Shown here: positions 1 through 64,000 of the stretch, piece after piece
Layout: the number at the start of each line of letters is the position of its first letter
Position numbering within the stretch: position 1 is the stretch's first letter
Assembly (NCBI RefSeq): GCF_009834345.1
Contig: NZ_CP035042.1
Coordinates: forward strand, 3,968,001-4,032,000
DNA: 64,000 nucleotides
Origin: Billgrantia tianxiuensis
GTDB lineage: Bacteria; Pseudomonadota; Gammaproteobacteria; Pseudomonadales; Halomonadaceae
Direction of reading: 5' to 3'
The notes under the pieces: generated by a model
Database searches by the model: none
Told to the model about the DNA's origin: nothing
The model's input: only the letters and a program-made list of their open reading frames with translations
Position numbers and translations under genes: made by a program

Positions 1-857
1 GAGCACCTTGTGCGTCGGCAGCGGCGAGAGCCGCAGCTTGATGCGCCGGCTCACTCCCAGGGTACCCTCGGCGCCCACCAGCAGATGGGCCAGGTTGACG
101 CGCCCCTGCGGGTCGTAGGGCTTGGGGTTCTGGCAATCGAAGAGATCCAGGTTGTAGCCCCCGACCCGGCGCAGCACCTTGGGGAAGTGCTCGCGGATCT
201 CGGCGGACACCCCCTCCGCAATCGCCTTGACCCGTTCGGCTAGCTCGCGCTCGCGGCCCTTGAGCGGCAGCTCGTCGAAGAAGCCAAAGTGGCCCTCGCT
301 GCCGTCGGCCAGCCAGGCCTCGATGCCCAGCACGTTGTGCACCATGTTGCCGTAGCGGATCGAGCGCGAGCCGCAGGAGTTGTTGCCGGCCATCCCCCCA
401 GGGTGCACTGGGCACTGGTGGAGACGTCCACCGGATACCAGAGCCCATGGGGCTTGAGCCAGGCATTGAGGTGGTCGAGCACGATGCCCGGTTCGACCAC
501 CACGGTGCCCGCCTCGCGGTCGAACTCGACGATTTCCCTGAGCCAGCGCGTGGTGTCGATCACCAGCGCCTCGCCCACTGTCTGGCCGCACTGGCTGGTA
601 CCGGCGCCCCGCGCCAGGATCGGCACCCGAGCGTCGCGGGCGGCTTCCAGCGCCGTCGTCAGGTCGCGCTGGTGGCGCGGGATCACCACGCCCACCGGCA
701 TCGCCTGGTAGATCGAGGCATCGGTGGAATAGCGACCGCGCGAGGCGAGGTCGAACAGCACCTCGCCCTCCATCTCCCGGGTCAGCCGGGCCGCCAGTTC
801 GGTCACCGGCTTGACCCGCGCATTCGGGGTAGCGGTCTTGTCCGTCAGAGACGTCAT
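1..857 (-). pseudogene. FAD-linked oxidase (D-2-hydroxyacid dehydrogenase type), partial and frameshifted
   Basis: This is the N-terminal part of a large FAD-binding dehydrogenase of the GlcD/YdiJ type, which oxidises a 2-hydroxyacid such as D-lactate or D-2-hydroxyglutarate. The gene starts at 857 and runs off the left edge. Visible features are the segment RGRYSTDASIYQAMPVGVV, the FAD-site loop LARGAGTSQCGQTVG and, after frame correction, a TLGGMAGNNSCGSRS motif. The frame breaks at the C run 394-399: six bases are present, and a seventh would restore a continuous reading frame to base 1 (GNMVHNVLGIEAWLADGSEG and so on). It lies 27 bp downstream of the aminotransferase gene and probably shares its transcript. 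The C-terminal Fe-S part expected in YdiJ-like proteins lies outside the window, so the exact subfamily is unproven. Confidence 0.8.
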
Positions 858-884
858 CGTGCCTTCCTCAGCCGTTGCGGGGAA

Positions 885-2090
885 TCACCTGGCTTCCAGC
901 GGGTGTTGGGCGAAGTACTCCAGCGCCGCCGCCACGCCGCTACCCGCCAGGGGCACGCCGCAGAGCTTCATGCCGGCCTCGCAGCCACCGAGGGTGGCGA
1001 CCAGCGTCAGGTCGTTGCAGTCGCCCAGGTGGCCGATGCGGAACATCTTGCCCTTGGCCTTGCCGAGCCCCATGCCCAGCGACAGGTCGAAGCGCTCGTA
1101 GATGATCTTGCGCACGGCGTCGGCGTCGATTCCATCCGGCATCACCACCCCGGTGAGCACCGGCGAGTAGAGGGCCGGATCCTGGCACTGGATCTCCAGG
1201 CCCCAGGCCTCGACCGCCGTACGCACCCCCGCGGCCCAGCGCTGGTGGCGGGCAAAGACGTGCTCCAGCCCTTCGTCGAGCAGCATGTCCAGCGCCTCGT
1301 TGAGGCCGTAGAGCAGGTTGGTGCTGGGGGTATAGGGCCAGTAGCCGTTGCGGTTGGCCTCGAGGATCTCGTCCCATGCCCAGAAGCTCCTGGGCATGGT
1401 CGATTCGCGACTGGCCGAGATGGCCTTGTCGGAAAGGGCGTTGAAGCTGATGCCCGGCGGCAGCATCAGCCCCTTCTGGGAGCCGGAGATGGTGACGTCG
1501 ACGCCCCACTCGTCATGGCGGTAGTCGGCACTGGCGAGTCCCGAGATGGTATCGACCAGCAGCAGCGCCGGGTGGCCGGCGGCATCGATGGCGCGGCGTA
1601 CCGCGGCGATGTCGCTGGTCACGCCGGTGGAGGTCTCGTTGTGCACCACGCAGACCGCCTTGATTCGGTGGCCGGCATCCTCCCGCAGCCGCGCCTCGAT
1701 CATGTCGGCCCGAACGCCCTGGCGCCAGCCTTCATAACCCGGCAGCCCGATGAACTCAGGCTCGAGCTGCAGGCGGAGCGCCATCTTGTGCCACAGGGTG
1801 GCAAAGTGGCCGGTCTCGAACATCAGCACCCGGTCGCCGGGAGAGAGCGCGTTGGCGAATGCCGCCTCCCAGGCGCCCGTGCCCGAGGCCGGGTAGACCA
1901 TGACCGGCCCTTCGGTCTTGAAGACCTGCTTGAGCTTGGCCAGCAGCTCCAGGCCCAAGACACCGAACTCCGGGCCGCGATGGTCGATGGTGGGCAGGCT
2001 GATGGCCCGCAGTATGCGATCCGGCACCGGCGACGGCCCGGGGATCTGCAGAAAATGCCGGCCGGAAGGATGGAAGTCGAGATTCAGCAT
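885..2090 (-). CDS. Class V aminotransferase, serine-glyoxylate / alanine-glyoxylate type
   Basis: This 401-residue PLP enzyme of fold type I, class V, transfers an amino group between serine or alanine and glyoxylate (hydroxypyruvate) or a related keto acid in the cytoplasm. Motifs include QIPGPSPVPDRIL near residue 15, the PLP phosphate region PASGTGAWEAA (68-78), Asp180 in LLVDTISGLAS, and the Schiff-base lysine at about residue 206 in SGSQKGLMLPPG. The start at 2090 is chosen because GGAG sits 8 nt upstream and the protein then begins as family members do (LDFHPSGRHFLQIPGPS). A longer in-frame extension lacks support. It is encoded 53 bp after dctM in the same direction, so its substrate may be linked to what the TRAP carrier imports. 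The precise donor and acceptor cannot be read from sequence. Confidence 0.88.
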   Translation of the reverse strand: MLNLDFHPSGRHFLQIPGPSPVPDRILRAISLPTIDHRGPEFGVLGLELLAKLKQVFKTEGPVMVYPASGTGAWEAAFANALSPGDRVLMFETGHFATLWHKMALRLQLEPEFIGLPGYEGWRQGVRADMIEARLREDAGHRIKAVCVVHNETSTGVTSDIAAVRRAIDAAGHPALLLVDTISGLASADYRHDEWGVDVTISGSQKGLMLPPGISFNALSDKAISASRESTMPRSFWAWDEILEANRNGYWPYTPSTNLLYGLNEALDMLLDEGLEHVFARHQRWAAGVRTAVEAWGLEIQCQDPALYSPVLTGVVMPDGIDADAVRKIIYERFDLSLGMGLGKAKGKMFRIGHLGDCNDLTLVATLGGCEAGMKLCGVPLAGSGVAAALEYFAQHPLEAR

Positions 2091-2143
2091 CAGAGTCACT
2101 CCGTCGTTATACCACTCAAGCTCCACATCGCCGGGCCTCTCGG

Positions 2144-3427
2144 CTAGCGGTAGAAGAACTCCACCAGGCCCATTGGAATGGCGGGGATATAGGTCACCAG
2201 CAGCAGGATGAAGAGCAGCACGGCGATGAAGCCGAGGTTCGAGCGGGTCACCGACCACACGTCCGATTTGGCGATGGAACAGGCCGTGATCAGCACACTC
2301 GCCACCGGCGGGGTTTGCTGACCGATGGCCAGGTTGAGGCATACCACCAGGCCGAAGTGGACCGGGTCGATCCCGGCCGCACCGACCAGCGGCATGACGA
2401 TGGGCACTACCAGGATGATCGCCGCCGCCGAGTGCAGAAAGAGCCCGATCAGCAGGAAGAAGACGTTCAGCATCATCAGGATGGCATACTTGTTATCGGT
2501 CAGGCTGAGCACCGCCTGGGCCAACTGTTGAGGCATCCGCATCTCGGTCAGGAACACCCCGATCAGCGCCGAGGCCGCCACCAGCAGCATCACTACGGCG
2601 GTCTGCTGGCCGCCATCGACGATGGCCTTGTACAGGGTGCGCAGGTCCAGCTCGCGGTAGATCACGGCGCTGATGAAGATCGCTGCGGCCACCGCCAGGC
2701 CGGCCCCTTCGGTGGCGGTCACAAAGCCGCCGAAAATGGAACCGAGGATGATGATCGGCAGGGTCAGCGCCCAGGCCGCCTCCTTGGCGGTCTGCCTGAC
2801 GCGCTTGAACTGGAAGACCTCTTCCACCGGCCAGTGATGCTTGCGCGCGTAGTAGTAGCTCAGCGCCATAAGCCCCACGGCCCCCAGCAGCCCTGGCACA
2901 ATACCGGCCACGAACAGCTGGACGATGGAAGCGCCCGACATGACCCCGTAGAGGATCATCGGAATGGAGGGGGGAATGATGATCGCCAGTGATGCCGAGG
3001 AAGAGGTGACGGCCGCAGCGAAGGGACTGGGATAGCCGCGCTTCTTCATGGCCGGGATCAGTACCGAGCCGGTGGCAGCCACATCGGCTACCGCCGAACC
3101 GGATATCTCGGCGAAGAACAGCGAGACACCGATGTTGATCATCGCCAGCCCGCCGCGGATAAAGCCGAACAGCGCCGAGGCAAAGGCGATCAGGCGCTTG
3201 GAGATGCCGCCAGTGTTCATGATGGCACCGGCCAGCACGAACATGGGGATGGCCAGCAGCGGGAAGCTGCTGGCTCCCTCGAACATCGTGAGACCGATGT
3301 TGGGCAGCATCTCCAGCCCCTGGTAGACCACGATGGCCACCGTGGCCACGATTGCCAGCGCCACCGCGATGGGCAGCCCCATCAGGATCAGCCCCAGCAA
3401 GCCCACTATCATGAAAGGGAGCGTCAT
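2144..3427 (-). CDS. dctM: TRAP transporter large permease DctM (carrier 1)
   Basis: This is the large membrane subunit (427 residues, about 12 membrane segments) of a tripartite ATP-independent periplasmic carrier, which moves a carboxylate with sodium across the inner membrane. Family features include the N-terminal GLPIAVALAI segment, FPLLAIPMFVLAGAIMNTGG, SGSAVADVAATGSVLIPAM, the IIIPPSIPMILYGV helix hairpin and LNLAIGQQTPPVASVL near the C-terminus. Its start overlaps the end of dctQ by 4 bp, indicating translational coupling. The substrate is set by the binding protein and is not predictable from this subunit. Confidence 0.95.
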   Translation of the reverse strand: MTLPFMIVGLLGLILMGLPIAVALAIVATVAIVVYQGLEMLPNIGLTMFEGASSFPLLAIPMFVLAGAIMNTGGISKRLIAFASALFGFIRGGLAMINIGVSLFFAEISGSAVADVAATGSVLIPAMKKRGYPSPFAAAVTSSSASLAIIIPPSIPMILYGVMSGASIVQLFVAGIVPGLLGAVGLMALSYYYARKHHWPVEEVFQFKRVRQTAKEAAWALTLPIIILGSIFGGFVTATEGAGLAVAAAIFISAVIYRELDLRTLYKAIVDGGQQTAVVMLLVAASALIGVFLTEMRMPQQLAQAVLSLTDNKYAILMMLNVFFLLIGLFLHSAAAIILVVPIVMPLVGAAGIDPVHFGLVVCLNLAIGQQTPPVASVLITACSIAKSDVWSVTRSNLGFIAVLLFILLLVTYIPAIPMGLVEFFYR

Positions 3428-4017
3428 GGCTGCGCCCTCTTGGTCAGCTCATCCGCAGTGAAGCCGGCCTTGGTATTGTCGCGCTCAGCCTCGGCAATGG
3501 CGTGGCGGATCTCCTCTTCCTCCTGGGTCACCCCCGAGCGCACCTTGGCCAGGTGAGCCGGCATACTGAGCAGTTGGGCGATGATGAACAGCGCCGCTCC
3601 GATGGGAATCACCGACTGGGTGAAGGTAAGCGGCACCCAACGCAGGGTAATCAGCGACATGCCCTGCATCACCTCGATCACCGTCAGCCCAGCCCAGCAC
3701 AGTACGGCAAAGAAGCCGATGAATAGCGCCTCGGAGAGATAGGCGATCGGCATGCGGATATGCACCGGCATGGCGGCCAGGACTCCGTCGACCCCGATAT
3801 GACCGCGCTTGAGCGCTGCCAGAGCCCCGGCATAGTAGGTCAGCCAGACCAACATGATGGCGGCCACTTCGTCATACCAGGAGGGCGTTCGCCAAGCGTA
3901 ACGGGTCACCACCGCATAGAGCACCACCAACGTCAGCGAAACCATCAATACCACCGTGATGATCTCGAGCAGCCGCTCCATGATGCGGGAAAGCTGATTC
4001 ACGATACCCATGGCCAT
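3424..4017 (-). CDS. dctQ: TRAP transporter small permease DctQ (carrier 1)
   Basis: This is the small four-helix membrane subunit (197 residues) of the TRAP carrier. It shows the typical TRYAWRTPSWYDEVAAIMLVW segment, the GALAALKRGHIGVDGV motif that is conserved in DctQ proteins, and a polar C-terminal tail after about residue 155. It overlaps dctM by 4 bp and follows dctP after an 81 bp gap holding a GC hairpin. The tail (EEEEIRHAIAEAERDN) is somewhat longer than in many DctQ proteins. Confidence 0.93.
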   Translation of the reverse strand: MAMGIVNQLSRIMERLLEIITVVLMVSLTLVVLYAVVTRYAWRTPSWYDEVAAIMLVWLTYYAGALAALKRGHIGVDGVLAAMPVHIRMPIAYLSEALFIGFFAVLCWAGLTVIEVMQGMSLITLRWVPLTFTQSVIPIGAALFIIAQLLSMPAHLAKVRSGVTQEEEEIRHAIAEAERDNTKAGFTADELTKRAQP

Positions 4018-4030
4018 CGACTCGTTCAGG

Positions 4031-4046
4031 GGGGGACAGGTCCCCC
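4031..4046 (-). terminator. GC hairpin between dctP and dctQ (carrier 1)
   Basis: GGGGGA-CAGG-TCCCCC forms a compact 6-bp stem without a strong U tract, in the dctP-dctQ gap. It may act as an attenuating or 3'-stabilising hairpin that keeps dctP mRNA more abundant than the permease message. The same layout occurs in the other two TRAP operons here. Confidence 0.5.
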
Positions 4047-4098
4047 GCGCCAGCGCGCGACGCGGGGAGGTGGAAGCCTCACGGCTGCGCGGGCCGAA

Positions 4099-5073
4099 TC
4101 AAGCGTCGTTACCGAGCTCCAGCACCCTGTCGATCAACTCCTGGGAGCCGGGTACCTCGCTGGCAAAGGCTTCGTAGATCGCATCGGAAGCCTCGATGAA
4201 GGCTGAGGTATCGACTTCGTTCACCTCGGTGTTGGCCTGGCGAATCACGTCGATGAGATCCTCATCGAGCTGGGCGGCATGTTCGTAGACGAACGCCTGG
4301 GTCTCCTTGGCCGCCTCTATGATGATCTCCTGGATCTCGTCGGGGAGGTTGTCGAAGCGACGCCCGGCGGTGAGGTAGGCCGGGGTGTAGACGTGTCCGG
4401 TCAGGGAGAGGTAGTCCTGGACTTCCTGGAAGCGCTGCCCGGCGATCTGGGCCAGCGGATTTTCCTGGCCATCCATGACGCCGGTCTGCAGCGCCATGAA
4501 AACCTCCGAGAGCGACATCGGCGAGGGCTCGGCACCGTACTCCTCGAACATGCGCACGCGCCACACCCCCTGGGGCACCCGCAGCTTGATGCCACGCAGA
4601 TCCTCCGGGGTGTTGATCGGGCGCCGGTTGTTGGTGATGTGGCGAAAGCCGTTCTCCCACACCGCCAGGATCCGATAGCCGTTCTGCTCGGCCAACGGCG
4701 CCAGATGCGGCCAGAAGATCTCCTCCTCTACCCGCTTCATGTGCTCACGGTCCTGAATCAGATAGGGCAGCTCGAAGAGGCCGAACTCGTCCGCGACCGA
4801 GGACATGATGGTAGAAGGCAGCGCCAAGTCGACGGTGCCCAGTCGCATGCGCTGGAGCAGTTCCGAATCGGTGCCCAACTGGCTGGAACCAAAGACCACC
4901 ACCTCGTAGGGCTCGGGCAGACGCTCGTTGACCAACTCGGCGAAATAGTCAGCGGAATCACTAAACAGGGAGTCAGGACCTCCGACATGGCCAAAAGTGA
5001 TTTCACGGGCCTGGAGGGGAGCCGAGACAAAGGCAACAACGGCGGCGACCGCCGTGAGACGTAGCAGGTGCAT
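4099..5073 (-). CDS. dctP: TRAP transporter periplasmic binding protein DctP (carrier 1)
   Basis: This 324-residue extracytoplasmic solute receptor captures a carboxylate and delivers it to DctQM. Residues 1-22 (MHLLRLTAVAAVVAFVSAPL) form a signal peptide ending in LQA-REI. The family core includes ELVNERLPEPYEVVVFGSSQ, ENGFRHITNNRRPINTPEDL, GIKLRVPQ with the substrate-binding arginine, and MDGQENPLAQI. The start at 5073 is supported by AGAGGAAA 7 nt upstream; an earlier in-frame start adds an implausible basic leader. It heads the order dctP-dctQ-dctM-aminotransferase-FAD oxidase. The ligand is unknown. Confidence 0.93.
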   Translation of the reverse strand: MHLLRLTAVAAVVAFVSAPLQAREITFGHVGGPDSLFSDSADYFAELVNERLPEPYEVVVFGSSQLGTDSELLQRMRLGTVDLALPSTIMSSVADEFGLFELPYLIQDREHMKRVEEEIFWPHLAPLAEQNGYRILAVWENGFRHITNNRRPINTPEDLRGIKLRVPQGVWRVRMFEEYGAEPSPMSLSEVFMALQTGVMDGQENPLAQIAGQRFQEVQDYLSLTGHVYTPAYLTAGRRFDNLPDEIQEIIIEAAKETQAFVYEHAAQLDEDLIDVIRQANTEVNEVDTSAFIEASDAIYEAFASEVPGSQELIDRVLELGNDA

Positions 5074-5155
5074 GGCGCGTTTCCTCTTGTTGTAGTGTTG
5101 ACGCTGAAGCATGGCCGTCCGGCACGCCGAATCGCCCGATAGAGCGTCGGCGAAC

Positions 5156-5189
5156 GACGCAAAATTGAATTCTTTATTCGTAATGCGTC
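5156..5189. promoter_or_regulatory. AT-rich imperfect palindrome upstream of dctP (carrier 1)
   Basis: GACGCA and TGCGTC flank an AT-rich core with ATTGAAT and ATTCGTAAT half sites. It lies about 85 bp upstream of dctP in the gap after the CoA-transferase gene. The half site ATTACGAAT (reverse strand) resembles the ATTATGAAC half of the shared palindrome seen at 7381, 10836 and 14526, so it could be a diverged copy of that operator. This is a pattern match only. Confidence 0.35.
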
Positions 5190-5240
5190 TTTGATGAAGC
5201 TAGTTCGCCCCTCAGAGAAGTCAAGGAACCTTGCCTTGCT

Positions 5241-6425
5241 TCACTTGATCACCCCCTTGCGACGCAGCACCTCGCAGTGCGCCTGCTCGAAGCCCAGCTC
5301 GGTCATGATCTCATCGGTGTGCTGGGCGTAGAGCGGTGCCGGACGGCGGATCTGCGGCGGCGTGCCAGAGAGCTTGCTGGCAAAACCGATGGTCTTCATC
5401 CTGCCGATGACCGGATGATCCATCTCCTGCACCATGCCGCGCGCCTGATAATGAGGGTCGTCCAGCGCCTGGGCGAAATCGTTGATGGGGCCGGCGGGCA
5501 CGCCCGCCTGGTCGCACTTTGCCAGCCAGGCTTCACGCGTGTCGTGGATGAAAATCTCCTCCAGCAGCGCCTCGAGCGCTTCCACGTTCTGCCCCCGCTG
5601 GTAATTGCTGATGAAGCGCGGATCCTCCAGCAGGTCGGGGCGACCGATCACCTCGTGGCAGAGCCGCTCCCAGTTACGCTGATTGGCGCAGCCCAGCATG
5701 ATGTAACCGTCGCGGACCTTGATCGCCTGGTAGGGCGCCGATACGCGGTGACGCCAGCCGGTGGGCTCGGGCACGGTGCCTTCGGCGAAGAACGCCGCCG
5801 CCTCCCAGGTGAACCAGGGCAGGCCGCACTCTGCAATGGCCACGTCGACGTGCTGCCCCTCGCCGGTGCTCAGCTTGTGGATGTAGGCGGCCAGGATCGA
5901 ATAGACGGCGGTGATGCCCGCCCCGATGTCATAGACGGCGATGCCGGTCTTCAGCGGGCGCCGCCCCGGCTCCCCGGTCATCGACATCAGCCCCGTCATG
6001 CCCTGGGCCACCAGGTCGAAGCCCCCCTTGTGGCTGTAAGGGCCGGTCTGTCCATAGCCGGAGATGGAGCAGTAGATGATGCCGGGGTTGATGGTCTTGA
6101 TGGTCTCGTAATCCACCTTCAGCTTCTTGGCCACGCCGGTGCGATAGTTCTCGACGATGACGTCGGCTTCCTTGGCCAGGCGATAGAAGATCTCGCGCCC
6201 CTCCTCCTCCTTGAGGTTCAGCGAAATGCTCTTCTTGTTGCGGTTGATCTGGGCGAAGCAGGTCGACTCGTCGTTGACGTAAGGTCCCATCTGGCGACTG
6301 TCGTCGCCGCCGTTCTTCTCCACCTTGATGACGTCCGCCCCCAGGTCACCGAGCACCATGGTGCAGTATGGGCCGGCCATGATCTGGGAAATGTCGAGAA
6401 CCTTCATTTTCATTAAGGGGAGCAT
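5241..6425 (-). CDS. CaiB/BaiF family (class III) CoA-transferase
   Basis: This 394-residue class III CoA-transferase moves CoA between carboxylic acids through an aspartyl-CoA intermediate. The N-terminal KVLDISQIMAGPYCTMVLGD, the GADVIKVEKNGGDDSRQMGPY segment, and the catalytic aspartate at about residue 166 in AVYDIGAGITAVY are all present. The start at 6425 has GAGG 8 nt upstream; a GTG three codons earlier and internal ATGs at codons 5 and 7 are alternatives. It follows the crotonase-family gene by 55 bp, so the pair probably activates and then converts one acyl-CoA. Which acid is activated cannot be told from sequence. Confidence 0.92.
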   Translation of the reverse strand: MLPLMKMKVLDISQIMAGPYCTMVLGDLGADVIKVEKNGGDDSRQMGPYVNDESTCFAQINRNKKSISLNLKEEEGREIFYRLAKEADVIVENYRTGVAKKLKVDYETIKTINPGIIYCSISGYGQTGPYSHKGGFDLVAQGMTGLMSMTGEPGRRPLKTGIAVYDIGAGITAVYSILAAYIHKLSTGEGQHVDVAIAECGLPWFTWEAAAFFAEGTVPEPTGWRHRVSAPYQAIKVRDGYIMLGCANQRNWERLCHEVIGRPDLLEDPRFISNYQRGQNVEALEALLEEIFIHDTREAWLAKCDQAGVPAGPINDFAQALDDPHYQARGMVQEMDHPVIGRMKTIGFASKLSGTPPQIRRPAPLYAQHTDEIMTELGFEQAHCEVLRRKGVIK

Positions 6426-6480
6426 GCTTGCCACCTCGTGTCATTGGAGGGAGTGCTGAGGAAAACTCACGGCGCCGGCG

Positions 6481-7275
6481 CTACTCGCCGCGCCAGGCAT
6501 GGGGGGTCTTGTCGACGAAGGCCTTGACGGCGCTCTTGAAGTCGCGGCTGGTATAGCAGAGCGCGATCAGGTCCTCCTCGCTGCCTGCCGGAGGCCGCCG
6601 TGCCGCCAGCACACGGCTGATCTCCTCCTTGGAGGCGCGCAGCGTCAAGGGCGCAAAGCCACCCAGCCTCTCCGCCACTTTCCTGACCTCCGCCTCGATC
6701 TCCTCGGCGGCGACGACCTCGGTGACCAGGCCCGCTTGCTTTGCCTCATCGGCACCGAACAGCTTGGCCAGCATCAACACCTCCTTGGCCCTGGCGGCCC
6801 CGACCAGATCGACCAGGCGCGACACATTGGCAATGGAGACGCAGTTGCCGAGGGTCTTGGCGATAGGCACGCCGAAGCGCAGATCGGGCGTGCAGTAGCG
6901 AAAATCGCAGGCCATGGCGATGGCCGCGCCGCCGCCGACGCAAAACCCTTCAAGCAGAGCGATGGTGGGCTTGCCGAGCGACTCCAGGGCGCCGACGACC
7001 GCGTCGATGCGGTGCTCGTAGTCCAGCGCGTGCTGTGCCGTTTCGAAGCCGGTGAACTGCTTGATGTCGGTACCGGCAACAAAGGCTTCGCCGCCGCTGC
7101 CGCGCAGCACCACTACATCCACTTCCGGGTCCTCGCTCAGAGCATGGCAATGCCGCTCGAGCGTGTCGTACATACCCCAGGTCATGGCATTGCGCACCTG
7201 AGGGCGATTGAAGATCAGCCACGCGATGCGCCCATCCTTGATGAGTTCCAGCTCGGCCGTCGATTTCGGCTCCAT
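6481..7275 (-). CDS. Enoyl-CoA hydratase/isomerase (crotonase) family protein with non-canonical active site
   Basis: This 264-residue crotonase-fold protein has the oxyanion-hole segments AFVAGTDIKQF (about 65-75) and GFCVGGGAAIAMACDFR (110-126). Aligned by eye with classical enoyl-CoA hydratase, both acid/base glutamates are absent. GGGCELAM is GGGAAIAM here, and the FGQPEILLG glutamate falls at FGVPIAKTLG. The reaction is therefore unlikely to be ordinary water addition by the two-glutamate mechanism. An isomerase, hydrolase or decarboxylase role is possible. A strong ribosome site (AGGAGG, 4 nt from ATG) fixes the start. It is first in its operon, about 105 bp downstream of a palindromic promoter-operator at 7378-7409, and is followed by the CoA-transferase. 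Confidence 0.88.
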   Translation of the reverse strand: MEPKSTAELELIKDGRIAWLIFNRPQVRNAMTWGMYDTLERHCHALSEDPEVDVVVLRGSGGEAFVAGTDIKQFTGFETAQHALDYEHRIDAVVGALESLGKPTIALLEGFCVGGGAAIAMACDFRYCTPDLRFGVPIAKTLGNCVSIANVSRLVDLVGAARAKEVLMLAKLFGADEAKQAGLVTEVVAAEEIEAEVRKVAERLGGFAPLTLRASKEEISRVLAARRPPAGSEEDLIALCYTSRDFKSAVKAFVDKTPHAWRGE

Positions 7276-7377
7276 TTGACCTCCTGCTTCATCAGCGGCT
7301 GGCAGGAGCCCGTTACGGCCTCATCTGCCTTCTCTGCCTTCTCTGCCGGCGCCAGGGTCGACGCTGACGTCTCTTTT

Positions 7378-7409
7378 TGTAATTATGAACTCATAATTCA
7401 TTTCATCAA
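7378..7409 (-). promoter_or_regulatory. Shared palindromic promoter-operator, copy 1 (crotonase/CoA-transferase operon)
   Basis: AATTATGAACTCATAATT (7381-7398) is a perfect inverted repeat of two 8-bp arms around AC. A 32-bp block around it is identical to 10833-10864. Read on the minus strand, TTGATG and CATAAT lie 16 bp apart and resemble -35 and -10 boxes, so the palindrome covers the spacer and -10 as a repressor site would. The rest of the gap 7276-7643 contains only this site and the hairpin at 7571. Confidence 0.75.
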
Positions 7410-7570
7410 GTTAGACCTTTGGCTAGCGCCCCTAGGGAAGACGGAGACAAACCAATAAGAAACAGCCTGATAGCGGCAAACAGACGGAACGCTGTAACGT
7501 TGTTATGAATTCTGAATTATCATTACCCTGGGATTTGGCTTCCTACGCTGGACGCCCCCACGCGGAGCCC

Positions 7571-7596
7571 CCGGCGGTCCAGCCAGCGACCGCCGG
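7571..7596 (-). terminator. Hairpin downstream of tctA
   Basis: CCGGCGGTC and GACCGCCGG form a perfect 9-bp stem with an 8-nt loop, 48 bp past the tctA stop. There is no clear U tract on the minus-strand transcript, so it may be a weak terminator or an mRNA-stabilising structure. Confidence 0.5.
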
Positions 7597-7643
7597 AAGG
7601 TTCCTACTCAGAATTCACGAAGATAGGTGCGAGTGGACCGGCC

Positions 7644-9167
7644 TCATTCAGCCGTCACCTTGTGACCGCGCCGACGTGCCGTCATGAACAGGCGCTTGCC
7701 GAGCGGATAGAGCACGAACAGCAGGATCAGCGTCAGCAATGTGGCCGCTATCGGACTTCTCAGGAAGATCATCGGATCGCCGCGGGAGATGTCGAGCGCC
7801 TGACGCAGGCTCGTCTCGAGGCGAGGCGTGAGCACGAAGGCCAGCAGCAGCGGCGCAATCGGGTAGCGAGCGGCGGTCATGAAGAAGGCCACCACGCCGG
7901 CACCGAGCATGAACCAGACATCGAACATGCTGTTGTTGACGCTGTAGGATCCCACCACGCACACCACGGCGATGACCGGGATCATGATCGAAGCCGGGAT
8001 CAGCAGCAGCTTGACCAGGAAAGGAATGATCGCCAGCGCCGCCAGTACCGCCATGACATTGCCCAGGTACATGGACGAGATCAGCCCCCAGACGAAGTCG
8101 GGGTTGTTCTGGAACAGCAGCGGCCCGGGCTGCAGGCCCCACATCATCAGCCCGCCAAGCAGTACCGCCGCAGTGCCCGAGCCGGGAATGCCCAGCGACA
8201 GCAGCGGTGCGAACGAGCCGGCGGCGGCGGCGTTGTTGCCCGCCTCCGAGGCCGCCACCCCCTGGATGCGCCCCTTGCCCAGCTCGGCGCCGTTGCGGCC
8301 CACCTTCTTCTCCAGCACATAGGAGAGAAAGGAGCCGGTGGTGGCCCCGGCGCCCGGCAGGATGCCCACCAGGTTGCCGACCACCCCGGAGCGCAGCGAA
8401 ACCGGCACGATGCTGCGCGCCTCCTTGCGGTCGAGCAGGCTCTCCTTCAGCCCCAGCCGGCCGCTCAACCCCTTGGCCGATGGGTCGACCCGGTTGACCA
8501 TCATCACCAACACCTGACTGAAGCCGAACATGCCAATCACCAGCGGAATGAAGGAGATGCCGTTGAGCAGATACATGGAGTCGAAGGTGAAGCGCGGCTG
8601 GCCGAAGGCCGTGCCAATGCCGATCGTCGCCAGCATCACACCGATGAAGGTCGAGATCAGGCCCTTGACGGGGTTGTCCCCCAGCAGCCAGCCGATGGAG
8701 CAAAGCGCCAGCAGGATCAGCGCCGCCACCTCCGCCGGCCCGAACATGAGGCCCACGTGGGCCAGCACGGGCCCCATGAAGGTGAGCATGACGATGCCCA
8801 CGGTACCGCCGATGAACGAGGAGATGTTGGCGGTAAACAGGGCCTTGCCGCCATGCCCCTGCTGCGACAGCGGATAGCCGTCCAGCGAGGTCACCACGGC
8901 CGGTGCGTCGCCGGGGATGTTGAGCAGGATGGCACTGTAGGAGCCGCCGTACATGCAGCCGTAATAGAGAGCCCCGAGCATGATGATGCCGGTGATGGGG
9001 TCCATCTGGAAGGTGAGCGGCAACAGCAGGGCGATGCCGGTGACCGAACCGAGGCCGGGAATGGCCCCGACGATGATGCCGAGGCCGGCACCGACCAGGG
9101 CCGCCAGGATGTTGCTGAACGTCAACGAGGTGGCAAACCCCAGCATCAGGGACTGTAGAATATCCAT
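7644..9167 (-). CDS. tctA: Tripartite tricarboxylate transporter large permease TctA
   Basis: This is the large (507 residues, about 12 helices) inner-membrane subunit of a TTT-family carrier, a binding-protein-dependent secondary carrier for citrate-like and other carboxylates. Two pseudo-symmetric signatures are visible: GAIPGLGSVTGIALLLPLTF with YYGCMYGGSYSAILLNIPGD near the N-terminus, and GILPGAGATTGSFLSYVLEK with NNAAAAGSFAPLLSLGIPGS in the middle. It is last in the operon tctC-tctB-tctA and starts 19 bp after tctB. The substrate is not predictable. Confidence 0.95.
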   Translation of the reverse strand: MDILQSLMLGFATSLTFSNILAALVGAGLGIIVGAIPGLGSVTGIALLLPLTFQMDPITGIIMLGALYYGCMYGGSYSAILLNIPGDAPAVVTSLDGYPLSQQGHGGKALFTANISSFIGGTVGIVMLTFMGPVLAHVGLMFGPAEVAALILLALCSIGWLLGDNPVKGLISTFIGVMLATIGIGTAFGQPRFTFDSMYLLNGISFIPLVIGMFGFSQVLVMMVNRVDPSAKGLSGRLGLKESLLDRKEARSIVPVSLRSGVVGNLVGILPGAGATTGSFLSYVLEKKVGRNGAELGKGRIQGVAASEAGNNAAAAGSFAPLLSLGIPGSGTAAVLLGGLMMWGLQPGPLLFQNNPDFVWGLISSMYLGNVMAVLAALAIIPFLVKLLLIPASIMIPVIAVVCVVGSYSVNNSMFDVWFMLGAGVVAFFMTAARYPIAPLLLAFVLTPRLETSLRQALDISRGDPMIFLRSPIAATLLTLILLFVLYPLGKRLFMTARRRGHKVTAE

Positions 9168-9186
9168 ACGGGGACTCTTCGTTCGG

Positions 9187-9660
9187 TTAGGAGAACAGCG
9201 CCATGAGCGCGCCTTCAGGGAACGCCACCATCAGCCACATACCGAACAGCAGATAGATCGCACCGCCCGCGCAGGCGCCGATCACCACGGACTTGAGCCA
9301 CGACTGCCGTTCGATCAACGCCATCCACAGCACGATGAACAGCGTCATTGCCAGCACCATGCCGAACAGCGCTATGCTGGCGATGGCCAGCCCCATGGCC
9401 AAGGCGGGCCACAGATTGCGCCAGACCACGCGATCCGTCTCGAACCTGCAGCGTAGCAGCTCGTAGCCGCCAAACAGAGCGGTACCCAGCCCCGCCACCA
9501 AGGCAAAGAAGCCAGCCCCGGGGCCGTTGTGCATCCATACCCCATACTTCCACCAACCGAAGCCAGCCCAGGCGAGCCCCATCGCGATGATGCCCAGTGT
9601 GACCAGTGGAGAGAGCCAGGAACGGCCCTCATGGGCCGGCTCATGATTCACGCTTGACAT
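9187..9660 (-). CDS. tctB: Tripartite tricarboxylate transporter small permease TctB
   Basis: This is the small membrane subunit (157 residues) of the TTT carrier. It has four predicted membrane helices (about residues 18-36, 48-68, 85-115 and 125-148) and the GPGAGFFALVAGLGTALFGG segment typical of the family. It lies between tctC (100 bp upstream) and tctA (19 bp downstream). Identification rests on topology, size and context, since TctB proteins are weakly conserved. Confidence 0.9.
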   Translation of the reverse strand: MSSVNHEPAHEGRSWLSPLVTLGIIAMGLAWAGFGWWKYGVWMHNGPGAGFFALVAGLGTALFGGYELLRCRFETDRVVWRNLWPALAMGLAIASIALFGMVLAMTLFIVLWMALIERQSWLKSVVIGACAGGAIYLLFGMWLMVAFPEGALMALFS

Positions 9661-9722
9661 AGTGTGCGCCTCTTGCGGTAGCGGCCGACCGGGGATAAAC
9701 GAAGTGACCGCAGCAACGACCG

Positions 9723-9752
9723 GGGCGCAGCCACCCAGCGGCGGCCGCGCCC
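9723..9752 (-). other. Weak GC hairpin between tctC and tctB
   Basis: GGGCGC and GCGCCC can pair across an 18-nt loop just downstream of the tctC stop. It could play the same role as the dctP-dctQ hairpins, but in GC-rich DNA a 6-bp stem is weak evidence. Confidence 0.25.
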
Positions 9753-9760
9753 TGCGAGCC

Positions 9761-10729
9761 TCAGTCGATCATGCCGGCCTCCTGGAACATCGCCCGGTAG
9801 CGCTCCTGCTCGCGCTGGTAGTACTCGGCGCTCTCCTCGGCTCCCATGAACGTTGGAATCAGACCGTTGTTCTCGACGTACTCCTGGGTCCACTTGTCCG
9901 TTTCCGAAGCGGCACGGAAGACGTTCTCCCAGAACTCGACGGCCTCCTCGGGCATGTCGGGAGGGCCGGCATAGCCACGGAAGATCATCAGCTCGAGGCC
10001 TTCATAGCCCAGCTCGTCGAAGGTCGGCACCTCGTCGAAGGGAGCATCGAGACGATCCTCCGAATAGGTGGCCAGGAAGCGGACCATGCTCTGGTCGACC
10101 CGCGAGCCGAGCTTGAAGATGGCCGCATCGATATGACCGCCCAGCAAGGCGGAAGTGACGTCACCGGTACCGTCGAAGGGGACGTACTGAAACTCGACGC
10201 CCAGGTTATCGTTGAGCATGGCGAAGGCCAGGTGGTCCTCGCCGCCGCGGCCGGCCCCACCGACGGTGACACCGCCAGGATCCTGCTCGGCACGCTCGAT
10301 CAGGCCTGCAAGATCCTCGATGTCGCCCTCGGCTCTGACCCCCACGAACAGCGTATCCAGCGACAACGTGGCGAGCGGCGTGAGGTCGTCCAGCTGTACC
10401 GAGGCGTCGTTGACCACCATGCTCATCATCTGCCCACCGTTGAAGGTCGTGATGGTATGGCCATCGCCGCGCTTGCTGAAGGTGTAGCTGTTGCCTACCG
10501 CGCCGGAGCCGCCGGGCCGGTTGTTGATCAGAATGTTGCGGTTGACCATGTCGGTCTCGCGAATCGCCTCGACCAGCATGCGTGCGTTGATGTCGCTGCC
10601 GCCACCGGCGCTGTATGGCACCACGAATTCGACGTTGCGCTGCGGCTCCCAGGCGTGGGCGCCGCCAACCAGAGCCAGGCAGAGCACTCCGCAGAGTGCG
10701 GTCTTGCCGACCATCAGTGTTTTCGTCAT
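9761..10729 (-). CDS. tctC: Tripartite tricarboxylate transporter binding protein TctC (Bug family)
   Basis: This 322-residue periplasmic receptor of the Bug/TctC family supplies ligand to TctBA. A signal peptide (MTKTLMVGKTALCGVLCLAL through AHA) precedes the family motif PQRNVEFVVPYSAGGGSDI. ILINNRPGGSGAVGNSYT and the GGAGRGGEDHLAFAML segment are also characteristic. It is the first gene of the operon. The leader contains an ACAACGACAA-type sequence at 10746-10756 and, about 105 bp upstream, the shared palindromic promoter-operator. The ligand is unknown. Confidence 0.94.
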   Translation of the reverse strand: MTKTLMVGKTALCGVLCLALVGGAHAWEPQRNVEFVVPYSAGGGSDINARMLVEAIRETDMVNRNILINNRPGGSGAVGNSYTFSKRGDGHTITTFNGGQMMSMVVNDASVQLDDLTPLATLSLDTLFVGVRAEGDIEDLAGLIERAEQDPGGVTVGGAGRGGEDHLAFAMLNDNLGVEFQYVPFDGTGDVTSALLGGHIDAAIFKLGSRVDQSMVRFLATYSEDRLDAPFDEVPTFDELGYEGLELMIFRGYAGPPDMPEEAVEFWENVFRAASETDKWTQEYVENNGLIPTFMGAEESAEYYQREQERYRAMFQEAGMID

Positions 10730-10832
10730 TTCTCGATCACCCTGTTTGTCGTTGTCGGTTCAGAAGCCGTCGCCAAGGCATGGCGGCAACTGGCGTGCGA
10801 GTACGGGTCGGATGGGCGTTTCCCCCGTCTTA

Positions 10833-10864
10833 TGTAATTATGAACTCATAATTCATTTCATCAA
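10833..10864 (-). promoter_or_regulatory. Shared palindromic promoter-operator, copy 2 (tctCBA operon)
   Basis: AATTATGAACTCATAATT at 10836-10853 sits in a 32-bp block identical to 7378-7409. It has the same orientation and nearly the same distance to the start codon (about 105 bp). On the minus strand a TTGATG / CATAAT pair is formed as in copy 1. Confidence 0.75.
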
Positions 10865-10901
10865 TGTCGACTTTGGTCTACTCGCTGTGAGCAGTCGACC
10901 T

Positions 10902-11894
10902 TCATGAGGGATGCGGCACGCCTGGTCTCGCGGATGCCACTTGCCGGCGCAGCTCCGCCACCAGCTCGGCGGCGGCGCTGGAGAGCGGTTCGCGCTTGCG
11001 GGTGATGATGCCGTAGTAGTCCAGCGGCTTGCCGATGGTCAGCGGCAGCACCGCGTACTGGCCGCTGGCCAGAGGACGCTTGAGCACCGACCAGGGCAAT
11101 ACCGCCAGCATCGGCGCGTTCAGTAGCAGTTGCAGGGTGGTCTGAGTCGAGGTGGTCTCGATGGTGTCGTCGGGCGAGGCGATGCCGGCGTCGGCCAGCG
11201 CGGCCTCGATGACCTGCCGCATGGGGCTGGTGGGCGGGTGCAGAACCCACGGCCAGTGGCACAGCGCCGCGAGCTCGACCCGCTCCTGGCTGGCCAGAGG
11301 ATGGTCGTGAGCCACCACGACGCGCAGCGGCTCCTCGAGCAGCGGCTCGAAGTCGAACAGGTTGTGCTGGTTCACCGCCGTGAGCCGGCCGATCACCAGG
11401 TCGAGCTGCTTGTATTCGAGGGCCTGCAGCAAACGGTCGCTGCTCTGCTCGTCGATGCTGACCGACAGTCGCGGCCGCCGTTGCTTGAGCGAGGCAATGG
11501 CCGCCGGCAGGATCTCGGGAGCGGCCGCCGGAATGGCACCGATCAGCAGCCGCCCGTAGCCGCCCTCGCGCATGCGCTGGACGTCCTCAACCATTCTTTC
11601 TATGTCGTTGAGCAGGATCTCGGCATGCCTCACCAGCTGAGCCCCCAACTCGGTCGGCACCATCGCCCGCGGCTGGCGTTCGAAGATGGCGAAGCCGAAA
11701 TGGGTCTCCAGGTCGCGCAGCATCTTGCTGGCCGCCGGCTGGCTGAGATGCATCTGTCGGGCGGCGGCGCGCATGTTGCGGCGCTTGTCGAGGTGAACCA
11801 GCAGCAGCAGGTGCTTGAAGCGCATCCAGCCGCACAGGCCGGTCGATGACAATTTGTCCAAGACGTTCGGCCTCTGATAACCAATAGCGATCAC
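10902..11894 (-). CDS. LysR family transcriptional regulator
   Basis: This LysR-type regulator has an N-terminal winged HTH (MRFKHLLLLVHLDKRRNMRA, then LSQPAASKMLRDLE) and a C-terminal ligand-binding domain (LLIGAIPAAAPEILPAAIAS, VVVAHDHPLASQERVE). It belongs to the group with a short leader before the HTH, like the CbbR-unrelated galactose-binding regulators. The start is uncertain: a GTG at 11894 gives 330 residues and an ATG at 11825 gives 307. Neither has a convincing ribosome site. It is divergent from the fuconate dehydratase-type gene, with paired TGATAACCA elements in between, so that gene is its most likely target. The tctC promoter lies just behind it. Confidence 0.9.
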   Translation of the reverse strand: MIAIGYQRPNVLDKLSSTGLCGWMRFKHLLLLVHLDKRRNMRAAARQMHLSQPAASKMLRDLETHFGFAIFERQPRAMVPTELGAQLVRHAEILLNDIERMVEDVQRMREGGYGRLLIGAIPAAAPEILPAAIASLKQRRPRLSVSIDEQSSDRLLQALEYKQLDLVIGRLTAVNQHNLFDFEPLLEEPLRVVVAHDHPLASQERVELAALCHWPWVLHPPTSPMRQVIEAALADAGIASPDDTIETTSTQTTLQLLLNAPMLAVLPWSVLKRPLASGQYAVLPLTIGKPLDYYGIITRKREPLSSAAAELVAELRRQVASARPGVPHPS

Positions 11895-12020
11895 TAACCT
11901 TAGGCGCCGCTTTGAGCGGCATCAACCAACGCCCCGCTGCCGTCAGGCGTCTTGACCTGACTGCTCGGTATCCTCAAAGGTCACGGCGAGCCTGCAACGC
12001 ACACTGATAACCATTGGTTA
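11875..12020. promoter_or_regulatory. Candidate LysR boxes between the regulator and fucD
   Basis: CTGATAACCA occurs at 11874-11883 and again at 12004-12013. The second copy extends into a 13-bp perfect palindrome TAACCATTGGTTA (12008-12020), about 100 bp upstream of fucD. A near repeat in a divergent LysR intergenic region fits a regulator-binding array; assignment is by position only. Confidence 0.45.
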
Positions 12021-12121
12021 ACGGAGTTACGAAAAAAACGATTGGCAGGTTATTGAATTGGCCGCCAGGCTGGGTTGGACAACAAATCTTTACTTCCCTT
12101 AGACCTTGCTGGATTGTCGCC

Positions 12122-13426
12122 ATGCCCACCATCACCCGCCTCGAGGTTCAGGACATCCGCTTCCCTACCTCGCGCTCGCTGGACGGCTCCGATGCCATGA
12201 ACGCGGCACCGGACTACTCCGCCACCTACGTCACCCTGCACACCGATGCCGGAAACGGGCTCAGCGGCCACGGCCTGACCTTCACCATCGGCCGCGGCAA
12301 TGAAATCTGCGTCAAGGCCGTCGAGTCTCTGGCCTACCTGATCGAGGGTCGCCGGCTCGACGACATCACCACCGAGATGGGCCGCTTCTGGCGCGAGCTG
12401 ACCAGCGGCGACAGCCAGCTGCGCTGGATCGGGCCGGAAAAGGGCGCGATCCACCTAGCCACGGCGGCCATCGTCAACGCCGTCTGGGATCTGTGGGCCA
12501 AGGCAGAAGGCAAGCCGGTGTGGAAGCTGCTGGTCGACATGCCGCCCGAGCAGCTGATTCGCTGCCTCGACTTCCGCTTCGTCACCGATGCCCTGACGCC
12601 CGAGGAAGCGCTGGGGTTGCTCCGGCGCAATGCCGCCGGCCGCGCCGACCGTGAACGGGAGATGCGCGAGCAGGGCTACCCGGCCTATACCACCTCGGCC
12701 GGCTGGCTCGGCTACGACGACGACAAGGTGCGGCGCCTGGCGCGCGAGGCGTTGGCCGAAGGCTGGACGCACTTCAAGCAGAAGGTAGGCGGCAACCTCG
12801 AAGAGGATCGCCGCCGCGCCCAGATCCTACGCGAGGAGATCGGCTGGGAGCGCACCCTGATGATGGACGCCAACCAGATGTGGGACGTCGACGAGGCGAT
12901 CGCCAACATGCGCCGGCTGGCCGAATTCGATCCGCTGTGGATCGAGGAACCGACCAGCCCCGACGACATCCTCGGCCACGCCGAGATCCGCCGCCGACTG
13001 GGCTCGATCGGGGTGGCCACCGGCGAGCACTGTCACAACCGGGTGATGTTCAAGCAGTTGCTGCAGGCCGGCGCCCTCGACTACTGCCAGGTCGATGCCG
13101 CCCGTCTCGGCGGGTTGAACGAGGTCATCGTGGTACTGCTGCTGGCCGCCAAGCATGGCGTGCCGGTCTGTCCTCATGCCGGCGGCGTCGGGCTCTGCGA
13201 GTACGTGCAGCACGTCTCGCTGTTCGACTATATCGCCGTTTCGGGCTCCCTCGAGGGGCGCATCCTCGAGTACGTCGATCATCTGCATGAGCACTTCTTG
13301 CACCCCGTGACGATCCGCAACGGCCGCTATCAGGTACCGACCGCCCCCGGCTACAGCATCAGCCTCCACCCCGAGTCGCTGTCGCGCCACGTCTACCCGG
13401 ACGGCGCCGCCTGGCAGGATAGCTGA
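12122..13426 (+). CDS. fucD: L-fuconate dehydratase-type enolase superfamily enzyme
   Basis: This 434-residue mandelate-racemase/enolase superfamily dehydratase closely resembles L-fuconate dehydratase, which converts L-fuconate to 2-keto-3-deoxy-L-fuconate. The N-terminal capping part contains FPTSRSLDGSDAMN and LTFTIGRGNEI. The barrel has the FKQKVGG lysine motif, metal ligands around MMDANQMWDV and WIEEPTSPDD, and GEHCHNRVMFKQLLQAGALD. The start at 12122 was chosen because the upstream extension has no family similarity. It is followed by the PdxA-like gene after 22 bp. The lactonase-type amidohydrolase at 18376 could supply its substrate. A related six-carbon or five-carbon aldonate is possible instead. 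Confidence 0.87.
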   Translation: MPTITRLEVQDIRFPTSRSLDGSDAMNAAPDYSATYVTLHTDAGNGLSGHGLTFTIGRGNEICVKAVESLAYLIEGRRLDDITTEMGRFWRELTSGDSQLRWIGPEKGAIHLATAAIVNAVWDLWAKAEGKPVWKLLVDMPPEQLIRCLDFRFVTDALTPEEALGLLRRNAAGRADREREMREQGYPAYTTSAGWLGYDDDKVRRLAREALAEGWTHFKQKVGGNLEEDRRRAQILREEIGWERTLMMDANQMWDVDEAIANMRRLAEFDPLWIEEPTSPDDILGHAEIRRRLGSIGVATGEHCHNRVMFKQLLQAGALDYCQVDAARLGGLNEVIVVLLLAAKHGVPVCPHAGGVGLCEYVQHVSLFDYIAVSGSLEGRILEYVDHLHEHFLHPVTIRNGRYQVPTAPGYSISLHPESLSRHVYPDGAAWQDS

Positions 13427-13448
13427 CCCACTGCGAAGGAGACCCGAG

Positions 13449-14465
13449 ATGACCCACTCAAGACCCTGCATCGCCGTGCCCCTGGGCGACCCGGCGGGCA
13501 TCGGCCCCGAGCTGGTCGCCAAGCTGCTGGCCGACCGCCAGGCAATCGAAGGGGCCGACGTGGTGGTGGTGGGCGACCCCTGGCTGTGGCAGGAAGGCCA
13601 GCGGGTGGCCGGCACTTCTCTTACGCTGCCCGAGATCGCCTCCTGGGAGCAGGTCCGCGGCCAGGCCGGCCCCGTACTGCTGCCGCTGGACACCATCCGG
13701 CCAGAGGAGGTCGAGTTCGGCCGGGTCGATGCCGCCTGCGGTGCCTCGGTGCTGAAGGTGCTGGCCCACTGCCTGGACGCTGCCCAGGCGGGACGAATCG
13801 ATGCCATCTGCTTTGCGCCGCTCAACAAGCTGGCCATGAAGCGGGGCGGCCTGCGCCATGAGGACGAGCTGCACTTCTTCGCCGAATACCTGCAGGTCCC
13901 GGGAGAGGTGTGCGAGTTCAATACTCTCGGCAGCCTCTGGACCTCGCGCATCTCCTCCCACGTGCCGCTCAGCGAGGCCGCCAGCTACGTCACGCCGGAG
14001 CGCATCCTGAATGCCACCCGCCTGATTCACGATGCCCTGGTGGCAGCGGGCGTGACGCAGCCGCGCATCGCGGTGGCGGCGATCAACCCCCACGCCGGCG
14101 AGGGCGGCACCTGCGGACGAGAGGAGATCGACGTCATCGCGCCCGCCGTCGAGGCCTGCATCGCCGCCGGCTATTCGGCCCAGGGCCCTTTCCCCGCCGA
14201 CACCCTCTTTCGCCGCGCCCGCGACGGCGAGTTCGACGCCGTCGTCACCATGTACCACGACCAGGGCCAGATCGCCCTCAAGCTGCTGGGCTTCGAGCGC
14301 GGCGTCACCGTTCAGGGCGGCCTGCCGATTCCCATCACCACACCGGCCCATGGCACCGCCTTCGACATCGTCGGCCAGGGCAAGGCCAGCGTGGAAGCCA
14401 TGCGTCACGCCTTCGCCATCGCCTGCCGGATGGGCGCGCATCATGCCCTCAACCGCAGCGCTTAG
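13449..14465 (+). CDS. PdxA-family 4-phosphate dehydrogenase (catabolic PdxA paralogue)
   Basis: This 338-residue NAD-dependent, metal-dependent dehydrogenase/decarboxylase of the PdxA family has IAVPLGDPAGIGPELVAKLL at the N-terminus. The three histidine sites are SSHVPLSEA, INPHAGEGGTCG and TTPAHGTAFDIVGQ, and MYHDQGQIALKLLGF is present. In B6 synthesis PdxA acts on 4-hydroxythreonine 4-phosphate. In catabolic clusters PdxA2 paralogues act on threonate or erythronate 4-phosphate. Here it sits beside an acid-sugar dehydratase and not with pyridoxine genes, so a catabolic role is inferred. A good ribosome site (AAGGAGA) precedes the ATG. Confidence 0.87.
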   Translation: MTHSRPCIAVPLGDPAGIGPELVAKLLADRQAIEGADVVVVGDPWLWQEGQRVAGTSLTLPEIASWEQVRGQAGPVLLPLDTIRPEEVEFGRVDAACGASVLKVLAHCLDAAQAGRIDAICFAPLNKLAMKRGGLRHEDELHFFAEYLQVPGEVCEFNTLGSLWTSRISSHVPLSEAASYVTPERILNATRLIHDALVAAGVTQPRIAVAAINPHAGEGGTCGREEIDVIAPAVEACIAAGYSAQGPFPADTLFRRARDGEFDAVVTMYHDQGQIALKLLGFERGVTVQGGLPIPITTPAHGTAFDIVGQGKASVEAMRHAFAIACRMGAHHALNRSA

Positions 14466-14525
14466 CCCGCATTGATGAACATGAGACGCAACGCGAGGTA
14501 GACGAAAGTATATATAAAAATAATG

Positions 14526-14543
14526 AATTATGAGTTCATAATA
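14526..14543 (+). promoter_or_regulatory. Shared palindromic promoter-operator, copy 3 (second TRAP operon)
   Basis: AATTATGAGTTCATAATA is the same palindrome as copies 1 and 2 read on the other strand, with one changed base. The similarity extends a few bases on each side. It is about 85 bp upstream of dctP and oriented toward it, as the other copies are toward their genes. Confidence 0.7.
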
Positions 14544-14628
14544 ACATTAGCTTTTCAAAGGCACGCCCGCATCCCTGGGCAGAGCCCCAGGGCATGGCAC
14601 CCGCCCTACAACAACAACGAGGTCCAAC

Positions 14629-15621
14629 ATGAAGCTCAAACACCGGTTCCCACTCACCCTTGCGGCAGCCTTTGTCCTTGGGCTTGCCTCCGCTTCCGTC
14701 TCCGCCACTACTTTGCGTTACGCTCATGTCGGCGCGGAAGGCGACGCGCAGACCCGCTTCGCCTCGGAAGCCTCCGCCGCCATCGAGGAAGCCACCAACG
14801 GCGGCGTCAGCATTACCATCTTTCCGGCCAGCCAGCTGGGCGGCGTGTCCGAAATGGTGAACGGCGTCTCGCTGGGCTCCATTTCCATGGCCCACCACGA
14901 GTTTGCGTCCCTGGCACAATCCGTACCGGACATCGCCGTGTTCAACGCGCCCTTCATCTATCGCGATGCGGAGCATGCGCTCAGGGCCACGGACCCCACC
15001 TCGCCGGTCATCAGCGAAATGAACGAACAGCTGATCGAAGAGGCCGGCATGCGCATCATCGGCAGGATGTATCGCGGCGCTCGCCACATCACGGCCAACT
15101 TCCCCGTGACATCTCCCGACGATCTGGCGGGCAAGCCGTTTCGTGCCGTACCGCTCGACATCTGGATCTCCATGGTTCGGGGCTTTGGCGCGGACCCCAC
15201 CCCGGTAGAAGTCTCGGAACTCCCCACCTCCCTGATGACGGGACTGGTCGTGGGTCAGGAAAACCCCTTGACCATGATCCGCTCCGACAACCTGCACGAA
15301 GTGCAGTCGCATGTCTCCATGACCGGCCACATGCACTCCATCCTCGCCGTCTTCATCAACGAGAACGTATGGCAGTCCCTGGACGAGGAGTACCAGGAGG
15401 CCATCACCAACGTGCTGACGGAGAAAGCGGAAGAGTCCCTGCGCTGGGCGCAAGAGACCGAAGATGAGCTCATCGAGGAGCTGACACAGCGCGGCATGAC
15501 CATCATCACCGAAGAGGATGGCTTGGATATCGATGCCTTCCGCGAGCAGGTACTGGCACAGATCAACCGCGACTACCCCAATTTCGAGCCCTACATCGAG
15601 ATGATCGGGGAAGTGGAGTAA
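14629..15621 (+). CDS. dctP: TRAP transporter periplasmic binding protein DctP (carrier 2)
   Basis: This is a 330-residue solute receptor. A signal peptide (MKLKHRFPLTLAAAFVLGLA, cleaved near VSA-TTL) is followed by LRYAHVGAEGDAQTRFASEA, FPASQLGGVSEMVNGVSLGS, MYRGARHITANFPVTSPDDL, the GKPFRAVPLDIW arginine segment and VGQENPLTMI. It starts the operon dctP-dctQ-dctM-dehydrogenase-amidohydrolase. It differs clearly from the carrier 1 protein, so the two carriers probably take different acids. Confidence 0.93.
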   Translation: MKLKHRFPLTLAAAFVLGLASASVSATTLRYAHVGAEGDAQTRFASEASAAIEEATNGGVSITIFPASQLGGVSEMVNGVSLGSISMAHHEFASLAQSVPDIAVFNAPFIYRDAEHALRATDPTSPVISEMNEQLIEEAGMRIIGRMYRGARHITANFPVTSPDDLAGKPFRAVPLDIWISMVRGFGADPTPVEVSELPTSLMTGLVVGQENPLTMIRSDNLHEVQSHVSMTGHMHSILAVFINENVWQSLDEEYQEAITNVLTEKAEESLRWAQETEDELIEELTQRGMTIITEEDGLDIDAFREQVLAQINRDYPNFEPYIEMIGEVE

Positions 15622-15657
15622 CGGTCCAGCTAGAGCAACTACCCAGCTGCCCATACA

Positions 15658-15685
15658 CCGGCGAGGGGCAATGGCCTCTCGCCGG
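15658..15685 (+). terminator. GC hairpin between dctP and dctQ (carrier 2)
   Basis: CCGGCGAG and CTCGCCGG form an 8-bp perfect stem, extendable by inner pairs, 36 bp past the dctP stop and 22 bp before dctQ. It lacks a U tract, so it is read as an mRNA-processing or attenuating structure. Confidence 0.5.
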
Positions 15686-15707
15686 AACATGACCCGATGG
15701 GTGAAAA

Positions 15708-16175
15708 ATGAGATACGGAAAAAAGTGGCTCGAGATTTTCTGCGCCTTGCTTCTTGCCGGCATGATCCTGGTTCCTTTCCTGCAAGTGCTTTCTCGTGAT
15801 CTGCTCGGCACCTCGATCCCCGGCTCCGGCGAACTGACACGCTTTCTCTTGATTTGCCTCGTCTTTTCATCCTATCCGCTGGTCATCGCCAGCGGCGAGA
15901 ACATACAGATGTCGGAGCTGCGTGACGCCCTTCCGGCAATGCCGAGACGATGGCTGAACCGGCTGATCATGGTGGCCTCAATCATCATTTGCCTATTTGT
16001 TGCCTACTCCGCCGCCACCACCGTGCAGACAAATTTCAACAGGGCGACCCCGGTACTGAAAATCCCCTACTGGATCTTTTTCGGCACCACCGTTCTTGGC
16101 CTCCTAGGCGCAGCCCTGGTTCATCTTCTGCAAGGCACGAGCACGATCGATAACAAATCCGACTCCGGCGTATAA
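15708..16175 (+). CDS. dctQ: TRAP transporter small permease DctQ (carrier 2)
   Basis: This 155-residue four-helix subunit shows the pattern KKWLEIFCALLLAGMILVPF, VLSRDLLGTSIPGSGELTRF, LVIASGENIQMSELRDALPA and a last helix ending near LVHLLQG. ASGENIQM takes the place of the usual KRGxHI motif. dctM follows after 9 bp. Confidence 0.9.
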   Translation: MRYGKKWLEIFCALLLAGMILVPFLQVLSRDLLGTSIPGSGELTRFLLICLVFSSYPLVIASGENIQMSELRDALPAMPRRWLNRLIMVASIIICLFVAYSAATTVQTNFNRATPVLKIPYWIFFGTTVLGLLGAALVHLLQGTSTIDNKSDSGV

Positions 16176-16184
16176 GGCACCTCC

Positions 16185-17458
16185 ATGGGCTTGATCATCC
16201 TCGGCATCTTTCTCGTTCTCTTTCTGCTCGGGTTTCCGGTCGTCTATGCGATCCTGATTCCTTCTGCGATCTACGTGTTACTCGAAGGCCTGCCGCTGGG
16301 CCTGATGGGGCAGCGAGTCACCTATGCCCTGGACAGCTTCCCCCTGGTGGCCGTCCCTATCTTCATCTTCGTCGGCAACCTGATGAACCAGTCGGGCATC
16401 ACCGACCGGATCTTCCATTTCGCCAATACCCTGGTGGGCCGGGCGCCGGGGGACTGGCTCAGGTCAACATATTCTCCAGTCTGATCTTTTCCGGCATGTC
16501 GGGCGCCGCGCTTGCCGACGTCGGCGGGCTGGGCAAGATCGAGATAGAGGCAATGAAGAAGCGCGGCTACGGAGCGCCCTTCTCCGCCGCCGTTACGGCA
16601 TCTTCAGCCGTCGTCGGCCCCATCTTTCCGCCCAGCATTCCTCTTATCGTCTATGGCTCGGTCACCAGCGTATCGATCGTTCAACTGCTACTGGCCGGCA
16701 TCGTACCGGCATTGATCTGTATCGCGCTGCTGATGATCACAGCGGCATTGCTGGCCCTGCGCCACGACATGCCGAGAGCCGAGCGCTGGCCAACGCTCAT
16801 GGAACTCAATCGCGCCTTCATCCCGGCCTTGCCCGCCCTGCTGGCCCCAGCACTGATGATCTCGGGCATGCTCATGGGACTGTTCACTCCCACGGAAGCG
16901 GCCGCGGTAACGGCAGCCTATGTCGTCTTCATCAGCTCCGTTCTCTATCGGGAGCTCACCTGGTCGCACCTCGTGTTCTCCCTACTGGCCACACTCAGGA
17001 CCACCAGTGCCATCCTGATCATCGTGGCGGCAGCGGCCATGTTCGGCTGGATACTCTCCGTCGAGCAAATTCCCCAGCGCTTCGCCGCCTTCATCCTGCA
17101 AATATCGCACGAGCCACTGGTCCTGCTGCTGATCGCCAATCTCATCTTCCTGGTGGCAGGAATCTTCCTGGACTCCACCACCGCGACCCTGTTGATCGTC
17201 CCGATCGTGGCACCGCCCATGGTGCTCGCCGGCGTCGACCCCGTTCACCTGGGCATCGTGTGTATCTTCAACCTGATGATCGGTCTGCTGACGCCGCCGA
17301 TGGGTCTCTCGCTGTTCCTCGTCTCTTCCATTGCCAAGGTATCGCTGCGGCAGTTGTTGAAAGCACTGGTCCCCTTCTACATCCCACTCATCGCCACCTT
17401 GGCCATCATCACCTTCGCCGCCGATCTGGTGCTGTGGCTGCCAAGCTTCATGCGCTGA
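16185..17458 (+). pseudogene. dctM: TRAP transporter large permease DctM (carrier 2), single-base frameshift
   Basis: As read, the frame breaks at the G run 16448-16452 (five G). One extra G joins residues 1-88 (ending HFANTLVGRAPG) to GLAQVNIFSSLIFSGMSGAA and yields a 424-residue DctM, the normal family length. Both halves carry intact signatures: FPLVAVPIFIFVGNLMNQSG before the break, and VVGPIFPPSIPLIVYGSV and MIGLLTPPMGLSLFLVSSIA after it. Everything else is undamaged, and the next genes overlap or follow closely, so a base-calling error is more likely than a real pseudogene. If real, carrier 2 is dead. Confidence 0.9.
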
Positions 17459-17476
17459 GAATGCAAGGAGTTCACC

Positions 17477-18379
17477 ATGACGATTTCCACCGTTGGTTTC
17501 ATTGGACTAGGCAAGATGGGTAGCGGCTTCGTGTCGCGGCTGATCGACGAAGGTTATTCGGTGGTCGGCTACGACATCGAAGCGGCTCACTGCGATGCGG
17601 CAAAAGCCCGCGGCGCCGACATTGCCGGCTCGCCAGCCGCCGTGGCCGCACGCTCCGATCTCATCCAGATCTGCGTGACCACCAGCGCCGCCGTAGAAGC
17701 GGTGGTACTCGGTGAGAACGGCATCGCCGAGGTCGACCAGGGCGGCGACAAGATCGTGATCGATCACTCCACCACGGAGCTGGAAACGACCCGGCGACTG
17801 GCAGCGGAACTCGAGCGGCGCAGCGGCATGCCCTTCGTGGACGCCCCGGTGTCCGGCGGACCCGGCGCCGCCGCGGAAGGTCGCCTGGCCATCATGGCGG
17901 GCGGCGCGGCAGAAGCCATCGCAGCCGTAAGGCCGGTCATGGAGCGGCTCGGCCAGTTCACCCACATGGGCGACGTGGGAGCGGGCCAGGCCACCAAGCT
18001 GATCAACCAGGCGCTGGTGCTCTCGAACTACTGCGTGATTGCCGAAGCCTGCAATCTCGGCAACCGCTTCGGTATCGACGTGAGCAAGATCCCCGAAGCG
18101 CTCTCCTCGGGCTACGCCGGCAGCAATCTGCTCAACGATCTGCTGCCGCGCATGGTGGAGAGCGACTTCGAGCCGCGCGGCTATGCACGCCAGATCCTCA
18201 AGGACCTGCACATGCTGCAGGACGCGGCCAACGCGCTGAACGTCGCCATGCCCATGGCCGGCATGGCCAACTCGCTCTACAGCATGCTGATCGCCCAAGG
18301 CAAGGGCGAGCTAGATGGCGCCGCCATCGTCACCCTGCTGGAAGACCAAGCGCGACAGGGCAATGCACAAGGGGCATGA
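17477..18379 (+). CDS. Beta-hydroxyacid dehydrogenase (3-hydroxyisobutyrate dehydrogenase family)
   Basis: This 300-residue NAD(P)-dependent dehydrogenase has the Rossmann motif VGFIGLGKMGSGF at residues 5-17, the substrate loop FVDAPVSGGPGAAAEG (about 115-130) and the catalytic lysine in GAGQATKLINQ (about 175). The family oxidises 3-hydroxyacids or reduces tartronate semialdehyde and succinic semialdehyde. AAGGAG lies 8 nt before the ATG. Its stop overlaps the amidohydrolase start by 4 bp. The exact hydroxyacid is unknown; proximity to TRAP carrier 2 suggests it acts on the imported acid or a downstream product. Confidence 0.9.
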   Translation: MTISTVGFIGLGKMGSGFVSRLIDEGYSVVGYDIEAAHCDAAKARGADIAGSPAAVAARSDLIQICVTTSAAVEAVVLGENGIAEVDQGGDKIVIDHSTTELETTRRLAAELERRSGMPFVDAPVSGGPGAAAEGRLAIMAGGAAEAIAAVRPVMERLGQFTHMGDVGAGQATKLINQALVLSNYCVIAEACNLGNRFGIDVSKIPEALSSGYAGSNLLNDLLPRMVESDFEPRGYARQILKDLHMLQDAANALNVAMPMAGMANSLYSMLIAQGKGELDGAAIVTLLEDQARQGNAQGA

Positions 18380-19293
18380 CCATGACAGACATTCCGATCA
18401 TCGATGCCCACCAGCATTTCTGGGACCTCGAGCGCAATTACCTGCCCTGGCTATGCGATAAGACACCCATTCCCTTTCGCTATGGCGACTACAGCGCCAT
18501 TCGCCGCAACTACATGCCCGAGGATTATCGCCAGGATACCCGGGGCTTCAACGTGATCGGCAGCGTGTTCGTGGAGACGGAGTGGGACCCTCGCACACCG
18601 GTGGAGGAGACCCGCTGGGTCCATGAGCTGGCCGAGCGCGAGGGGCTGCCGACGGTGATGGTCGCCCAGGCCCGGCTCGACCGGCCCAATGTGGAAGAGA
18701 TACTGGCCGCTCACCGTGTCCACCCGCGAGTGCGTGGCATTCGCCACAAACCCGCCGCCGCGAGTTCGCCCGCCAAGGTGTTCCCCGGCGCCCCCGGCTC
18801 GATGGGCGACCCGGCCTGGCGTCGGGGTTTCGCCCAGCTCGCGGCGCATGATCTCTCCTTCGACCTGCAGACGCCCTGGTGGCACTTCGAGGAGGCCGCC
18901 GAGCTGGCGGCGTCTTATCCCGAGACCCAGATCATCATCAACCATACCGGCCTGCCGGCGGATCGCAGCGAAGCCGGGCTCGCTGGCTGGCGCCGGGCGA
19001 TGGAGCGAGTGGCCGCCCAACCCAACGTGGCGGTGAAGATCTCCGGCATCGGCGTGCCGGGACAGCCCTGGAGCGTCGAGACGAATCGACGCGTCGTGCT
19101 CGAAACCATCGAGGCCTTTGGCGTCGAACGCTGCATGTTCGCCAGCAACTTTCCCGTCGACGGCCTGGTGGCCAGCTTCGCCACGATCTTCTCGGGTTTT
19201 TCGACCATCACCGAAGGCTTCACGCTCCAGGAACGCCGCCGGCTGTTCCACGACAATGCGGTGCGCTTCTATCGCATGCCGCTGGGGCAATGA
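18376..19293 (+). CDS. Amidohydrolase-2 family lactonase (fuconolactonase-like)
   Basis: This 305-residue metal-dependent TIM-barrel hydrolase is of the kind that includes L-fuconolactonase and related sugar-acid lactonases. It shows the N-terminal IIDAHQHFWDLERNYLPWL, SVFVETEWDPRTP, GIRHKP, the barrel motif IIINHTGLP and the terminal metal-site region CMFASNFPVDGL. It overlaps the preceding gene by 4 bp, and a second ATG two codons in (18382) is an alternative start. With the fuconate dehydratase-type gene in the same neighbourhood, a sugar-lactone to aldonate step is the favoured role. Confidence 0.82.
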   Translation: MTMTDIPIIDAHQHFWDLERNYLPWLCDKTPIPFRYGDYSAIRRNYMPEDYRQDTRGFNVIGSVFVETEWDPRTPVEETRWVHELAEREGLPTVMVAQARLDRPNVEEILAAHRVHPRVRGIRHKPAAASSPAKVFPGAPGSMGDPAWRRGFAQLAAHDLSFDLQTPWWHFEEAAELAASYPETQIIINHTGLPADRSEAGLAGWRRAMERVAAQPNVAVKISGIGVPGQPWSVETNRRVVLETIEAFGVERCMFASNFPVDGLVASFATIFSGFSTITEGFTLQERRRLFHDNAVRFYRMPLGQ

Positions 19294-19301
19294 GCACCAA
19301 G

Positions 19302-19333
19302 CGCAGATGCCACCCCAGGGGGTGGCATCTGCG
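19302..19333. terminator. Bidirectional hairpin terminator
   Basis: CGCAGATGCCACC pairs perfectly with GGTGGCATCTGCG (13 bp, short loop) between two convergent genes, 8 bp after the amidohydrolase stop. Poly-U is poor, but the stem is very stable. Confidence 0.7.
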
Positions 19334-19373
19334 TATCGCATGGAAAAGGTGTTGAACAAAATGGCGCAGGACG

Positions 19374-20027
19374 CTACTCGGCCATCTCCTCGAGCGCCGA
19401 GACCTCGACCTTGTTACGCAGGTGGCAGCTCAGGATGCTACCCAGCTCCTTGCCGTCACGCTTTCTCAGCGCCTCGATCATCGCTTCGTGCTCGCTCACG
19501 GCTTGGGACCAGTAGTCGCTGCTGAGCTCGGCGGTGAACCGCACCCGGCGCACGCGATGGTTGAGATTCTTGTAGACATCGATGAGCACGTCGTTCTGTG
19601 AGGCGACCACGATGGCCTCGTGAATCTGCTGGTTGGCCAGCAGATACTCCTGCATGTTGCCATTCTTGTAATGCGCCAGCATCTGATAGTGCAACGCTTC
19701 GATATTGGCCAGCTCCGCATCGGAGATACGCGCTCCGGCCAGCTCGCCCGCCAGGGCTTCGAGGCTCTGCATCACTTCGAAGGTGTTCTTCAACGTGGTG
19801 CGGGTCAGCTTGGCGACCCGCGCGCCCCGATTGGGCAGCAGCTCGACGAAGCCTTCGTGAGCCAGCACCTTGAGCGCTTCTCGCAAGGGGGTACGGGAAA
19901 CGCCGAACTGTTCGCACAGCTGCTTCTCGGGAACCCGGCTGCCAGGAGCCAAGGTGCCCTGGGCGATCATGTCACGAACTCTTTCCGCCACTTCTCCGTG
20001 CAGCGTACTCTGCCTGATCTTGTCCAT
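19374..20027 (-). CDS. GntR family regulator, FCD subfamily
   Basis: This 217-residue regulator has an N-terminal winged HTH (IRQSTLHGEVAERVRDMIAQ, then EKQLCEQFGVSRTPLREALK) and a C-terminal all-helical FCD ligand-binding domain (EALAGELAGARISDAELANI, HEAIVVASQNDVLIDVYKNL with the metal-site histidines). FCD regulators are usually repressors released by a small organic acid. It is convergent with the second TRAP operon. FCD proteins bind short palindromes, so it is a candidate for the shared operator seen at three promoters, but this is inference. Confidence 0.92.
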   Translation of the reverse strand: MDKIRQSTLHGEVAERVRDMIAQGTLAPGSRVPEKQLCEQFGVSRTPLREALKVLAHEGFVELLPNRGARVAKLTRTTLKNTFEVMQSLEALAGELAGARISDAELANIEALHYQMLAHYKNGNMQEYLLANQQIHEAIVVASQNDVLIDVYKNLNHRVRRVRFTAELSSDYWSQAVSEHEAMIEALRKRDGKELGSILSCHLRNKVEVSALEEMAE

Positions 20028-20066
20028 GGAACTTCACTTCTAGAACGAATAAATCTAATTATGCAT

Positions 20067-20876
20067 TCAAAAAATCAGAGCGTCAATTGCACCACGGTGG
20101 CTACCCCCACTCCCCAGTCGCATGGCCGAACGCTCCAGACGCTGGTCCTCGGCTTCGATCTCGCGCAGCTGTGTCTCGATGCCGGCAAGATGATCGAGCG
20201 CGGCGCGACGGGCCGCCTCGGGCTTGCCCTCCATCACCGCCCGATAGAGGCGGGCATGCTGGCGGTTGATCATTTGCCGCGGCACCTCGCGATGGTAGAG
20301 GTTCTTCACCGACGCGAACACGGAGCTGAGCAGCAGGTCGGTAAGCGACTGCAGCGTATGCACCAGGACCGGGTTATGCGAGGCCTGACAGATCGCCAGA
20401 TGAAAGGCGTGATCGAGATGTGCCAGCCGCTCCACGTCGATGGCTTCGCCGTCCTTGACGTACTCGACCATCGCCTCGTAGCGACGCTGGATCATCACCC
20501 GGTCCGCCGGGGTGGCACGCTGCGCCGCGAGCCTGGCCGACTCTCCCTCGAGCAGTGAGCGCACTTCCAGCAGGTCGTACAGAGTGCGTGGGTGGTCGCG
20601 AAAAAGGTGCATCAGCGGGCTGTCGTCTCGCCCCGGTACCAGTGCCGCTACCGCCGACCCACGCCCCTGCCGGGTAACGATGATGCCCTTGCTGCGCAGC
20701 ACGCGCAGCCCCTCCCGCAATGAGGTGCGCGAGACGCCGAGGCGATCGCACAGGCGCCGCTCCGAGGGCAGCAGCTGCCCGGGGCGAAACACGCCATCGA
20801 GAATCAGCTGCTCGAGGCGCGCCGCCACCGCATCGGGCGTGCGCATCGGCAGCATCTGCTCATTGTCCTGAAACAT
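20067..20876 (-). CDS. FadR/GlcC-type GntR regulator of the glycolate oxidase operon
   Basis: This 269-residue GntR regulator of the FadR subfamily has an HTH with RLEQLILDGVFRPGQLLPSE and RRLCDRLGVSRTSLREGLRV. An FCD-type domain follows (RTLYDLLEVRSLLEGESARL, LDHAFHLAICQASHNPVLVH). The start at 20876 has GGAGG 6 nt upstream; a longer frame is unsupported. It is divergent from glcD, and the gap holds a TGGTCATACCA box that fits the PdhR/LldR/GlcC consensus TGGTNNNACCA. It probably controls glcDEF and itself in response to glycolate or another 2-hydroxyacid. Confidence 0.9.
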   Translation of the reverse strand: MFQDNEQMLPMRTPDAVAARLEQLILDGVFRPGQLLPSERRLCDRLGVSRTSLREGLRVLRSKGIIVTRQGRGSAVAALVPGRDDSPLMHLFRDHPRTLYDLLEVRSLLEGESARLAAQRATPADRVMIQRRYEAMVEYVKDGEAIDVERLAHLDHAFHLAICQASHNPVLVHTLQSLTDLLLSSVFASVKNLYHREVPRQMINRQHARLYRAVMEGKPEAARRAALDHLAGIETQLREIEAEDQRLERSAMRLGSGGSHRGAIDALIF

Positions 20877-20969
20877 GCCTTCCTCCGGGCCTGTGAAGTT
20901 CGCCTTGAGTCGATCGGCCGAATGCGCCATGGTTTATCATGAAAATAATTTCCAACATAGCCAAGAACA

Positions 20970-20984
20970 ACTGGTCATACCAGT
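20970..20984. promoter_or_regulatory. GlcC/LldR-type operator
   Basis: ACTGGTCATACCAGT is a perfect inverted repeat (6+3+6) in the divergent gap between the GntR regulator and glcD. It matches the TNGTNNNACNA rule for FadR-subfamily GntR proteins. Confidence 0.72.
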
Positions 20985-21079
20985 AGACCGCAGACTGGAC
21001 AGGTGGTCTCGCAAAGGCGCAGATTGGAGCCCTGCATAAGGACAACCTTGCCGCCAAGACTCGCAATTGAGGCGCTTGC

Positions 21080-22576
21080 ATGAACATTCTCTACGACGAA
21101 CGACTCGACGGTCCGGCGCCGAAGCTGGACAGGGCGACCATTCGCGACAGCCTCACCCAGGCCATTCCGGACATGACCCTGCTTAGCCGCGAAGAGGACA
21201 TGCGTCCCTTCGAGTGTGACGGGCTCTCGGTCTACCGCACCCTGCCCATGCTGGTGGCGCTGCCTGACACGCTCGATCAAGTACAGCGCCTGCTGGTGGA
21301 GTGCCACCGCCTCGGCGTGCCGGTGGTGACCCGCGGTGCCGGCACCGGGCTCTCTGCCGGTGCCCTGCCGCTGGAGCACGGCGTGCTGCTGGTGATGTCA
21401 CGCTTCGCGCGCATCCTCGAGATCGACCCCGAGGCACGCATTGCCCGGGTCGAGCCCGGCGTACGCAACCTGGCCATCTCCGAGGCAGCCTCGCCCTATG
21501 GGCTCTATTACGCACCGGACCCTTCATCGCAGATCGCTTGCTCTATCGGCGGCAACGTGGCGGAGAACGCCGGCGGCGTGCACTGCCTGAAATACGGCCT
21601 CACCGTGCACAACGTGATCAAGGTCGAGATTCTCACCATCGAAGGCGAGCGCATGACGCTCGGTAGCGATGCCCTGGACGCCCCCGGCTTCGATCTGCTA
21701 GCGCTGTTCAACGGCTCCGAAGGCATGCTCGGCGTAGTCACCGAAATCACCGTCAAGCTGCTGCCCAAGCCCGAAGTCGCCAAGGTGCTGATGGCCAGCT
21801 TCGACGACGTGGAGAAGGCCGGCAACGCGGTGGGCGCCATCATCGAAGCCGGCATCATCCCGGGCGGGCTCGAGATGATGGACAAGCTCGCCATCATCGC
21901 CGCCGAGGATTTCATTGGCGCCGGCTACCCGGTGGATGCCGAGGCGATCCTGCTGTGCGAACTCGACGGCGTCGAGGCCGATGTCGACGACGACTGCGAG
22001 ACAGTGCGCGCGGTACTCGAGAAAGCCGGCGCCACCGGCATCCAGCAGGCCCGCGACGACGCCGAACGCGCCAAGTTCTGGGCCGGGCGCAAGAATGCCT
22101 TCCCCGCCGTGGGGCGCATGTCACCCGACTACTACTGCATGGACGGCACCATTCCGCGGCGCGAGCTGGCCCGCGTGCTCAAGGGCATCAGCGACCTCTC
22201 CGAGCGCTATGGGCTGCGCGTGGCGAATGTGTTTCACGCCGGCGACGGCAACATGCACCCGTTGATCCTGTTCGATGCCAACCGCGAGGGCGAACTGGCC
22301 GTGGCCGAGGCGCTGGGCGGCGAGATCCTCGAGCTGTGCGTGCGGGTCGGCGGCACCATCACCGGCGAGCACGGCGTCGGCCGCGAGAAGATCAACCAGA
22401 TGTGCGCCCAGTTCCGCCCCGACGAACTGGCCACCTTCCGCGCCGCCAAGGCCGCCTTCGACCCGAACGACCTGCTCAACCCGGGCAAGAACATCCCCAC
22501 CCCGGCGCGCTGCTCGGAGTTCCGCACCATCAAGAGTGCGAGCGCCGACACCGCTCCCGGCACCCTGCAAGGCTGA
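21080..22576 (+). CDS. glcD: Glycolate oxidase, FAD subunit GlcD
   Basis: This 498-residue FAD-linked subunit of membrane-associated glycolate oxidase converts glycolate to glyoxylate. The PCMH-type FAD domain includes VVTRGAGTGLSAGALPLEHG and PDPSSQIACSIGGNVAENAG. The C-terminal half has NVFHAGDGNMHPLILFD and the terminal GTITGEHGVGREK. Full length for the family. It is followed by glcE after 12 bp and then glcF. The glyoxylate made here could feed the serine-glyoxylate-type aminotransferase at 885. Confidence 0.95.
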   Translation: MNILYDERLDGPAPKLDRATIRDSLTQAIPDMTLLSREEDMRPFECDGLSVYRTLPMLVALPDTLDQVQRLLVECHRLGVPVVTRGAGTGLSAGALPLEHGVLLVMSRFARILEIDPEARIARVEPGVRNLAISEAASPYGLYYAPDPSSQIACSIGGNVAENAGGVHCLKYGLTVHNVIKVEILTIEGERMTLGSDALDAPGFDLLALFNGSEGMLGVVTEITVKLLPKPEVAKVLMASFDDVEKAGNAVGAIIEAGIIPGGLEMMDKLAIIAAEDFIGAGYPVDAEAILLCELDGVEADVDDDCETVRAVLEKAGATGIQQARDDAERAKFWAGRKNAFPAVGRMSPDYYCMDGTIPRRELARVLKGISDLSERYGLRVANVFHAGDGNMHPLILFDANREGELAVAEALGGEILELCVRVGGTITGEHGVGREKINQMCAQFRPDELATFRAAKAAFDPNDLLNPGKNIPTPARCSEFRTIKSASADTAPGTLQG

Positions 22577-22588
22577 ACTGGAGTGACC

Positions 22589-23695
22589 ATGGCAAACGCA
22601 ACGCATCTCTCCGACCATGACGCCAGCGCAGCCCTGGCCGAGCGTATTCGCGAGGCCAACGCCGAGGGCACCCCGCTGCGCATCGTCGGCGGCGACACGC
22701 GCTTCTTCTACGGTCGCGAGGTCGAAGGCAGCGAGCTGTCGACTCGCGAGCACTGCGGTATCAGCTTCTACGACCCGGTGGAGCTGGTGGTTTCGGTACG
22801 CTCCGGCACGCCGTTGGGCGAGCTCGAGGCGGCCCTGGCCGAACATGGCCAGATGCTGCCCTTCGAGCCGCCCCGCTACGGCGCGGCAAGCACCGTGGGC
22901 GGCATGGTCGCCACCGGCCTCTCCGGCCCACGCCGCCCCTGGGCCGGCAGCGTGCGCGACTTCGTGCTGGGCGCCCGGGTGATCAATCACGAAGGCAACG
23001 AGCAGCGCTTCGGCGGCGAGGTGATGAAAAACGTTGCCGGCTACGACTTGTCGCGCCTGATGGTGGGCGCCCAGGGCACCCTGGGGCTGATCACCGAGGT
23101 CTCGTTCAAGGTGCTGCCTAAGCCCGGGGCTACCCACAGCCTGCACCTGGAGCTCTCCCTCGACGAGGCCCGCCAGCGCCTGGCCGAATGGGGGCGCGAA
23201 CCACTGCCGATCAGCGCCGCCGCGTGGCTCGACGGCGCCCTGCACCTGCGCCTAGAAGGCGGCCCCAGCTCGGTGGCCGCCACCCGTGCGCGCATCGGCG
23301 GCGACGATCTCGACAACGACTTCTGGGCTGCCCTGCGCGACCAACGCCTGCCCTTCTTCCGCGCCGGCCCGCTCGACGAGACCAAATCACCGCTGTGGCG
23401 GCTCTCGCTGCCTCACCGCACGCCGGCGCTGGAACTGCCCAACGCCGACGAGCGGCTGATGATTCACGACTGGGCCGGCGCCCAGCGCTGGCTGCGTGCC
23501 GACCTCGACGCCGAGGCCCTGCGCCACGCCTGCCAGGCCGTCGGCGGCCACGCCACCTGCTACGGCCCGCGCCCGGCCGAGGTGGAGCCCTTCACGCCGC
23601 TGCCCGAGGTGCTGATGAAATATCACCGCAACCTCAAGGCGCAGCTCGACCCCAAGGGACTGTTCAACCCCGGCCGGCTCTACGCGGCGTTCTGA
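22589..23695 (+). CDS. glcE: Glycolate oxidase subunit GlcE
   Basis: This 368-residue FAD-domain subunit of glycolate oxidase is shorter than GlcD and shares the PCMH fold (LRIVGGDTRFFYGREVEGSE, STVGGMVATGLSGPRRPWAG, VMKNVAGYDLSRLMVGAQGT). The start at 22589 has TGGAG 5 nt upstream; a GTG two codons earlier is possible. It sits between glcD and glcF in the canonical order. Confidence 0.94.
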   Translation: MANATHLSDHDASAALAERIREANAEGTPLRIVGGDTRFFYGREVEGSELSTREHCGISFYDPVELVVSVRSGTPLGELEAALAEHGQMLPFEPPRYGAASTVGGMVATGLSGPRRPWAGSVRDFVLGARVINHEGNEQRFGGEVMKNVAGYDLSRLMVGAQGTLGLITEVSFKVLPKPGATHSLHLELSLDEARQRLAEWGREPLPISAAAWLDGALHLRLEGGPSSVAATRARIGGDDLDNDFWAALRDQRLPFFRAGPLDETKSPLWRLSLPHRTPALELPNADERLMIHDWAGAQRWLRADLDAEALRHACQAVGGHATCYGPRPAEVEPFTPLPEVLMKYHRNLKAQLDPKGLFNPGRLYAAF

Positions 23696-23715
23696 GACGT
23701 ACAGGATCTTTCGAC

Positions 23716-24951
23716 ATGCAGACGCATTTCACCGAGGAAGCCCTCAAGCAGCCGCACATCCAGGAGGCCGACCGCGTCCTGCGCAGCTGCGTGCACTGCG
23801 GCTTCTGCAACGCCACCTGCCCCACCTACCAGCTGCTGGGCGACGAGCGCGACGGGCCGCGCGGGCGCATCTACCTGATGAAGCAGATGCTGGAAAACCC
23901 GGACGACAGCGAAAACGTCACCGAGCAGACCCGCCTGCACCTGGACCGCTGCCTGACCTGTCGCAACTGCGAGACCACCTGCCCCTCGGGCGTGGAGTAC
24001 CACAAGCTGCTCGACATCGGCCGCGCCGAGATCGAGCGTCGGGTGCCGCGCAGCACCGCCGAGCGCGCCCAGCGCTACGCCCTGCGCAAGGCCCTGGTGG
24101 AGCCGAAGCGCTTCCAGGCGCTGCTCAAGCTGGGCCAGACCTTCAAGCCGCTGGTGCCCGGCAAGCTCAAGGACAAGCTGCCGCCCAAGCCGGTGGATGC
24201 CGGCACGCGCCCCGACCACAAGCGCCACGCACGCCAGATGCTGATCCTCGAAGGCTGCGTGCAGCCGGGGCTCTCGCCCAACACCAATGCCGCCACCGCG
24301 CGGGTGCTCGACCGTCTGGGCATCGGCCTCACGCCGGTGGCCGAAGCGGGCTGCTGCGGCGCCGTCGACTTCCACCTCAACGCCCAGGACGACGGCCGCG
24401 CCCGCGCGCGGGCCAACATCGACGCCTGGTGGCCGCATATCGAGGCCGGCGCAGAAGCCATCGTCCAGACCGCCAGCGGCTGCGGCGCCTTCGTCAAGGA
24501 GTACCGCGACATCCTCAAGGACGACCCGGCCTACGCCGACAAGGCCAGGCGCGTGAGCGAACTGGCCAAGGACCTGGTCGAGGTGCTGCGCGACGAGGAG
24601 CTGACGAGCCTCCAGGTCAACGCGGGCCGCCGGCTGGCCTTCCACTGCCCCTGCACCCTGCAGCACGCCCAGAAGCTCGGCGGCGCGGTAGAGGGCGTGC
24701 TGGTCAAGCTCGGCTTCACCCTCACGCCGGTCCAGGACGCCCACCTCTGCTGCGGCTCGGCGGGCACCTACTCGATCACCCAGCCGGAGCTGGCCACCCA
24801 GCTGCGCGACAACAAGCTCAACGCCCTCGAGGCCGGCAACCCGGAAACCATCGTGACCGCCAACATCGGCTGCCAGACGCACCTCAACGGCGCAGGGCGC
24901 ACGCCGGTCAGGCATTGGATTGAAATTGTCGATGAGTCACTGGCCCGGTAG
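23716..24951 (+). CDS. glcF: Glycolate oxidase iron-sulfur subunit GlcF
   Basis: This 411-residue electron-transfer subunit has two 4Fe-4S motifs, CVHCGFCNATCP (about 27-38) and CLTCRNCETTCPSG (about 78-91), followed by two CCG domains (GCCGAVDFHL and LCCGSAGTYSI). It passes electrons from GlcDE to the quinone pool. The ATG at 23716 follows glcE by 20 bp. The frame is open further upstream inside glcE, but that extension is only the shadow of glcE. Confidence 0.95.
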   Translation: MQTHFTEEALKQPHIQEADRVLRSCVHCGFCNATCPTYQLLGDERDGPRGRIYLMKQMLENPDDSENVTEQTRLHLDRCLTCRNCETTCPSGVEYHKLLDIGRAEIERRVPRSTAERAQRYALRKALVEPKRFQALLKLGQTFKPLVPGKLKDKLPPKPVDAGTRPDHKRHARQMLILEGCVQPGLSPNTNAATARVLDRLGIGLTPVAEAGCCGAVDFHLNAQDDGRARARANIDAWWPHIEAGAEAIVQTASGCGAFVKEYRDILKDDPAYADKARRVSELAKDLVEVLRDEELTSLQVNAGRRLAFHCPCTLQHAQKLGGAVEGVLVKLGFTLTPVQDAHLCCGSAGTYSITQPELATQLRDNKLNALEAGNPETIVTANIGCQTHLNGAGRTPVRHWIEIVDESLAR

Positions 24952-25025
24952 CGGGCGACGAGCCTCGGGCCGCGAGCGATATCAGCCGCCGTAGCCCGTA
25001 GCCAATACTAAACAAGGAGAACCCC

Positions 25026-25427
25026 ATGAAGACCAAACCCGTACTCACCCTGACCGACGTCAACGCCATCCTCGACGCGGCCCAGAAAGAAGCCGAAGCC
25101 AACGGCTGGGCGGTGACCATCGCCGTGGCCGACGACGGCGGCCACCTGCTCGGTCTGCGCCGCCTCGACGGGGCCGCGCCGATGACGCCGGATGTCGCCA
25201 CACAGAAAGCGCGTAGCGCCGCTCTCGGCCGCAAGGAGACCCAAGTCTTCGAGGAGATGATCAACGGCGGGCGCAACGCCTTCCTCTCCGCCCCCCTTTC
25301 AGGCCTGCTCACCGGCGGTGTTCCGGTGCTGGTCGATGGTGAGGTCGCGGGTACCGTCGGGGTATCGGGAGTCAAGCCCGACCAGGACGTACAGGTCGCC
25401 AAGGCCGGCATCGCCGCCGTCGCCTGA
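25026..25427 (+). CDS. glcG: GlcG/HbpS family protein
   Basis: This 133-residue small protein of the GlcG/HbpS (DUF336) fold has VTIAVADDGGHLLGLRRLDG, the ATQKARSAALGRKETQVFEE helix and FLSAPLSGLLTGGVPVLVDG. Family members bind haem or cobalamin-like ligands in some species, while their role in glc operons is unclear. AAGGAG lies before the ATG. It is 74 bp after glcF and directly before a strong terminator, so it closes the glc operon. Confidence 0.88.
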   Translation: MKTKPVLTLTDVNAILDAAQKEAEANGWAVTIAVADDGGHLLGLRRLDGAAPMTPDVATQKARSAALGRKETQVFEEMINGGRNAFLSAPLSGLLTGGVPVLVDGEVAGTVGVSGVKPDQDVQVAKAGIAAVA

Positions 25428-25441
25428 GGCGAAGCCGAACG

Positions 25442-25490
25442 GGCCGGCCGCGTCTCCCTGCCGATACAGGGTGCCGCGGCCGGCCTTTTT
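25442..25490 (+). terminator. Rho-independent terminator of the glc operon
   Basis: GGCCGGCCGCG pairs with CGCGGCCGGCC (11 bp) followed by TTTTT. The 22-nt loop itself contains a CCCTG/CAGGG mini-stem. It may also serve the convergent BCCT gene. Confidence 0.88.
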
Positions 25491-25512
25491 CATGCGCAAC
25501 CGCAGCGCTCGA

Positions 25513-27153
25513 TCACGCCTTGCCGGGGCGCCGGTGACGCAGCTCGCCGTTCAACGCCTTGACGATCGAGTAGCACATCAACAGCATCACGATGGAGAAC
25601 GGAATCGCCGTGGCCGTCACCCCCGCCTGCAGCGCGGCAAGACCGCCGCCGAGCAGCAGCACGATGGCGATCAGCCCCTCCACCGTGGCCCAGAACATGC
25701 GCTGCGGCCGGGGCGCATCGATCTTGCCGCCGGCAGTGATGGTGTCGATCACCAGCGAGCCGGAATCCGACGAGGTGACGAAGAAGATCAAGGCCAGCAC
25801 GATGCCGACGGTCGACATCAGCGCGGTCAGCGGCAGCTCATTGAGCATGCCGAACAGCGACAGCTCGGGGCGGTAGCTGTCGATCACGTACTCCTTGACC
25901 AGACTGATCTCCGGCGCGGCATAGAGCTGATCGAGAGCGACGCTGCCGAACACCCCCATCCAGATGAAGATGAACAGGCTGGGTATCAGCAGCACGCAGA
26001 TGACGAACTCACGCACCGTGCGCCCTCGCGACACCCGGGCGATGAACATGCCCACGAACGGCGCCCAGCTCACCCACCAGGCCCAGTAGAAGATCGTCCA
26101 GTCCTGACGATAGGCGTCATCCTCGCGCCCGAAGGGAGCCGACAGCGGCACGAACTCCGTCACGTAGGTCGCAAGCCCCGTCCAGAAGCCGCTCAGGGCC
26201 ACCAGCGTCGGCCCGGCCAGCAGCACGAAGAAGAAGAACAGCACCGCCATGATCATGTTGATCTCGGAGAGCTTCTTCACACCGCCCTCCAGCCCCCGCC
26301 ATACCGACACCAGGGCCACCGCCGTGACCAGCAGGATGATGATCACCTGGGCCGTGGCGCTGACCTCGAGGCCAAAGACGAAATTCATCCCCGCATTGGC
26401 CTGCTGCGCCCCCAGCCCCAGCGAGGTGGCCAGCCCGAACAGCGTGGAGAACACTGCCAGGATGTCGATCACATGCCCCCACCAGCCCCACACGCGCTCA
26501 CCCAGGATCGGGAAGAAGGCCGAACGGATGGAGAACGGCAAGCCCTTGTTGTAGGTGAATATCGCCAGGGCCAGCGCCATCACCACGTAGACCGCCCAGC
26601 CGTGAATGCCCCAGTGCAGGTAGGTGCCGGCCAGGCCCAGGGCCGTCGCCTCAGGGATGGCCGCCGGGTCGAGCTCGCCGTCGGCGCCGAATGGGGAAGG
26701 GATACCCAGCGGCAGGGAGACGTTGGCGTGATAGACCGGCTCCAGCACGCCGAAGAACAGCAGGCCAATCCCGATACCGGCGGAAAACAGCATCGCGAAC
26801 CAGGAGAGATAGCCGTAATCCGGACGGGCATCGGGCCCGCCCAGGCGCACCGAGCCGTAGGGCAGCAGGACGAGCGCGATACAGAACAGGATGAAGAAAT
26901 CCACCACCAGCATGAAATACCAGTCGAGGGTGCCGGTGGCGAAACCGACGATGGCCTGGAAGATGGCACCCGCTCTTTCCGGGAACAGCAGGGTAAGGAT
27001 GATGAAAACGACGGAGGCGAGCGCCGAGACGGCGAAGACCCGATTGTGTATGTCGAAGCCGATAGGCCCCAGCCGCCCCTCGATGTTGTCCTGGCCCACG
27101 GTGTAATCCGTGTGCATGTCGCTGGTCGATGCTGGATCGCCCGAACTAACCAT
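25513..27153 (-). CDS. BCCT family betaine/choline/carnitine transporter
   Basis: This 546-residue sodium- or proton-coupled carrier for quaternary ammonium compounds has about 12 membrane helices. The substrate/ion motif is canonical (LFSAGIGIGLLFFGVLEPVY), and the family signature is present in FYWAWWVSWAPFVGMFIARV and SRGRTVREF. The hydrophilic tails are short (about 45 residues before the first helix), without the long C-terminal osmosensing domain of BetT. A leader with GGAAGA precedes the ATG and is AT-rich (27160-27200). It is convergent with glc and probably imports glycine betaine, choline or ectoine-like solutes for osmoprotection or catabolism. Confidence 0.93.
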   Translation of the reverse strand: MVSSGDPASTSDMHTDYTVGQDNIEGRLGPIGFDIHNRVFAVSALASVVFIILTLLFPERAGAIFQAIVGFATGTLDWYFMLVVDFFILFCIALVLLPYGSVRLGGPDARPDYGYLSWFAMLFSAGIGIGLLFFGVLEPVYHANVSLPLGIPSPFGADGELDPAAIPEATALGLAGTYLHWGIHGWAVYVVMALALAIFTYNKGLPFSIRSAFFPILGERVWGWWGHVIDILAVFSTLFGLATSLGLGAQQANAGMNFVFGLEVSATAQVIIILLVTAVALVSVWRGLEGGVKKLSEINMIMAVLFFFFVLLAGPTLVALSGFWTGLATYVTEFVPLSAPFGREDDAYRQDWTIFYWAWWVSWAPFVGMFIARVSRGRTVREFVICVLLIPSLFIFIWMGVFGSVALDQLYAAPEISLVKEYVIDSYRPELSLFGMLNELPLTALMSTVGIVLALIFFVTSSDSGSLVIDTITAGGKIDAPRPQRMFWATVEGLIAIVLLLGGGLAALQAGVTATAIPFSIVMLLMCYSIVKALNGELRHRRPGKA

Positions 27154-27413
27154 AACGATATTCTTCCCTTTTATCTAAAATAAATAAGAATTTATTATAC
27201 ACCCTACGACCCCTACCCTCCTGTCACAAGCTCCCGTTGATTGCCGTTTCATCGTCTCGGTAGGAAGCGCAGCGGCCATCTATACTGACAGCGCCAGACC
27301 AGAACACGGCGTGTCACCGGCCTGAGGTGGCACCCAGACGTTAGCGGGATATCGACAAATTGCAGGGCGGCCAAATGGCAATGACAGGGCCGCGCCAAAC
27401 GGGAGGAAACACA

Positions 27414-27665
27414 ATGATCAAGAAACTCTTTGCCGCCATGGTGCTGATGGCCTTCATGGCGCCCGCCTGGGCCGGCCAGTGCCCCATGCTCATGTCAGAG
27501 ATCGACGAAGCGCTGGAGGATGATGCCAAGGTTTCCCAGCTCAGCGAGGACGAACTCGCGCGGGTGCGCGAGCTGCGTGAACAGGGCGAGCAGTACCACA
27601 ACGATGGCGACCACGCCCAGTCCGAGGAGGCGCTCAACGAGGCCAAGGAGATACTAGGCGTTTGA
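27414..27665 (+). CDS. Small exported protein of unknown function
   Basis: This 83-residue protein has a clear signal peptide (MIKKLFAAMVLMAFMAPAWA-GQ) followed by a short acidic, helix-rich mature part (about 63 residues). The mature part contains one cysteine and the pattern LSEDELARVRELREQGEQYH, then HAQSEEALNEAKEIL, reminiscent of a single TPR-like helical hairpin. GGAGG 6 nt upstream supports the start. It is monocistronic with its own terminator. I do not recognise the family; a small periplasmic helical protein is all that can be said. Confidence 0.75.
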   Translation: MIKKLFAAMVLMAFMAPAWAGQCPMLMSEIDEALEDDAKVSQLSEDELARVRELREQGEQYHNDGDHAQSEEALNEAKEILGV

Positions 27666-27670
27666 TGCTC

Positions 27671-27701
27671 ATGCCGGGCGTGCAGCCCGGCATCTCTTCT
27701 C
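27671..27701 (+). terminator. Terminator after the small exported protein
   Basis: ATGCCGGGC-GTGCA-GCCCGGCAT (9-bp stem, 5-nt loop) followed by the pyrimidine-rich CTCTTCT, 5 bp past the stop. It lies between convergent genes. Confidence 0.75.
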
Positions 27702-27705
27702 CGCG

Positions 27706-28635
27706 CTATTCTTTCGTCCTTCGCTCACGCTCCTGCGCTGCGCATTCCAATACCCACTCCTGCAAGGCTCGCTTTGCCTCACCGGGTGAATCCGGTCGTG
27801 CATCGACCAGCCCATAGCCTCGTGGCGAGCGTAAACGAAGCGCTTTCAGCCCTACCAGCATGCCGTTCTCGAGCAGGTCGTCGACCAAGCCATGCCAGCC
27901 CATGGCGATGCCCTGTCCGGCGATCGCCGCCTGGATCAGCAGCGTGTAGTTGTTGAACGTCAGTTCCGAAGATCCCAGATAGCCGACTCCCGCCAGTTGC
28001 TCGAAATAGCTCGGCCAGTCCAGCCAGCTCTGCCCCTGATCGGCGGTCAACGTCAGCAACGGTAACTGGCTGAGTGCCTCCAGGTTCTCGATCGGTCCAT
28101 GGCGTTGCAAGAAGCTCGGGCTGCAGACCGGAAAGACCTCTTCTCGAATCAGCAGGGGAACGCCCCCAGCGAGAGTTCGCTCGTCACAGAACACGATCGC
28201 CACATCGACTTCCTGGGCTCGCCAGTCGAGCACGCCCTGGTTGGTCACGATGCGCACGTCGATATGCGGATGCTGTTCGCGGAAGCGCGGCAGCCGCGGC
28301 ATCAGCCAATACGCCGCGAACGAAAAGTCGGTGAGGATGTTCACGTGAGGATGGCGATGCTTGTGCTGAAGTCGCTCGATGGTGCGATCGATGGTCGCGA
28401 ACCCCTCCTGCACGCTGACGAATAGCGCGTGTCCCGCTTCGGTCAGCCTCACGCCACGGTAGATGCGTTCGAACAAGGGCAAGCCTAGTTGCTCTTCCAG
28501 TGCGCGCACCTGCTGGCTAACCGCCGATTGGGTAGAACGCAGCTCGCGCGCCGCAGCGGTAAAACTCAAATGTCGTGCCGCCGCCTCGAACACCCGAAGG
28601 CCGTTGGGCGACACCGACCTAGCTATCCACGACAT
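27706..28635 (-). CDS. LysR family regulator, choline-sulfate utilisation type
   Basis: This 309-residue LysR regulator of the GcvA-like group has an HTH containing LRVFEAAARHLSFTAAAREL and STQSAVSQQVRALEEQLGLP, and a sensor domain with ILTDFSFAAYWLMPRLPRFR. It is divergent from the choline-sulfatase gene with a 139 bp gap. That arrangement is typical of the regulator that accompanies betC in many proteobacteria, which supports the assignment. The inducer is probably choline-O-sulfate or choline. Confidence 0.9.
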   Translation of the reverse strand: MSWIARSVSPNGLRVFEAAARHLSFTAAARELRSTQSAVSQQVRALEEQLGLPLFERIYRGVRLTEAGHALFVSVQEGFATIDRTIERLQHKHRHPHVNILTDFSFAAYWLMPRLPRFREQHPHIDVRIVTNQGVLDWRAQEVDVAIVFCDERTLAGGVPLLIREEVFPVCSPSFLQRHGPIENLEALSQLPLLTLTADQGQSWLDWPSYFEQLAGVGYLGSSELTFNNYTLLIQAAIAGQGIAMGWHGLVDDLLENGMLVGLKALRLRSPRGYGLVDARPDSPGEAKRALQEWVLECAAQERERRTKE

Positions 28636-28774
28636 TAGCTTAACTAATGCCTCCCATTAAAATTCACCGAGTTTACAGGCCCTGAGATTAGCAGAGAGAC
28701 TGTCGTCACAGCCAGTCAAGGTTCGGTTCGAACATCTGCTTTCAAGCCTATTTTTTACAACGGCAGGAGACCCC

Positions 28775-30301
28775 ATGACCCGCAAGCAGCCCAATATCCT
28801 GTTCCTGATGGCCGACCAGATGACGGCATCGGCCCTACCCTTTTATGGCCATCCACTGGTCAAGACACCGAACCTGTCACGCCTGGCGGAGGAAGGCGTC
28901 GTGTTCGACTCGGCGTACTGCAACAGCCCGCTCTGCGCCCCCTCGCGCTTCACGCTGATGGCCGGCCAGCTGCCGTCGCGCATCGGCGCCTACGACAATG
29001 CCGCCGACTTTGCCGCCGACATCCCCACCTACGCCCACTATCTGCGCGATGCCGGCTACCTCACCGCCTTGTCGGGCAAGATGCACTTCTGCGGCCCCGA
29101 CCAGCTCCACGGCTTCGAGGAACGCCTGACCACCGACATCTACCCGGCGGACTTCGGCTGGTTCGTCGACTGGGAAAACTTCGACGAGCGGCCGAGCTAC
29201 TACCACAACATGTCCTCGGTCACTCAGGCCGGCCCCTGCGCACGTTCCAATCAGCTCGATTTCGACGACGAGGTCACCTTCCGCGCCAAGCGTTTCCTCT
29301 ACGACTTCGCAAGGAACGGCGAGCAACGCCCCTTCTGCCTGACCGTGTCGCTGACCCATCCCCACGACCCCTATACCATTCCGCAGGAGTACTGGGACCG
29401 CTACGACCACGACGCCATCGACATGCCGCGAGTGCCTTACTCCCGCGAGCTGATGGACCCGCACTCCAAGCGCCTGCGCCATGTCTACCAGCTCGACGAG
29501 GACACCCTCAGCGACGCACAGATCCGCAACGCACGCCACGCCTACTATGGAGCGATCAGCTATGTCGACGACCAGATCGGCGCCGTGCTGAAGGTCCTCG
29601 AGGAGACCGGACTCGACCAGGACACCATCATTGTCTTCTCCGGCGACCACGGCGACATGCTTGGCGAGCGCGGCCTCTGGTACAAGATGAGCTGGTTCGA
29701 GGACTCGGCCCGGGTGCCGATGATCGTTCACGCTCCTGGCCGCTTCACTCCGGGCCGGGTACGCGAGTCGGTATCGACCATGGACCTGCTGCCGACCTTC
29801 GCCGAGTTCGCCCATGACGGCATCGCACCGGAATACGCCGCGCCCCTCGACGGCCGTAGCCTGCTGCCGCACCTGACCGGCAACGGCGGGCACGACGAAG
29901 TGATCGGCGAATACCTCGGCGAAGGCGCCATCGCGCCGCTGCTGATGATTCGCCGCGGGCGCTACAAGTTCGTCCACAGCGCGCCGGATCCGGACCAGCT
30001 GTTCGACCTCGAGGCCGACCCGCTGGAACTCCGCAACCTGGCAGAGGAACCTGCCTACCTGGACCTGTGCAAGCAGTTCCGCGACGAGGTCGCCAGCCGC
30101 TGGGACTATGTACGGCTGCACGCTGAGGTGATCGCCAGCCAGCGGCGGCGCAAGCTGGTCTCCCGTGCGCTCATGAAGGGTAGGGTCACGCCCTGGGATC
30201 ACCAGCCGACGTTCGACGCCAGCACCCAGTACATGCGCAACACCATCGATCTGGACGATCTCGAGCGGCGCGCGCGCTTCCCGGCGGCCTCCGTCGAATA
30301 G
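28775..30301 (+). CDS. betC: Choline-sulfatase BetC
   Basis: This 508-residue type I sulfatase hydrolyses choline-O-sulfate to choline and sulfate. The formylglycine-forming motif is at residues 54-58 (CNSPLCAPSR, Cys54). Metal ligands appear in NILFLMADQM near the N-terminus and FSGDHGDMLGERGLWYK around residue 290. Length and C-terminus (the TPWDHQPTFDASTQYMRNT region) match choline sulfatases. CAGGAG lies 7 nt before the ATG. It is followed at once by SulP and BetT genes, linking sulfate release, sulfate movement and choline uptake. An anaerobic- or FGE-type activating enzyme is not encoded here. Confidence 0.94.
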   Translation: MTRKQPNILFLMADQMTASALPFYGHPLVKTPNLSRLAEEGVVFDSAYCNSPLCAPSRFTLMAGQLPSRIGAYDNAADFAADIPTYAHYLRDAGYLTALSGKMHFCGPDQLHGFEERLTTDIYPADFGWFVDWENFDERPSYYHNMSSVTQAGPCARSNQLDFDDEVTFRAKRFLYDFARNGEQRPFCLTVSLTHPHDPYTIPQEYWDRYDHDAIDMPRVPYSRELMDPHSKRLRHVYQLDEDTLSDAQIRNARHAYYGAISYVDDQIGAVLKVLEETGLDQDTIIVFSGDHGDMLGERGLWYKMSWFEDSARVPMIVHAPGRFTPGRVRESVSTMDLLPTFAEFAHDGIAPEYAAPLDGRSLLPHLTGNGGHDEVIGEYLGEGAIAPLLMIRRGRYKFVHSAPDPDQLFDLEADPLELRNLAEEPAYLDLCKQFRDEVASRWDYVRLHAEVIASQRRRKLVSRALMKGRVTPWDHQPTFDASTQYMRNTIDLDDLERRARFPAASVE

Positions 30302-30303
30302 CC

Positions 30304-31958
30304 ATGATGGAAACCGCAACCGACGTTCGCCGGCAACCGGCCAGGCCCAAGCGCTGGTTGCCGTTTCTCGACTGGCTGCCGCAGCAGACGTCGCGCTCGC
30401 TGCGTGCCGAAGCCGTTGCCGGTTTGACCGGAGCGGTGCTGGTCGTGCCTCAAGGGGTAGCCTATGCCCTGCTGGCCGGGCTGCCCCCGAGTACGGCCTG
30501 TATACCGCCATCGTCCCGACGGTGCTGGCAGCGCTGTTCGGTTCCTCGCGGCAGATGGTCAGCGGGCCGACGGCGGCCCTATCCATCGCGCTGTTCGCCA
30601 CCTTACAGCCCTTCGCCGAGGCGGGAAGCGGCGAGTTCATCGCCCTGGTGCTGACCCTGACCTTTCTTGCCGGCGCCTTCCAACTGCTGCTGGGCCTGGC
30701 ACGACTGGGGGTGCTGGTCGATCTCGTCTCGCATTCGGTGGTGACGGGTTTCACCGCCGGCGCGGCGCTGATCATTGCCACCAGCCAGCTCCCCTATGCG
30801 CTGGGACTGGCTCCCATGGTGAGCAGCGGCTTTCTCGACGTCTGGCCCCAGCTGTTCGCCCGGGTCGGCGACATCCGTCCCGATGTCGTGCTGATCGCCG
30901 GCTTCACGCTCACCCTCTGCCTGGCATTTCAGCGCTGGCTGCCACGCTGGCCGGGCATGCTGCTGTCGCTCGTAGCAGCGTCGCTGCTGGCCGCCTGGCT
31001 CGACCCGACGCATAGCGAGATCCTGCGCATCGCCGAGGTGCCGGCCGGCCTGCCACCACTCTCGGCACCGGAGCTCTCATTCGACACCCTGCGCCTGCTG
31101 ACACCCGGCGCCATCGCCCTGGGCTTGCTGGGGCTGGTCGAAGCCGCCGCGATCGCGCGGGCCTTCGCCGCTCGCTCGGGCGAAAGGTTGAACAGCAACC
31201 AGGAATTCATCGGCCAGGGGCTCTCCAACATCGGCGGAGCCTTCTTCTCCGCCTACGTCTCGTCGGGCTCGTTCACCCGCTCGGGACTCAACGCCAGTGC
31301 CGGGGCCCGCTCACCACTGGCGGCGGTACTGTCGGCGCTGTTCCTGATACCGATGGTGCTGGTCGCCGCTCCCCTGCTGCACCATGTGCCGATGTCGGCC
31401 ATGGCTGGCCTGCTGCTGCTGGTTGCCGCCAAGCTGGTCGACCGGCACAGCATTCGCGAGACCCTGGCAATCAGCCGCTCGGAAACGGCGATCCTGCTGA
31501 TCACCTTTTTCAGCACCCTGTTGCTGGCGCTGGAGTTCGCCATCTATTTCGGCGTACTGGCCTCGCTGGCCGTCTACCTGCGCCGGACCACCCGCCCGCC
31601 AGTGGTCGTATGCGCGCTGTCCCAAGCCCCTGCGGAGATTCAGCAGGCCCTGGAGGAGCCATGCTGCACCGTCGTCCGGATCGACGGATCACTGTTCTTC
31701 GGTGCCTGCGAATCGGTTGCCCGGCAACTCGAGTCTCACGACCGGCCGAACCTGGTGGTACTCGCGGCGGGGATCAACTTCATCGACCTAAGCGGCCTTC
31801 ATCTGCTCCAGGGCCAGGCACGTCGCTGTCAGGCGCGGGGCGGAAGGCTGTACCTGGTCTGGACCAAGCCCGACGTCATGGCCCGCTTGCAACGAGCTGG
31901 CCTCGTCGATGGCGACAACGCTCGAAACCACGACAAGCCAATGGCAATAACAATATGA
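30304..31958 (+). pseudogene. SulP family sulfate/anion transporter with STAS domain, single-base frameshift
   Basis: This is a SulP carrier with about 10-12 helices and a C-terminal STAS domain (VVRIDGSLFFGACESVARQL to about residue 545). The frame breaks after YALLAGLPP at the C run 30484-30488 (five C). One more C restores EYGLYTAIVPTVLAALFGSS and a 551-residue protein of normal length. The STAS and transport signatures (FFSAYVSSGSFTRSGLNASA) are intact, so a base-calling error is likely. It begins 2 bp after betC and is followed by betT after 12 bp, so a role in handling the sulfate freed by choline sulfatase is plausible. It could also carry bicarbonate or another anion. Confidence 0.88.
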
Positions 31959-31970
31959 GAGGCTTTCCCC

Positions 31971-34025
31971 ATGACACATCCACATCCCGACAGCGAGTCG
32001 ACTAATCGGCTCAACCCCGCCGTGTTTCACGGCTCGGTAGCAGGCATATTGCTCTTCCTGATCTATGCCATTGCCTTCACCGAACACGCCACGGCATTCT
32101 TCAATGCCGGGCTGGACTGGATCGGCAACACCTTCGGTTGGTACTACATGCTGGCGGTCGTCGCCTATCTGGTCTTCGTGGTGATGATCGGCTTCTCGCG
32201 ATTCGGCAAGATCCGCCTGGGCCCCGACCACTCGCGACCGGAGTTCTCGCTGCTGTCCTGGTCGGCGATGCTGTTCGCCGCCGGCCTGGGCGGCGCCATC
32301 CTGTTCTTCGTGGTCTCCGAACCGCTGACTCACTACCTGAATCCGCCCCTCGGCGAAGGCGGTACCGCCGAGGCACAACGGCAAGCCATCGTGCAAACCT
32401 TCATGCACTGGGGCATCTCGGGCTGGGGGCTCTACGTGCTGATGGGCATGGCCCTGGCCTATTTCAGCTATCGCCATCGGCTGCCCCTGGCGATTCGCTC
32501 GACGCTCTATCCGCTGCTGGGCAAGCGCATCTACGGCCCCATTGGCGATGCCGTGGACATCGCCGCCGTACTGGCTACCGTGTTCGGCATCGCCACGGCG
32601 CTGGGGATCGGCGTGATGCAGATGAACTACGGGCTGACCTACCTGTTCGGCATACCCGAGGGGCTGCCCGCGCAGATCATGCTGATCTTGCTGGTGGTGA
32701 CCCTGGCCACCCTGTCGGTGGTGAGCGGCGTGAAGCGGGGTATTCGCCGGCTGTCGGAACTCAACCTGCTGCTGGTCGCGGGCCTGGTGCTGTTCGTGCT
32801 GCTCCAGGGCGATACGCTCAGGCTGCTCAACATGCTGGTCATGAACACCGGTGACTACCTGGTGGCGCTGACCGGTAAGAGCTTCGATACCTATGCCTAT
32901 TCGCCCGAAGCACAAGGCTGGTTCAGCGGCTGGACGGTGTTCTTCTGGGGCTGGTGGATCGCCTGGGCGCCGTTCGTCGGCCTGTTCCTGGCACGCATTT
33001 CACGGGGACGCACCATCCGTGAATTCGTCGCCGGCGCCCTGTTCATCCCGCTCATCTTCGTGATGGTGATGATGTCCGTGTTCGGCAACAGCGGCATCGA
33101 CATGGTCGAGCAAGGCCTGGTGGTACTCGGCGACCAAGCCGTGAACCGGCCCCCAGCCACTATCTACACCTTCCTCGAGCAACTGCCCATGGTCGGACTT
33201 ACCGCCTCCCTGGTGCTGATGCTGAGCATCGTGTTCTTCGTCACCTCGGCCGATTCCGGTGCCTTGGTGCTGTCCAATTTCACCTACGTGCTGCGCGACG
33301 TGAACCACGACGCCCCCGCCCGGCTGCGGATCTTCTGGTCGGCGATCATCGGCCTGATCACCCTGGCACTGTTGATCGCCGGGGGACTGCGCACCCTGCA
33401 GAGCGCCGTGGTGATTGCCGCCCTGCCGTTCTCGGCGATCATCTTCCTGACCATGTTCAGCATGTACCGCTCGCTGAAGGTCGAAACCGGCAAGGCCGAT
33501 GCTCGCCATCACATCCTTGCCAGCGCCTCCGCCACCAGCGACTGGCGCGAGCGTCTCGATCGCACCCTGGACGCCACCACGCAGAACGGCGCCGAGGGCA
33601 CGCTACGTCACGCCATTCGCCCGGCATTGGCGGAACTGGCCGAGGAATTGACCCGCCGCGGCCAGAAGGCCACCGTCACCGAACAGCAAGTGGATGGCAC
33701 CCAACTGCTCTGCCCGACCCTGCAGGTCGACTTCGAGGGCGCTCCCAGCTTCGTATATGGCATACGTCCGCAGCGCATGCAGCCGCCGAGCTTCCTGCCC
33801 GCGGACGATGACTACTACCTGCGCCTCGACGTGCATCTGGCCGAAGGCGGCCTGGGCCAGGATCTCAACGGCTACACGCGCATGCAGGTCGTGCATGACG
33901 TGCTCAATGAGTATCAGCGCCATCTGCGCTTCCTGGCCCACGCTAGCGAGCAGGGGTACCTGGAAACCTTTCCCCACCACACTGCGAAAGGCGATGGCGT
34001 GACACAAGCCGAACCTGCCTCGTAG
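31971..34025 (+). CDS. betT: BetT-type BCCT transporter with long C-terminal domain
   Basis: This 684-residue BCCT carrier has the BCCT signature FFWGWWIAWAPFVGLFLARI and SRGRTIREF. A hydrophilic C-terminal domain of about 170 residues (from about residue 510) is typical of osmo-regulated BetT. Odd point: the helix-3 motif that reads GIGID or GIGIG in BetT/BetP is AAGLGGAILFFVVSEPL here, so the usual ion/substrate glycine stretch is altered. With betC and SulP in the same operon, choline or choline-O-sulfate is the expected substrate. The changed motif leaves specificity and coupling ion open. Confidence 0.9.
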   Translation: MTHPHPDSESTNRLNPAVFHGSVAGILLFLIYAIAFTEHATAFFNAGLDWIGNTFGWYYMLAVVAYLVFVVMIGFSRFGKIRLGPDHSRPEFSLLSWSAMLFAAGLGGAILFFVVSEPLTHYLNPPLGEGGTAEAQRQAIVQTFMHWGISGWGLYVLMGMALAYFSYRHRLPLAIRSTLYPLLGKRIYGPIGDAVDIAAVLATVFGIATALGIGVMQMNYGLTYLFGIPEGLPAQIMLILLVVTLATLSVVSGVKRGIRRLSELNLLLVAGLVLFVLLQGDTLRLLNMLVMNTGDYLVALTGKSFDTYAYSPEAQGWFSGWTVFFWGWWIAWAPFVGLFLARISRGRTIREFVAGALFIPLIFVMVMMSVFGNSGIDMVEQGLVVLGDQAVNRPPATIYTFLEQLPMVGLTASLVLMLSIVFFVTSADSGALVLSNFTYVLRDVNHDAPARLRIFWSAIIGLITLALLIAGGLRTLQSAVVIAALPFSAIIFLTMFSMYRSLKVETGKADARHHILASASATSDWRERLDRTLDATTQNGAEGTLRHAIRPALAELAEELTRRGQKATVTEQQVDGTQLLCPTLQVDFEGAPSFVYGIRPQRMQPPSFLPADDDYYLRLDVHLAEGGLGQDLNGYTRMQVVHDVLNEYQRHLRFLAHASEQGYLETFPHHTAKGDGVTQAEPAS

Positions 34026-34056
34026 CCAATTCGCAGACGGTATCGCCTGACCCGAA

Positions 34057-34086
34057 GAGCCCCACCCAGGTGGGGCTCGTCTTTCT
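34057..34086 (+). terminator. Terminator of the betC-sulP-betT operon
   Basis: GAGCCCCAC-CCAG-GTGGGGCTC (9-bp stem, 4-nt loop) followed by GTCTTTCT, 31 bp after the betT stop. Confidence 0.82.
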
Positions 34087-34193
34087 ACAAAGTCCCGCCG
34101 GCTGGCAAGACCCCGCCGCTTGGCAAGGACCCACCGGATACTCCAAACTGAAAAATTAGAGAGTCGGCACGCGAAGCGCCGAAGGAGGCAAGC

Positions 34194-34460
34194 ATGGCAG
34201 GTGGCTGGTCGCGAGACGGAGCGGTACAAGAGCAGATCGACAGCACCATAGAGGATGCGTTGCAGCGCGCGCGCAGCGAACTGCCACGGGGTGAGAGCCT
34301 GACGCACTGCGAGGAGTGTGATGAGCCGATTCCCCAGGCTCGCCGCGAGGCCATGCCCGGCGTACGCCTGTGTATCGCCTGCCAGAACGAGCATGACAAG
34401 CAGCGTACGGTCTACAGCGGCTACAACCGACGCGGCAGCAAGGACAGCCAACTGCGCTGA
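34194..34460 (+). CDS. DksA/TraR-type C4 zinc finger protein
   Basis: This 88-residue protein has a C-terminal C4 zinc finger (CEECDEPIPQARREAMPGVR followed by LCIACQ) as in the short YbiI/TraR branch of the DksA family. The N-terminal helix (IDSTIEDALQRARSELPRGE) is short, so the long coiled coil of DksA is missing. Small members bind the RNA polymerase secondary channel in some cases (TraR), but many have no known function. GGAGG lies 7 nt upstream. It is monocistronic between two terminators. Confidence 0.88.
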   Translation: MAGGWSRDGAVQEQIDSTIEDALQRARSELPRGESLTHCEECDEPIPQARREAMPGVRLCIACQNEHDKQRTVYSGYNRRGSKDSQLR

Positions 34461-34492
34461 TCGTCACCCTCCCGGACACCTCGGCCCTCATC

Positions 34493-34520
34493 GAGCCTCA
34501 CCCTTGGTGAGGCTCGTCTC
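34493..34520 (+). terminator. Terminator after the zinc finger gene
   Basis: GAGCCTCAC-CCTTG-GTGAGGCTC (9-bp stem) followed by GTCTCG, 32 bp past the stop. It may also end the convergent hypothetical gene. Confidence 0.72.
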
Positions 34521-34524
34521 GTGG

Positions 34525-34953
34525 TCACTCTCCTGGCCCGGGACAGCGCATCAGCGTGACTTCGTGGTCCTCACGGTCAAGATAGGTCAGCGTCAGAACC
34601 TCCCCGTCACCCTCTTCGTCTTCCTGTTCGAGAGACATCCGAATGCTTTCGTCAGTGGCCATGTCATCGGGCGGACAGTCGAGTTCAGCCACCCAGGCGT
34701 TAGCGCCTTCCTCTGTCACCGTCATGTCGCAGGACGCCTCGGTACCCTCGAAGCGCGATGGACCGAGCGTGATCGCACGATCCTCATCGCCTCCCTCGGC
34801 GCAAAGCGCCGGTTCGGTTGCCCAACGACCCGCGTAGGCAACGGCGTCTTCCAGCGCCGGGTCGGTGTCGTCCTGAGCGTGAACATGGCCACCGAAGCCA
34901 ACCAGACCCACTGCGGCACACAGGGCCATCCATCCGTAGTGTCGTAGCTCCAT
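34525..34953 (-). CDS. Hypothetical exported acidic protein
   Basis: This 142-residue protein has a signal peptide (about residues 1-26, ending VHA-QDD) and a strongly acidic mature part. Mature-region cysteines lie in PALCAEGGDE, EASCDMTV, ELDCPPDDM and LMRCPGPGE, enough for two disulfides. The pattern AYAGRWATEPALC resembles small lipocalin-like or DUF-type periplasmic beta proteins, but I do not recognise a family. The acid-rich composition fits a halophile. A MITE-like repeat lies immediately upstream. Confidence 0.7.
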   Translation of the reverse strand: MELRHYGWMALCAAVGLVGFGGHVHAQDDTDPALEDAVAYAGRWATEPALCAEGGDEDRAITLGPSRFEGTEASCDMTVTEEGANAWVAELDCPPDDMATDESIRMSLEQEDEEGDGEVLTLTYLDREDHEVTLMRCPGPGE

Positions 34954-34972
34954 GATTTCACCTTGGTATTAG

Positions 34973-35114
34973 GGAAACGCTGAACAAATCGACGAGCGAG
35001 ATGAAGCACAAGGCGCACGGAGCGCAGGAACCGGAGCATATGGGGTATATGTGAGGATTCCGAGCGCCGCGCAACGTAGTGATTCGCGCGCGCAAACATT
35101 TGTGCAGTGTTTCC
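34973..35114. repeat. MITE-like element A (142 bp) with terminal inverted repeats and TTAG target duplication
   Basis: The left end GGAAACGCTGAACAAAT and the complement of the right end (GGAAACACTGCACAAAT) differ at 2 of 17 positions. TTAG flanks both ends directly (34969-34972 and 35115-35118), a target duplication of the YTAR kind used by IS5-group elements. The interior is non-coding and shares long stretches with the element at 45181-45402. In the 342 bp gap 34954-35295 nothing else stands out beyond the EamA leader. Confidence 0.82.
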
Positions 35115-35295
35115 TTAGCGTTGTGTATGGGAGTCTCGCTATATCAGGGTAGACCACGGTTTACGGATGCCAGCCGGAGTACGCAAACCGGATACGCTTA
35201 GCGTCCTCATGATTTGCATGGGCGAAGCAGCCCGATATCATGGGGCCTTTCGCTGCCCCGGCATCACGGGGCCACACCATGCTCGAGACATCGCC

Positions 35296-36195
35296 ATGCC
35301 GCTGCTCTATTTCCTGCCCCCGCTGGGTGCCGTGCTGATCTGGTCGGGTAACATGACCATCAACCAGCTCACCGTGGGCTCCATCGCGCCCAGCAGCATC
35401 GCCTTTCTGCGCTGGGTGCTGGCCCTGGCGATTCTCACTCCCTTTCTGCTGCCGGCCGCCTGGCGCCATCGCCACACCATCCGTCGCGAGTGGCTCAAGC
35501 TCGCCATTCTCGGCCTGCTCGGCATGGGGCTCTGGCAAGGACTCGCCTACGTGGCCGCAGAGACCACCTCGGCCACCAACATGGGCATTCTGGCCGCCAT
35601 GGTGCCGCTGCTCACGGTGCTGCTCAGTGCGCTGATCCTGCGCGAGGCACCGAGTCTCGGCGGTACGGTGGGCGGGCTCGTCGCCCTGTTCGGTGTGCTG
35701 ATACTGCTGGGACGCGGCGATCCGCTCTCGTTGCTCGAGCTGCGGGTAGCCCTCGGCGACCTGCTGATGGTGGTGGCGGCGACCTGCTACGCCCTCTACG
35801 GCGTGATGCTCAAGCGCTGGCCGCTGGATCTGCCACCCTGGGTGCTGCTCTATGCCCAGGTGGTTTTCGCCGTGCTGTTCCTGTTGCCACCCTACCTGAT
35901 GGGACCGATGACACCGGTGGACAGCCAGAACGTGTGGCTGATCCTCTACGCCGGCATTCCGGCCTCGATCGTCACCACCTTCCTGTGGATGCGTGCCATC
36001 CGTCAGATCGGCGCCAGCCAGGCCAGTATCTTCATCAACCTGATGCCGCTGTTCAGCGCGTTGATCGCCATGGCATTCCTCGGCGAACGCATTGCCCTGT
36101 TCCATCTGGTCGGCGGCGCGCTGGTGCTGGCCGGGGTACTCATGGCCCAGACCCTGACCCAGCCGCTGATACGCAGAGCCACCCGCAACATATGA
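35296..36195 (+). CDS. EamA/DMT family transporter
   Basis: This 299-residue inner-membrane protein of the drug/metabolite transporter superfamily has two EamA repeats of five helices (about 5-140 and 155-290), with conserved IAFLRWVLALAILTPFLLPA and the second-repeat FINLMPLFSALIAMAFLGER. Substrates in this family range from amino acids to metabolites and cannot be predicted. The start at 35296 begins directly with the first helix (MPLLYFLPPLGAVLIWSGNM); longer frames are unsupported. It overlaps the ChaC-like gene by 4 bp. Confidence 0.9.
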   Translation: MPLLYFLPPLGAVLIWSGNMTINQLTVGSIAPSSIAFLRWVLALAILTPFLLPAAWRHRHTIRREWLKLAILGLLGMGLWQGLAYVAAETTSATNMGILAAMVPLLTVLLSALILREAPSLGGTVGGLVALFGVLILLGRGDPLSLLELRVALGDLLMVVAATCYALYGVMLKRWPLDLPPWVLLYAQVVFAVLFLLPPYLMGPMTPVDSQNVWLILYAGIPASIVTTFLWMRAIRQIGASQASIFINLMPLFSALIAMAFLGERIALFHLVGGALVLAGVLMAQTLTQPLIRRATRNI

Positions 36196-36761
36196 CCGTC
36201 GATACCACCTCGCTCAACCAGGAGAGAAACTTCTTCACCACCGGCCAGACACTATGGTTGTTCGGCTACGGCTCGCTGATATGGAAAGCCGAGTTTCCCT
36301 TTCACGAGCGGCGCCCCGCCCATATCGTGGGCTGGGCCAGGCGCTTCTGGCAGGGTTCGCATGACCACCGCGGCACGCCAGAGGAACCGGGGCGCGTGGC
36401 CACCCTGGTCGAATCTCCCGGCGCGATCTGCCAAGGCATGGCCTACCGTATCGATGCCGACACGCTGGGCCCTCTGGATATTCGCGAAAAGAACGGCTAC
36501 CTGCGCGAGCGGGTAGTATTGCACTTCCATGACGGTAGCCACGCCGAAGGGCTGATCTATCTTGCCACGGAGGGTAACGCTGCCTTCCTCGGCGACGCCC
36601 CGCTTGAAGAGATGGCCCGGCAGATCGCCACCGCCCATGGTCCCAGCGGTGCCAATCGCGACTATCTTCTTCAACTCGCCGAAGCGTTGGAACACCTCGG
36701 CGCCGAGGACAGCCACGTATTCGGACTAGCGGCACGAGTAAGAAGCATAAAAGAGGCATAA
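36192..36761 (+). CDS. Glutathione-specific gamma-glutamylcyclotransferase (ChaC family)
   Basis: This 189-residue ChaC-family enzyme cleaves glutathione to 5-oxoproline and Cys-Gly. It carries the substrate loop LWLFGYGSLIWKAEFPF near residue 20, the RRPAHIVGWARRFWQGSHDH strand, and the catalytic-glutamate region DIREKNGYLRERV. Its ATG lies inside the stop of the EamA gene (ATGA), showing translational coupling. The downstream GGDEF remnant begins right after its stop. Confidence 0.9.
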   Translation: MTVDTTSLNQERNFFTTGQTLWLFGYGSLIWKAEFPFHERRPAHIVGWARRFWQGSHDHRGTPEEPGRVATLVESPGAICQGMAYRIDADTLGPLDIREKNGYLRERVVLHFHDGSHAEGLIYLATEGNAAFLGDAPLEEMARQIATAHGPSGANRDYLLQLAEALEHLGAEDSHVFGLAARVRSIKEA

Positions 36762-36851
36762 AAAGTAAAATTAGGCATCGGCCGGCCGAACATCGTCTTT
36801 TCACTGCGCTTTGGCTTCGCCGTCGTCTCGTCGCTGCTCTGCACTCTCGTC

Positions 36852-37646
36852 ATGGTGGCCTTCGTGGCGCCCTACGAACCCATGGAGGGAGAAGTGAAGA
36901 TCTACACCTTCGTCGTCTTTCTCTCCAGCGTTCTCTTCACTCTCGTGGCCAACTACCGTCTGGAAGCCAGCGAACGGCAATCTTACTTGTTGCTCCTGCG
37001 CGAGAAGCTACGGAACGAAGCCGCTCTTCAAGACAATCAGGCCCTGGCCAGGATCTCTGCCACCGACCCCTTGACCGGCGTGGCCAACCGCCGCCATTTC
37101 GACAGCATGCTGGCCCAGCGCTGGAGCGAGGCCATTGCCGAGCGTACGGTGATCGGCTTGCTGGTCATCGATATCGATTGCTTCAAGAACTACAACGATC
37201 GCTACGGCCATCTCCAGGGAGACGCCTGCCTGCGCCAGGTCGCCCTGGAGATGCAGCGCCATATCCGTCAGGAAGCCGACATGGTGGTGCGCTACGGTGG
37301 CGAGGAGTTCGTGGTGCTGCTGCCCAATGCTTCAGTCACTGCGGCCTTCCAGATCACCGAACGCATCCGCCAGGGCATCGAAGCATTGGCCATACCCAAC
37401 GAAGGCGTTACGCACTCGCCCGTGGTCACGGTCAGCATCGGTGTGGCCGTGATGCGCCCGGTCGCAGCCCTGGCTTCTTCGGCACTGCTCTCGCACGCCG
37501 ACGAGGCGCTCTACCAAGCCAAGCGCGAGGGGCGCAATCGCAGCGTACTGGCGCAACTGCAAGAAGGTGCGCCACCGGCCCGGACGCACAAGGGCATGCA
37601 CCATGCCACAGGCCTTTCCTCATCCGAAACCGAGACGAAACAGTGA
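36852..37646 (+). CDS. Diguanylate cyclase (GGDEF), N-terminally truncated
   Basis: A complete GGDEF domain is present, with the active-site GGEEF at residues 149-153 (ATG at 36852) and DPLTGVANRR at 72-81. It would make cyclic di-GMP. The frame is open back to the ChaC stop at 36761 and encodes a further membrane helix (IVFSLRFGFAVVSSLLCTLV), but has no ATG, GTG or TTG and no ribosome site there. Only two helices remain where such proteins usually have a longer membrane sensor. The gene therefore looks 5'-deleted, with the junction within 36762-36790. The RxxD inhibition site is not intact: the arginine position is Gln in QEADMVVRY. It may be a pseudogene. Confidence 0.72.
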   Translation: MVAFVAPYEPMEGEVKIYTFVVFLSSVLFTLVANYRLEASERQSYLLLLREKLRNEAALQDNQALARISATDPLTGVANRRHFDSMLAQRWSEAIAERTVIGLLVIDIDCFKNYNDRYGHLQGDACLRQVALEMQRHIRQEADMVVRYGGEEFVVLLPNASVTAAFQITERIRQGIEALAIPNEGVTHSPVVTVSIGVAVMRPVAALASSALLSHADEALYQAKREGRNRSVLAQLQEGAPPARTHKGMHHATGLSSSETETKQ

Positions 37647-37648
37647 CG

Positions 37649-38416
37649 CTACAGGACATACATGCGTAGCGGCATCCATAGGCCCATGCCGATCATGATC
37701 AGGTTCTCGGTCAGCGATACGAAGCCCAGCGGCACCTGGCTGTCGCCGCCCACGCAGGCGCACTTGAGTTCGCGCCTGTCGATATAGACCGCCTTGAACA
37801 CCGAGACGGCGCCTACCGTACCGATGAACAGTGCGACGGGCGCGGCCAGCCACACCAGGGCACCGGCCAGCATCAGGATGCCTGCCAGCGTCTCGGCATA
37901 GGGATACACGTAGCCGTAGCGCACCTGGCGCTGAGCCAGCAGATCGTAGTTGAGGAACATGGTGCTGAAGCTCTCCACGTCCTTGAGCTTCTGCAGCCCC
38001 AGCAGGGTCATGGCAATGGCCACGAAGTACTCCGGCATTCTCGCGCTCAGCAAGGAGCCGGTCGCGGTCCAGCTGACGGCGAACCCCATCAGCAGCGCCG
38101 TGGCGAATAGGGCGATCACCGGCTGGTAGGTGGTCTCGTCCTCGCCCGGCGAGTCCAAGCCGAAATGCTCGCGCAGCTCGTCATAACCGCCAATGCGCTG
38201 GCCGTCGATGAAGGCCTGGGGCGTTGTATCGACGTCATGCTTCTCCTTGAATTCCTCCGTCTCCTCGCGCGTGGTCAGGTGGTGATCCTCCACCTCGAAG
38301 CCTTTCCTCTCCAGCAGGTCCTTGCTCTTAAGGCCGAAGGGGCACAGGTGCTCTTTCATGACCATGCGGTATAGCTTGGCCTGCTTGACCTGCCCTGCTG
38401 TCTGTCCGTGAGCCAT
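37649..38416 (-). CDS. Glutaredoxin-MauE/DoxX-like membrane fusion protein
   Basis: This 255-residue protein has an N-terminal glutaredoxin-like domain (about residues 12-90) with a CPFG active site (LCPFGLKSKDLLERKG) and the cis-proline region TTPQAFIDGQRIGGYDEL. A C-terminal MauE-like membrane domain of four to five helices follows, with GLQKLKDVESFSTMFLNYDL and a terminal CACVGG pair. Such fusions probably move reducing equivalents across the membrane or between thiols. The single N-terminal cysteine indicates a monothiol-type chemistry. The start at 38416 has AAGGAGA 6 nt upstream. Confidence 0.82.
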   Translation of the reverse strand: MAHGQTAGQVKQAKLYRMVMKEHLCPFGLKSKDLLERKGFEVEDHHLTTREETEEFKEKHDVDTTPQAFIDGQRIGGYDELREHFGLDSPGEDETTYQPVIALFATALLMGFAVSWTATGSLLSARMPEYFVAIAMTLLGLQKLKDVESFSTMFLNYDLLAQRQVRYGYVYPYAETLAGILMLAGALVWLAAPVALFIGTVGAVSVFKAVYIDRRELKCACVGGDSQVPLGFVSLTENLIMIGMGLWMPLRMYVL

Positions 38417-38509
38417 GGCATCTCTCCTTGGGTCATGCATTCACCCCCAAGGGTAGTCAATCGACAGCGGTGGTGAACCTTCAGTGGTGGGCACGGCGGG
38501 ATCGCCCAA

Positions 38510-38552
38510 AGCACCGTCGGCTCACCGGAAGAATCTGTGAGCCGACGGTGCT
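38510..38552 (-). terminator. Strong hairpin terminator downstream of the symporter gene
   Basis: AGCACCGTCGGCTCAC pairs perfectly with GTGAGCCGACGGTGCT (16 bp, 11-nt loop), 36 bp past the symporter stop. The U tract on the minus-strand transcript is short (TTGGG), but the stem is exceptionally stable. Confidence 0.78.
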
Positions 38553-38587
38553 AACGCCAAGGGTTGCTGAGACTTCCCCAGGCGGAA

Positions 38588-39868
38588 TCAGACTACGCTG
38601 ACCTTCGCAGCGGAGTGCGCGCGGTTGTAGACGCTTTCATCGAGCTCGCTTTCACTCTTGCCGACCAGCACCGACACCATCAGGTCGCCGCAGACATTCA
38701 CCGTGGTACGGGCCATGTCCAGGATGCGGTCGATACCGGCGATGATTGCCAGACCCTCCAGGGGCAGGCCCACGGTGGTCAGCACCAGCGACAGCATGAT
38801 CAGCCCCGCCCCCGGCACGCCGGCGGTCCCGATCGACGCCAGGGTGGCGGTCATGACGATCAGCAGGTAGTCGGAAAACGCCAGATCGATGCCGAAGGCC
38901 TGGGCGATGAACAGGGCACAGACGCCCTGGTAGAGGGCGGTACCGTCCATGTTGATGGTGGCGCCCAACGGCAGGACGAAGCTGGAGACCCCCTTGGAGA
39001 CCCCGAACTCTTCACGCGCGGCCTTGATGGAAGCCGGCAGGGTACCGGCGCTGCTGGTGGTGGTGAAGGCTACCGCCGCAGGATTGATCACCCCCTTGAG
39101 ATAGCGCACCGGGTTCAGGCGCCCCAGGCTGCTGATCAGGCCGCTATAGAACACCACGACGTGAATGACACAGCCGATGTAGACCACGGCGATGACCTTG
39201 ATCAGCGGCAGCAGGATACCGATGCCATAGGTGCCGGCCACCCAGGCCATCAGGCCGAACACGCCGTAGGGAGCCAGTTTCATGACCAGCTCGGTCAGCT
39301 TGTACATGGCTTCCGCCAGGCTCTCGAAGATCTGCACCGCCGGCTTGGCCTTCTCACCGCACAGGTTCAGGGCGATGCCCAATCCCAAGGCGAATACGAT
39401 GATCTGCAGGATATTGCCGGTCGCCAGCGCATCGACCGGATTGGTCGGAATCATGTTGAGCAGCGTTTCGACCAGAGTTGGCGCGTCGCTGGCGGAAGGC
39501 GCACTGCCGGCGGCCACCATGTTGACACCCGTTCCCGGTGCGAAAAGCGTGCCCATGCCAAGGCCGATGCTGATCGCCACGGCCGTGGTGCCAAGATAGA
39601 GCGCCAGGGACTTGAGGCCGATGCGTCCCAGCTTGCGAGTGTCCTGCATCGAGGTGACGCCAGTCACCAGCGAGCAGAACACCAGCGGTACGATGAGCAT
39701 CTTGATGGCGTTGAGGAAGAGCGTTCCGATCGGCTTCAGCAGTTCGGCATCGGGGCCCAGGATCACCCCTGCCAGCATGCCGAGGCCCATGCCGATCAGA
39801 ATCTTCTTCCACAGCGCCAGCCTGCTCCAGAAACCGGCAGGACGGGACTCGGTAATAGTGGAATCCAT
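38588..39868 (-). CDS. Dicarboxylate/amino acid:cation symporter (DAACS family)
   Basis: This 426-residue GltP/DctA-type symporter for glutamate, aspartate or C4-dicarboxylates has 8 helices plus two re-entrant hairpins. The hairpin-1 motif AVAFTTTSSAGTLPASIKAA and the helix-7 NMDGTALYQGVCALFIAQ are intact. The start at 39868 has AAGGAG 5 nt upstream. A sigma-54 promoter lies about 80-95 bp upstream and the NtrC-type regulator and sensor kinase genes follow in the same direction, paralleling the dctA-dctBD logic. Substrate choice between amino acid and dicarboxylate is open. Confidence 0.92.
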   Translation of the reverse strand: MDSTITESRPAGFWSRLALWKKILIGMGLGMLAGVILGPDAELLKPIGTLFLNAIKMLIVPLVFCSLVTGVTSMQDTRKLGRIGLKSLALYLGTTAVAISIGLGMGTLFAPGTGVNMVAAGSAPSASDAPTLVETLLNMIPTNPVDALATGNILQIIVFALGLGIALNLCGEKAKPAVQIFESLAEAMYKLTELVMKLAPYGVFGLMAWVAGTYGIGILLPLIKVIAVVYIGCVIHVVVFYSGLISSLGRLNPVRYLKGVINPAAVAFTTTSSAGTLPASIKAAREEFGVSKGVSSFVLPLGATINMDGTALYQGVCALFIAQAFGIDLAFSDYLLIVMTATLASIGTAGVPGAGLIMLSLVLTTVGLPLEGLAIIAGIDRILDMARTTVNVCGDLMVSVLVGKSESELDESVYNRAHSAAKVSVV

Positions 39869-39948
39869 GTCTACTCCTTTGTCGTTGTGGTCTGTCAGGG
39901 TGTCGAGTGCCACGGCAGCAATCCGCCTTGGCTCAACCCGTAGGGAAC

Positions 39949-39964
39949 AGCAAGAAAGTTGCCA
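39949..39964 (-). promoter_or_regulatory. Sigma-54 (-24/-12) promoter of the symporter gene
   Basis: Read on the minus strand, TGGCAACTTTCTTGCT matches the consensus TGGCACGNNNNTTGCW with the required 10 bp between GG and GC. It lies 80 bp upstream of the symporter ATG, so the transcript would have a leader of roughly 70 nt. The adjacent regulator gene encodes a GAFTGA-type sigma-54 activator. Confidence 0.75.
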
Positions 39965-40118
39965 ACCCAGAAAAACCAAGGGCAACCTTTTGTTTTCACG
40001 TAGGTATCGAGAAGAGAGCAGCGACAGGAACAGGCGTCGGAAGGGCTATAACGAAAGTCATGGCGAGGCCGCGACCTCCCCCGTTGAGTCTTTTTATTTC
40101 AATAGCTTGAAAGAGGAA

Positions 40119-40146
40119 AACCAAGGTTATAGCCATAACCTTGGTT
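40119..40146. promoter_or_regulatory. Perfect 28-bp palindrome: enhancer site or terminator
   Basis: AACCAAGGTTAT-AGCC-ATAACCTTGGTT is a perfect 12-bp inverted repeat, 10 bp after the regulator stop and about 155-170 bp upstream of the sigma-54 promoter. This is the right distance for an enhancer-binding protein. A partial copy (AACCAAGG then ACCTT) occurs near 39975. It could also end the regulator transcript, since a U-rich stretch follows on the minus strand. Both roles may apply. Confidence 0.6.
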
Positions 40147-40155
40147 ATAGGGGTC

Positions 40156-41568
40156 TCACGACGACTGGGATTTCTTCAGTCGCTTGCTCAATGCCGGCTG
40201 GGAGATCCCCAGCAGGCGCGAAGCCAGGGACTGGTTCCCTTGGGCGCGCTTCATCGCTTCGGCGACCAGCAGGTCGGCCACCTCCTGCAGCGAGGGCAAG
40301 GGTCGCTCGGCAGCAAAGAGCGGTGCGTCGCTCTGCGCAGCGGGGTTCGCCGGGGCCGTGTCCTGCCCGATCACCCGACGGAACACCTCCATCGACAATA
40401 CACCGCCCTGGTGACGGCTGAGGGCGTCGAAGCAGAGGGCGCGCAGCTCCCTGATGTTGCCGGGAAAGGCGTAGTGGCGCAGCAGTGCCGGCAGCTCCTT
40501 GGGCACCGTCGGCTTGTTGCGCCCGAGCTCCTCGGCGGCCTCGGCGAGGAAGTAATCCAGCAGCAGCGGAATGTCCCCCAGGCGCTGGCGCAGCGGAGGC
40601 AGCTCCACCTGGTGAGTGCGCAGGCGGTAGTAGAGGTCCTTGCGGAAGCTGCCGTCACGCTGCTTCCGCTCCAGATCCTGGTGGGTCGCCACCAGCACCC
40701 GGGCGTGGAGCCGCTTGGGCCGGTCGCTGCCGAGTGGGTAGTATTCGCCCTCCTGCAGCAGACGCAGCAGCTTGATCTGCGATGCCAGGCTGAGGTCCCC
40801 GATCTCGTCCAGCAGCAGGGTGCCACCGCTGGCCTGGTCGATCATTCCCGCGCGCGCCTTGTCGGCGCCGGTAAAGGCGCCGCGCTTGTGGCCGAACAGG
40901 GTGTCGGCAAAGATGCCATCGTCGAGGCCGGCCACGTTGACGCAGACCAGTGGCCCGCTGCGCCCGCTCAATACATGGATGGCACGGGCGATCGCCTCCT
41001 TGCCGGTGCCGCTCTCGCCGCTGATCAGTACAGGTTGGCTGCTTGCCGAGATCACCTCGAGGTACTGGAACACCGAGCGCATGCCTTTGTCCTGCGTCAC
41101 GATGTCGGCAAACACCTCCGGCCGGTCGAGCGTATCGCTGAGGAAGCGGCGGCGCATCTCCAGGTTTTCCAGGCGCATCTCCTGCATTCGGATCGCCCGG
41201 TGAATGCCGTCGATCAGGCGGCTCTCCTCGGTGGTCTTGATGAAGTAGTCATGCGCGCCGAGGCGCATACAGTTCACTGCCGTTTCCAGCTGGTTCAGGC
41301 CGCTGACGACGATTACTCCGATCTCCGGGTGCTCCTCGACGATCTGGCGCAGCAGCGCTTCACCGGAGAGATGGGGCATGGTCAGGTCGAGCAGCACCAG
41401 TCCGATCGGTTCCCGGGCGAGGGTCTGCATGACATCGCGGCTGTCCTGGCACTGGTAGAGATGATTGATTCCCGCCTGGCTCTCCAGCATCAGGCTGAAG
41501 CTGCGCAGGAAGGAGGCTTCGTCGTCGACCAGCAGTATGCCGAAGGAGGGGTAGAGGTTACTGCTCAT
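40156..41568 (-). CDS. Sigma-54-dependent response regulator (NtrC family)
   Basis: This 470-residue regulator comprises a receiver domain (1-125, phospho-acceptor Asp61 in GLVLLDLTMP), an AAA+ domain (about 150-380) with Walker A GESGTGKEA, the sigma-54 contact loop GAFTGA and Walker B GGTLLLDEIGDL, and a C-terminal Fis-type HTH (QSLASRLLGISQPALSKRLK). Its start overlaps the kinase stop by 11 bp. It should activate the sigma-54 promoter at 39949, controlling the symporter. Confidence 0.94.
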   Translation of the reverse strand: MSSNLYPSFGILLVDDEASFLRSFSLMLESQAGINHLYQCQDSRDVMQTLAREPIGLVLLDLTMPHLSGEALLRQIVEEHPEIGVIVVSGLNQLETAVNCMRLGAHDYFIKTTEESRLIDGIHRAIRMQEMRLENLEMRRRFLSDTLDRPEVFADIVTQDKGMRSVFQYLEVISASSQPVLISGESGTGKEAIARAIHVLSGRSGPLVCVNVAGLDDGIFADTLFGHKRGAFTGADKARAGMIDQASGGTLLLDEIGDLSLASQIKLLRLLQEGEYYPLGSDRPKRLHARVLVATHQDLERKQRDGSFRKDLYYRLRTHQVELPPLRQRLGDIPLLLDYFLAEAAEELGRNKPTVPKELPALLRHYAFPGNIRELRALCFDALSRHQGGVLSMEVFRRVIGQDTAPANPAAQSDAPLFAAERPLPSLQEVADLLVAEAMKRAQGNQSLASRLLGISQPALSKRLKKSQSS

Positions 41569-43258
41569 GGGTCGCTGCTCCCCGCTGGATCGGTAGCGCC
41601 AGCACCGCGCAAGTCCCTTTGCCGGGTGCAGAATCGTGACTCAAGGTACCACCGTGCTCCTGAACGATGCTGAGGGATACCGACAGGCCAAGCCCCATTC
41701 CGCCCTGGTCCCGCTTGGTGGTAAAGAAGGGGTCGCTGAGCCGCGAAAGGTTCTGCGGTTCGATGCCGCGCCCCTCATCGCGGACTTCGAGGCATAGCAG
41801 ACGGCTGCCGGCATCGTGATAGGTTGCCACGCAGACGGCCTGGTCGCGAGAATCCAGCGCCTGGCAGGCATTGACGATCAGGTTGATCACCACCTGCTCG
41901 ATCTTCTGGGCGTTGCCCCGGCAGCGCGGCACCGCTGGCGCGTAGCGGACCTCGAAGCGATCGGTGGAGTTGCGGATGGTGCTATCGACCAGGCGAATGG
42001 CGGCGGCCACCACCTCGTTGAGGTCCACCGACTCGTTCAGCTCGACAGGCCCCTGGCGGGCGAAATCCCGCAGATCGTCAACGATCCGGCGAATGCGCTG
42101 CGCGCCGCTGGAGATGTCCTCCAGCATGCGCGGTATCTCCTTGCTCATGCGGCTGTAGGGCAAGTGGCCCAGCAGGAAGTCGCCGTGCTGTTCATAATAC
42201 GCCTCGTACGCCTCCTCGCTGTCGCGCAGCACCTCCTTGAGCATCGCCAGGTTCATCGTCACCAGGCTGCAGGGGTTGTTGATCTCGTGCGCCACGCCCG
42301 ATACCAGTACCCCCAGCGAGGTCATCTTGTCGGTCTGGATCAGCTTTTGTTGCTGGACCTGCAGCTCCTGCGTACGCCGGGCGACCTCGCGGGTGAGCAT
42401 CCGGTTCCAGATCACGATGCCGCCCAGGATCACCAGCAGCAGCACCGAGATCGCCGCCGCGCCCTGGCCAATCTTCTTCCAGGGCATGCCCTGGCGTTCC
42501 AGCGGCCCCAGCCATCGGTCGTAGATCTCCTGCTGCCGTCCGGTGTTGCGGAGGATCGCCAGTCCTTCGCTGAACTGCGCCAGCAGCTCCTCGTTGCCCT
42601 TGAGCACGCTGTAGCCGTAGCGTCGCGCGGCAAAGGTCTTGCCTATCGGCCTGATATTCGAGAGCTCCAGCTCACGGCCGAGATAGAGCCCCGGCAGATT
42701 CGCAACCAGCGCATAGTCATGCTTGCCGGAGGCCAGCAGGCGCAGCGCATCGGCATGGGCCTCGACCGGAACCAGCCGGGCGCCGACGTCGTGCTGCAGC
42801 ATCAGGTCGTGCATGACGCCGTTCTCCTGCACGATCACCTCCTTGCCGCGCAGCTCCTGCAGATCATTGATCGCCGCCTCTCCCCTGCGCGCGAAGACCG
42901 ACTGGTGGACGATGGCATGCGGAGGCGCGAAGTCGTACAGCTCGGCCCGCTCGGGTGAATGAGCCATCCCCTGGAGCACATCGATCTCACCCTCCGCCAA
43001 AAGCTGGCGCATCTCGGCCCAGTTGCCCAGCCGAATCTCCACCTCGATGCCCATCACCTCGGCGATCGCCCGGGTCAGGTCGGTGTTGTAGCCGGCCGGC
43101 TGCCCCTCCTTGTCGAGGAACTCGTAGGGCGGATAGTTGTGGTCGCCGCCAACCACGATGACCCGATTCTGGGCAACGGCCACGCCACCGCCGGTCGCCA
43201 GCGACAGAACCAGAGCGAACAGGCAAGCCAGCACGCCGCGATACAGGGAAGGAACCAT
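41558..43258 (-). CDS. Sensor histidine kinase with periplasmic SBP_bac_3 sensor domain
   Basis: This 566-residue kinase has a signal/first helix (about 1-29), one periplasmic amino-acid-binding-protein-like domain (VVGGDHNYPPYEFLDKEGQP; IDVLQGMAHSPERAELYDFA), a second membrane helix (GAAAISVLLLVILGGIVIWN), a HisKA domain with the phospho-His in VSGVAHEINNP, and HATPase boxes INLIVNACQAL, DEGRGI and MGLGLSVSLSIV. It differs from DctB, which senses with PAS-like folds. The binding-protein-type sensor suggests recognition of an amino acid. The start at 43258 (MVPSLYRGV) leads directly into the signal helix; a longer frame is possible. Confidence 0.92.
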   Translation of the reverse strand: MVPSLYRGVLACLFALVLSLATGGGVAVAQNRVIVVGGDHNYPPYEFLDKEGQPAGYNTDLTRAIAEVMGIEVEIRLGNWAEMRQLLAEGEIDVLQGMAHSPERAELYDFAPPHAIVHQSVFARRGEAAINDLQELRGKEVIVQENGVMHDLMLQHDVGARLVPVEAHADALRLLASGKHDYALVANLPGLYLGRELELSNIRPIGKTFAARRYGYSVLKGNEELLAQFSEGLAILRNTGRQQEIYDRWLGPLERQGMPWKKIGQGAAAISVLLLVILGGIVIWNRMLTREVARRTQELQVQQQKLIQTDKMTSLGVLVSGVAHEINNPCSLVTMNLAMLKEVLRDSEEAYEAYYEQHGDFLLGHLPYSRMSKEIPRMLEDISSGAQRIRRIVDDLRDFARQGPVELNESVDLNEVVAAAIRLVDSTIRNSTDRFEVRYAPAVPRCRGNAQKIEQVVINLIVNACQALDSRDQAVCVATYHDAGSRLLCLEVRDEGRGIEPQNLSRLSDPFFTTKRDQGGMGLGLSVSLSIVQEHGGTLSHDSAPGKGTCAVLALPIQRGAATHEQ

Positions 43259-43408
43259 TGGACAACTCCGAACGCACCCAACGTCAACGGCATGACGGAA
43301 CGCGTCAGATACGCTGCCCACGGTGCTTTTCGGGCCTATTTTACCTCAACCCAAACGCCGATGGTTTCCTGTCGCCGGGAGGTACAGGCGTGAGCGTGTG
43401 GTGCTGGC

Positions 43409-44251
43409 TCAGCGAATCCCCGCCCTGAGGAACGACTGCACGAACTGGCGCTGGAACAGCAGGAAGGCGACCAGCAGCGGCGCGATGCTGAGCAGCGTGG
43501 CGGCGCTGACGGTGGCCCAGTTGACGCCGGTTTCCGGCGCCGAGAAGATGCCGAGCCCCACGGTGAGCGGACGGCTCTCCACCGAGTTGGTGACCACCAG
43601 CGGCCACAGGAAGTTGTTCCAGTGGTGGCTGATCGACACCAGGCCGTAGGCCAGGTAGGTGGGCTTGGCCAAGGGCACGTAGACCTTGAGCAGGATCGCC
43701 ATCCAGCCGCAGCCCTCCACCCGGGCCGCCTCCTCCAACTCGCGGGGGATGGTCTTGAAGGTCTGTCGCAGCAGGAAGATGCCGAAGGCACTGGCCACGT
43801 AGGGCAGCCCGATACCGGTGATGGTGTCGACCAGCCCCAGGCCACTGGCGATACGGTAGTTCTCGACGATCAGCACCTCGGGAAAGACGAACAGCTGAAT
43901 TAGCACCAGCATGAACAGCGCGTCGCGGCCGGGGATGGGGAAGCGGGCGAAGGCGAAGCCCGCCAGGGTACAGACCACGAACTGCGCCAGCACCACGCCG
44001 GTGACCAGCAGGAAGGTATTGAAGTAGTAGCGGGCGAACGGCGCCTGGGCCCAGGCGTTGGCGAAGTTGTCCAGCGTCAGCGGCGCGAACAGATCGAAGC
44101 GCACCATGTAGGCCGGCGGATGAAAGGCGGCCCAGATCGCGTAGAGCAGCGGGAATATCCAGATGATGGCCAGCAGCCAGGCGGCCGTGGTCTCGAGGCT
44201 CGGCACGCGCAGGGCGAAGCGGCTGACGGCGGGGCTGATGGCTCGGTTCAT
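43409..44251 (-). CDS. Carbohydrate ABC transporter permease (CUT1, MalG/UgpE type)
   Basis: This 280-residue inner-membrane permease has six helices and the EAA loop that contacts the ATPase (PRELEEAARVEGCGWMAILL). It also has the N-terminal PLLYAIWAAFHPP pattern of MalG/UgpE proteins. It overlaps the partner permease gene by 4 bp and is last in the operon ATPase - binding protein - permease - permease. The substrate (sugar, polyol or glycerophosphodiester-like) cannot be fixed. Confidence 0.93.
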   Translation of the reverse strand: MNRAISPAVSRFALRVPSLETTAAWLLAIIWIFPLLYAIWAAFHPPAYMVRFDLFAPLTLDNFANAWAQAPFARYYFNTFLLVTGVVLAQFVVCTLAGFAFARFPIPGRDALFMLVLIQLFVFPEVLIVENYRIASGLGLVDTITGIGLPYVASAFGIFLLRQTFKTIPRELEEAARVEGCGWMAILLKVYVPLAKPTYLAYGLVSISHHWNNFLWPLVVTNSVESRPLTVGLGIFSAPETGVNWATVSAATLLSIAPLLVAFLLFQRQFVQSFLRAGIR

Positions 44252-45134
44252 TGATAGTGCGTCCTGCGATCGATCACGGTGAACTTGAGCGTGGCCACCA
44301 CCGCCAGCACCAGCAGAATCACCACGGTGATGGTGGCAGCATAGGTGCGGTCGAAGAACGAGAAGGCGTTCTCATAGACGTAGTAGAGCAGCAGGTTGGT
44401 GGCGTTGTTGGGCCCGCCCTTGGTCAGGATGAACAGGTGATCGACCACCCGCACGGCGTTGATCAGGGCATTGATCAGCACGAACAGCGTGGTCGGCATC
44501 AAGAGCGGGAAGGTCACCCGCCAGAAGAAGCTCCAGCGGCTGGTGCCCTCCAGGTCCGAGGCCTCCTTCAGCTCCGGCGGGATGCTCTGCAGCGCCGCCA
44601 GGTAGAAGATCATGAAGAAACCGGCCTCTTTCCACACCGTCATCACGATCACCGAGGTCAGCGCCACGCTGGGTCGCCCAGCCAGTTCACCCCGGAGAGC
44701 CCCAGCGCGCCGAGCAGCTTGTTGAACAGGCCGATCTGCGGCGCATAGAAGAACATCCAGATGTTGGCCGCGGCGATCATCGGCAGGATGGTCGGGGTGA
44801 AGTAGGCCATGCGCACGAAGCCGCGTCCCGGCAGGCGGGCGTTGACGAACAGCGCCATGCCCAGCGCCAGGGCGATGGAAGTGGGAATGGTGCCGAGGGC
44901 ATAGATCAGGTTGTTGCGCGCCACCCGCCAGAAGGTGCGGTCCTCCACCAGCATGGCGTAGTTCTCCAGCCCGACGAACTCCGGCGGCGCGCCGCGGAAG
45001 CCGGGCAGGAAGAAGCTGTTGATCAGCGTGGCCACGGTGGGCAGGTAGGCGAAGGTGCCGAGCAGCACCGCCGCCGGCAGCAGCAACAGCGCGCCATAGA
45101 TCTGCATGCGTCGGTCGGCATTGTGTATCAGCAT
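44248..45134 (-). pseudogene. Carbohydrate ABC transporter permease (CUT1, MalF/UgpA type), single-base frameshift
   Basis: The gene starts at 45134 (MLIHNADRRMQIYGALLLLP) and is open to VNWLGDPAWR, where a stop appears. One additional base in the G run 44671-44673 changes this to WLGDPSVALTSVIVMTVWKE and gives a 295-residue permease. The EAA loop SIPPELKEASDLEGTSRWSF lies after the break, and the six-helix topology is otherwise intact. The 4-bp coupling with the next permease is retained. The break is most easily explained as a missing base in the assembly. If genuine, the ABC carrier is inactive. Confidence 0.88.
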
Positions 45135-45180
45135 GACTTGCCCCTGCTTCCCTTTGCCTCTCTTTGTTGAGTCCACAAAG

Positions 45181-45402
45181 GGAAGCGCTGCACAAATAGG
45201 CGAGCGAGATGAAGCGCAAGGCGCACGGAGCACAGTACCGAGCGAAGCGACAAACAGCCGTAGGCTGGCCCCGAAGGGGCGAGAAGCCGAAGGCTGCGAG
45301 TCAACCGGAGCCTATGGGGTATAGGTGAGGATTCCGACGGTCCGACGCTTCGGCACCGCGCAACGCCGCGATTCGCTCGCGCAGCCATTTGTCAGTGTTT
45401 CC
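45181..45402. repeat. MITE-like element B (222 bp) inside the ABC operon
   Basis: The ends GGAAGCGCTGCACAAAT (45181) and ATTTGTCAGTGTTTCC (to 45402) form terminal inverted repeats like element A. The interior shares the same core (GAGCGAGATGAAGC, AAGGCGCACGGAGC, TGAGGATTCCGA) but carries an extra block of roughly 70-80 bp between about 45236 and 45306. Its right end abuts the stop codon of the binding-protein gene. Flanking tetranucleotides (AAAG, TCAG) do not match, so no clear target duplication remains. Confidence 0.78.
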
Positions 45403-46707
45403 TCAGCGGGAACGCGCGTAACGGCGCAAGGCAGCATCGGCCTCCGCCTGGGCCTGCTTGAGCGCTTCCTCCGGCGACATCTGGCCGGTCAGCGCCGCCT
45501 GCACGGCGTTGTCCAGCGCCCGGCGCACCCGCCCGCCCTGGTAGGTGGCCAGCTCCGCGGTGGCGTGTTCGAGCTGGTCGCGAGCCACCGCTGCGGGCGG
45601 GAACTCCTCGACGTAGTTGCGCAACGCCTCGGTCTCGTAGGAGGCGGGGCTCACGCCCATGTAGCCGGTCTCGATCGACCAGGCCGCGGCACGCTCGGGA
45701 TCCGTCATCCAGCGGATGAAGGTCATCGCTGCGCGCTGCTCCTCCTCGCTGCTGTCCTTGAACAGGTAGAAGTTGCCGCCGCCGGTGGGGCTGCCGCGCT
45801 GGGTGCTCATGGGTAGCATGGCCACGCCGAAGTCAAAATCGGCCTCGTTGCGCACCGCGGTGAGGTTGCCAGTGGTGTGCCACATCATGGCAGTGGCGCC
45901 CTCGATGAAGTTCTGGCGCAGCGTGCCCCACTCGATGGTGCCGTCGGGCATGGCCTGGTGATCGCGGGCGAGCGATACCCAATACTCCAGCGCCTCGATG
46001 GCGGCCGGGTCGTCGAAGTAGACCTCGGTGCCCTCCTCGTTCATCAACCGGTGGCCGTTCTGGAAGGCAAAGGCCTGGAACATCCAGTAGGGATAGCCGG
46101 TGGAGGGTACCATCACGCCCCACTGCTCTCCGCCGCTTGCCTCGCGCACCGCGGCAGCCATCTCGGCCATTTCCTCCCAGTTCTCCGGCGGCGTCTCGGG
46201 GTCGAGCCCGGCTGCCTCGAAGGCGTCCTTGTTCCAGTAGAGCACAATGGTGGAACGCTGGAACGGAATGCCGTAGGTCTGGCCGTCGATCTGGCCGTTC
46301 TCCATCAGCCCCGGATAAAAGCCATCGAGCCACTCACGCTCCTCGTCGGTCTCGATGACTTCGTCGAACGCGATGATGGCGTCCTGCTCCAGCAGGTCGA
46401 ACAGGTCGATGGAGAACAGCACCGAGAGCTGCGGTGCATTACCCGCCTCGATGGCCGACATGGCCCGTACCCGGGTATCGTCGTAGTTGCCGGCATAGAT
46501 GGCATTCACCGAGATATCGGGATGCTCGTTCTCGAACTCAGCCACCAGGCCATCGATCACGTCGGTCAGAGCCCCGCCCACGGCGATCGGGTAGTACATG
46601 GTCAGTTCAGTCTGGGCCTGGGCGGTCAGCGAGCCGCTTGCCAGCAGGCCGACCAGGGCCGTTGCGCTCAGCCGGCCACTCTTGGTGAGTGCGAAGCGTG
46701 CGTTCAT
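45403..46707 (-). CDS. ABC transporter substrate-binding protein (CUT1 family)
   Basis: This 434-residue periplasmic sugar-type binding protein has a signal peptide (residues 1-32, ending TAQAQTELT). It has family segments such as LVAEFENEHPDISVNAIYAG, MENGQIDGQTYGIPFQRSTI, VLYWNKDAFEAAGLDPETPP and FIEGATAMMWHTTGNLTAV. It resembles UgpB-like receptors more than maltose-binding protein. CAGGAG lies 8 nt upstream, and the ATG overlaps the ATPase stop (ATGA). Its last codon touches a MITE-like repeat. Confidence 0.93.
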   Translation of the reverse strand: MNARFALTKSGRLSATALVGLLASGSLTAQAQTELTMYYPIAVGGALTDVIDGLVAEFENEHPDISVNAIYAGNYDDTRVRAMSAIEAGNAPQLSVLFSIDLFDLLEQDAIIAFDEVIETDEEREWLDGFYPGLMENGQIDGQTYGIPFQRSTIVLYWNKDAFEAAGLDPETPPENWEEMAEMAAAVREASGGEQWGVMVPSTGYPYWMFQAFAFQNGHRLMNEEGTEVYFDDPAAIEALEYWVSLARDHQAMPDGTIEWGTLRQNFIEGATAMMWHTTGNLTAVRNEADFDFGVAMLPMSTQRGSPTGGGNFYLFKDSSEEEQRAAMTFIRWMTDPERAAAWSIETGYMGVSPASYETEALRNYVEEFPPAAVARDQLEHATAELATYQGGRVRRALDNAVQAALTGQMSPEEALKQAQAEADAALRRYARSR

Positions 46708-47999
46708 CGGTTCACTCCTGAAGAGTCGTTCCCTACGTGGTTGGACGAGGCTCGGGCCTCGTTGTCTTGCAATGACGCATGCGCCGCGGTGGAAAAGCCC
46801 GGCTCGAAGCGACGACGTCCGGGAGGCGCGGCAAGGTCGTGCCCCACAATCGCCAGCCGCCGCCCATCGCCTGCGTCGAAGAAATGCGCCGCCTCGCGCC
46901 GCCACTGTAGCCGGCACGCCGAACCGGCTGCGACGGTCGGCTTGCCGTCGAGCCGCGCACGCAGCTGCTGGCTGCCGACCTTGAGCCGTACGATGCTGTC
47001 GGCACCGAGGTATTCGGCGTCGACCACCTCGGCGGGCACGCCGTGGGCGTCGGCCGACAGCAGGCGAATCTCCTCGGGGCGCACGCCCAGCCAGTGGCCC
47101 TTGGCTTCGTGAGCCGCCACGCTGCAGTGAGGCTCGCCTTCGATCACCGCACCGTCGGCGGCAGCGGCGAGCGTCACCAGGTTCATCGCCGGGCTGCCAA
47201 TGAAACCGGCGGCGAACGCCGTCGCCGGCTTGGCATAGAGCTCTTCAGGCGTACCGTCCTGCACGATGCCGCCGTCCTGCATCAGGATCACCCGATCGCC
47301 CATGCTCATCGCCTCCACCTGATCATGGGTGACGTAGATTACCGTCATACCGAGACGCTGTTGCAACGCTTTGATCTCGCGGCGCATCTCGCCGCGCAGG
47401 CGGGCATCGAGGTTGGAGAGCGGCTCGTCCATCAGGCAGATGGGGTGTTCGGAGATGATCGCCCGGGCCAGGGCAACCCGCTGGCGCTGGCCGCCGGAGA
47501 GCTGCGCCGGCTTGCGTTCAAGATAAGCTTCGAGATCGACCAGTTGGGCCACCCGCGCCAGCCGCTCGCACCGCTCGGCCTTGGGCACCTTGCGGCTGCG
47601 CAGGCCGAAGACGATGTTGTCGGCCACGCTGAGGTGGGGAAACAGCGCGTAGGACTGGAACACCATGCTGATGCCCCGGTCGCCAGGCGGCAGGTGGGTA
47701 ACGTCGCGCTCGCCGATGTGGATACGTCCGGCACTAGCCTGTTCGAGACCGGCGATCATGCGCAGTGTGGTCGACTTGCCACAGCCCGAGGGGCCGAGCA
47801 GGATGACGAACTCGCCCGGCGCCACGTCGAAGCCGATGCTGTCGACGGCCACGGTCTCGCCCCAGCGTTTGCTGACGCTCTCGAGCCGGATTTGCTGACG
47901 GTTCCTCAGGTCGACATGCGAGCCTTGGCGTCGCTGATTGTTATTGTCTGGGTTCATGCTGCGTCCGCGTTGCCCGTGAAGGCGTGACATGGCTGTCAT
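46704..47999 (-). CDS. Carbohydrate ABC transporter ATP-binding protein (UgpC/MalK type)
   Basis: This 431-residue ATPase has Walker A GPSGCGKSTT, Q-loop MVFQSYALFPHLSV, signature LSGGQRQRVALARA, Walker B ICLMDEPLSNLD and the His-loop YVTHDQVEAMSM. A C-terminal TOBE/regulatory domain (about 270-380) follows. The last 40 residues (PPGRRRFEPGFSTAAHASLQ onward) are unusual for the family and may be a read-through tail. GGGAG 5 nt upstream supports the start at 47999; ATG 47957 is an alternative. It is first in the ABC operon. Confidence 0.93.
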   Translation of the reverse strand: MTAMSRLHGQRGRSMNPDNNNQRRQGSHVDLRNRQQIRLESVSKRWGETVAVDSIGFDVAPGEFVILLGPSGCGKSTTLRMIAGLEQASAGRIHIGERDVTHLPPGDRGISMVFQSYALFPHLSVADNIVFGLRSRKVPKAERCERLARVAQLVDLEAYLERKPAQLSGGQRQRVALARAIISEHPICLMDEPLSNLDARLRGEMRREIKALQQRLGMTVIYVTHDQVEAMSMGDRVILMQDGGIVQDGTPEELYAKPATAFAAGFIGSPAMNLVTLAAAADGAVIEGEPHCSVAAHEAKGHWLGVRPEEIRLLSADAHGVPAEVVDAEYLGADSIVRLKVGSQQLRARLDGKPTVAAGSACRLQWRREAAHFFDAGDGRRLAIVGHDLAAPPGRRRFEPGFSTAAHASLQDNEARASSNHVGNDSSGVNR

Positions 48000-48161
48000 C
48001 GATTCTCCCGAACTCAGCGTAGCCGGTAATTCGACAATTTGCGGTCATCCTGGCGCCTTTCGATGACGCAGCGATGACGGAATGACGACCGATGGCGACG
48101 TCCTGGCGGCCCTTACCGCATGCTAGAATGGCAGCTTTCCCCTGATCAGGAACCGAGCGCA

Positions 48162-49733
48162 ATGTCCCTTGACGACCTGCATCTCAATCTCCGCAACCTG
48201 ACGCAGGACGATTACCCTCAGCTCAAGCAGCTGATGGATGCCGTCTACGACGACATCGGTGGCGCCTGGCCGCAGCATTCCATCGACCGGCTGATCCAGG
48301 AGTTCCCCGACGGCCAGATCGCCATTGAGGACGACGAGCGGCTGGTGGGCGTGGCGCTGACCGTGCGGGTCGACTACGACGAGTTCTCCAATCCGCACAA
48401 GTACGACGACCTGGTGGGCAACCGCGAGATTATCCTCAACGACCCCGAAGGCGACGCCATGTACGGGCTGGACGTGCTGATCCATCCTGACTATCGCGGC
48501 TACCGCCTGGGCCGGCGCCTCTACGAAGCGCGCAAGGAGCTGTGCCGCTCGCTCAACCTGCGGGCGATACTGGCCGGAGGACGTATTCCCCAGTACCACG
48601 AACACGCCGGAGAGCTGTCGCCCACCGAGTACATCGACCAGGTGGCACGCAAGGCGATCTACGACCCGATCCTGTCGTTCCAGCTGGCCAACGACTTCCA
48701 GGTCAAGCGGCTATTGCGCAAGTATCTGCCCGAAGATGAGAAATCCCAGGGTTACGCCACTCTGCTGGAGTGGAACAACATCCTCTATGAACCCGCCGAG
48801 CGGGTACTGGAGAACCGCCCCACCCAGGTGCGCGTGGGGGCGGTGCAGTGGCAGATGCGCGAGTGCGCTTCGGTTGAGTCGGTGCTGCAGCAGGTGGAGT
48901 ACTTCGTCGACGCCATCTCCAGCTACCAGAGCGATTTCGCCGTCTTCCCGGAGCTGTTCAATGCACCGCTGATGGGCCTGCAGGACCGCGCCACCCAGCA
49001 GGACCAGCTCGCTGCCATTCGCTACTTGGCCGGTTTCACCGAGCAGTTCAAGACCGAGATATCGCGCATGGCGGTCTCCTACAACATCAACATTATTGCC
49101 GGCTCGATGATCGAGGAGCGTGAGGACGGTCGGCTCTACAACGTCAGCTACCTGTGCCACCGCGACGGCCACGTGGAGCACCAGTCGAAGCTCCACATCA
49201 CCCCCCAGGAGCGCCGCGAGTGGGTGATCGAGGGCGGCGACGAGCTGCGCGTGTTCGAGACCGATGCCGGACGCATCGGCATCCTGATCTGCTATGACGT
49301 GGAGTTCCCCGAACTCGGCCGACTGCTGGCCGACCAGGACATGGATATCCTGTTCGTGCCGTTCTGGACCGATACCAAGAACGGCTACCTGCGGGTGCGC
49401 CACTGCGCCCAGGCAAGGGCCATCGAGAACGAATGCTACGTGGTGCTGTGCGGCAGCGTGGGCAACGTGCCGTCGATCCGTAACCTGGACATCCAGTACG
49501 CCCAGTCGGCGGTGTTCTCGCCCTCGGACTTCGCCTTCCCTCACGACGCAGTGCTCTCCGAGACCACGCCCAACACCGAGATGGTGATCTTCTCCGACCT
49601 CGACCTCACCCGCCTCACCGTGGTGCGCGCCGAGGGCTCGGTGACCAACCTCAAGGATCGGCGCAAGGATCTGTTCGACCTGCGCTGGCGCGATTGGTCG
49701 TGGAAGTCCGGCGCACGGCAGGAAGAGAGCTGA
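48162..49733 (+). CDS. GNAT acetyltransferase-nitrilase fusion protein
   Basis: This 523-residue two-domain protein has an N-terminal GNAT domain (about 10-190; acetyl-CoA loop HPDYRGYRLGRRLYEARKEL) and a C-terminal carbon-nitrogen hydrolase domain (about 225-500). The latter shows the full Glu-Lys-Cys triad: VFPELFNAP, SKLHITPQERREW and GILICYDVEFPEL. Proteins with this architecture are widespread but poorly characterised. The sequence suggests acyl transfer combined with amide hydrolysis of a small metabolite. The start at 48162 is preceded by AGGA; mtfA follows after 4 bp. Confidence 0.92.
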   Translation: MSLDDLHLNLRNLTQDDYPQLKQLMDAVYDDIGGAWPQHSIDRLIQEFPDGQIAIEDDERLVGVALTVRVDYDEFSNPHKYDDLVGNREIILNDPEGDAMYGLDVLIHPDYRGYRLGRRLYEARKELCRSLNLRAILAGGRIPQYHEHAGELSPTEYIDQVARKAIYDPILSFQLANDFQVKRLLRKYLPEDEKSQGYATLLEWNNILYEPAERVLENRPTQVRVGAVQWQMRECASVESVLQQVEYFVDAISSYQSDFAVFPELFNAPLMGLQDRATQQDQLAAIRYLAGFTEQFKTEISRMAVSYNINIIAGSMIEEREDGRLYNVSYLCHRDGHVEHQSKLHITPQERREWVIEGGDELRVFETDAGRIGILICYDVEFPELGRLLADQDMDILFVPFWTDTKNGYLRVRHCAQARAIENECYVVLCGSVGNVPSIRNLDIQYAQSAVFSPSDFAFPHDAVLSETTPNTEMVIFSDLDLTRLTVVRAEGSVTNLKDRRKDLFDLRWRDWSWKSGARQEES

Positions 49734-49737
49734 GGCC

Positions 49738-50556
49738 ATGCTTGGTCGCCTGCGCCGCTGGCGGGTCGAGCGCTTCGAGGCCCGCCACCCGTTCCCGGCG
49801 GATGCCTGGGCCGAAGCCCGCTCGCGCCTGCCGCTGTTGGCCGTCCTCGGCGACGACGAGGCCGAGCGCCTCGGGCGTCGCGCGTGGCGGTTCCTGCATA
49901 CCAAGCGCCTGAGCATGCACCCCGACCTGGCCGCGAGCACACCGTTCGACGAGCCCGCGCAGCTCGCCCTGGCCGCCCAGGCCTGCCTGCTGACGCTGAG
50001 CTGGTCGGAAGACGACCACGACGAGGCGTTCAGCGGCTTTCACGAAATCCTGATCCTGCCCGACGCTTTCCACCGTCAGGTGGAGGAGATGGACGAATTC
50101 GGCGTGATGCACGCCTACGAGGACGAGCGGGCGGGAGAGACCTCGCATCAGGGCCCGGTGGTGGTAGCCTTTCCCGACCTGATGGAGAGCGGCGACTTCA
50201 CCGGCTTCAACGTGGTGATCCACGAGCTCGCCCACAAGCTCGACATGGGCAACTCACTCGACGTCGACGGTTTCCCGCCGCTGCCACGCGACCTGGACCC
50301 GAAGGAGTGGCACCGCGTATTCACCGCAGTGTGGGATGACTTGCAGGCGCACCTCAAGCGAGGTGAGGAGCCACCCATCGACGACTACGCTGCCACCCAT
50401 CCCGGCGAGTGCTTCGCGGTGTGCTGCGAATACTTCTTTTCTGCCCCCGACGTGCTCAGCGGCGCCTACCCCGATCTCTACGAGCTACTCACGCACTACT
50501 TCCGCCAGGACCCGCTGCGCCGCCTGCCCGAAGCCGGCGCCACCACGCACGCCTGA
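49738..50556 (+). CDS. mtfA: MtfA-type zinc metallopeptidase (M90)
   Basis: This 272-residue cytoplasmic peptidase of the MtfA family has the zinc motif HELAHKLDM (HExxH, about residue 160) and a downstream metal-ligand glutamate region (ECFAVCCEYFFSAPDVL). In E. coli MtfA binds the glucose repressor Mlc. The family's IHELAHKLDMGNSLDVDGFP block is fully conserved. It begins 4 bp after the GNAT-nitrilase gene, and its stop is 2 bp from the convergent dehydrogenase stop. Confidence 0.93.
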   Translation: MLGRLRRWRVERFEARHPFPADAWAEARSRLPLLAVLGDDEAERLGRRAWRFLHTKRLSMHPDLAASTPFDEPAQLALAAQACLLTLSWSEDDHDEAFSGFHEILILPDAFHRQVEEMDEFGVMHAYEDERAGETSHQGPVVVAFPDLMESGDFTGFNVVIHELAHKLDMGNSLDVDGFPPLPRDLDPKEWHRVFTAVWDDLQAHLKRGEEPPIDDYAATHPGECFAVCCEYFFSAPDVLSGAYPDLYELLTHYFRQDPLRRLPEAGATTHA

Positions 50557-50558
50557 GT

Positions 50559-51440
50559 TCATTTTCCCTCCAGCAGGCTGATCAGCTCCGGCACCGGCCG
50601 CTCGGCATGACCGGCATCGCTGGCTTGCCGGTAGAGTGTGAGCACCGCTTCCGCCACGCCATGCTCGGCGGCGAGATCCTCGGTCATGGTGCGGTAGTAG
50701 CCGATGTCCTTGAGCGCATTGGCCACGCTGAAGCGAAACCCCGAGGGATCGTCGGCTTCGATGTAGGGGCGCAGCCGCTCGAGCACCACCCCACCACCGC
50801 CGCCCTTGCCCAGTACGTCGAGCAGGGCTGCATCGTCGATGCCGGCTCGGCGCGAGGCCGCCGCGGCCTCAGCCAATACCGCGGTGAAGCCCAGCGAGAC
50901 AAAGTTGTGCAACAGCTTCAGGGTATGGCCCGCTCCTACCGGCCCGGCGTGGGCGATGTTCTCGGCGAAGCATTCGAGTAGCGGGCGCACTTCGGCGAAC
51001 AGCGCCTCGGACGCGCCGACGATCAAGTTCAGCCGCCCCTCCTCGGCTTCCTTGGGCGTGCGGGTCATGGCAGCGTCCATGAAACGCCCGCCCGCCGCTT
51101 CCACTCGGGCGGCAACCCGTTCGGTGGAGCTCGGCAGCGCCGTGGAGCAGTCGATCACTACCGTTCCGGGCGCAAGCCCTTCGAGCACGCCGCCCGGCTC
51201 GAACAGCACCGCCTCCACCTGGGGCGAGCCGGTCACGCACAGGATCACCACCTCGGCGGCCTCGGCCACCTCGCGTCCGCTGCTCTTGGCCCCCGCACCG
51301 GCGTCGAGCAGGTCCTCCACCGGCTGGTTGCCCGGGTGATCCAGGAAGCACAGTGCATGCCTTCCGCGCAGAATATTGGCGGCGATGCCATGCCCCATCA
51401 GGCCGACCCCGATCAGGCCTACCTTGCGTGATTGCTTCAT
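50559..51440 (-). CDS. NAD(P)-dependent beta-hydroxyacid dehydrogenase (tetronate operon)
   Basis: This 293-residue protein of the 3-hydroxyisobutyrate dehydrogenase family has Rossmann motif VGLIGVGLMGHGIA near residue 6 and catalytic lysine in AGHTLKLLHNFVS. The substrate-loop motif, DAPVSGG in most members, reads DAAMTRTPKEAEEGRLNLIV, as in a divergent subgroup, so substrate preference probably differs from the two other family members here (17477 and 59666). It is last in the tetronate operon, 46 bp after the aldehyde dehydrogenase. GAGGAG supports the start at 51440. Reduction of a semialdehyde is plausible. Confidence 0.87.
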   Translation of the reverse strand: MKQSRKVGLIGVGLMGHGIAANILRGRHALCFLDHPGNQPVEDLLDAGAGAKSSGREVAEAAEVVILCVTGSPQVEAVLFEPGGVLEGLAPGTVVIDCSTALPSSTERVAARVEAAGGRFMDAAMTRTPKEAEEGRLNLIVGASEALFAEVRPLLECFAENIAHAGPVGAGHTLKLLHNFVSLGFTAVLAEAAAASRRAGIDDAALLDVLGKGGGGGVVLERLRPYIEADDPSGFRFSVANALKDIGYYRTMTEDLAAEHGVAEAVLTLYRQASDAGHAERPVPELISLLEGK

Positions 51441-51486
51441 GCCACTTCTCCTCTTCACCGATGTCTCGTTGCTGACCGCTTTCGGA

Positions 51487-52947
51487 TCATCCGTGCTTCA
51501 GTGCCACGGTCTTCAGTCGCGTATAGCTGCGCAACCCTTCGAAGCCCTTCTCGCGACCGTGTCCGGAGCGCCCCACGCCGCCGAACGGCAGCTCGATGCC
51601 GCCGCCCGCACCATAGTTGTTGATGAATACCTGGCCGCTGCGAATGCCTTTGGCCAGGCGCAGCTGACGGCCGCCGTCGCGGGTCCAGACACCGGCACAC
51701 AGACCGAAGTCGGTGGCATTGGCCAGCCGCAGCGCCTCGGCTTCGTCTTGGAAGACCTGCACCGCCAGCACGGGGCCGAACAGCTCTTCGCGCAACACGG
51801 CATGGCCAGCGGGTATGTCGGTAAGCAACTGTGGCACGACGAAGTGACCGCCGCTCGGTGCTCCTGCGGCCAGTTGCCCCTTGGCTGCCACCCGCACACC
51901 ATCGGCCTGGGCGGCTTCCAGGCTCGCCTCCAGCCGGGTCTTCTGGCGGGCGTTGATCAACGGCCCGCAGTCGGCATCCGCCTCGCCGGCAGCGCAGCGC
52001 AGCGTCGAGAAACGTTCGACCAGTGCTCCCAGCACTGCCTCGGCGCAGCTCGCCTCCACCAGCAGGCGGCTGCCGGCCGAGCAAGTCTGGCCGGCGTTCT
52101 GCACGATACCGCGCACTACCGCTTCCAGCGCGGCCTCGAGGTCGGCATCGGCAAAAACGATCTGCGGCGACTTGCCGCCCAGCTCCAGCGTCACCGGCAC
52201 ATGGTGCGCCGCCGCGGCCTGAGCCACGTGGGTACCCGTCTCGGGCGAGCCGGTGAACGAGAGGTGGTCGATGGCCGGATGCGATGCCAGGGCCGCCCCC
52301 GCTTCACGCCCCAGCCCCGGCACCACGTTCAGCACGCCGGGCGGCAGGCCGTTCTCCTGGGCCAGCTGGGCCAGCCGCAGCACGCTCAAACAGGCGTCTT
52401 CGGCGGGCTTGAGCACCACGGTGTTGCCGGTGGCAAGGGCCGCCGCTACACAGCGACCGAAGATCTGCGCCGGGTAGTTCCAGGGAATGATCTGGGCGCA
52501 TACACCATAGGGTTCGCGCAGGGTCAGCACGGCGAACCCCTCGTCGAACGGGATCGTCTCGCCGTGCAGTTTGTCGGCTCCGCCGCCATAGAAGCGGAAA
52601 TAGCGGGCACAGGCGGCGATATCGCCGCGTGCCTGGGTCATCGGCTTGCCGGTGTCGGCGCATTCCAGTACCGCCAGGTTGTCGCGGTCGGCGTCGATGG
52701 CGTCGGCGAAGGCCAGCAGCCACTCGCCACGATGCCGGGCCGTCCAGCGGGCCCAATCGCCTACGCTGCCGGCGAAAGCGCGTCTCGCGGCATCCACCGC
52801 GACCATGACCTCCTCGGTCTGGCAGCGGGCGATCTGCGCAATGGTCTGGCCACTGGAGGGCGTCTGCACCTCCAGCAGTGCCTGGGTCGGCACCCATTCG
52901 CCGCCGATCAGGGCGTCGCTCGGGGGGGGTACGGGCAGAGCTGTCAT
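51487..52947 (-). CDS. Aldehyde dehydrogenase family protein
   Basis: This 486-residue NAD(P)-dependent aldehyde dehydrogenase has the cofactor segment QIIPWNYPAQIFGRCVAAAL, FTGSPETGTHVAQAA, catalytic Glu in TLELGGKSPQIVF and catalytic Cys in VQNAGQTCSAGSRLLV. AGGAGG lies 6 nt upstream, and the leader carries the ACAACGACAA-type repeat. It sits between TRAP dctM and the terminal dehydrogenase of the tetronate operon. It may oxidise glycolaldehyde, a tetrose or a semialdehyde formed in the pathway; the sequence does not tell which. Confidence 0.92.
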   Translation of the reverse strand: MTALPVPPPSDALIGGEWVPTQALLEVQTPSSGQTIAQIARCQTEEVMVAVDAARRAFAGSVGDWARWTARHRGEWLLAFADAIDADRDNLAVLECADTGKPMTQARGDIAACARYFRFYGGGADKLHGETIPFDEGFAVLTLREPYGVCAQIIPWNYPAQIFGRCVAAALATGNTVVLKPAEDACLSVLRLAQLAQENGLPPGVLNVVPGLGREAGAALASHPAIDHLSFTGSPETGTHVAQAAAAHHVPVTLELGGKSPQIVFADADLEAALEAVVRGIVQNAGQTCSAGSRLLVEASCAEAVLGALVERFSTLRCAAGEADADCGPLINARQKTRLEASLEAAQADGVRVAAKGQLAAGAPSGGHFVVPQLLTDIPAGHAVLREELFGPVLAVQVFQDEAEALRLANATDFGLCAGVWTRDGGRQLRLAKGIRSGQVFINNYGAGGGIELPFGGVGRSGHGREKGFEGLRSYTRLKTVALKHG

Positions 52948-53002
52948 GTTTCCTCCTTGTCTCTTGTCGTTGTCGTTCCTCGAGCGAAGCCTCGTTTCTT
53001 CG

Positions 53003-54277
53003 CTAATAGACCAGCCAAACCAAGCCCATGGAGATCCACGGCAGGTAGGTGATCGCCACCAGGCAAGCCAGCACCACCAGCACGAAACGCGCCAGCCAGG
53101 GCAGCATCTGGTCGATGGATATTCTCGCCACCGCACAGGCGGCAAACAGATTGACGCCCAGCGGCGGGGTAATCATGCCGAGAGCCAGGTTGACCACCAT
53201 GATCAGGCCAAAGTGCACCGGATGGACGCCGAACTGCATGGCGATCGGCGTGAGAATCGGCGCCAGCACCAGAATGGCGGCGGAGGTTTCTATGAACATG
53301 CCGACGAGCAGCAGCAGCACGTTGACCGCCAGCAGGAAGGTCATCGGGCTGTCGAACACCTGGGTAACCCAGCCGGCGATATGGCCCGGCAGGCCGGTGC
53401 GGCTGATCAGGAAGCTGAACAGCGAGGCGGCGGCAATAATCAGCATCACCGCAGCCGTCGAGATCACGCTCTGGCGCAGGATCGGCCACAGGTCGGCGGC
53501 CTTCAGCTCGCGGTAGTAGAACCCGCCGACCAGCAGGGCGTAGAACACCGCCACCGCCGACGCCTCGGTGGGGGTGAACACGCCACCGTAGATCCCGCCG
53601 ATCACCACCACCGGCATCAGCAGTGCCGCCCAGGCGCGCTTGAAGGAGACCACGAAGCTGGTGCTGTCCTTGTGATCCTCTAGGCCGTAGCCGCGCACCT
53701 TGCAGAACAGGTAGAGAAACAGGATCAGCGCCATGCCGATCAGCAATCCCGGCCCCACGCCGGCCAGGAACAGCTGACCGATGGAGGTGTCGGTGCTGAC
53801 GCCGAACAGGATCAACGGGATCGACGGCGGGATCAGCACGCCGAGTTCCGCCGAAGAGGCCTGGATCGAGGCCGCCAGCGGCTTGGGGTAGCCGTGGCGC
53901 ACCATCGCCGGGATCAGGATGGCGCCGATGGCGAAGGTGGTCGCCACGCTGGAGCCGGACACGGCGGCAAACATCATGCAGGTCAGCACGCAAGTCATCG
54001 CCAGGCCGCCCTGCACGCCGCCGACAATCGACTTGGCCAGATCCACCAGCCGCTGGGAGATGCCGCCCGCCGCCATCAGGTTGCCGGCGAGAATGAAGAA
54101 CGGGATCGCCATCAGCGGGAACTTGTCGATGCCGATGAACATCTGCTGCGGCACCAGCAGCAGCGGTAGCCGGGTGAAGAACTCGATGCCGATGATCGAA
54201 GCCAGCATGATCGATACGGCAATCGGCACACCGAAGGCGAACAGGATGATCAGCGACAGGCCGATGACCAGGTTCAT
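53003..54277 (-). CDS. dctM: TRAP transporter large permease DctM (carrier 3)
   Basis: This 424-residue large TRAP subunit has intact signatures (FPLMAIPFFILAGNLMAAGG, SGSSVATTFAIGAILIPAMV, VLIPPSIPLILFGV, GMITPPLGVNLFAACAVARI). It overlaps dctQ by 4 bp. It belongs to the tetronate operon, so L-threonate, D-erythronate or another four-carbon sugar acid is the likely cargo by context. It shows that the frameshifted DctM at 16185 has two intact relatives here with which to compare. Confidence 0.95.
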   Translation of the reverse strand: MNLVIGLSLIILFAFGVPIAVSIMLASIIGIEFFTRLPLLLVPQQMFIGIDKFPLMAIPFFILAGNLMAAGGISQRLVDLAKSIVGGVQGGLAMTCVLTCMMFAAVSGSSVATTFAIGAILIPAMVRHGYPKPLAASIQASSAELGVLIPPSIPLILFGVSTDTSIGQLFLAGVGPGLLIGMALILFLYLFCKVRGYGLEDHKDSTSFVVSFKRAWAALLMPVVVIGGIYGGVFTPTEASAVAVFYALLVGGFYYRELKAADLWPILRQSVISTAAVMLIIAAASLFSFLISRTGLPGHIAGWVTQVFDSPMTFLLAVNVLLLLVGMFIETSAAILVLAPILTPIAMQFGVHPVHFGLIMVVNLALGMITPPLGVNLFAACAVARISIDQMLPWLARFVLVVLACLVAITYLPWISMGLVWLVY

Positions 54278-54861
54278 GGGCGTGTCCCTCCACGACGGGG
54301 GGCATCGGTGCTTTCGGGCATCGTCTGCCTCGGGTCGTGCATTTCCACTTCCGGCGAGGCGTCGCCCAGGTCGGGGCCAAGCGCTTCACGCCCGCTGAGC
54401 TGCGCCAGGAGTCGCGCCAGCACCGCCACCATGGCGAAACCGGCGCCAACGGGGATCGCAGCATAGGCGTAGGCCATGGAGACGTTCATGCCTGACATGG
54501 TCTGGTTGCTGACCCGCTGGGTCATTAGGATGCCGAAGTGGATCAGTACCGCCAGCACCAGCAGGCAGCACAGCACGATGGCGACCTCCAGCACCGGCAC
54601 CAGGCGCCCCGGCACCACCTTGTAGATCGCTTCCACGGCCATCATGTAGCCGCCGCGGAAGGTCGCGGCGGCCGCCATGAACACGCACCAGATCATTGCC
54701 GTGCGTGCCGCCACCTCCGACCAGGTGGAGGGCGCATTGAACACGAACCGGGTCAGTACCTGATAGAAGCTGAAGGAGACCGACACCACCAGCATGACCA
54801 CCGCGACCGCCATGGCCAGGCGCGTCAACTGACGTTCGAAACGAAGAAACAGGTCCACCAT
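54274..54861 (-). CDS. dctQ: TRAP transporter small permease DctQ (carrier 3)
   Basis: This 195-residue small TRAP subunit has four helices between about residues 15 and 155 (MAVAVVMLVVSVSFSFYQVL; FVFNAPSTWSEVAARTAMIW; RGGYMMAVEAIYKVVPG). A polar tail of about 35 residues (PEVEMHDPRQTMPESTDA) follows. It overlaps dctM by 4 bp and follows dctP after a hairpin-containing gap. Confidence 0.92.
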   Translation of the reverse strand: MVDLFLRFERQLTRLAMAVAVVMLVVSVSFSFYQVLTRFVFNAPSTWSEVAARTAMIWCVFMAAAATFRGGYMMAVEAIYKVVPGRLVPVLEVAIVLCCLLVLAVLIHFGILMTQRVSNQTMSGMNVSMAYAYAAIPVGAGFAMVAVLARLLAQLSGREALGPDLGDASPEVEMHDPRQTMPESTDAPRRGGTRP

Positions 54862-54880
54862 GAGCGCAAGATTCCTGCTG

Positions 54881-54911
54881 GCATGTCCCCGGCATCACGC
54901 CGAGGACATGC
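54881..54911 (-). terminator. Hairpin between dctP and dctQ (carrier 3)
   Basis: GCATGTCC and GGACATGC form an 8-bp outer stem with an inner CGGC/GCCG stem, in the 73-bp gap between dctP and dctQ. No U tract is present. Confidence 0.5.
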
Positions 54912-54934
54912 ATGGAGATTTAGCGTGAGGAGCC

Positions 54935-55933
54935 TCAACAGCTACTGGCCTTCTCCTGCACCCTCTCCAGCATCTCGCTGCCATGCTGGTTGGTGAAGAT
55001 CTCGTAGGCCGGCTCCACGGCCTGCTGGAAGGGGCCGATGTCGATCTCCGTGTTGACCGTCATGCCGTTCTCGCGCAGCAGTGCCACGCCCTCCTCTTCC
55101 AGGCGCGACACTTCGGCGCGGGTCGCCTCGGCGGAGGCGCGGGCGGCTTCGCGGAACCACCCGCGCTCCTCGTCGCTGAGCCCGTCGAGCAGCAGCGGCG
55201 AACCCAGCACGGCGGCCGGCGAATAGACGTGGCCGGTCAGCGAGAGGTGATCCTGCACTTCCCAGAAGTTGGTGGCGACGATCACCGTGATGGGGTTTTC
55301 CTGGCCATCCACGGTACCTTGCTGCAGCGCCGTGAACAGCTCCGGGAAGGCCATCGGCGTGGGTCGCGCACCCAACTGGCGAAACGCTTCCTGGTGCACC
55401 TCGTTTTCCATGGTGCGTACCCGCAGCCCTTCGGCGTCGGCGGGGCTGGTCACTTCACGACGGCTGTTGGTGAGGTGGCGAAAGCCATTTTCCGACCAGG
55501 CCAGGCCGACCAGGTCGTGGTTGCTCATCTTCTCCAGCAGCTCGTCGCCGATCTCGCTGTCGAGCACGCAGCGCGCCTGGTCGTAGTTCTCGAACAGGAA
55601 CGGCAGGTCGAGCACGTAGGTTTCCGGCACGAAGTTGCCGAGCGGGCCGGTAGAGGTGATGACGACATCGACGGTGCCGATCTGCAGGCCCTCGATCATC
55701 TCCCGCTCGCCGCCCAGCGCGCCGGAAGCATACTCATTGACCACGAAGGCCCCGTCGCTGAGTTCTTCCAGCGTCTCCTTGAAGGCCTGGGCGCCCACGG
55801 CATAGTGGGAGGTGGAGGAGAGCGTATGCCCCAGGCTGACCTCCTGGGCCGCCTGGGCGTTGACCGCCATCGCAGCGGCACTGATACCACCGATGGCAAC
55901 CGTCAGGGCATGGCGTACGAACTGCATTTTCAT
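54935..55933 (-). CDS. dctP: TRAP transporter periplasmic binding protein DctP (carrier 3)
   Basis: This 332-residue receptor has a signal peptide of about 28 residues ending NAQA-AQE. It then has VSLGHTLSSTSHYAVGAQAF, YASGALGGEREMIEGLQIGT, ENGFRHLTNSRREVTSPADA, GLRVRTMENEVHQEAFRQLG with the ligand arginine, and TVDGQENPITVI. The start at 55933 has AGAGGA 7 nt upstream. Its place directly after denD in the tetronate operon makes a four-carbon sugar acid the probable ligand. Confidence 0.93.
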   Translation of the reverse strand: MKMQFVRHALTVAIGGISAAAMAVNAQAAQEVSLGHTLSSTSHYAVGAQAFKETLEELSDGAFVVNEYASGALGGEREMIEGLQIGTVDVVITSTGPLGNFVPETYVLDLPFLFENYDQARCVLDSEIGDELLEKMSNHDLVGLAWSENGFRHLTNSRREVTSPADAEGLRVRTMENEVHQEAFRQLGARPTPMAFPELFTALQQGTVDGQENPITVIVATNFWEVQDHLSLTGHVYSPAAVLGSPLLLDGLSDEERGWFREAARASAEATRAEVSRLEEEGVALLRENGMTVNTEIDIGPFQQAVEPAYEIFTNQHGSEMLERVQEKASSC

Positions 55934-56000
55934 TGTTGTATCCTCTTCGTCGTGAAACACCTTGGTTGTAATTGGCGACTTGTGTGCCGCTCTCTTCTAG

Positions 56001-56966
56001 CTAGCCGCGCTCGTCGAGGAACGCCTCGACGATCTCACGCAGGCTGCGATCGCCGCTGAAGCCCAGCTCCCGCGCACGGCGAGTCTCGAAGCGGGCCGGC
56101 CAGCTGGCGACGATCGCCTCGACCTGCGGGTCGCGTTCATGGCGCACTCGCGCCAAGGCCTCATCCCCTGCCACCTGGCGCAGGGTTTCCAGCATCTCGG
56201 CCACGCTGACGGTGATACCGGGCAACATGAAGGCGCGAAATGGTGCCAGCGTCTCGCCCGCCACCTCGGCAGCGTGCACCAGTGCCTCGATCACCTTGCC
56301 TGGCGACATCACGAACATGGTCAGCTCGGTGGGTACGGGGCACACGGCCTCCTCGCCGTTGAGCGGCTCACGCAGAATGCTGGAGGCGAAGCTCGAGGCA
56401 GCGGCGTTGGGCCGCCCGGGGCGCACGATGATGGTCGGCAGGCGCAGCACGCAGCCATCGACCAGGCCGCGTCGGCTGTAGTCGTTGATCAACAGCTCGC
56501 ACATCGCCTTCTGGGTGCCGTAGGAGTTCTGTGGCTGCAGCGCGGTCATGTCGTCCAGCACCGCGGGCAGTTCGCCGCCATAGGCCGCCACCGAACTGGC
56601 CATCACCAAGCGGGTGGTGTTCAGCCCACGTTCACGGCAGCCCTCGAGCAGCAGCCGGGTGGCGTCGAAATTGACCCGCATGCCGAGTTCCAGGTCCGCC
56701 TCGGCGGCGGAGCTGACCACCGCCGCCAGGTGATAGATCACGCGTGGACGTGCATCGAGCACGATGTCGATCTCACCGGGCTCGGTGATGTCCATGGCCA
56801 GAGATTCGACATCGACCTCTCCAGGGTCGGCGGGCAGCGGAGCCTCGTCCTGGTCGATCAACGTCAGGCGGTGAATGGGTTGGCCCTGGAGTTCGCCGCG
56901 CGCCAGCAGGCGGGCGACGAGGCGTTGGCCGAGGAAGCCGGCGGCGCCGGTGATGACGATATGCAT
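56001..56966 (-). CDS. denD: D-erythronate dehydrogenase DenD
   Basis: This 321-residue extended short-chain dehydrogenase has the NAD motif ITGAAGFLGQRLVARLL at the N-terminus, ASSVAAYGG and the catalytic Tyr-xxx-Lys in SYGTQKAMCELL (about residue 150). DenD oxidises D-erythronate at C2 for the tetronate pathway. Length, the LRLPTIIVRPGRPNAAASSF segment and its position next to otnI/otnC/otnK support this role over a generic UDP-sugar epimerase. The start at 56966 is preceded by an ACAACGACAA-type leader and GAGAC. Confidence 0.9.
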   Translation of the reverse strand: MHIVITGAAGFLGQRLVARLLARGELQGQPIHRLTLIDQDEAPLPADPGEVDVESLAMDITEPGEIDIVLDARPRVIYHLAAVVSSAAEADLELGMRVNFDATRLLLEGCRERGLNTTRLVMASSVAAYGGELPAVLDDMTALQPQNSYGTQKAMCELLINDYSRRGLVDGCVLRLPTIIVRPGRPNAAASSFASSILREPLNGEEAVCPVPTELTMFVMSPGKVIEALVHAAEVAGETLAPFRAFMLPGITVSVAEMLETLRQVAGDEALARVRHERDPQVEAIVASWPARFETRRARELGFSGDRSLREIVEAFLDERG

Positions 56967-57019
56967 GGGTCTCGTGTCCGTTTTGTCGTTGTCGTTGTGT
57001 TGTCGAGCGAACCGGCCGA

Positions 57020-57814
57020 TCAGCCCGCAAGCCCGTAGTCGCGTCCCCAGGACAGGCCCTCGCGTGTGCCCGCCGCAGGGCGGTACTCGCAGCCGACCCA
57101 CCCTGCATAACCGAGCCGCTCGAGCTGGGCGAAGATAGCCGGATAATGCACCTCGCCGACATTCGGTTCGTGGCGCTCCGGCACGCCGGCGATCTGGACA
57201 TGGGCAATGGCGGAGAACTGCCGCTCGAGGTGGCGGATCAGGTCGCCCTCCATGATCTGGCAGTGGTAGAAATCGAACTGCAGTCTGAGGTTGTCGGCGC
57301 CTACCTCCTCGAGCACCGCCATGGCCTGGTCCTGGCGCGAAAGAAAGTAGCCCGGCATGTCGCGGGTGTTGATCGGCTCGATCAGCACCTCGCGCCCCAG
57401 CCTGGCAGCCTCGGCGGCGGCAAAGCGCAGGTTCTCCACGTAGGTGGCACGGTGGGCGGCCAGGGTGTCGCTGTCGGCGCTTTCCGGCAGCCGCCCGGCC
57501 ATGGCATGCAGGCGTGGACAGCCCAGCGCCTCGGCATAGCGCAGCGCCTCGATCACCCCATCGCGAAACTCCGCCTCGCGCCCGGGCAGGCTGGCCAGGC
57601 CGCGCTCACCGGCCTGCCAGTCACCCGGCGGCATGTTGAACAGCACCTGCTCGACGCCGCTCTCCCGTAGTGCGCTTGCCAGCGCCTCGGGGGCGTGAGC
57701 ATAGGGGAACAGGTACTCCACGCCGCGAAAGCCCGCGTCGGCCGCCGCCTGGAAGCGGTCGAGGAAGTCGTGCTCGGTGAACAGCATGCTGAGATTGGCG
57801 GCCAGTCGTATCAT
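57020..57814 (-). CDS. otnI: 2-oxo-tetronate isomerase OtnI
   Basis: This 264-residue TIM-barrel isomerase of the hydroxypyruvate isomerase-like family has [40 protein letters not shown], the metal-ligand Glu in [31 protein letters not shown] and the C-terminal [18 protein letters not shown]. OtnI moves the keto group of 2-oxo-tetronate to C3 so that the kinase and decarboxylase can act. It is located between otnC and denD. Confidence 0.92.
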
Positions 57815-57850
57815 CGCTCGTGTCTCGTGTCCTTGGGTCGTGTAGCGGCG

Positions 57851-58498
57851 TCAGTCACGGGGAAAACGGGCCTCGAGTTCAGCGACCTGCTCGGGCGTCA
57901 GCCCGCGCGGATTGTGGCCGCGCAGCAGCAGGTAGAGCTTGGCGGTCTCCTCCAGCTCCTCGGTGGCGTAGACCGCCGCCTCCAGGTTCTTGCCCGCCAC
58001 CACCGGACCGTGGTTGGCCAGCAGTACCGCGCTGTGCTTGCCGGCCAGGCCGCGCACGGCATCGCCCAATGCCGGATCGCCAGGTATGTGGTAGGGCACC
58101 AGGGGCAGGCGCCCCACCCGCATCACATAGTAGGCGGTCAGTGGCGGAATGCAGTCGCAGGGGTCGATATCGGGCAGGCAGGACACCGCCACCGAGTGCG
58201 TCGAATGCAGATGCACGATGGCGCCGGACTGCGGCCGCTCGTCGTACATGGCACGGTGCAGGAAGCTCTCCTTGGTCGGCGCGTCGCCGTCGAGCAGGCG
58301 CCCGTCACGGTCGAGGCGCGAGATACGCGCCGGGTCGAGCCGCCCCAGGCAGGCATTGGTCGGCGTCATCAGCCAGCCGCCATCGTCCAGGCGCACGCTG
58401 ATATTGCCGCTCGAGCCCATGGTCAGGCCGCGGTCGAACAGCGACTTGCCAAGCGTGGCGATCTGCTCGCGCAGGCGATTCGCGTCGTGGACGCTCAT
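57851..58498 (-). CDS. otnC: 3-oxo-tetronate 4-phosphate decarboxylase OtnC
   Basis: This 215-residue class II aldolase-fold enzyme splits CO2 from 3-oxo-tetronate 4-phosphate to give dihydroxyacetone phosphate. Zinc ligands are visible in IVHLHSTHSVAVS (His-x-His) and LLANHGPVVAG, and the phosphate-binding TMGSSGNISVRLDDGG lies near residue 30. Its start overlaps the otnK stop by 4 bp. The length is normal for OtnC and shorter than fuculose aldolases with extensions. Confidence 0.92.
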   Translation of the reverse strand: MSVHDANRLREQIATLGKSLFDRGLTMGSSGNISVRLDDGGWLMTPTNACLGRLDPARISRLDRDGRLLDGDAPTKESFLHRAMYDERPQSGAIVHLHSTHSVAVSCLPDIDPCDCIPPLTAYYVMRVGRLPLVPYHIPGDPALGDAVRGLAGKHSAVLLANHGPVVAGKNLEAAVYATEELEETAKLYLLLRGHNPRGLTPEQVAELEARFPRD

Positions 58499-59796
58499 GG
58501 CAGCACCTCGAAAGCACGCAGGAAGAAGTCCTCACCGCCGAAGTTGCCCGACTTCAGCGCCAGCGACAGTGGCGCCTCGTGTTCGGCAAGCGTGGTCTGG
58601 GTCCAGGGCACGCCGGGGTCGATCTGCTCGCCGATACGCAGGGCACGCACGCCCAGCGCCGAGACCACGGCACCGGAACTCTCGCCGCCGGCCACCACCA
58701 ACCGCCCCACCCCCTCATCGACCAGCGCCACCGCCAGCTCCCCCAAGGCCTGCTCGACCAGCTCGCCGGCACGCTCGCGGCCCAGCGCCTGCTGCGCCCG
58801 ACTCACGCGCTCGGCCTCGGCCGAGGCATAGACCAACACCGGACGCCCACCGGCCAGGTGGCGGCGGGCGAACGCCAGCGCCTGGCGCAGGTGCTCGGGC
58901 CCCTGGGCCAGCATCAGCGGGTCGAGGGGAAAGCCGGGAAAGCGCGTGAGAAAGGCATCGACCTGGGCCAGGGTGGCGCGCGAGCAGCTACCCGAAAGCA
59001 CCAGGGCGCTACCCGAAGCCGGCGCCAGGGCTCCTGCCGCCGAGACCTCCCCCAACCAGCCACGATGACGATACTGGGCCGGCAATGCCTGGCCCAGCCC
59101 CGAGCCACCGGAAACTAGCGGCAGGTCGACCGTCGCTTCCGCCAGCACCGCCAGATCGTTGCGATCCAGGGTGTCGCAGATCACCTGACGCACCCCCTGC
59201 CCGGTCAATTCCTCGAGCTGCCTGCTGACGGCAGGGGCGCCCTGGGCCAATGTCGACCACGGCAGCAAGCCCACGGGATACCGGCTCTGGCGCGACAGTA
59301 CCCGCACCAGATCGGCATCGCGCATGGGCGTGAGCGGATGGTGCTGCATGCCGCTCTCGCTGAGCAGACGGTCGCCGACGAACAGATGGCCCTGATAGAC
59401 GGTGCGGCCGTTGGCCGGGAAGGCCGGCACCATCACGGTGAACGGCGCCTCGAGACGCTCCAGCAAGGCCTCGCTGACAGGGCCGATATTGCCCTCATCG
59501 GTGGAGTCGAAAGTAGAGCAATACTTGAAATAGAGCTGGCGAGCCCCCTCGGCGCGCAGCCATTCCAGCGCCCGTAGCGAATCGCGAACGGCCTCTGCCG
59601 GCGGGCACGAGCGCGATTTCAGCGCAATCACCACCGCGTCGATCTCGTCCGTTCCTTCGACCAACTCACCCAGCCCCTGCCCGGGTACGCCGATCAGCTG
59701 CACGCAGCGCATGCCGCCGCGCACCAGGTTGTTGGCCAGGTCGGTGGCTCCGGTGAAGTCGTCGGCAATGGCGCCCAGCACGACCGCCATGTTCAC
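58495..59796 (-). CDS. otnK: 3-oxo-tetronate kinase OtnK (DUF1537 four-carbon acid sugar kinase)
   Basis: This 433-residue (431 from the second start) kinase phosphorylates 3-oxo-tetronate at O4. The N-terminal domain shows LGAIADDFTGATDLANNLVR and the C-terminal nucleotide-binding domain LVVAGGESSGAVVSALGV. The start is ATG 59790 or GTG 59796. The region in front is where the ltnD frame is in doubt: in the corrected reading the ltnD stop (59793-59795) overlaps this start region. The C-terminus overlaps otnC by 4 bp. Confidence 0.93.
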   Translation of the reverse strand: MNMAVVLGAIADDFTGATDLANNLVRGGMRCVQLIGVPGQGLGELVEGTDEIDAVVIALKSRSCPPAEAVRDSLRALEWLRAEGARQLYFKYCSTFDSTDEGNIGPVSEALLERLEAPFTVMVPAFPANGRTVYQGHLFVGDRLLSESGMQHHPLTPMRDADLVRVLSRQSRYPVGLLPWSTLAQGAPAVSRQLEELTGQGVRQVICDTLDRNDLAVLAEATVDLPLVSGGSGLGQALPAQYRHRGWLGEVSAAGALAPASGSALVLSGSCSRATLAQVDAFLTRFPGFPLDPLMLAQGPEHLRQALAFARRHLAGGRPVLVYASAEAERVSRAQQALGRERAGELVEQALGELAVALVDEGVGRLVVAGGESSGAVVSALGVRALRIGEQIDPGVPWTQTTLAEHEAPLSLALKSGNFGGEDFFLRAFEVLP

Positions 59797-60721
59797 TGCC
59801 CCCGTCGTTGGCCGCCTCGGGCAAGGCGATACCGGAAAGGCGCTGATAGACCTTGATCACCGCCGAGTCGTCCTCGCGACCGAAGCCGGCGCCCCTGGCG
59901 GCGGTGAACTGCTGCAGGGCGCTGGCAGCGATGGGCGTGGTCATGGCCAGCTCGCGGCCGGTCTCGTGCACGATATTGAGATCCTTGACGAAGATGTCCA
60001 CCGCCGAGAGCGGGGTGTAGTCGCCTTCGAGGATGTGCGGCACGCGATTCTCGAACATCCAGGAATTGCCGGCGGATTGGGTGATCACCTCATACACGCG
60101 GCGCGGCTCCAGGCCCATGCGAATACCCAGCGCCACCGCTTCGGCAGCGGCGGCGATATGCACCCCGGCGAGCAGCTGATTGACCAGCTTCATGCTCGAG
60201 CCGATACCGGGCGAATCGCCCAGCCGATGGACGGTCGCGGCCATGGCGTCGAGCACCGGGCCGGCCTTGGCGAAGGCCTCCTCGCTACCCGATGCCATGA
60301 CCGAGAGCTGGCCCGCCCGGGCCTTGACCGCACCGCCGCTGATCGGGGCATCGAGCATCAGCAGATCGCGCTCGGCCAAGCGTGCCCCCAACCGCTCGGC
60401 CAGGCTCGGCGCCACGGTAGCGCACTGAATCACCAGCCCACCCGGCGCCAGGGCGTAAGCGAGTCCCTGCTCGCCGAACAGCACCTGCTCGACCTGAGCG
60501 GCATTGACCACCACGACCAGCACCACGTCGCACTGCTCGGCCAGCTCGGCGGGGTTGGCCGCGCAGCGCCCGCCGACACCCTCGAAGGCACGACGTGCCG
60601 CTGCGGACACGTCGCAGCCCACGACCGTCAGGCCGCGCTCGTGCAATGCAGTCGCCGACCCCAGGCCCATCGCACCGAGGCCGATGACACCTACTCGCGG
60701 CTTGGTCGTGCTGTCGCTCAC
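59666..60721 (-). CDS. ltnD: L-threonate dehydrogenase LtnD (C-terminus probably misread)
   Basis: This beta-hydroxyacid dehydrogenase oxidises L-threonate at C2. Motifs are GVIGLGAMGLGSATALHERG (NAD), DAPISGGAVKARAGQLSVMA (substrate loop) and GIGSSMKLVNQLLAG (catalytic Lys). The GTG at 60721 has GGGAGG 6 nt upstream. As read, the protein is 351 residues and its last 45 or so (SEHGGRAGRHCRRLHRSHRP onward) run out of frame inside otnK. One extra C in the run 59799-59803 would end it at TGA 59793-59795 with 309 residues, the usual length, right at the otnK start. It is the first gene of the tetronate operon, divergent from the LacI-type regulator. Confidence 0.9.
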   Translation of the reverse strand: MSDSTTKPRVGVIGLGAMGLGSATALHERGLTVVGCDVSAAARRAFEGVGGRCAANPAELAEQCDVVLVVVVNAAQVEQVLFGEQGLAYALAPGGLVIQCATVAPSLAERLGARLAERDLLMLDAPISGGAVKARAGQLSVMASGSEEAFAKAGPVLDAMAATVHRLGDSPGIGSSMKLVNQLLAGVHIAAAAEAVALGIRMGLEPRRVYEVITQSAGNSWMFENRVPHILEGDYTPLSAVDIFVKDLNIVHETGRELAMTTPIAASALQQFTAARGAGFGREDDSAVIKVYQRLSGIALPEAANDGGSEHGGRAGRHCRRLHRSHRPGQQPGARRHALRAADRRTRAGAG

Positions 60722-60788
60722 CTGCTGCCTCCCGCCGCCGTGCGGCCTCGCGTTACCCATCGATGACGTTAAGCCAGTGACAATCACC

Positions 60789-60817
60789 TGTTAGCGCTAT
60801 CATGTTAGCGCTAACAT
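60789..60817. promoter_or_regulatory. Tandem LacI/GntR-type operators of the tetronate operon
   Basis: ATGTTAGCGCTAACAT (60802-60817) is a perfect 16-bp palindrome of the kind bound by LacI/GalR proteins of the gluconate-repressor group. TGTTAGCGCTAT (60789-60800) is a second, imperfect copy centred 14 bp away. Both lie between the divergent ltnD and regulator genes. Confidence 0.85.
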
Positions 60818-60871
60818 GGTTGTAGATGATTTAATGGAGCCCAGCAAGAAGGCGCCAGGAGGATGCGACCA

Positions 60872-61900
60872 ATGTCTAATGAAACCCACTCGCCACGCCG
60901 ACGCCGCGGCTCGGAGCAGCCGACGCTCAAAGAAGTGGCAGAGGCCGCCGGCGTCTCGGCGATCACCGCCTCCCGTGCGCTGAATCACCCGGACCAGGTC
61001 AACGAGCACACCCGCGCGCGGGTACTCGAGGCCGTGGAACAACTGGGCTACGTGCCCAACCTGGTGGCCGGCAGCCTGGCGTCGGCACGCTCGCGCTTCA
61101 TTGCCGTCATCGTGCCTTCGCTGGCCAATACCGTATTCATCGAGGTGATCCAGGGGCTGCAGGAAACCTTCGAGGCCCAGGGCTACCAGATCCTGCTGGG
61201 CAATACCGACTACGACACCGAGCGCGAATACCAGCTGGTCCGCACCTTCCTCGGCTGGTCCTGCTCGGCACTGGTGACCGCCGGCCTGCGCCACAGCCAG
61301 GCCTGCCGTACCCTGCTCGCCAATTGGGACAAGCCGATCATGGAGGTCATGGAGCTGGGAGAGGCACTGGATCTCAACGTGGGGCTGGACCATACCGAAG
61401 CTGGGCGCTGCATGGCTCGCCACCTGTTGGAACGGGGCCATCGCCAAGTGCTCTTCGTCGGCGCCCGCCTGGCAAGCGACTATCGCGCAGGAATGCGCTA
61501 CGACGGCCATCGCGAGGTGCTGGAACAAGCCGGTCTCGCGGCACCGCTGATCGAACTCGACCATGGCGGACTGGATGCCGGCGCCGCGGGGTTGGCGCAT
61601 GCACTGGAGAAACATGGCGATGTCAGCGCCATTCACTTCGCCAACGACGACCTGGCCACCGGCGCCCTGCTGCACGCCCAGCGGCTCGGCATTCGCGTAC
61701 CCCACGAGCTGGCCATTGCCGGGTTCAATGGGCTTCCCATCGGCCAGCACGTCACCCCGCGCCTGACCACCATACGCTCACCGCGCCAGCACATGGGGCA
61801 GCTCGCCGCATCCGAAGTGATACGCCGCCTGGAAGGCAAGCGGATCCAGCGCCTGCAGCACGATGTCGGCTTCGAACTGCTGATCGGCGAGAGTACGTAG
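60872..61900 (+). CDS. LacI family regulator of the tetronate operon
   Basis: This 342-residue LacI/GalR regulator has an HTH and hinge (TLKEVAEAAGVSAITASRAL; EHTRARVLEAVEQLGYVPNL; VAGSLAS). A periplasmic-binding-protein-like sensor follows (FIAVIVPSLANTVFIEVIQG; ILLGNTDYDTEREYQLVRTF; IHFANDDLATGALLHAQRLG). It is closest in pattern to the gluconate repressor GntR. AGGAGG lies 9 nt upstream of the ATG at 60872. It is divergent from ltnD with tandem operators between, so it most likely represses the ten-gene operon until a tetronate or derived intermediate binds. Confidence 0.93.
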   Translation: MSNETHSPRRRRGSEQPTLKEVAEAAGVSAITASRALNHPDQVNEHTRARVLEAVEQLGYVPNLVAGSLASARSRFIAVIVPSLANTVFIEVIQGLQETFEAQGYQILLGNTDYDTEREYQLVRTFLGWSCSALVTAGLRHSQACRTLLANWDKPIMEVMELGEALDLNVGLDHTEAGRCMARHLLERGHRQVLFVGARLASDYRAGMRYDGHREVLEQAGLAAPLIELDHGGLDAGAAGLAHALEKHGDVSAIHFANDDLATGALLHAQRLGIRVPHELAIAGFNGLPIGQHVTPRLTTIRSPRQHMGQLAASEVIRRLEGKRIQRLQHDVGFELLIGEST

Positions 61901-61967
61901 TCGTCTTGAACCTTACGCAAGCAAGTTGGCCGCAGGCCTCCACCACGCGCTTCCAAGGCCCTGCCCC

Positions 61968-62006
61968 ATGTTGATAAACATATATCGATAAGTATATGTT
62001 GATAAA
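61968..62006. promoter_or_regulatory. AT-rich direct and inverted repeats upstream of the cupredoxin gene
   Basis: ATGTTGATAAA is repeated directly at 61968-61978 and 61996-62006. AACATATA (61977-61984) and TATATGTT (61993-62000) form an inverted repeat between them. The cluster is 60-100 bp upstream of the cupredoxin ATG in an otherwise GC-rich region and looks like a promoter or regulator site. Confidence 0.5.
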
Positions 62007-62066
62007 TAAAGGCGCCTCGGAGGCTGTGCCGCCCGAGGCCTTGCTGACCGCAACAGGCGGTATTCG

Positions 62067-62489
62067 ATGAACATTGCGATCCCCACTCGCCGCGCATGGC
62101 TGGCGCTACTCATCGCCATGGGGCTGGCCGGGAGCCAGGCATGGGGCGACACCCCGATCGAGGTGGTGCCTGTCGCCGATGATGGCGTGCAGCGGGTCAC
62201 CCTGGTCGGCGGTAGCTACTACTTCGAGCCCGAGCATATCGTGGTGAGGGCTGGCGTGCCGGTGGAACTGCAGGCGCGCCGGCGGTCCGGCCTCGCTCCT
62301 CACAACCTCGTGATCCGCTCTGCCCCGATGGGGATCGATATCGAGGCCTCGCTTGCGACCGAGCCGACTACGATCCGCTTTACCCCCGAGGTACCGGGAC
62401 GCGTCGAGTTCTATTGTGATGAGCGTCTGCTGTTTCTCCCCAGCCACCGTGACCGCGGCATGGTCGGTGTACTGGAGGTAGTCGAGTGA
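62067..62489 (+). CDS. Periplasmic cupredoxin-like copper protein
   Basis: This 140-residue exported protein has a signal peptide (about residues 1-27, ending AWG-DTP) and a cupredoxin beta barrel. Candidate copper ligands are His in LAPHNLVIR, Cys in VEFYCDERLLFLPSHRDRGM, the following His and the last Met, in the spacing of type-1 copper sites though with a longer Cys-His loop than plastocyanin. It may carry electrons or handle copper. It is monocistronic, upstream of the TVP38 gene. Confidence 0.82.
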   Translation: MNIAIPTRRAWLALLIAMGLAGSQAWGDTPIEVVPVADDGVQRVTLVGGSYYFEPEHIVVRAGVPVELQARRRSGLAPHNLVIRSAPMGIDIEASLATEPTTIRFTPEVPGRVEFYCDERLLFLPSHRDRGMVGVLEVVE

Positions 62490-62567
62490 ACCACGCGGTT
62501 TTCCCGATTTGGCCGTAGCGAACGGCCCCGCCTATGCTGAAGCCACGCTCCTGCGCAGGCCGCCCGC

Positions 62568-63257
62568 ATGTCCCGCAAGGTCCTCCTCGTCCTCGCCGCC
62601 CTGGTAACGCTCACCCTGCTGGGGTTCCTGTGGCAGTGGCTGGCCGCGCGCGACATGTTCGACGCCAACACGCTCTTCACCATGCTGCAAGGCTCGTTGG
62701 CCTGGCGCGACCGGCCCTGGGCCGGCGCCGTGGTGGTTGTCGTCTTCGTCGTCGCCTCACTGGTACTGTTTCCGCTGAGCGTGCTGGTGGTGCTGGCAGG
62801 GCTGATCTTCGGTTCCGTATGGGGCTTCGTCTACTCGCTCATCGGTACACTTCTCGGTGCCGTCGCCACCTTCTGGGTGGGGCGCTGGCTAGGACGTGAC
62901 GCCTTGCTGCGCTATGGCGGTACACGACTGGTCAGCCTCTCGCGCTACCTGGCAGGGCGCGGCGTACGCACCATGACCGTGCTCAATCTACTGCCCCTGG
63001 CCCCCTATACGCTGACCAACCTGCTCGCCGGCGCGTTTCACATCCGCTTTCGCGACTACATGCTGGGAACCTTCATCGGCGCCACACCGGGTCTGGCTGG
63101 TATCATTCTGCTGAGCAGCCAGCTCGGCACGCTACTGACCGCCGAGGATCGCCGTGAGCTGGCCTGGGCGGCGGGAGGCATCGTCGCGGGCCTCGCCCTG
63201 CTCTACGCCCTCAAACGCTACGCCGATACCCGCCAACGGCGGCGACGCCGCCACTGA
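62568..63257 (+). CDS. TVP38/TMEM64 family (DedA-like) membrane protein
   Basis: This 229-residue integral membrane protein has the VTT/SNARE-associated fold: an N-terminal helix, LVLFPLSVLVVLAGLIFGSV, GFVYSLIGTLLGAVATFWVG with RWLGRDALLRYGG, and the re-entrant PLAPYTLTNLLAGAFHIRFR. Family members act in lipid flipping or membrane homeostasis. The tail is basic (RYADTRQRRRRRH). It is 78 bp after the cupredoxin gene and its stop is 3 bp from that of the convergent LysR gene. Confidence 0.9.
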   Translation: MSRKVLLVLAALVTLTLLGFLWQWLAARDMFDANTLFTMLQGSLAWRDRPWAGAVVVVVFVVASLVLFPLSVLVVLAGLIFGSVWGFVYSLIGTLLGAVATFWVGRWLGRDALLRYGGTRLVSLSRYLAGRGVRTMTVLNLLPLAPYTLTNLLAGAFHIRFRDYMLGTFIGATPGLAGIILLSSQLGTLLTAEDRRELAWAAGGIVAGLALLYALKRYADTRQRRRRRH

Positions 63258-63260
63258 CGG

Positions 63261-64000
63261 TCAGGGGGCGTCGCTCAGCGCCGGCACCCGGCCCGGCATG
63301 CCCTCCTCAAGAAACGCCACGAAGGCGCGAATGCGCGCCGGCACGTGGCGCCGTTGCTGATAGACAGCATGGAAATCGGCACGCACCCCGCGCCACTCGG
63401 GCAGCAGCTCGACCAGCCGGCCATGTGCCAGATGATGGTGGATGTCCCACCAGGAGCGCAGCACAATACCGTGACCGTCGAGGGCCAATTGCACGATGAC
63501 TTCGCCATCATTGCTGGCCAGCGGGCCGGCCACCTTGACCGCCTGCTCTTCCCCACTGTCGCTGCGGCGATGAAAACGCCATACGGCGTAGTCGCTTTCG
63601 TTCTCGCGCAGTATCAGGCAGGGATGGGTGGCGAGATCGGCGGGCGACGCCAAGGACGCCATGCGTGCCACGTAATCGGGAGAGGCGCACAGCACCCGCC
63701 GGTTGGCGAGGATGCGTCGCGCCACCAGGCGCGAATCGGGCGGTTCTCCCACGCGAATGCCAACGTCGAAGCCCTGTTCACCCAGGCTCAACGGATAGTT
63801 GGAGAGTTCCAGCGTCGCCTCGACGCCTGGATGACGCGCACAGAATTCCGACAGCAGCGGCGCCACGTGACGGCGGCCGAAGCCAAAGGTGGCGTTGACC
63901 CTGAGCGGTCCCGAGAGGGCCGCCTGCTGCTCGCCCAGCGCCTCCTCCAGTTCGGCCAGTTCCTCGAGGATGGCCGCCCCGCGCTCCAAGTAGCGCTCGC
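63261..64000 (-). CDS. LysR family regulator, C-terminal part (truncated by window end)
   Basis: This is the ligand-binding domain of a LysR regulator (SGPLRVNATFGFGRRHVAPL, LSEFCARHPGVEATLELSNY, GFDVGIRVGEPPDSRLVARR). It matches the large group that includes DmlR and similar regulators with GxRxG motifs in the sensor. The frame is open to base 64000 and the N-terminal HTH lies beyond the window. Its stop lies 3 bp from that of the TVP38 gene on the opposite strand. Confidence 0.88.
   Translation of the reverse strand, partial: ERYLERGAAILEELAELEEALGEQQAALSGPLRVNATFGFGRRHVAPLLSEFCARHPGVEATLELSNYPLSLGEQGFDVGIRVGEPPDSRLVARRILANRRVLCASPDYVARMASLASPADLATHPCLILRENESDYAVWRFHRRSDSGEEQAVKVAGPLASNDGEVIVQLALDGHGIVLRSWWDIHHHLAHGRLVELLPEWRGVRADFHAVYQQRRHVPARIRAFVAFLEEGMPGRVPALSDAP

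What the first reader, a model, noticed from the sequence alone, without database searches (positions are those of the whole stretch)
7378..14547. One palindromic promoter-operator shared by three separate uptake operons
The 18-bp palindrome AATTATGAACTCATAATT occurs at 7381, 10836 and (one mismatch) 14526, always 85-110 bp upstream of a first gene and in the same orientation relative to it. The first two lie in 32 bp of identical sequence. The arms cover the -10/-35 spacer of a plausible sigma-70 promoter. This links a crotonase/CoA-transferase pair, a TTT carrier and a TRAP operon with dehydrogenase and lactonase into one regulon, controlling two unrelated carrier types at once. The FCD-type GntR at 19374 is the best candidate regulator; the LysR at 10902 is a second.
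Basis: partly seen in the sequence, partly recalled or inferred. Interest (0 to 1): 0.72.

Follow-up and report, generated by a model that had tools for sequence, protein, structure and literature searches.

The report
Shared repressor-activator promoter for uptake operons
Three neighbouring nutrient-uptake operons in a Halomonas-type bacterium carry the same two-part switch, most likely a landing site for a local GntR repressor laid over a promoter that also bears an acetate-type activator box, so three different carriers are probably turned on together.

Summary
AATTATGA-NN-TCATAATT occurs at 7381, 10836 and 14526 and, at up to 3 mismatches, nowhere else in the 5.0 Mb genome. All 12 genomes of the genus (of 90) with an ortholog (84% identity or more) of the FCD-type GntR at 19374 carry the palindrome before two or three of the corresponding operons; three of them lack the LysR. 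GntR relatives at 56-60% (5 of 6 loci), and at 44-47% in Alphaproteobacteria (7 of 7), keep near-versions beside their own clusters. The LysR is not needed. It resembles the ACTU box of the acetate regulator CrbR/ErdR; a matrix from acs and actP/DUF294 promoters ranks the three boxes 1, 2 and 5 of 127,974 window positions. Best model: ErdR-type activation plus GntR repression by covering the promoter core, and gntR autoregulation. Binding, sign of control and effector are untested. A conserved variant of a familiar design, not a new kind of system.

The parts
7381..7398 (-). Operator O1 (AATTATGA-NN-TCATAATT), 105 bp upstream of the crotonase gene; right arm CATAAT (7382-7387) is the predicted -10
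   Evidence: conserved in relatives
7404..7409 (-). Predicted -35 (TTGATG) of operon 1
7412..7425 (-). ACTU-like (CrbR/ErdR-type) box TAGCCAAAGGTCTA, 13 bp upstream of O1
   Evidence: 2 mismatches to TAGACNAAAGTCTA; rank 2 of 127,974 window positions by the acs/actP/DUF294 matrix
7501..7518 (.). Weak second operator 120 bp from O1 (4 mismatches); counterparts 99-122 bp from the crotonase/CoA-transferase operator in 9 of 10 relatives whose stretch covers it
6481..7275 (-). Crotonase-family gene, first gene of operon 1
5241..6434 (-). Class III CoA-transferase gene
2144..5112 (-). TRAP carrier dctP1-dctQ1-dctM1 of operon 1
10836..10853 (-). Operator O2, 106 bp upstream of tctC; -10 CATAAT at 10837-10842
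10859..10864 (-). Predicted -35 (TTGATG) of the TTT operon
10867..10880 (-). ACTU-like box TAGACCAAAGTCGA, 13 bp upstream of O2
   Evidence: rank 1 of 127,974
7644..10729 (-). TTT carrier tctC-tctB-tctA
   Evidence: tctC; tctB, tctA
14499..14512 (+). ACTU-like box TAGACGAAAGTATA, 13 bp upstream of O3
   Evidence: rank 5 of 127,974
14526..14543 (+). Operator O3 (1 mismatch), 85 bp upstream of dctP2; CATAAT at 14537-14542 as possible -10, no good -35
   Evidence: not found by the sigma-70 scan
14629..17458 (+). TRAP carrier dctP2-dctQ2-dctM2; dctM2 changes frame here
   Evidence: dctP2; dctM2, profile positions 103-410 only; dctQ2 named from position
17477..19293 (+). 3-hydroxyisobutyrate-type dehydrogenase and lactonase-type amidohydrolase
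19374..20027 (-). FCD-type GntR, proposed repressor of O1-O3 and of itself
20057..20074 (-). Weak operator over a TTGACG-17-CATAAT sequence (20058-20086) 29 bp before the gntR start codon; no activator box; proposed autoregulation
   Evidence: (score 17.9; best of 20 mononucleotide shuffles of the window 15.6)
10902..11894 (-). LysR-type regulator, rejected as reader of the palindrome
12008..12020 (.). TAACC-N3-GGTTA upstream of the dehydratase gene, candidate site of the LysR
12122..14465 (+). Fuconate-dehydratase-like enolase-superfamily gene and pdxA-like gene, upstream of O3

Best explanation
The palindrome is the operator of the FCD-type GntR encoded at 19374-20027. It lies over the core of the promoters of three operons; at O1 and O2 its right arm CATAAT is the predicted -10. 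GntR bound there should keep RNA polymerase off until its effector, probably an acid or CoA-linked intermediate of the cluster, releases it. A weaker operator lies over the gntR promoter (autoregulation). Each target promoter also has a box close to TAGACNAAAGTCTA 13 bp upstream of the operator. This resembles the ACTU box of the LuxR-family regulator CrbR/ErdR, and activator bound there would help polymerase. So the operons should fire when ErdR is active and GntR is released, switching on two TRAP carriers and one TTT carrier together. Shown by sequence: unique sites, conservation with the GntR, constant box-operator gap, box identity by a separately built matrix. Inferred: binding, repression, the effector, activation by ErdR.
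For: Uniqueness: 3 places in 5.0 Mb at up to 3 mismatches. Genus scan at up to 1 mismatch: 12 of 90 genomes, 23 places, against 1 place for the reversed control. GntR orthologs at 84% or more in 12 of 90 genomes, 10 shared with the motif set (Fisher 7e-10, not corrected for kinship or linkage). All 12 ortholog loci have the palindrome at two or three operon starts (up to 2 mismatches, except 3 at the tctC site of G040; the crotonase operon of G086 was outside the stretch fetched); G018, G040 and G043 have no LysR ortholog. Litchfieldella, Vreelandella and Aidingimonas keep it before dctP2. At up to 3 mismatches it is in 5 of 6 loci with a 56-60% GntR and 7 of 7 alphaproteobacterial loci (44-47%; classes); resampled expectation 0 to 0.17 per locus (6 resamples each), and 0 matches in 107 other loci, partly overlapping, 424,715 bases. 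The recognition region is near-invariant in 14 GntRs. Box: ranks 1, 2, 5 of 127,974; gap to operator best at 13 bp in 29 of 40 promoters, 12 in 3, 14 in 3, elsewhere in 5. An ErdR-like regulator beside a hybrid kinase, between acs and the DUF294/CBS gene, is in this genome. P. fluorescens ACTU lies at -52 to -36, just upstream of the RpoD promoter (PMC5715377, passages).
Against: No binding or expression data. G064 and G073 have the palindrome before the crotonase gene without a close GntR ortholog, though both assemblies are fragmentary (85% and 79% complete) and hold GntRs of 50-56%. G027 has a lone match without cluster genes, probably chance. TAGACNAAAGTCTA at up to 2 mismatches is not enriched genome-wide (34 against 41 for the control). 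The box is weak (4 mismatches) at 6 of the relatives' dctP promoters and not recognisable in 3 of 34 promoters; it is absent in the alphas. In nine ALDH-operon promoters of relatives the box is only 6 bp from the operator, so the geometry is not universal. The matrix seed was chosen after seeing the window boxes. The ErdR NCBIfam match is below its curated cut-off (267 of 390 bits). In P. aeruginosa most tested ErdR targets rose when erdR was deleted (PMC9927353, passages), so ErdR could repress here.
Confidence: 0.8

Rival explanations
1. The LysR at 10902 reads the palindrome and controls the three operons.
For: It lies next to O2, and its orthologs (68% or more) occur in 11 of 90 genomes, 7 of them with the motif at up to 1 mismatch (Fisher 3e-5). 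G064 has LysR and palindrome without a close GntR ortholog.
Against: The palindrome persists in G018, G040 and G043 and in the alphaproteobacterial loci without a LysR hit. G022 has the LysR and no palindrome. A candidate site of its own, TAACC-N3-GGTTA, lies upstream of the dehydratase gene in the four genomes with LysR of 95% identity or more; this exact pattern was not found in the loci with LysR of 67-76%.
Confidence: 0.04
2. The GntR reads the palindrome, but the upstream box belongs to another regulator than ErdR/CrbR (another LuxR-type protein of this genome), so the second input is not acetate-type.
For: The genome has 15 GerE-domain matches over the cut-off; the ErdR model match is below its cut-off; the core here is GAC-N-AAAG-T, slightly different from the actP/DUF294 sites.
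Against: The matrix from acs and actP/DUF294 promoters ranks the three boxes 1, 2 and 5 in the window, and the box lies just upstream of the promoter as in the mapped P. fluorescens acs promoter.
Confidence: 0.27
3. The 32 bp shared by O1 and O2 are only a recent duplication, or the AT-rich palindrome is a structural or nucleoid-protein site without a specific regulator.
For: O1 and O2 share 32 identical bases; the motif is AT-rich.
Against: Only three copies in the genome; O3 has different flanks but the same box at the same 13 bp; sites recur at the orthologous promoters in 12 genomes and, changed in detail, in other genera and a second class.
Confidence: 0.02

Closest known systems
FCD-subfamily GntR local repressors (PdhR, LldR, GlcC, PrpR/PA0797 type)
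   Same: Same two domains (PF00392 + PF07729), gene beside its targets, palindromic site over the promoter, candidate autoregulation site
   Different: Below the cut-off of all 25 NCBIfam models it matched; operator core TGA-NN-TCA with ATT arms differs from the TGGT-N-ACCA type of PdhR/LldR (recalled); combined with an activator-type box at constant spacing
CrbS/R (MxtR/ErdR) ACTU promoters, PMC5715377, PMC8402216 and PMC9927353 (passages read)
   Same: Imperfect inverted repeat immediately upstream of a sigma-70 promoter; ErdR is already reported at some carboxylate carrier promoters of P. aeruginosa (dctA, PA5530)
   Different: Core published targets are acs, actP, scpC and a CBS-domain gene; here the box precedes TRAP and TTT operons and is followed by a GntR operator
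PcaQ-type LysR regulators
   Same: Best NCBIfam match of the LysR at 10902
   Different: 189.5 bits against a cut-off of 303.8; concerns the neighbouring dehydratase/pdxA genes rather than the palindrome

Membership tests
FCD-type GntR regulator | GntR winged helix plus C-terminal FCD domain over curated cut-offs | tested here: met
   70.9 of 27 and 88.3 of 24.3 bits
FCD-type GntR regulator | Metal/ligand residues (N/D, H, H, H) of the FCD pocket | tested here: met
   N132, H136, H180, H202 invariant in 14 of 14 aligned; that these are the metal residues is recalled
FCD-type GntR regulator | Binds a short palindrome at its target promoters, released by a ligand | not testable with these tools
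   Only co-distribution and position are shown
CrbR/ErdR (ACTU) controlled promoter | ACTU-type inverted repeat directly upstream of a sigma-70 promoter | tested here: met
   Ranks 1, 2, 5 of 127,974 by the acs/actP/DUF294 matrix; sigma-70 match at two of three promoters
CrbR/ErdR (ACTU) controlled promoter | CrbS/CrbR pair present in the genome | tested here: inconclusive
   Response regulator matches ErdR at 267 bits, cut-off 390; adjacent 1302-aa hybrid kinase, no SSF domain reported by Pfam
CrbR/ErdR (ACTU) controlled promoter | Expression depends on CrbR/ErdR | not testable with these tools
   Needs mutants and reporters
PcaQ LysR | NCBIfam TIGR02424 cut-off | tested here: not met
   189.5 of 303.8 bits

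The most novel reading that the evidence does not exclude
In the Halomonas group an acetate-type two-component regulator (ErdR/CrbR) gates a whole set of uptake systems through a portable promoter cassette: an activator box followed, at 13 bp or in one operon of relatives at 6 bp, by the operator of a pathway-specific GntR over the promoter core. Carriers of different families (two TRAP types, TTT) are exchanged between species under the same cassette.
Probability: 0.45. Interest if true: 0.58.

Novelty: new variant of a known kind. Interest (0 to 1): 0.4.

Why it matters
It gives an unnamed GntR subfamily, found in Halomonas-group bacteria and in Aurantimonas/Aquamicrobium, a specific predicted operator and regulon. 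It would add TRAP and TTT carriers to the reach of the CrbR/ErdR box (ErdR was already found at dctA and PA5530 promoters in P. aeruginosa, PMC9927353, passages). Two natural spacings between the same box and the same operator are a ready test of how a repressor and an activator share one small promoter.

Tried and rejected
Chance or simple AT-richness: rejected. O1 and O2 as a mere duplication: not enough, because O3 and the relatives keep the same box and operator. GlcC (20067) as regulator: considered but not scanned across genomes; it scores over the GlcC cut-off (380 of 301 bits) and lies beside a glcD-like gene. A plasmid search with the 7300-7660 region found nothing. Genome-wide enrichment of the activator box at up to 2 mismatches: not seen (34 against 41), so the case for the box rests on its position at three promoters, its conservation and the matrix. 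An unguided motif sampler found the TAGACCA-type box in the DUF294/actP regions but only fragments of it in the acs regions.

Withdrawn on re-check: I had read as showing that the distance from box to -10 (24 nt) stays constant while the operator moves. That script searched only 18-30 nt and broke ties towards 24. One search, with 14-33 nt, shows that in all nine ALDH-operon promoters the best TATAAT-like hexamer is the operator's own CATAAT at 17 nt (1 mismatch); the hexamer at 24 nt is poorer (CATATT in 4, CACATT in 2, CAAAGT in 3; 2-3 mismatches). So either the -10 lies at 24 nt and the operator moved, or the -10 stays in the operator and the box is 7 bp nearer; this is open. In the main class the 24 nt is only the 13 bp gap restated, because CATAAT is part of the operator; in three of those promoters a closer TATAAT match lies at 30 nt.

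The substrate was not settled: the dehydratase scores 560 bits against L-fuconate dehydratase 1yey/2hne, but higher against the mitochondrial enolase superfamily member 1 entry 4a35 (607) and 4ip4 (584); the amidohydrolase resembles L-fuconolactonase below its cut-off (104.5 of 400 bits); PDB hits for dctP2 are too broad to name a ligand. Paper searches for a link of ErdR/CrbR with a GntR, for ACTU elsewhere, and for TTT/TRAP with an FCD GntR listed no paper whose title or abstract start describes this arrangement; passages were read in five papers only, and the library lacks most subscription journals.

Rows and selections: the 34 promoters are the best site before each crotonase/CoA-transferase, tctC or dctP gene that I picked (12 genomes plus one G073 site). 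Sites before gntR, the weak second sites and the ALDH-operon sites were kept out of that count and are shown: none of them has the box at 13 bp; the nine ALDH-operon sites have it at 6 bp (2-4 mismatches). Six promoters of the 56-60% group were added (40 in all). Of 60 acs and DUF294 regions, 42 gave a site at up to 1 mismatch to the seed (14 distinct; 1.5% of shuffled regions do); the other 18 were not used. Of the 21 loci, one search examined 10 (L088, L095-L103); the other 11 have the contig lengths of genomes already seen under G handles. L055 and L061 were added to that call.
Full report
OBSERVATION. The palindrome is real and exact at 7381 and 10836 and has one mismatch at 14526. In the whole 5.0 Mb genome nothing else matches AATTATGA-NN-TCATAATT at up to 3 mismatches; the reversed-pattern control gave one place. 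The orientation claim holds: in 34 of 34 promoters (12 genomes with the GntR ortholog plus one G073 site, sites picked by me) the centre reads GT towards the gene, and the four bases before the palindrome are always AATG.

WHO READS IT. In 90 genomes of the genus, 12 carry the palindrome at up to 1 mismatch (23 places; control 1 place). Orthologs of the GntR at 84% identity or more occur in 12 of the 90 (54 of 90 have some match at 1e-40), 10 of them in both sets. The other two, G006 and G049, have sites with 2 mismatches at the right promoters. Each of the 12 ortholog loci has the palindrome at two or three operon starts: before the crotonase or CoA-transferase gene (11 of 11; in G086 that operon was outside the stretch fetched), before a dctP gene (12 of 12) and before tctC wherever a TTT carrier was found in the stretch (9 of 9, including the window; 3 mismatches in G040). 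LysR orthologs (68% or more) occur in 11 genomes. G018, G040 and G043 keep the palindromes without it; G022 has it without the palindrome. Named relatives include Billgrantia desiderata, B. ethanolica, B. aerodenitrificans and Halomonas cupida. Litchfieldella xinjiangensis, Vreelandella sedimenti and Aidingimonas lacisalsi also keep the site before dctP2 (2, 2 and 1 mismatches); the box 13 bp upstream is exact in Aidingimonas, has 3 mismatches in Vreelandella and is not at 13 bp in Litchfieldella.

DEEPER FOOTPRINT. A sister GntR group (56-60% identity) sits beside clusters that resemble operon 1 of the window. In 5 of 6 such loci there is one match at up to 3 mismatches (core TGAATTCA) between gntR and dctP1, on the gntR side and without the box; nearer dctP1, weaker palindromes have a box with 3 mismatches at 13 bp (5 of 6; 14 bp in L077). 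In six Aurantimonas loci and one Aquamicrobium locus (GntR 44-47%; Alphaproteobacteria) there is exactly one match at up to 3 mismatches, always in the gap beside the aminotransferase gene, without LysR or box; the expected number from first-order resampling is 0 to 0.17 per locus, and 107 other loci (424,715 bases, partly overlapping) have none. The recognition region (GVSRTPxREAxKVL) and N132, H136, H180, H202 are kept in all 14 aligned GntRs. Contrary cases: G064 and G073 have the palindrome before the crotonase gene but no close GntR ortholog; both assemblies are fragmentary (85% and 79% complete).

THE SECOND BOX. Upstream of all three window palindromes, at exactly 13 bp, lies a 14-mer close to TAGACNAAAGTCTA (7412-7425 with 2 mismatches, 10867-10880 and 14499-14512 with 1). 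It resembles the ACTU inverted repeat required for CrbR activation in Pseudomonas fluorescens (predicted matches listed there include TACGACTAAAGTCTAAA; acs motif at -52 to -36, immediately before the RpoD promoter; PMC5715377, passages). A matrix built from acs and actP/DUF294 upstream regions of the genus (14 distinct sites; the seed was chosen after seeing the window boxes) ranks the three window boxes 2, 1 and 5 among 127,974 positions. The actP-like gene is a sodium:solute symporter by Pfam; its finer name is judged from sequence. This genome has an ErdR-like response regulator (267 bits, below the curated 390) next to a 1302-aa hybrid kinase, between acs and the DUF294/CBS gene. In the published work CrbR activates acs and actP; in P. 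aeruginosa ErdR was also found at dctA and PA5530 promoters, and most tested targets were higher without erdR (PMC9927353, passages), so the sign of its action here is open.

GEOMETRY. At O1 and O2 a sigma-70 scan finds TTGATG-16-CATAAT with CATAAT inside the palindrome; at O3 the -35 is poor. Among the 34 promoters a credible box (up to 4 mismatches) is followed by the operator at 13 bp in 27, at 12 bp in three and at 14 bp in one; three have no credible box. Relatives have a fourth operon (aldehyde dehydrogenase, plus a dehydrogenase), absent from the window cluster, whose operator is only 6 bp from a box with 2-4 mismatches (9 of 9). Which hexamer is the -10 there is open: the operator's own CATAAT lies 17 nt after the box, a poorer hexamer 24 nt after it. 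The gntR promoter itself (TTGACG-17-CATAAT, 20058-20086) carries a weak operator and no box; in the 11 other ortholog loci a candidate site lies upstream of gntR too, but in G018, G049 and G006 it scores within the range of shuffled sequence.

MODEL. GntR blocks the promoters until its effector appears; an ErdR-type activator helps polymerase. Operon 1 includes a TRAP carrier, so the switch covers three carriers (TRAP, TTT, TRAP) plus CoA-transferase, crotonase, dehydrogenase and lactonase-type enzymes. In several relatives dctP2QM2 is replaced by a different TRAP set while the promoter stays (G021, G053, G040, G049, G006), and G086 has both, each with the palindrome. The substrate is not settled; the neighbouring dehydratase is nearest to L-fuconate dehydratase and enolase superfamily member 1.

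STATUS. Shown: sites, uniqueness, conservation, constant 13 bp gap in most target promoters, box identity by a separately built matrix. Inferred: binding, sign of control, effector, ErdR as activator. My odds are about 0.93 for the GntR as reader of the palindrome and about 0.65-0.7 for an ErdR/CrbR-type box. In design this is a conserved variant of familiar repressor-plus-activator promoters.

Noticed in passing
16172-16640: dctM2 of the window changes reading frame near its N-terminal quarter, while relative G001 reads through in one frame, and the main frame matches only profile positions 103-410 of DctM; broken gene or assembly indel, described only.
   Followed up: partly
1-857: The FAD oxidase gene at the left edge (240-857) also changes frame; with the previous item and a completeness of 95% against 99-100% for most listed relatives this suggests residual indel errors in the assembly (inference).
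   Followed up: partly
7501-7518: A weaker palindrome 120 bp from O1, with counterparts 99-122 bp from the crotonase/CoA-transferase operator in 9 of 10 relatives covered; function (looping or a second promoter) unexplained.
   Followed up: partly
L065, L068, L070-L073: The TRAP carrier after pdxA has been exchanged for a different TRAP type in several species while promoter, GntR and enzymes stay; G086 (L070) has both.
   Followed up: partly
12008-12020: TAACC-N3-GGTTA upstream of the dehydratase gene, present in the four genomes with LysR of 95% identity or more and not in the more distant LysR loci; candidate site of the LysR.
   Followed up: partly
L104, L105, L106: Three exact TAGACCAAAGTCTA copies elsewhere in the genome: upstream of a cysteine-rich (CCG) domain gene (L104), about 350 bp upstream of a gene judged GST-like from its sequence and after an intradiol-dioxygenase-type gene (L105), and in the gap before a TRAP dctP gene but on the opposite strand (L106); possible further ErdR targets.
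   Followed up: partly
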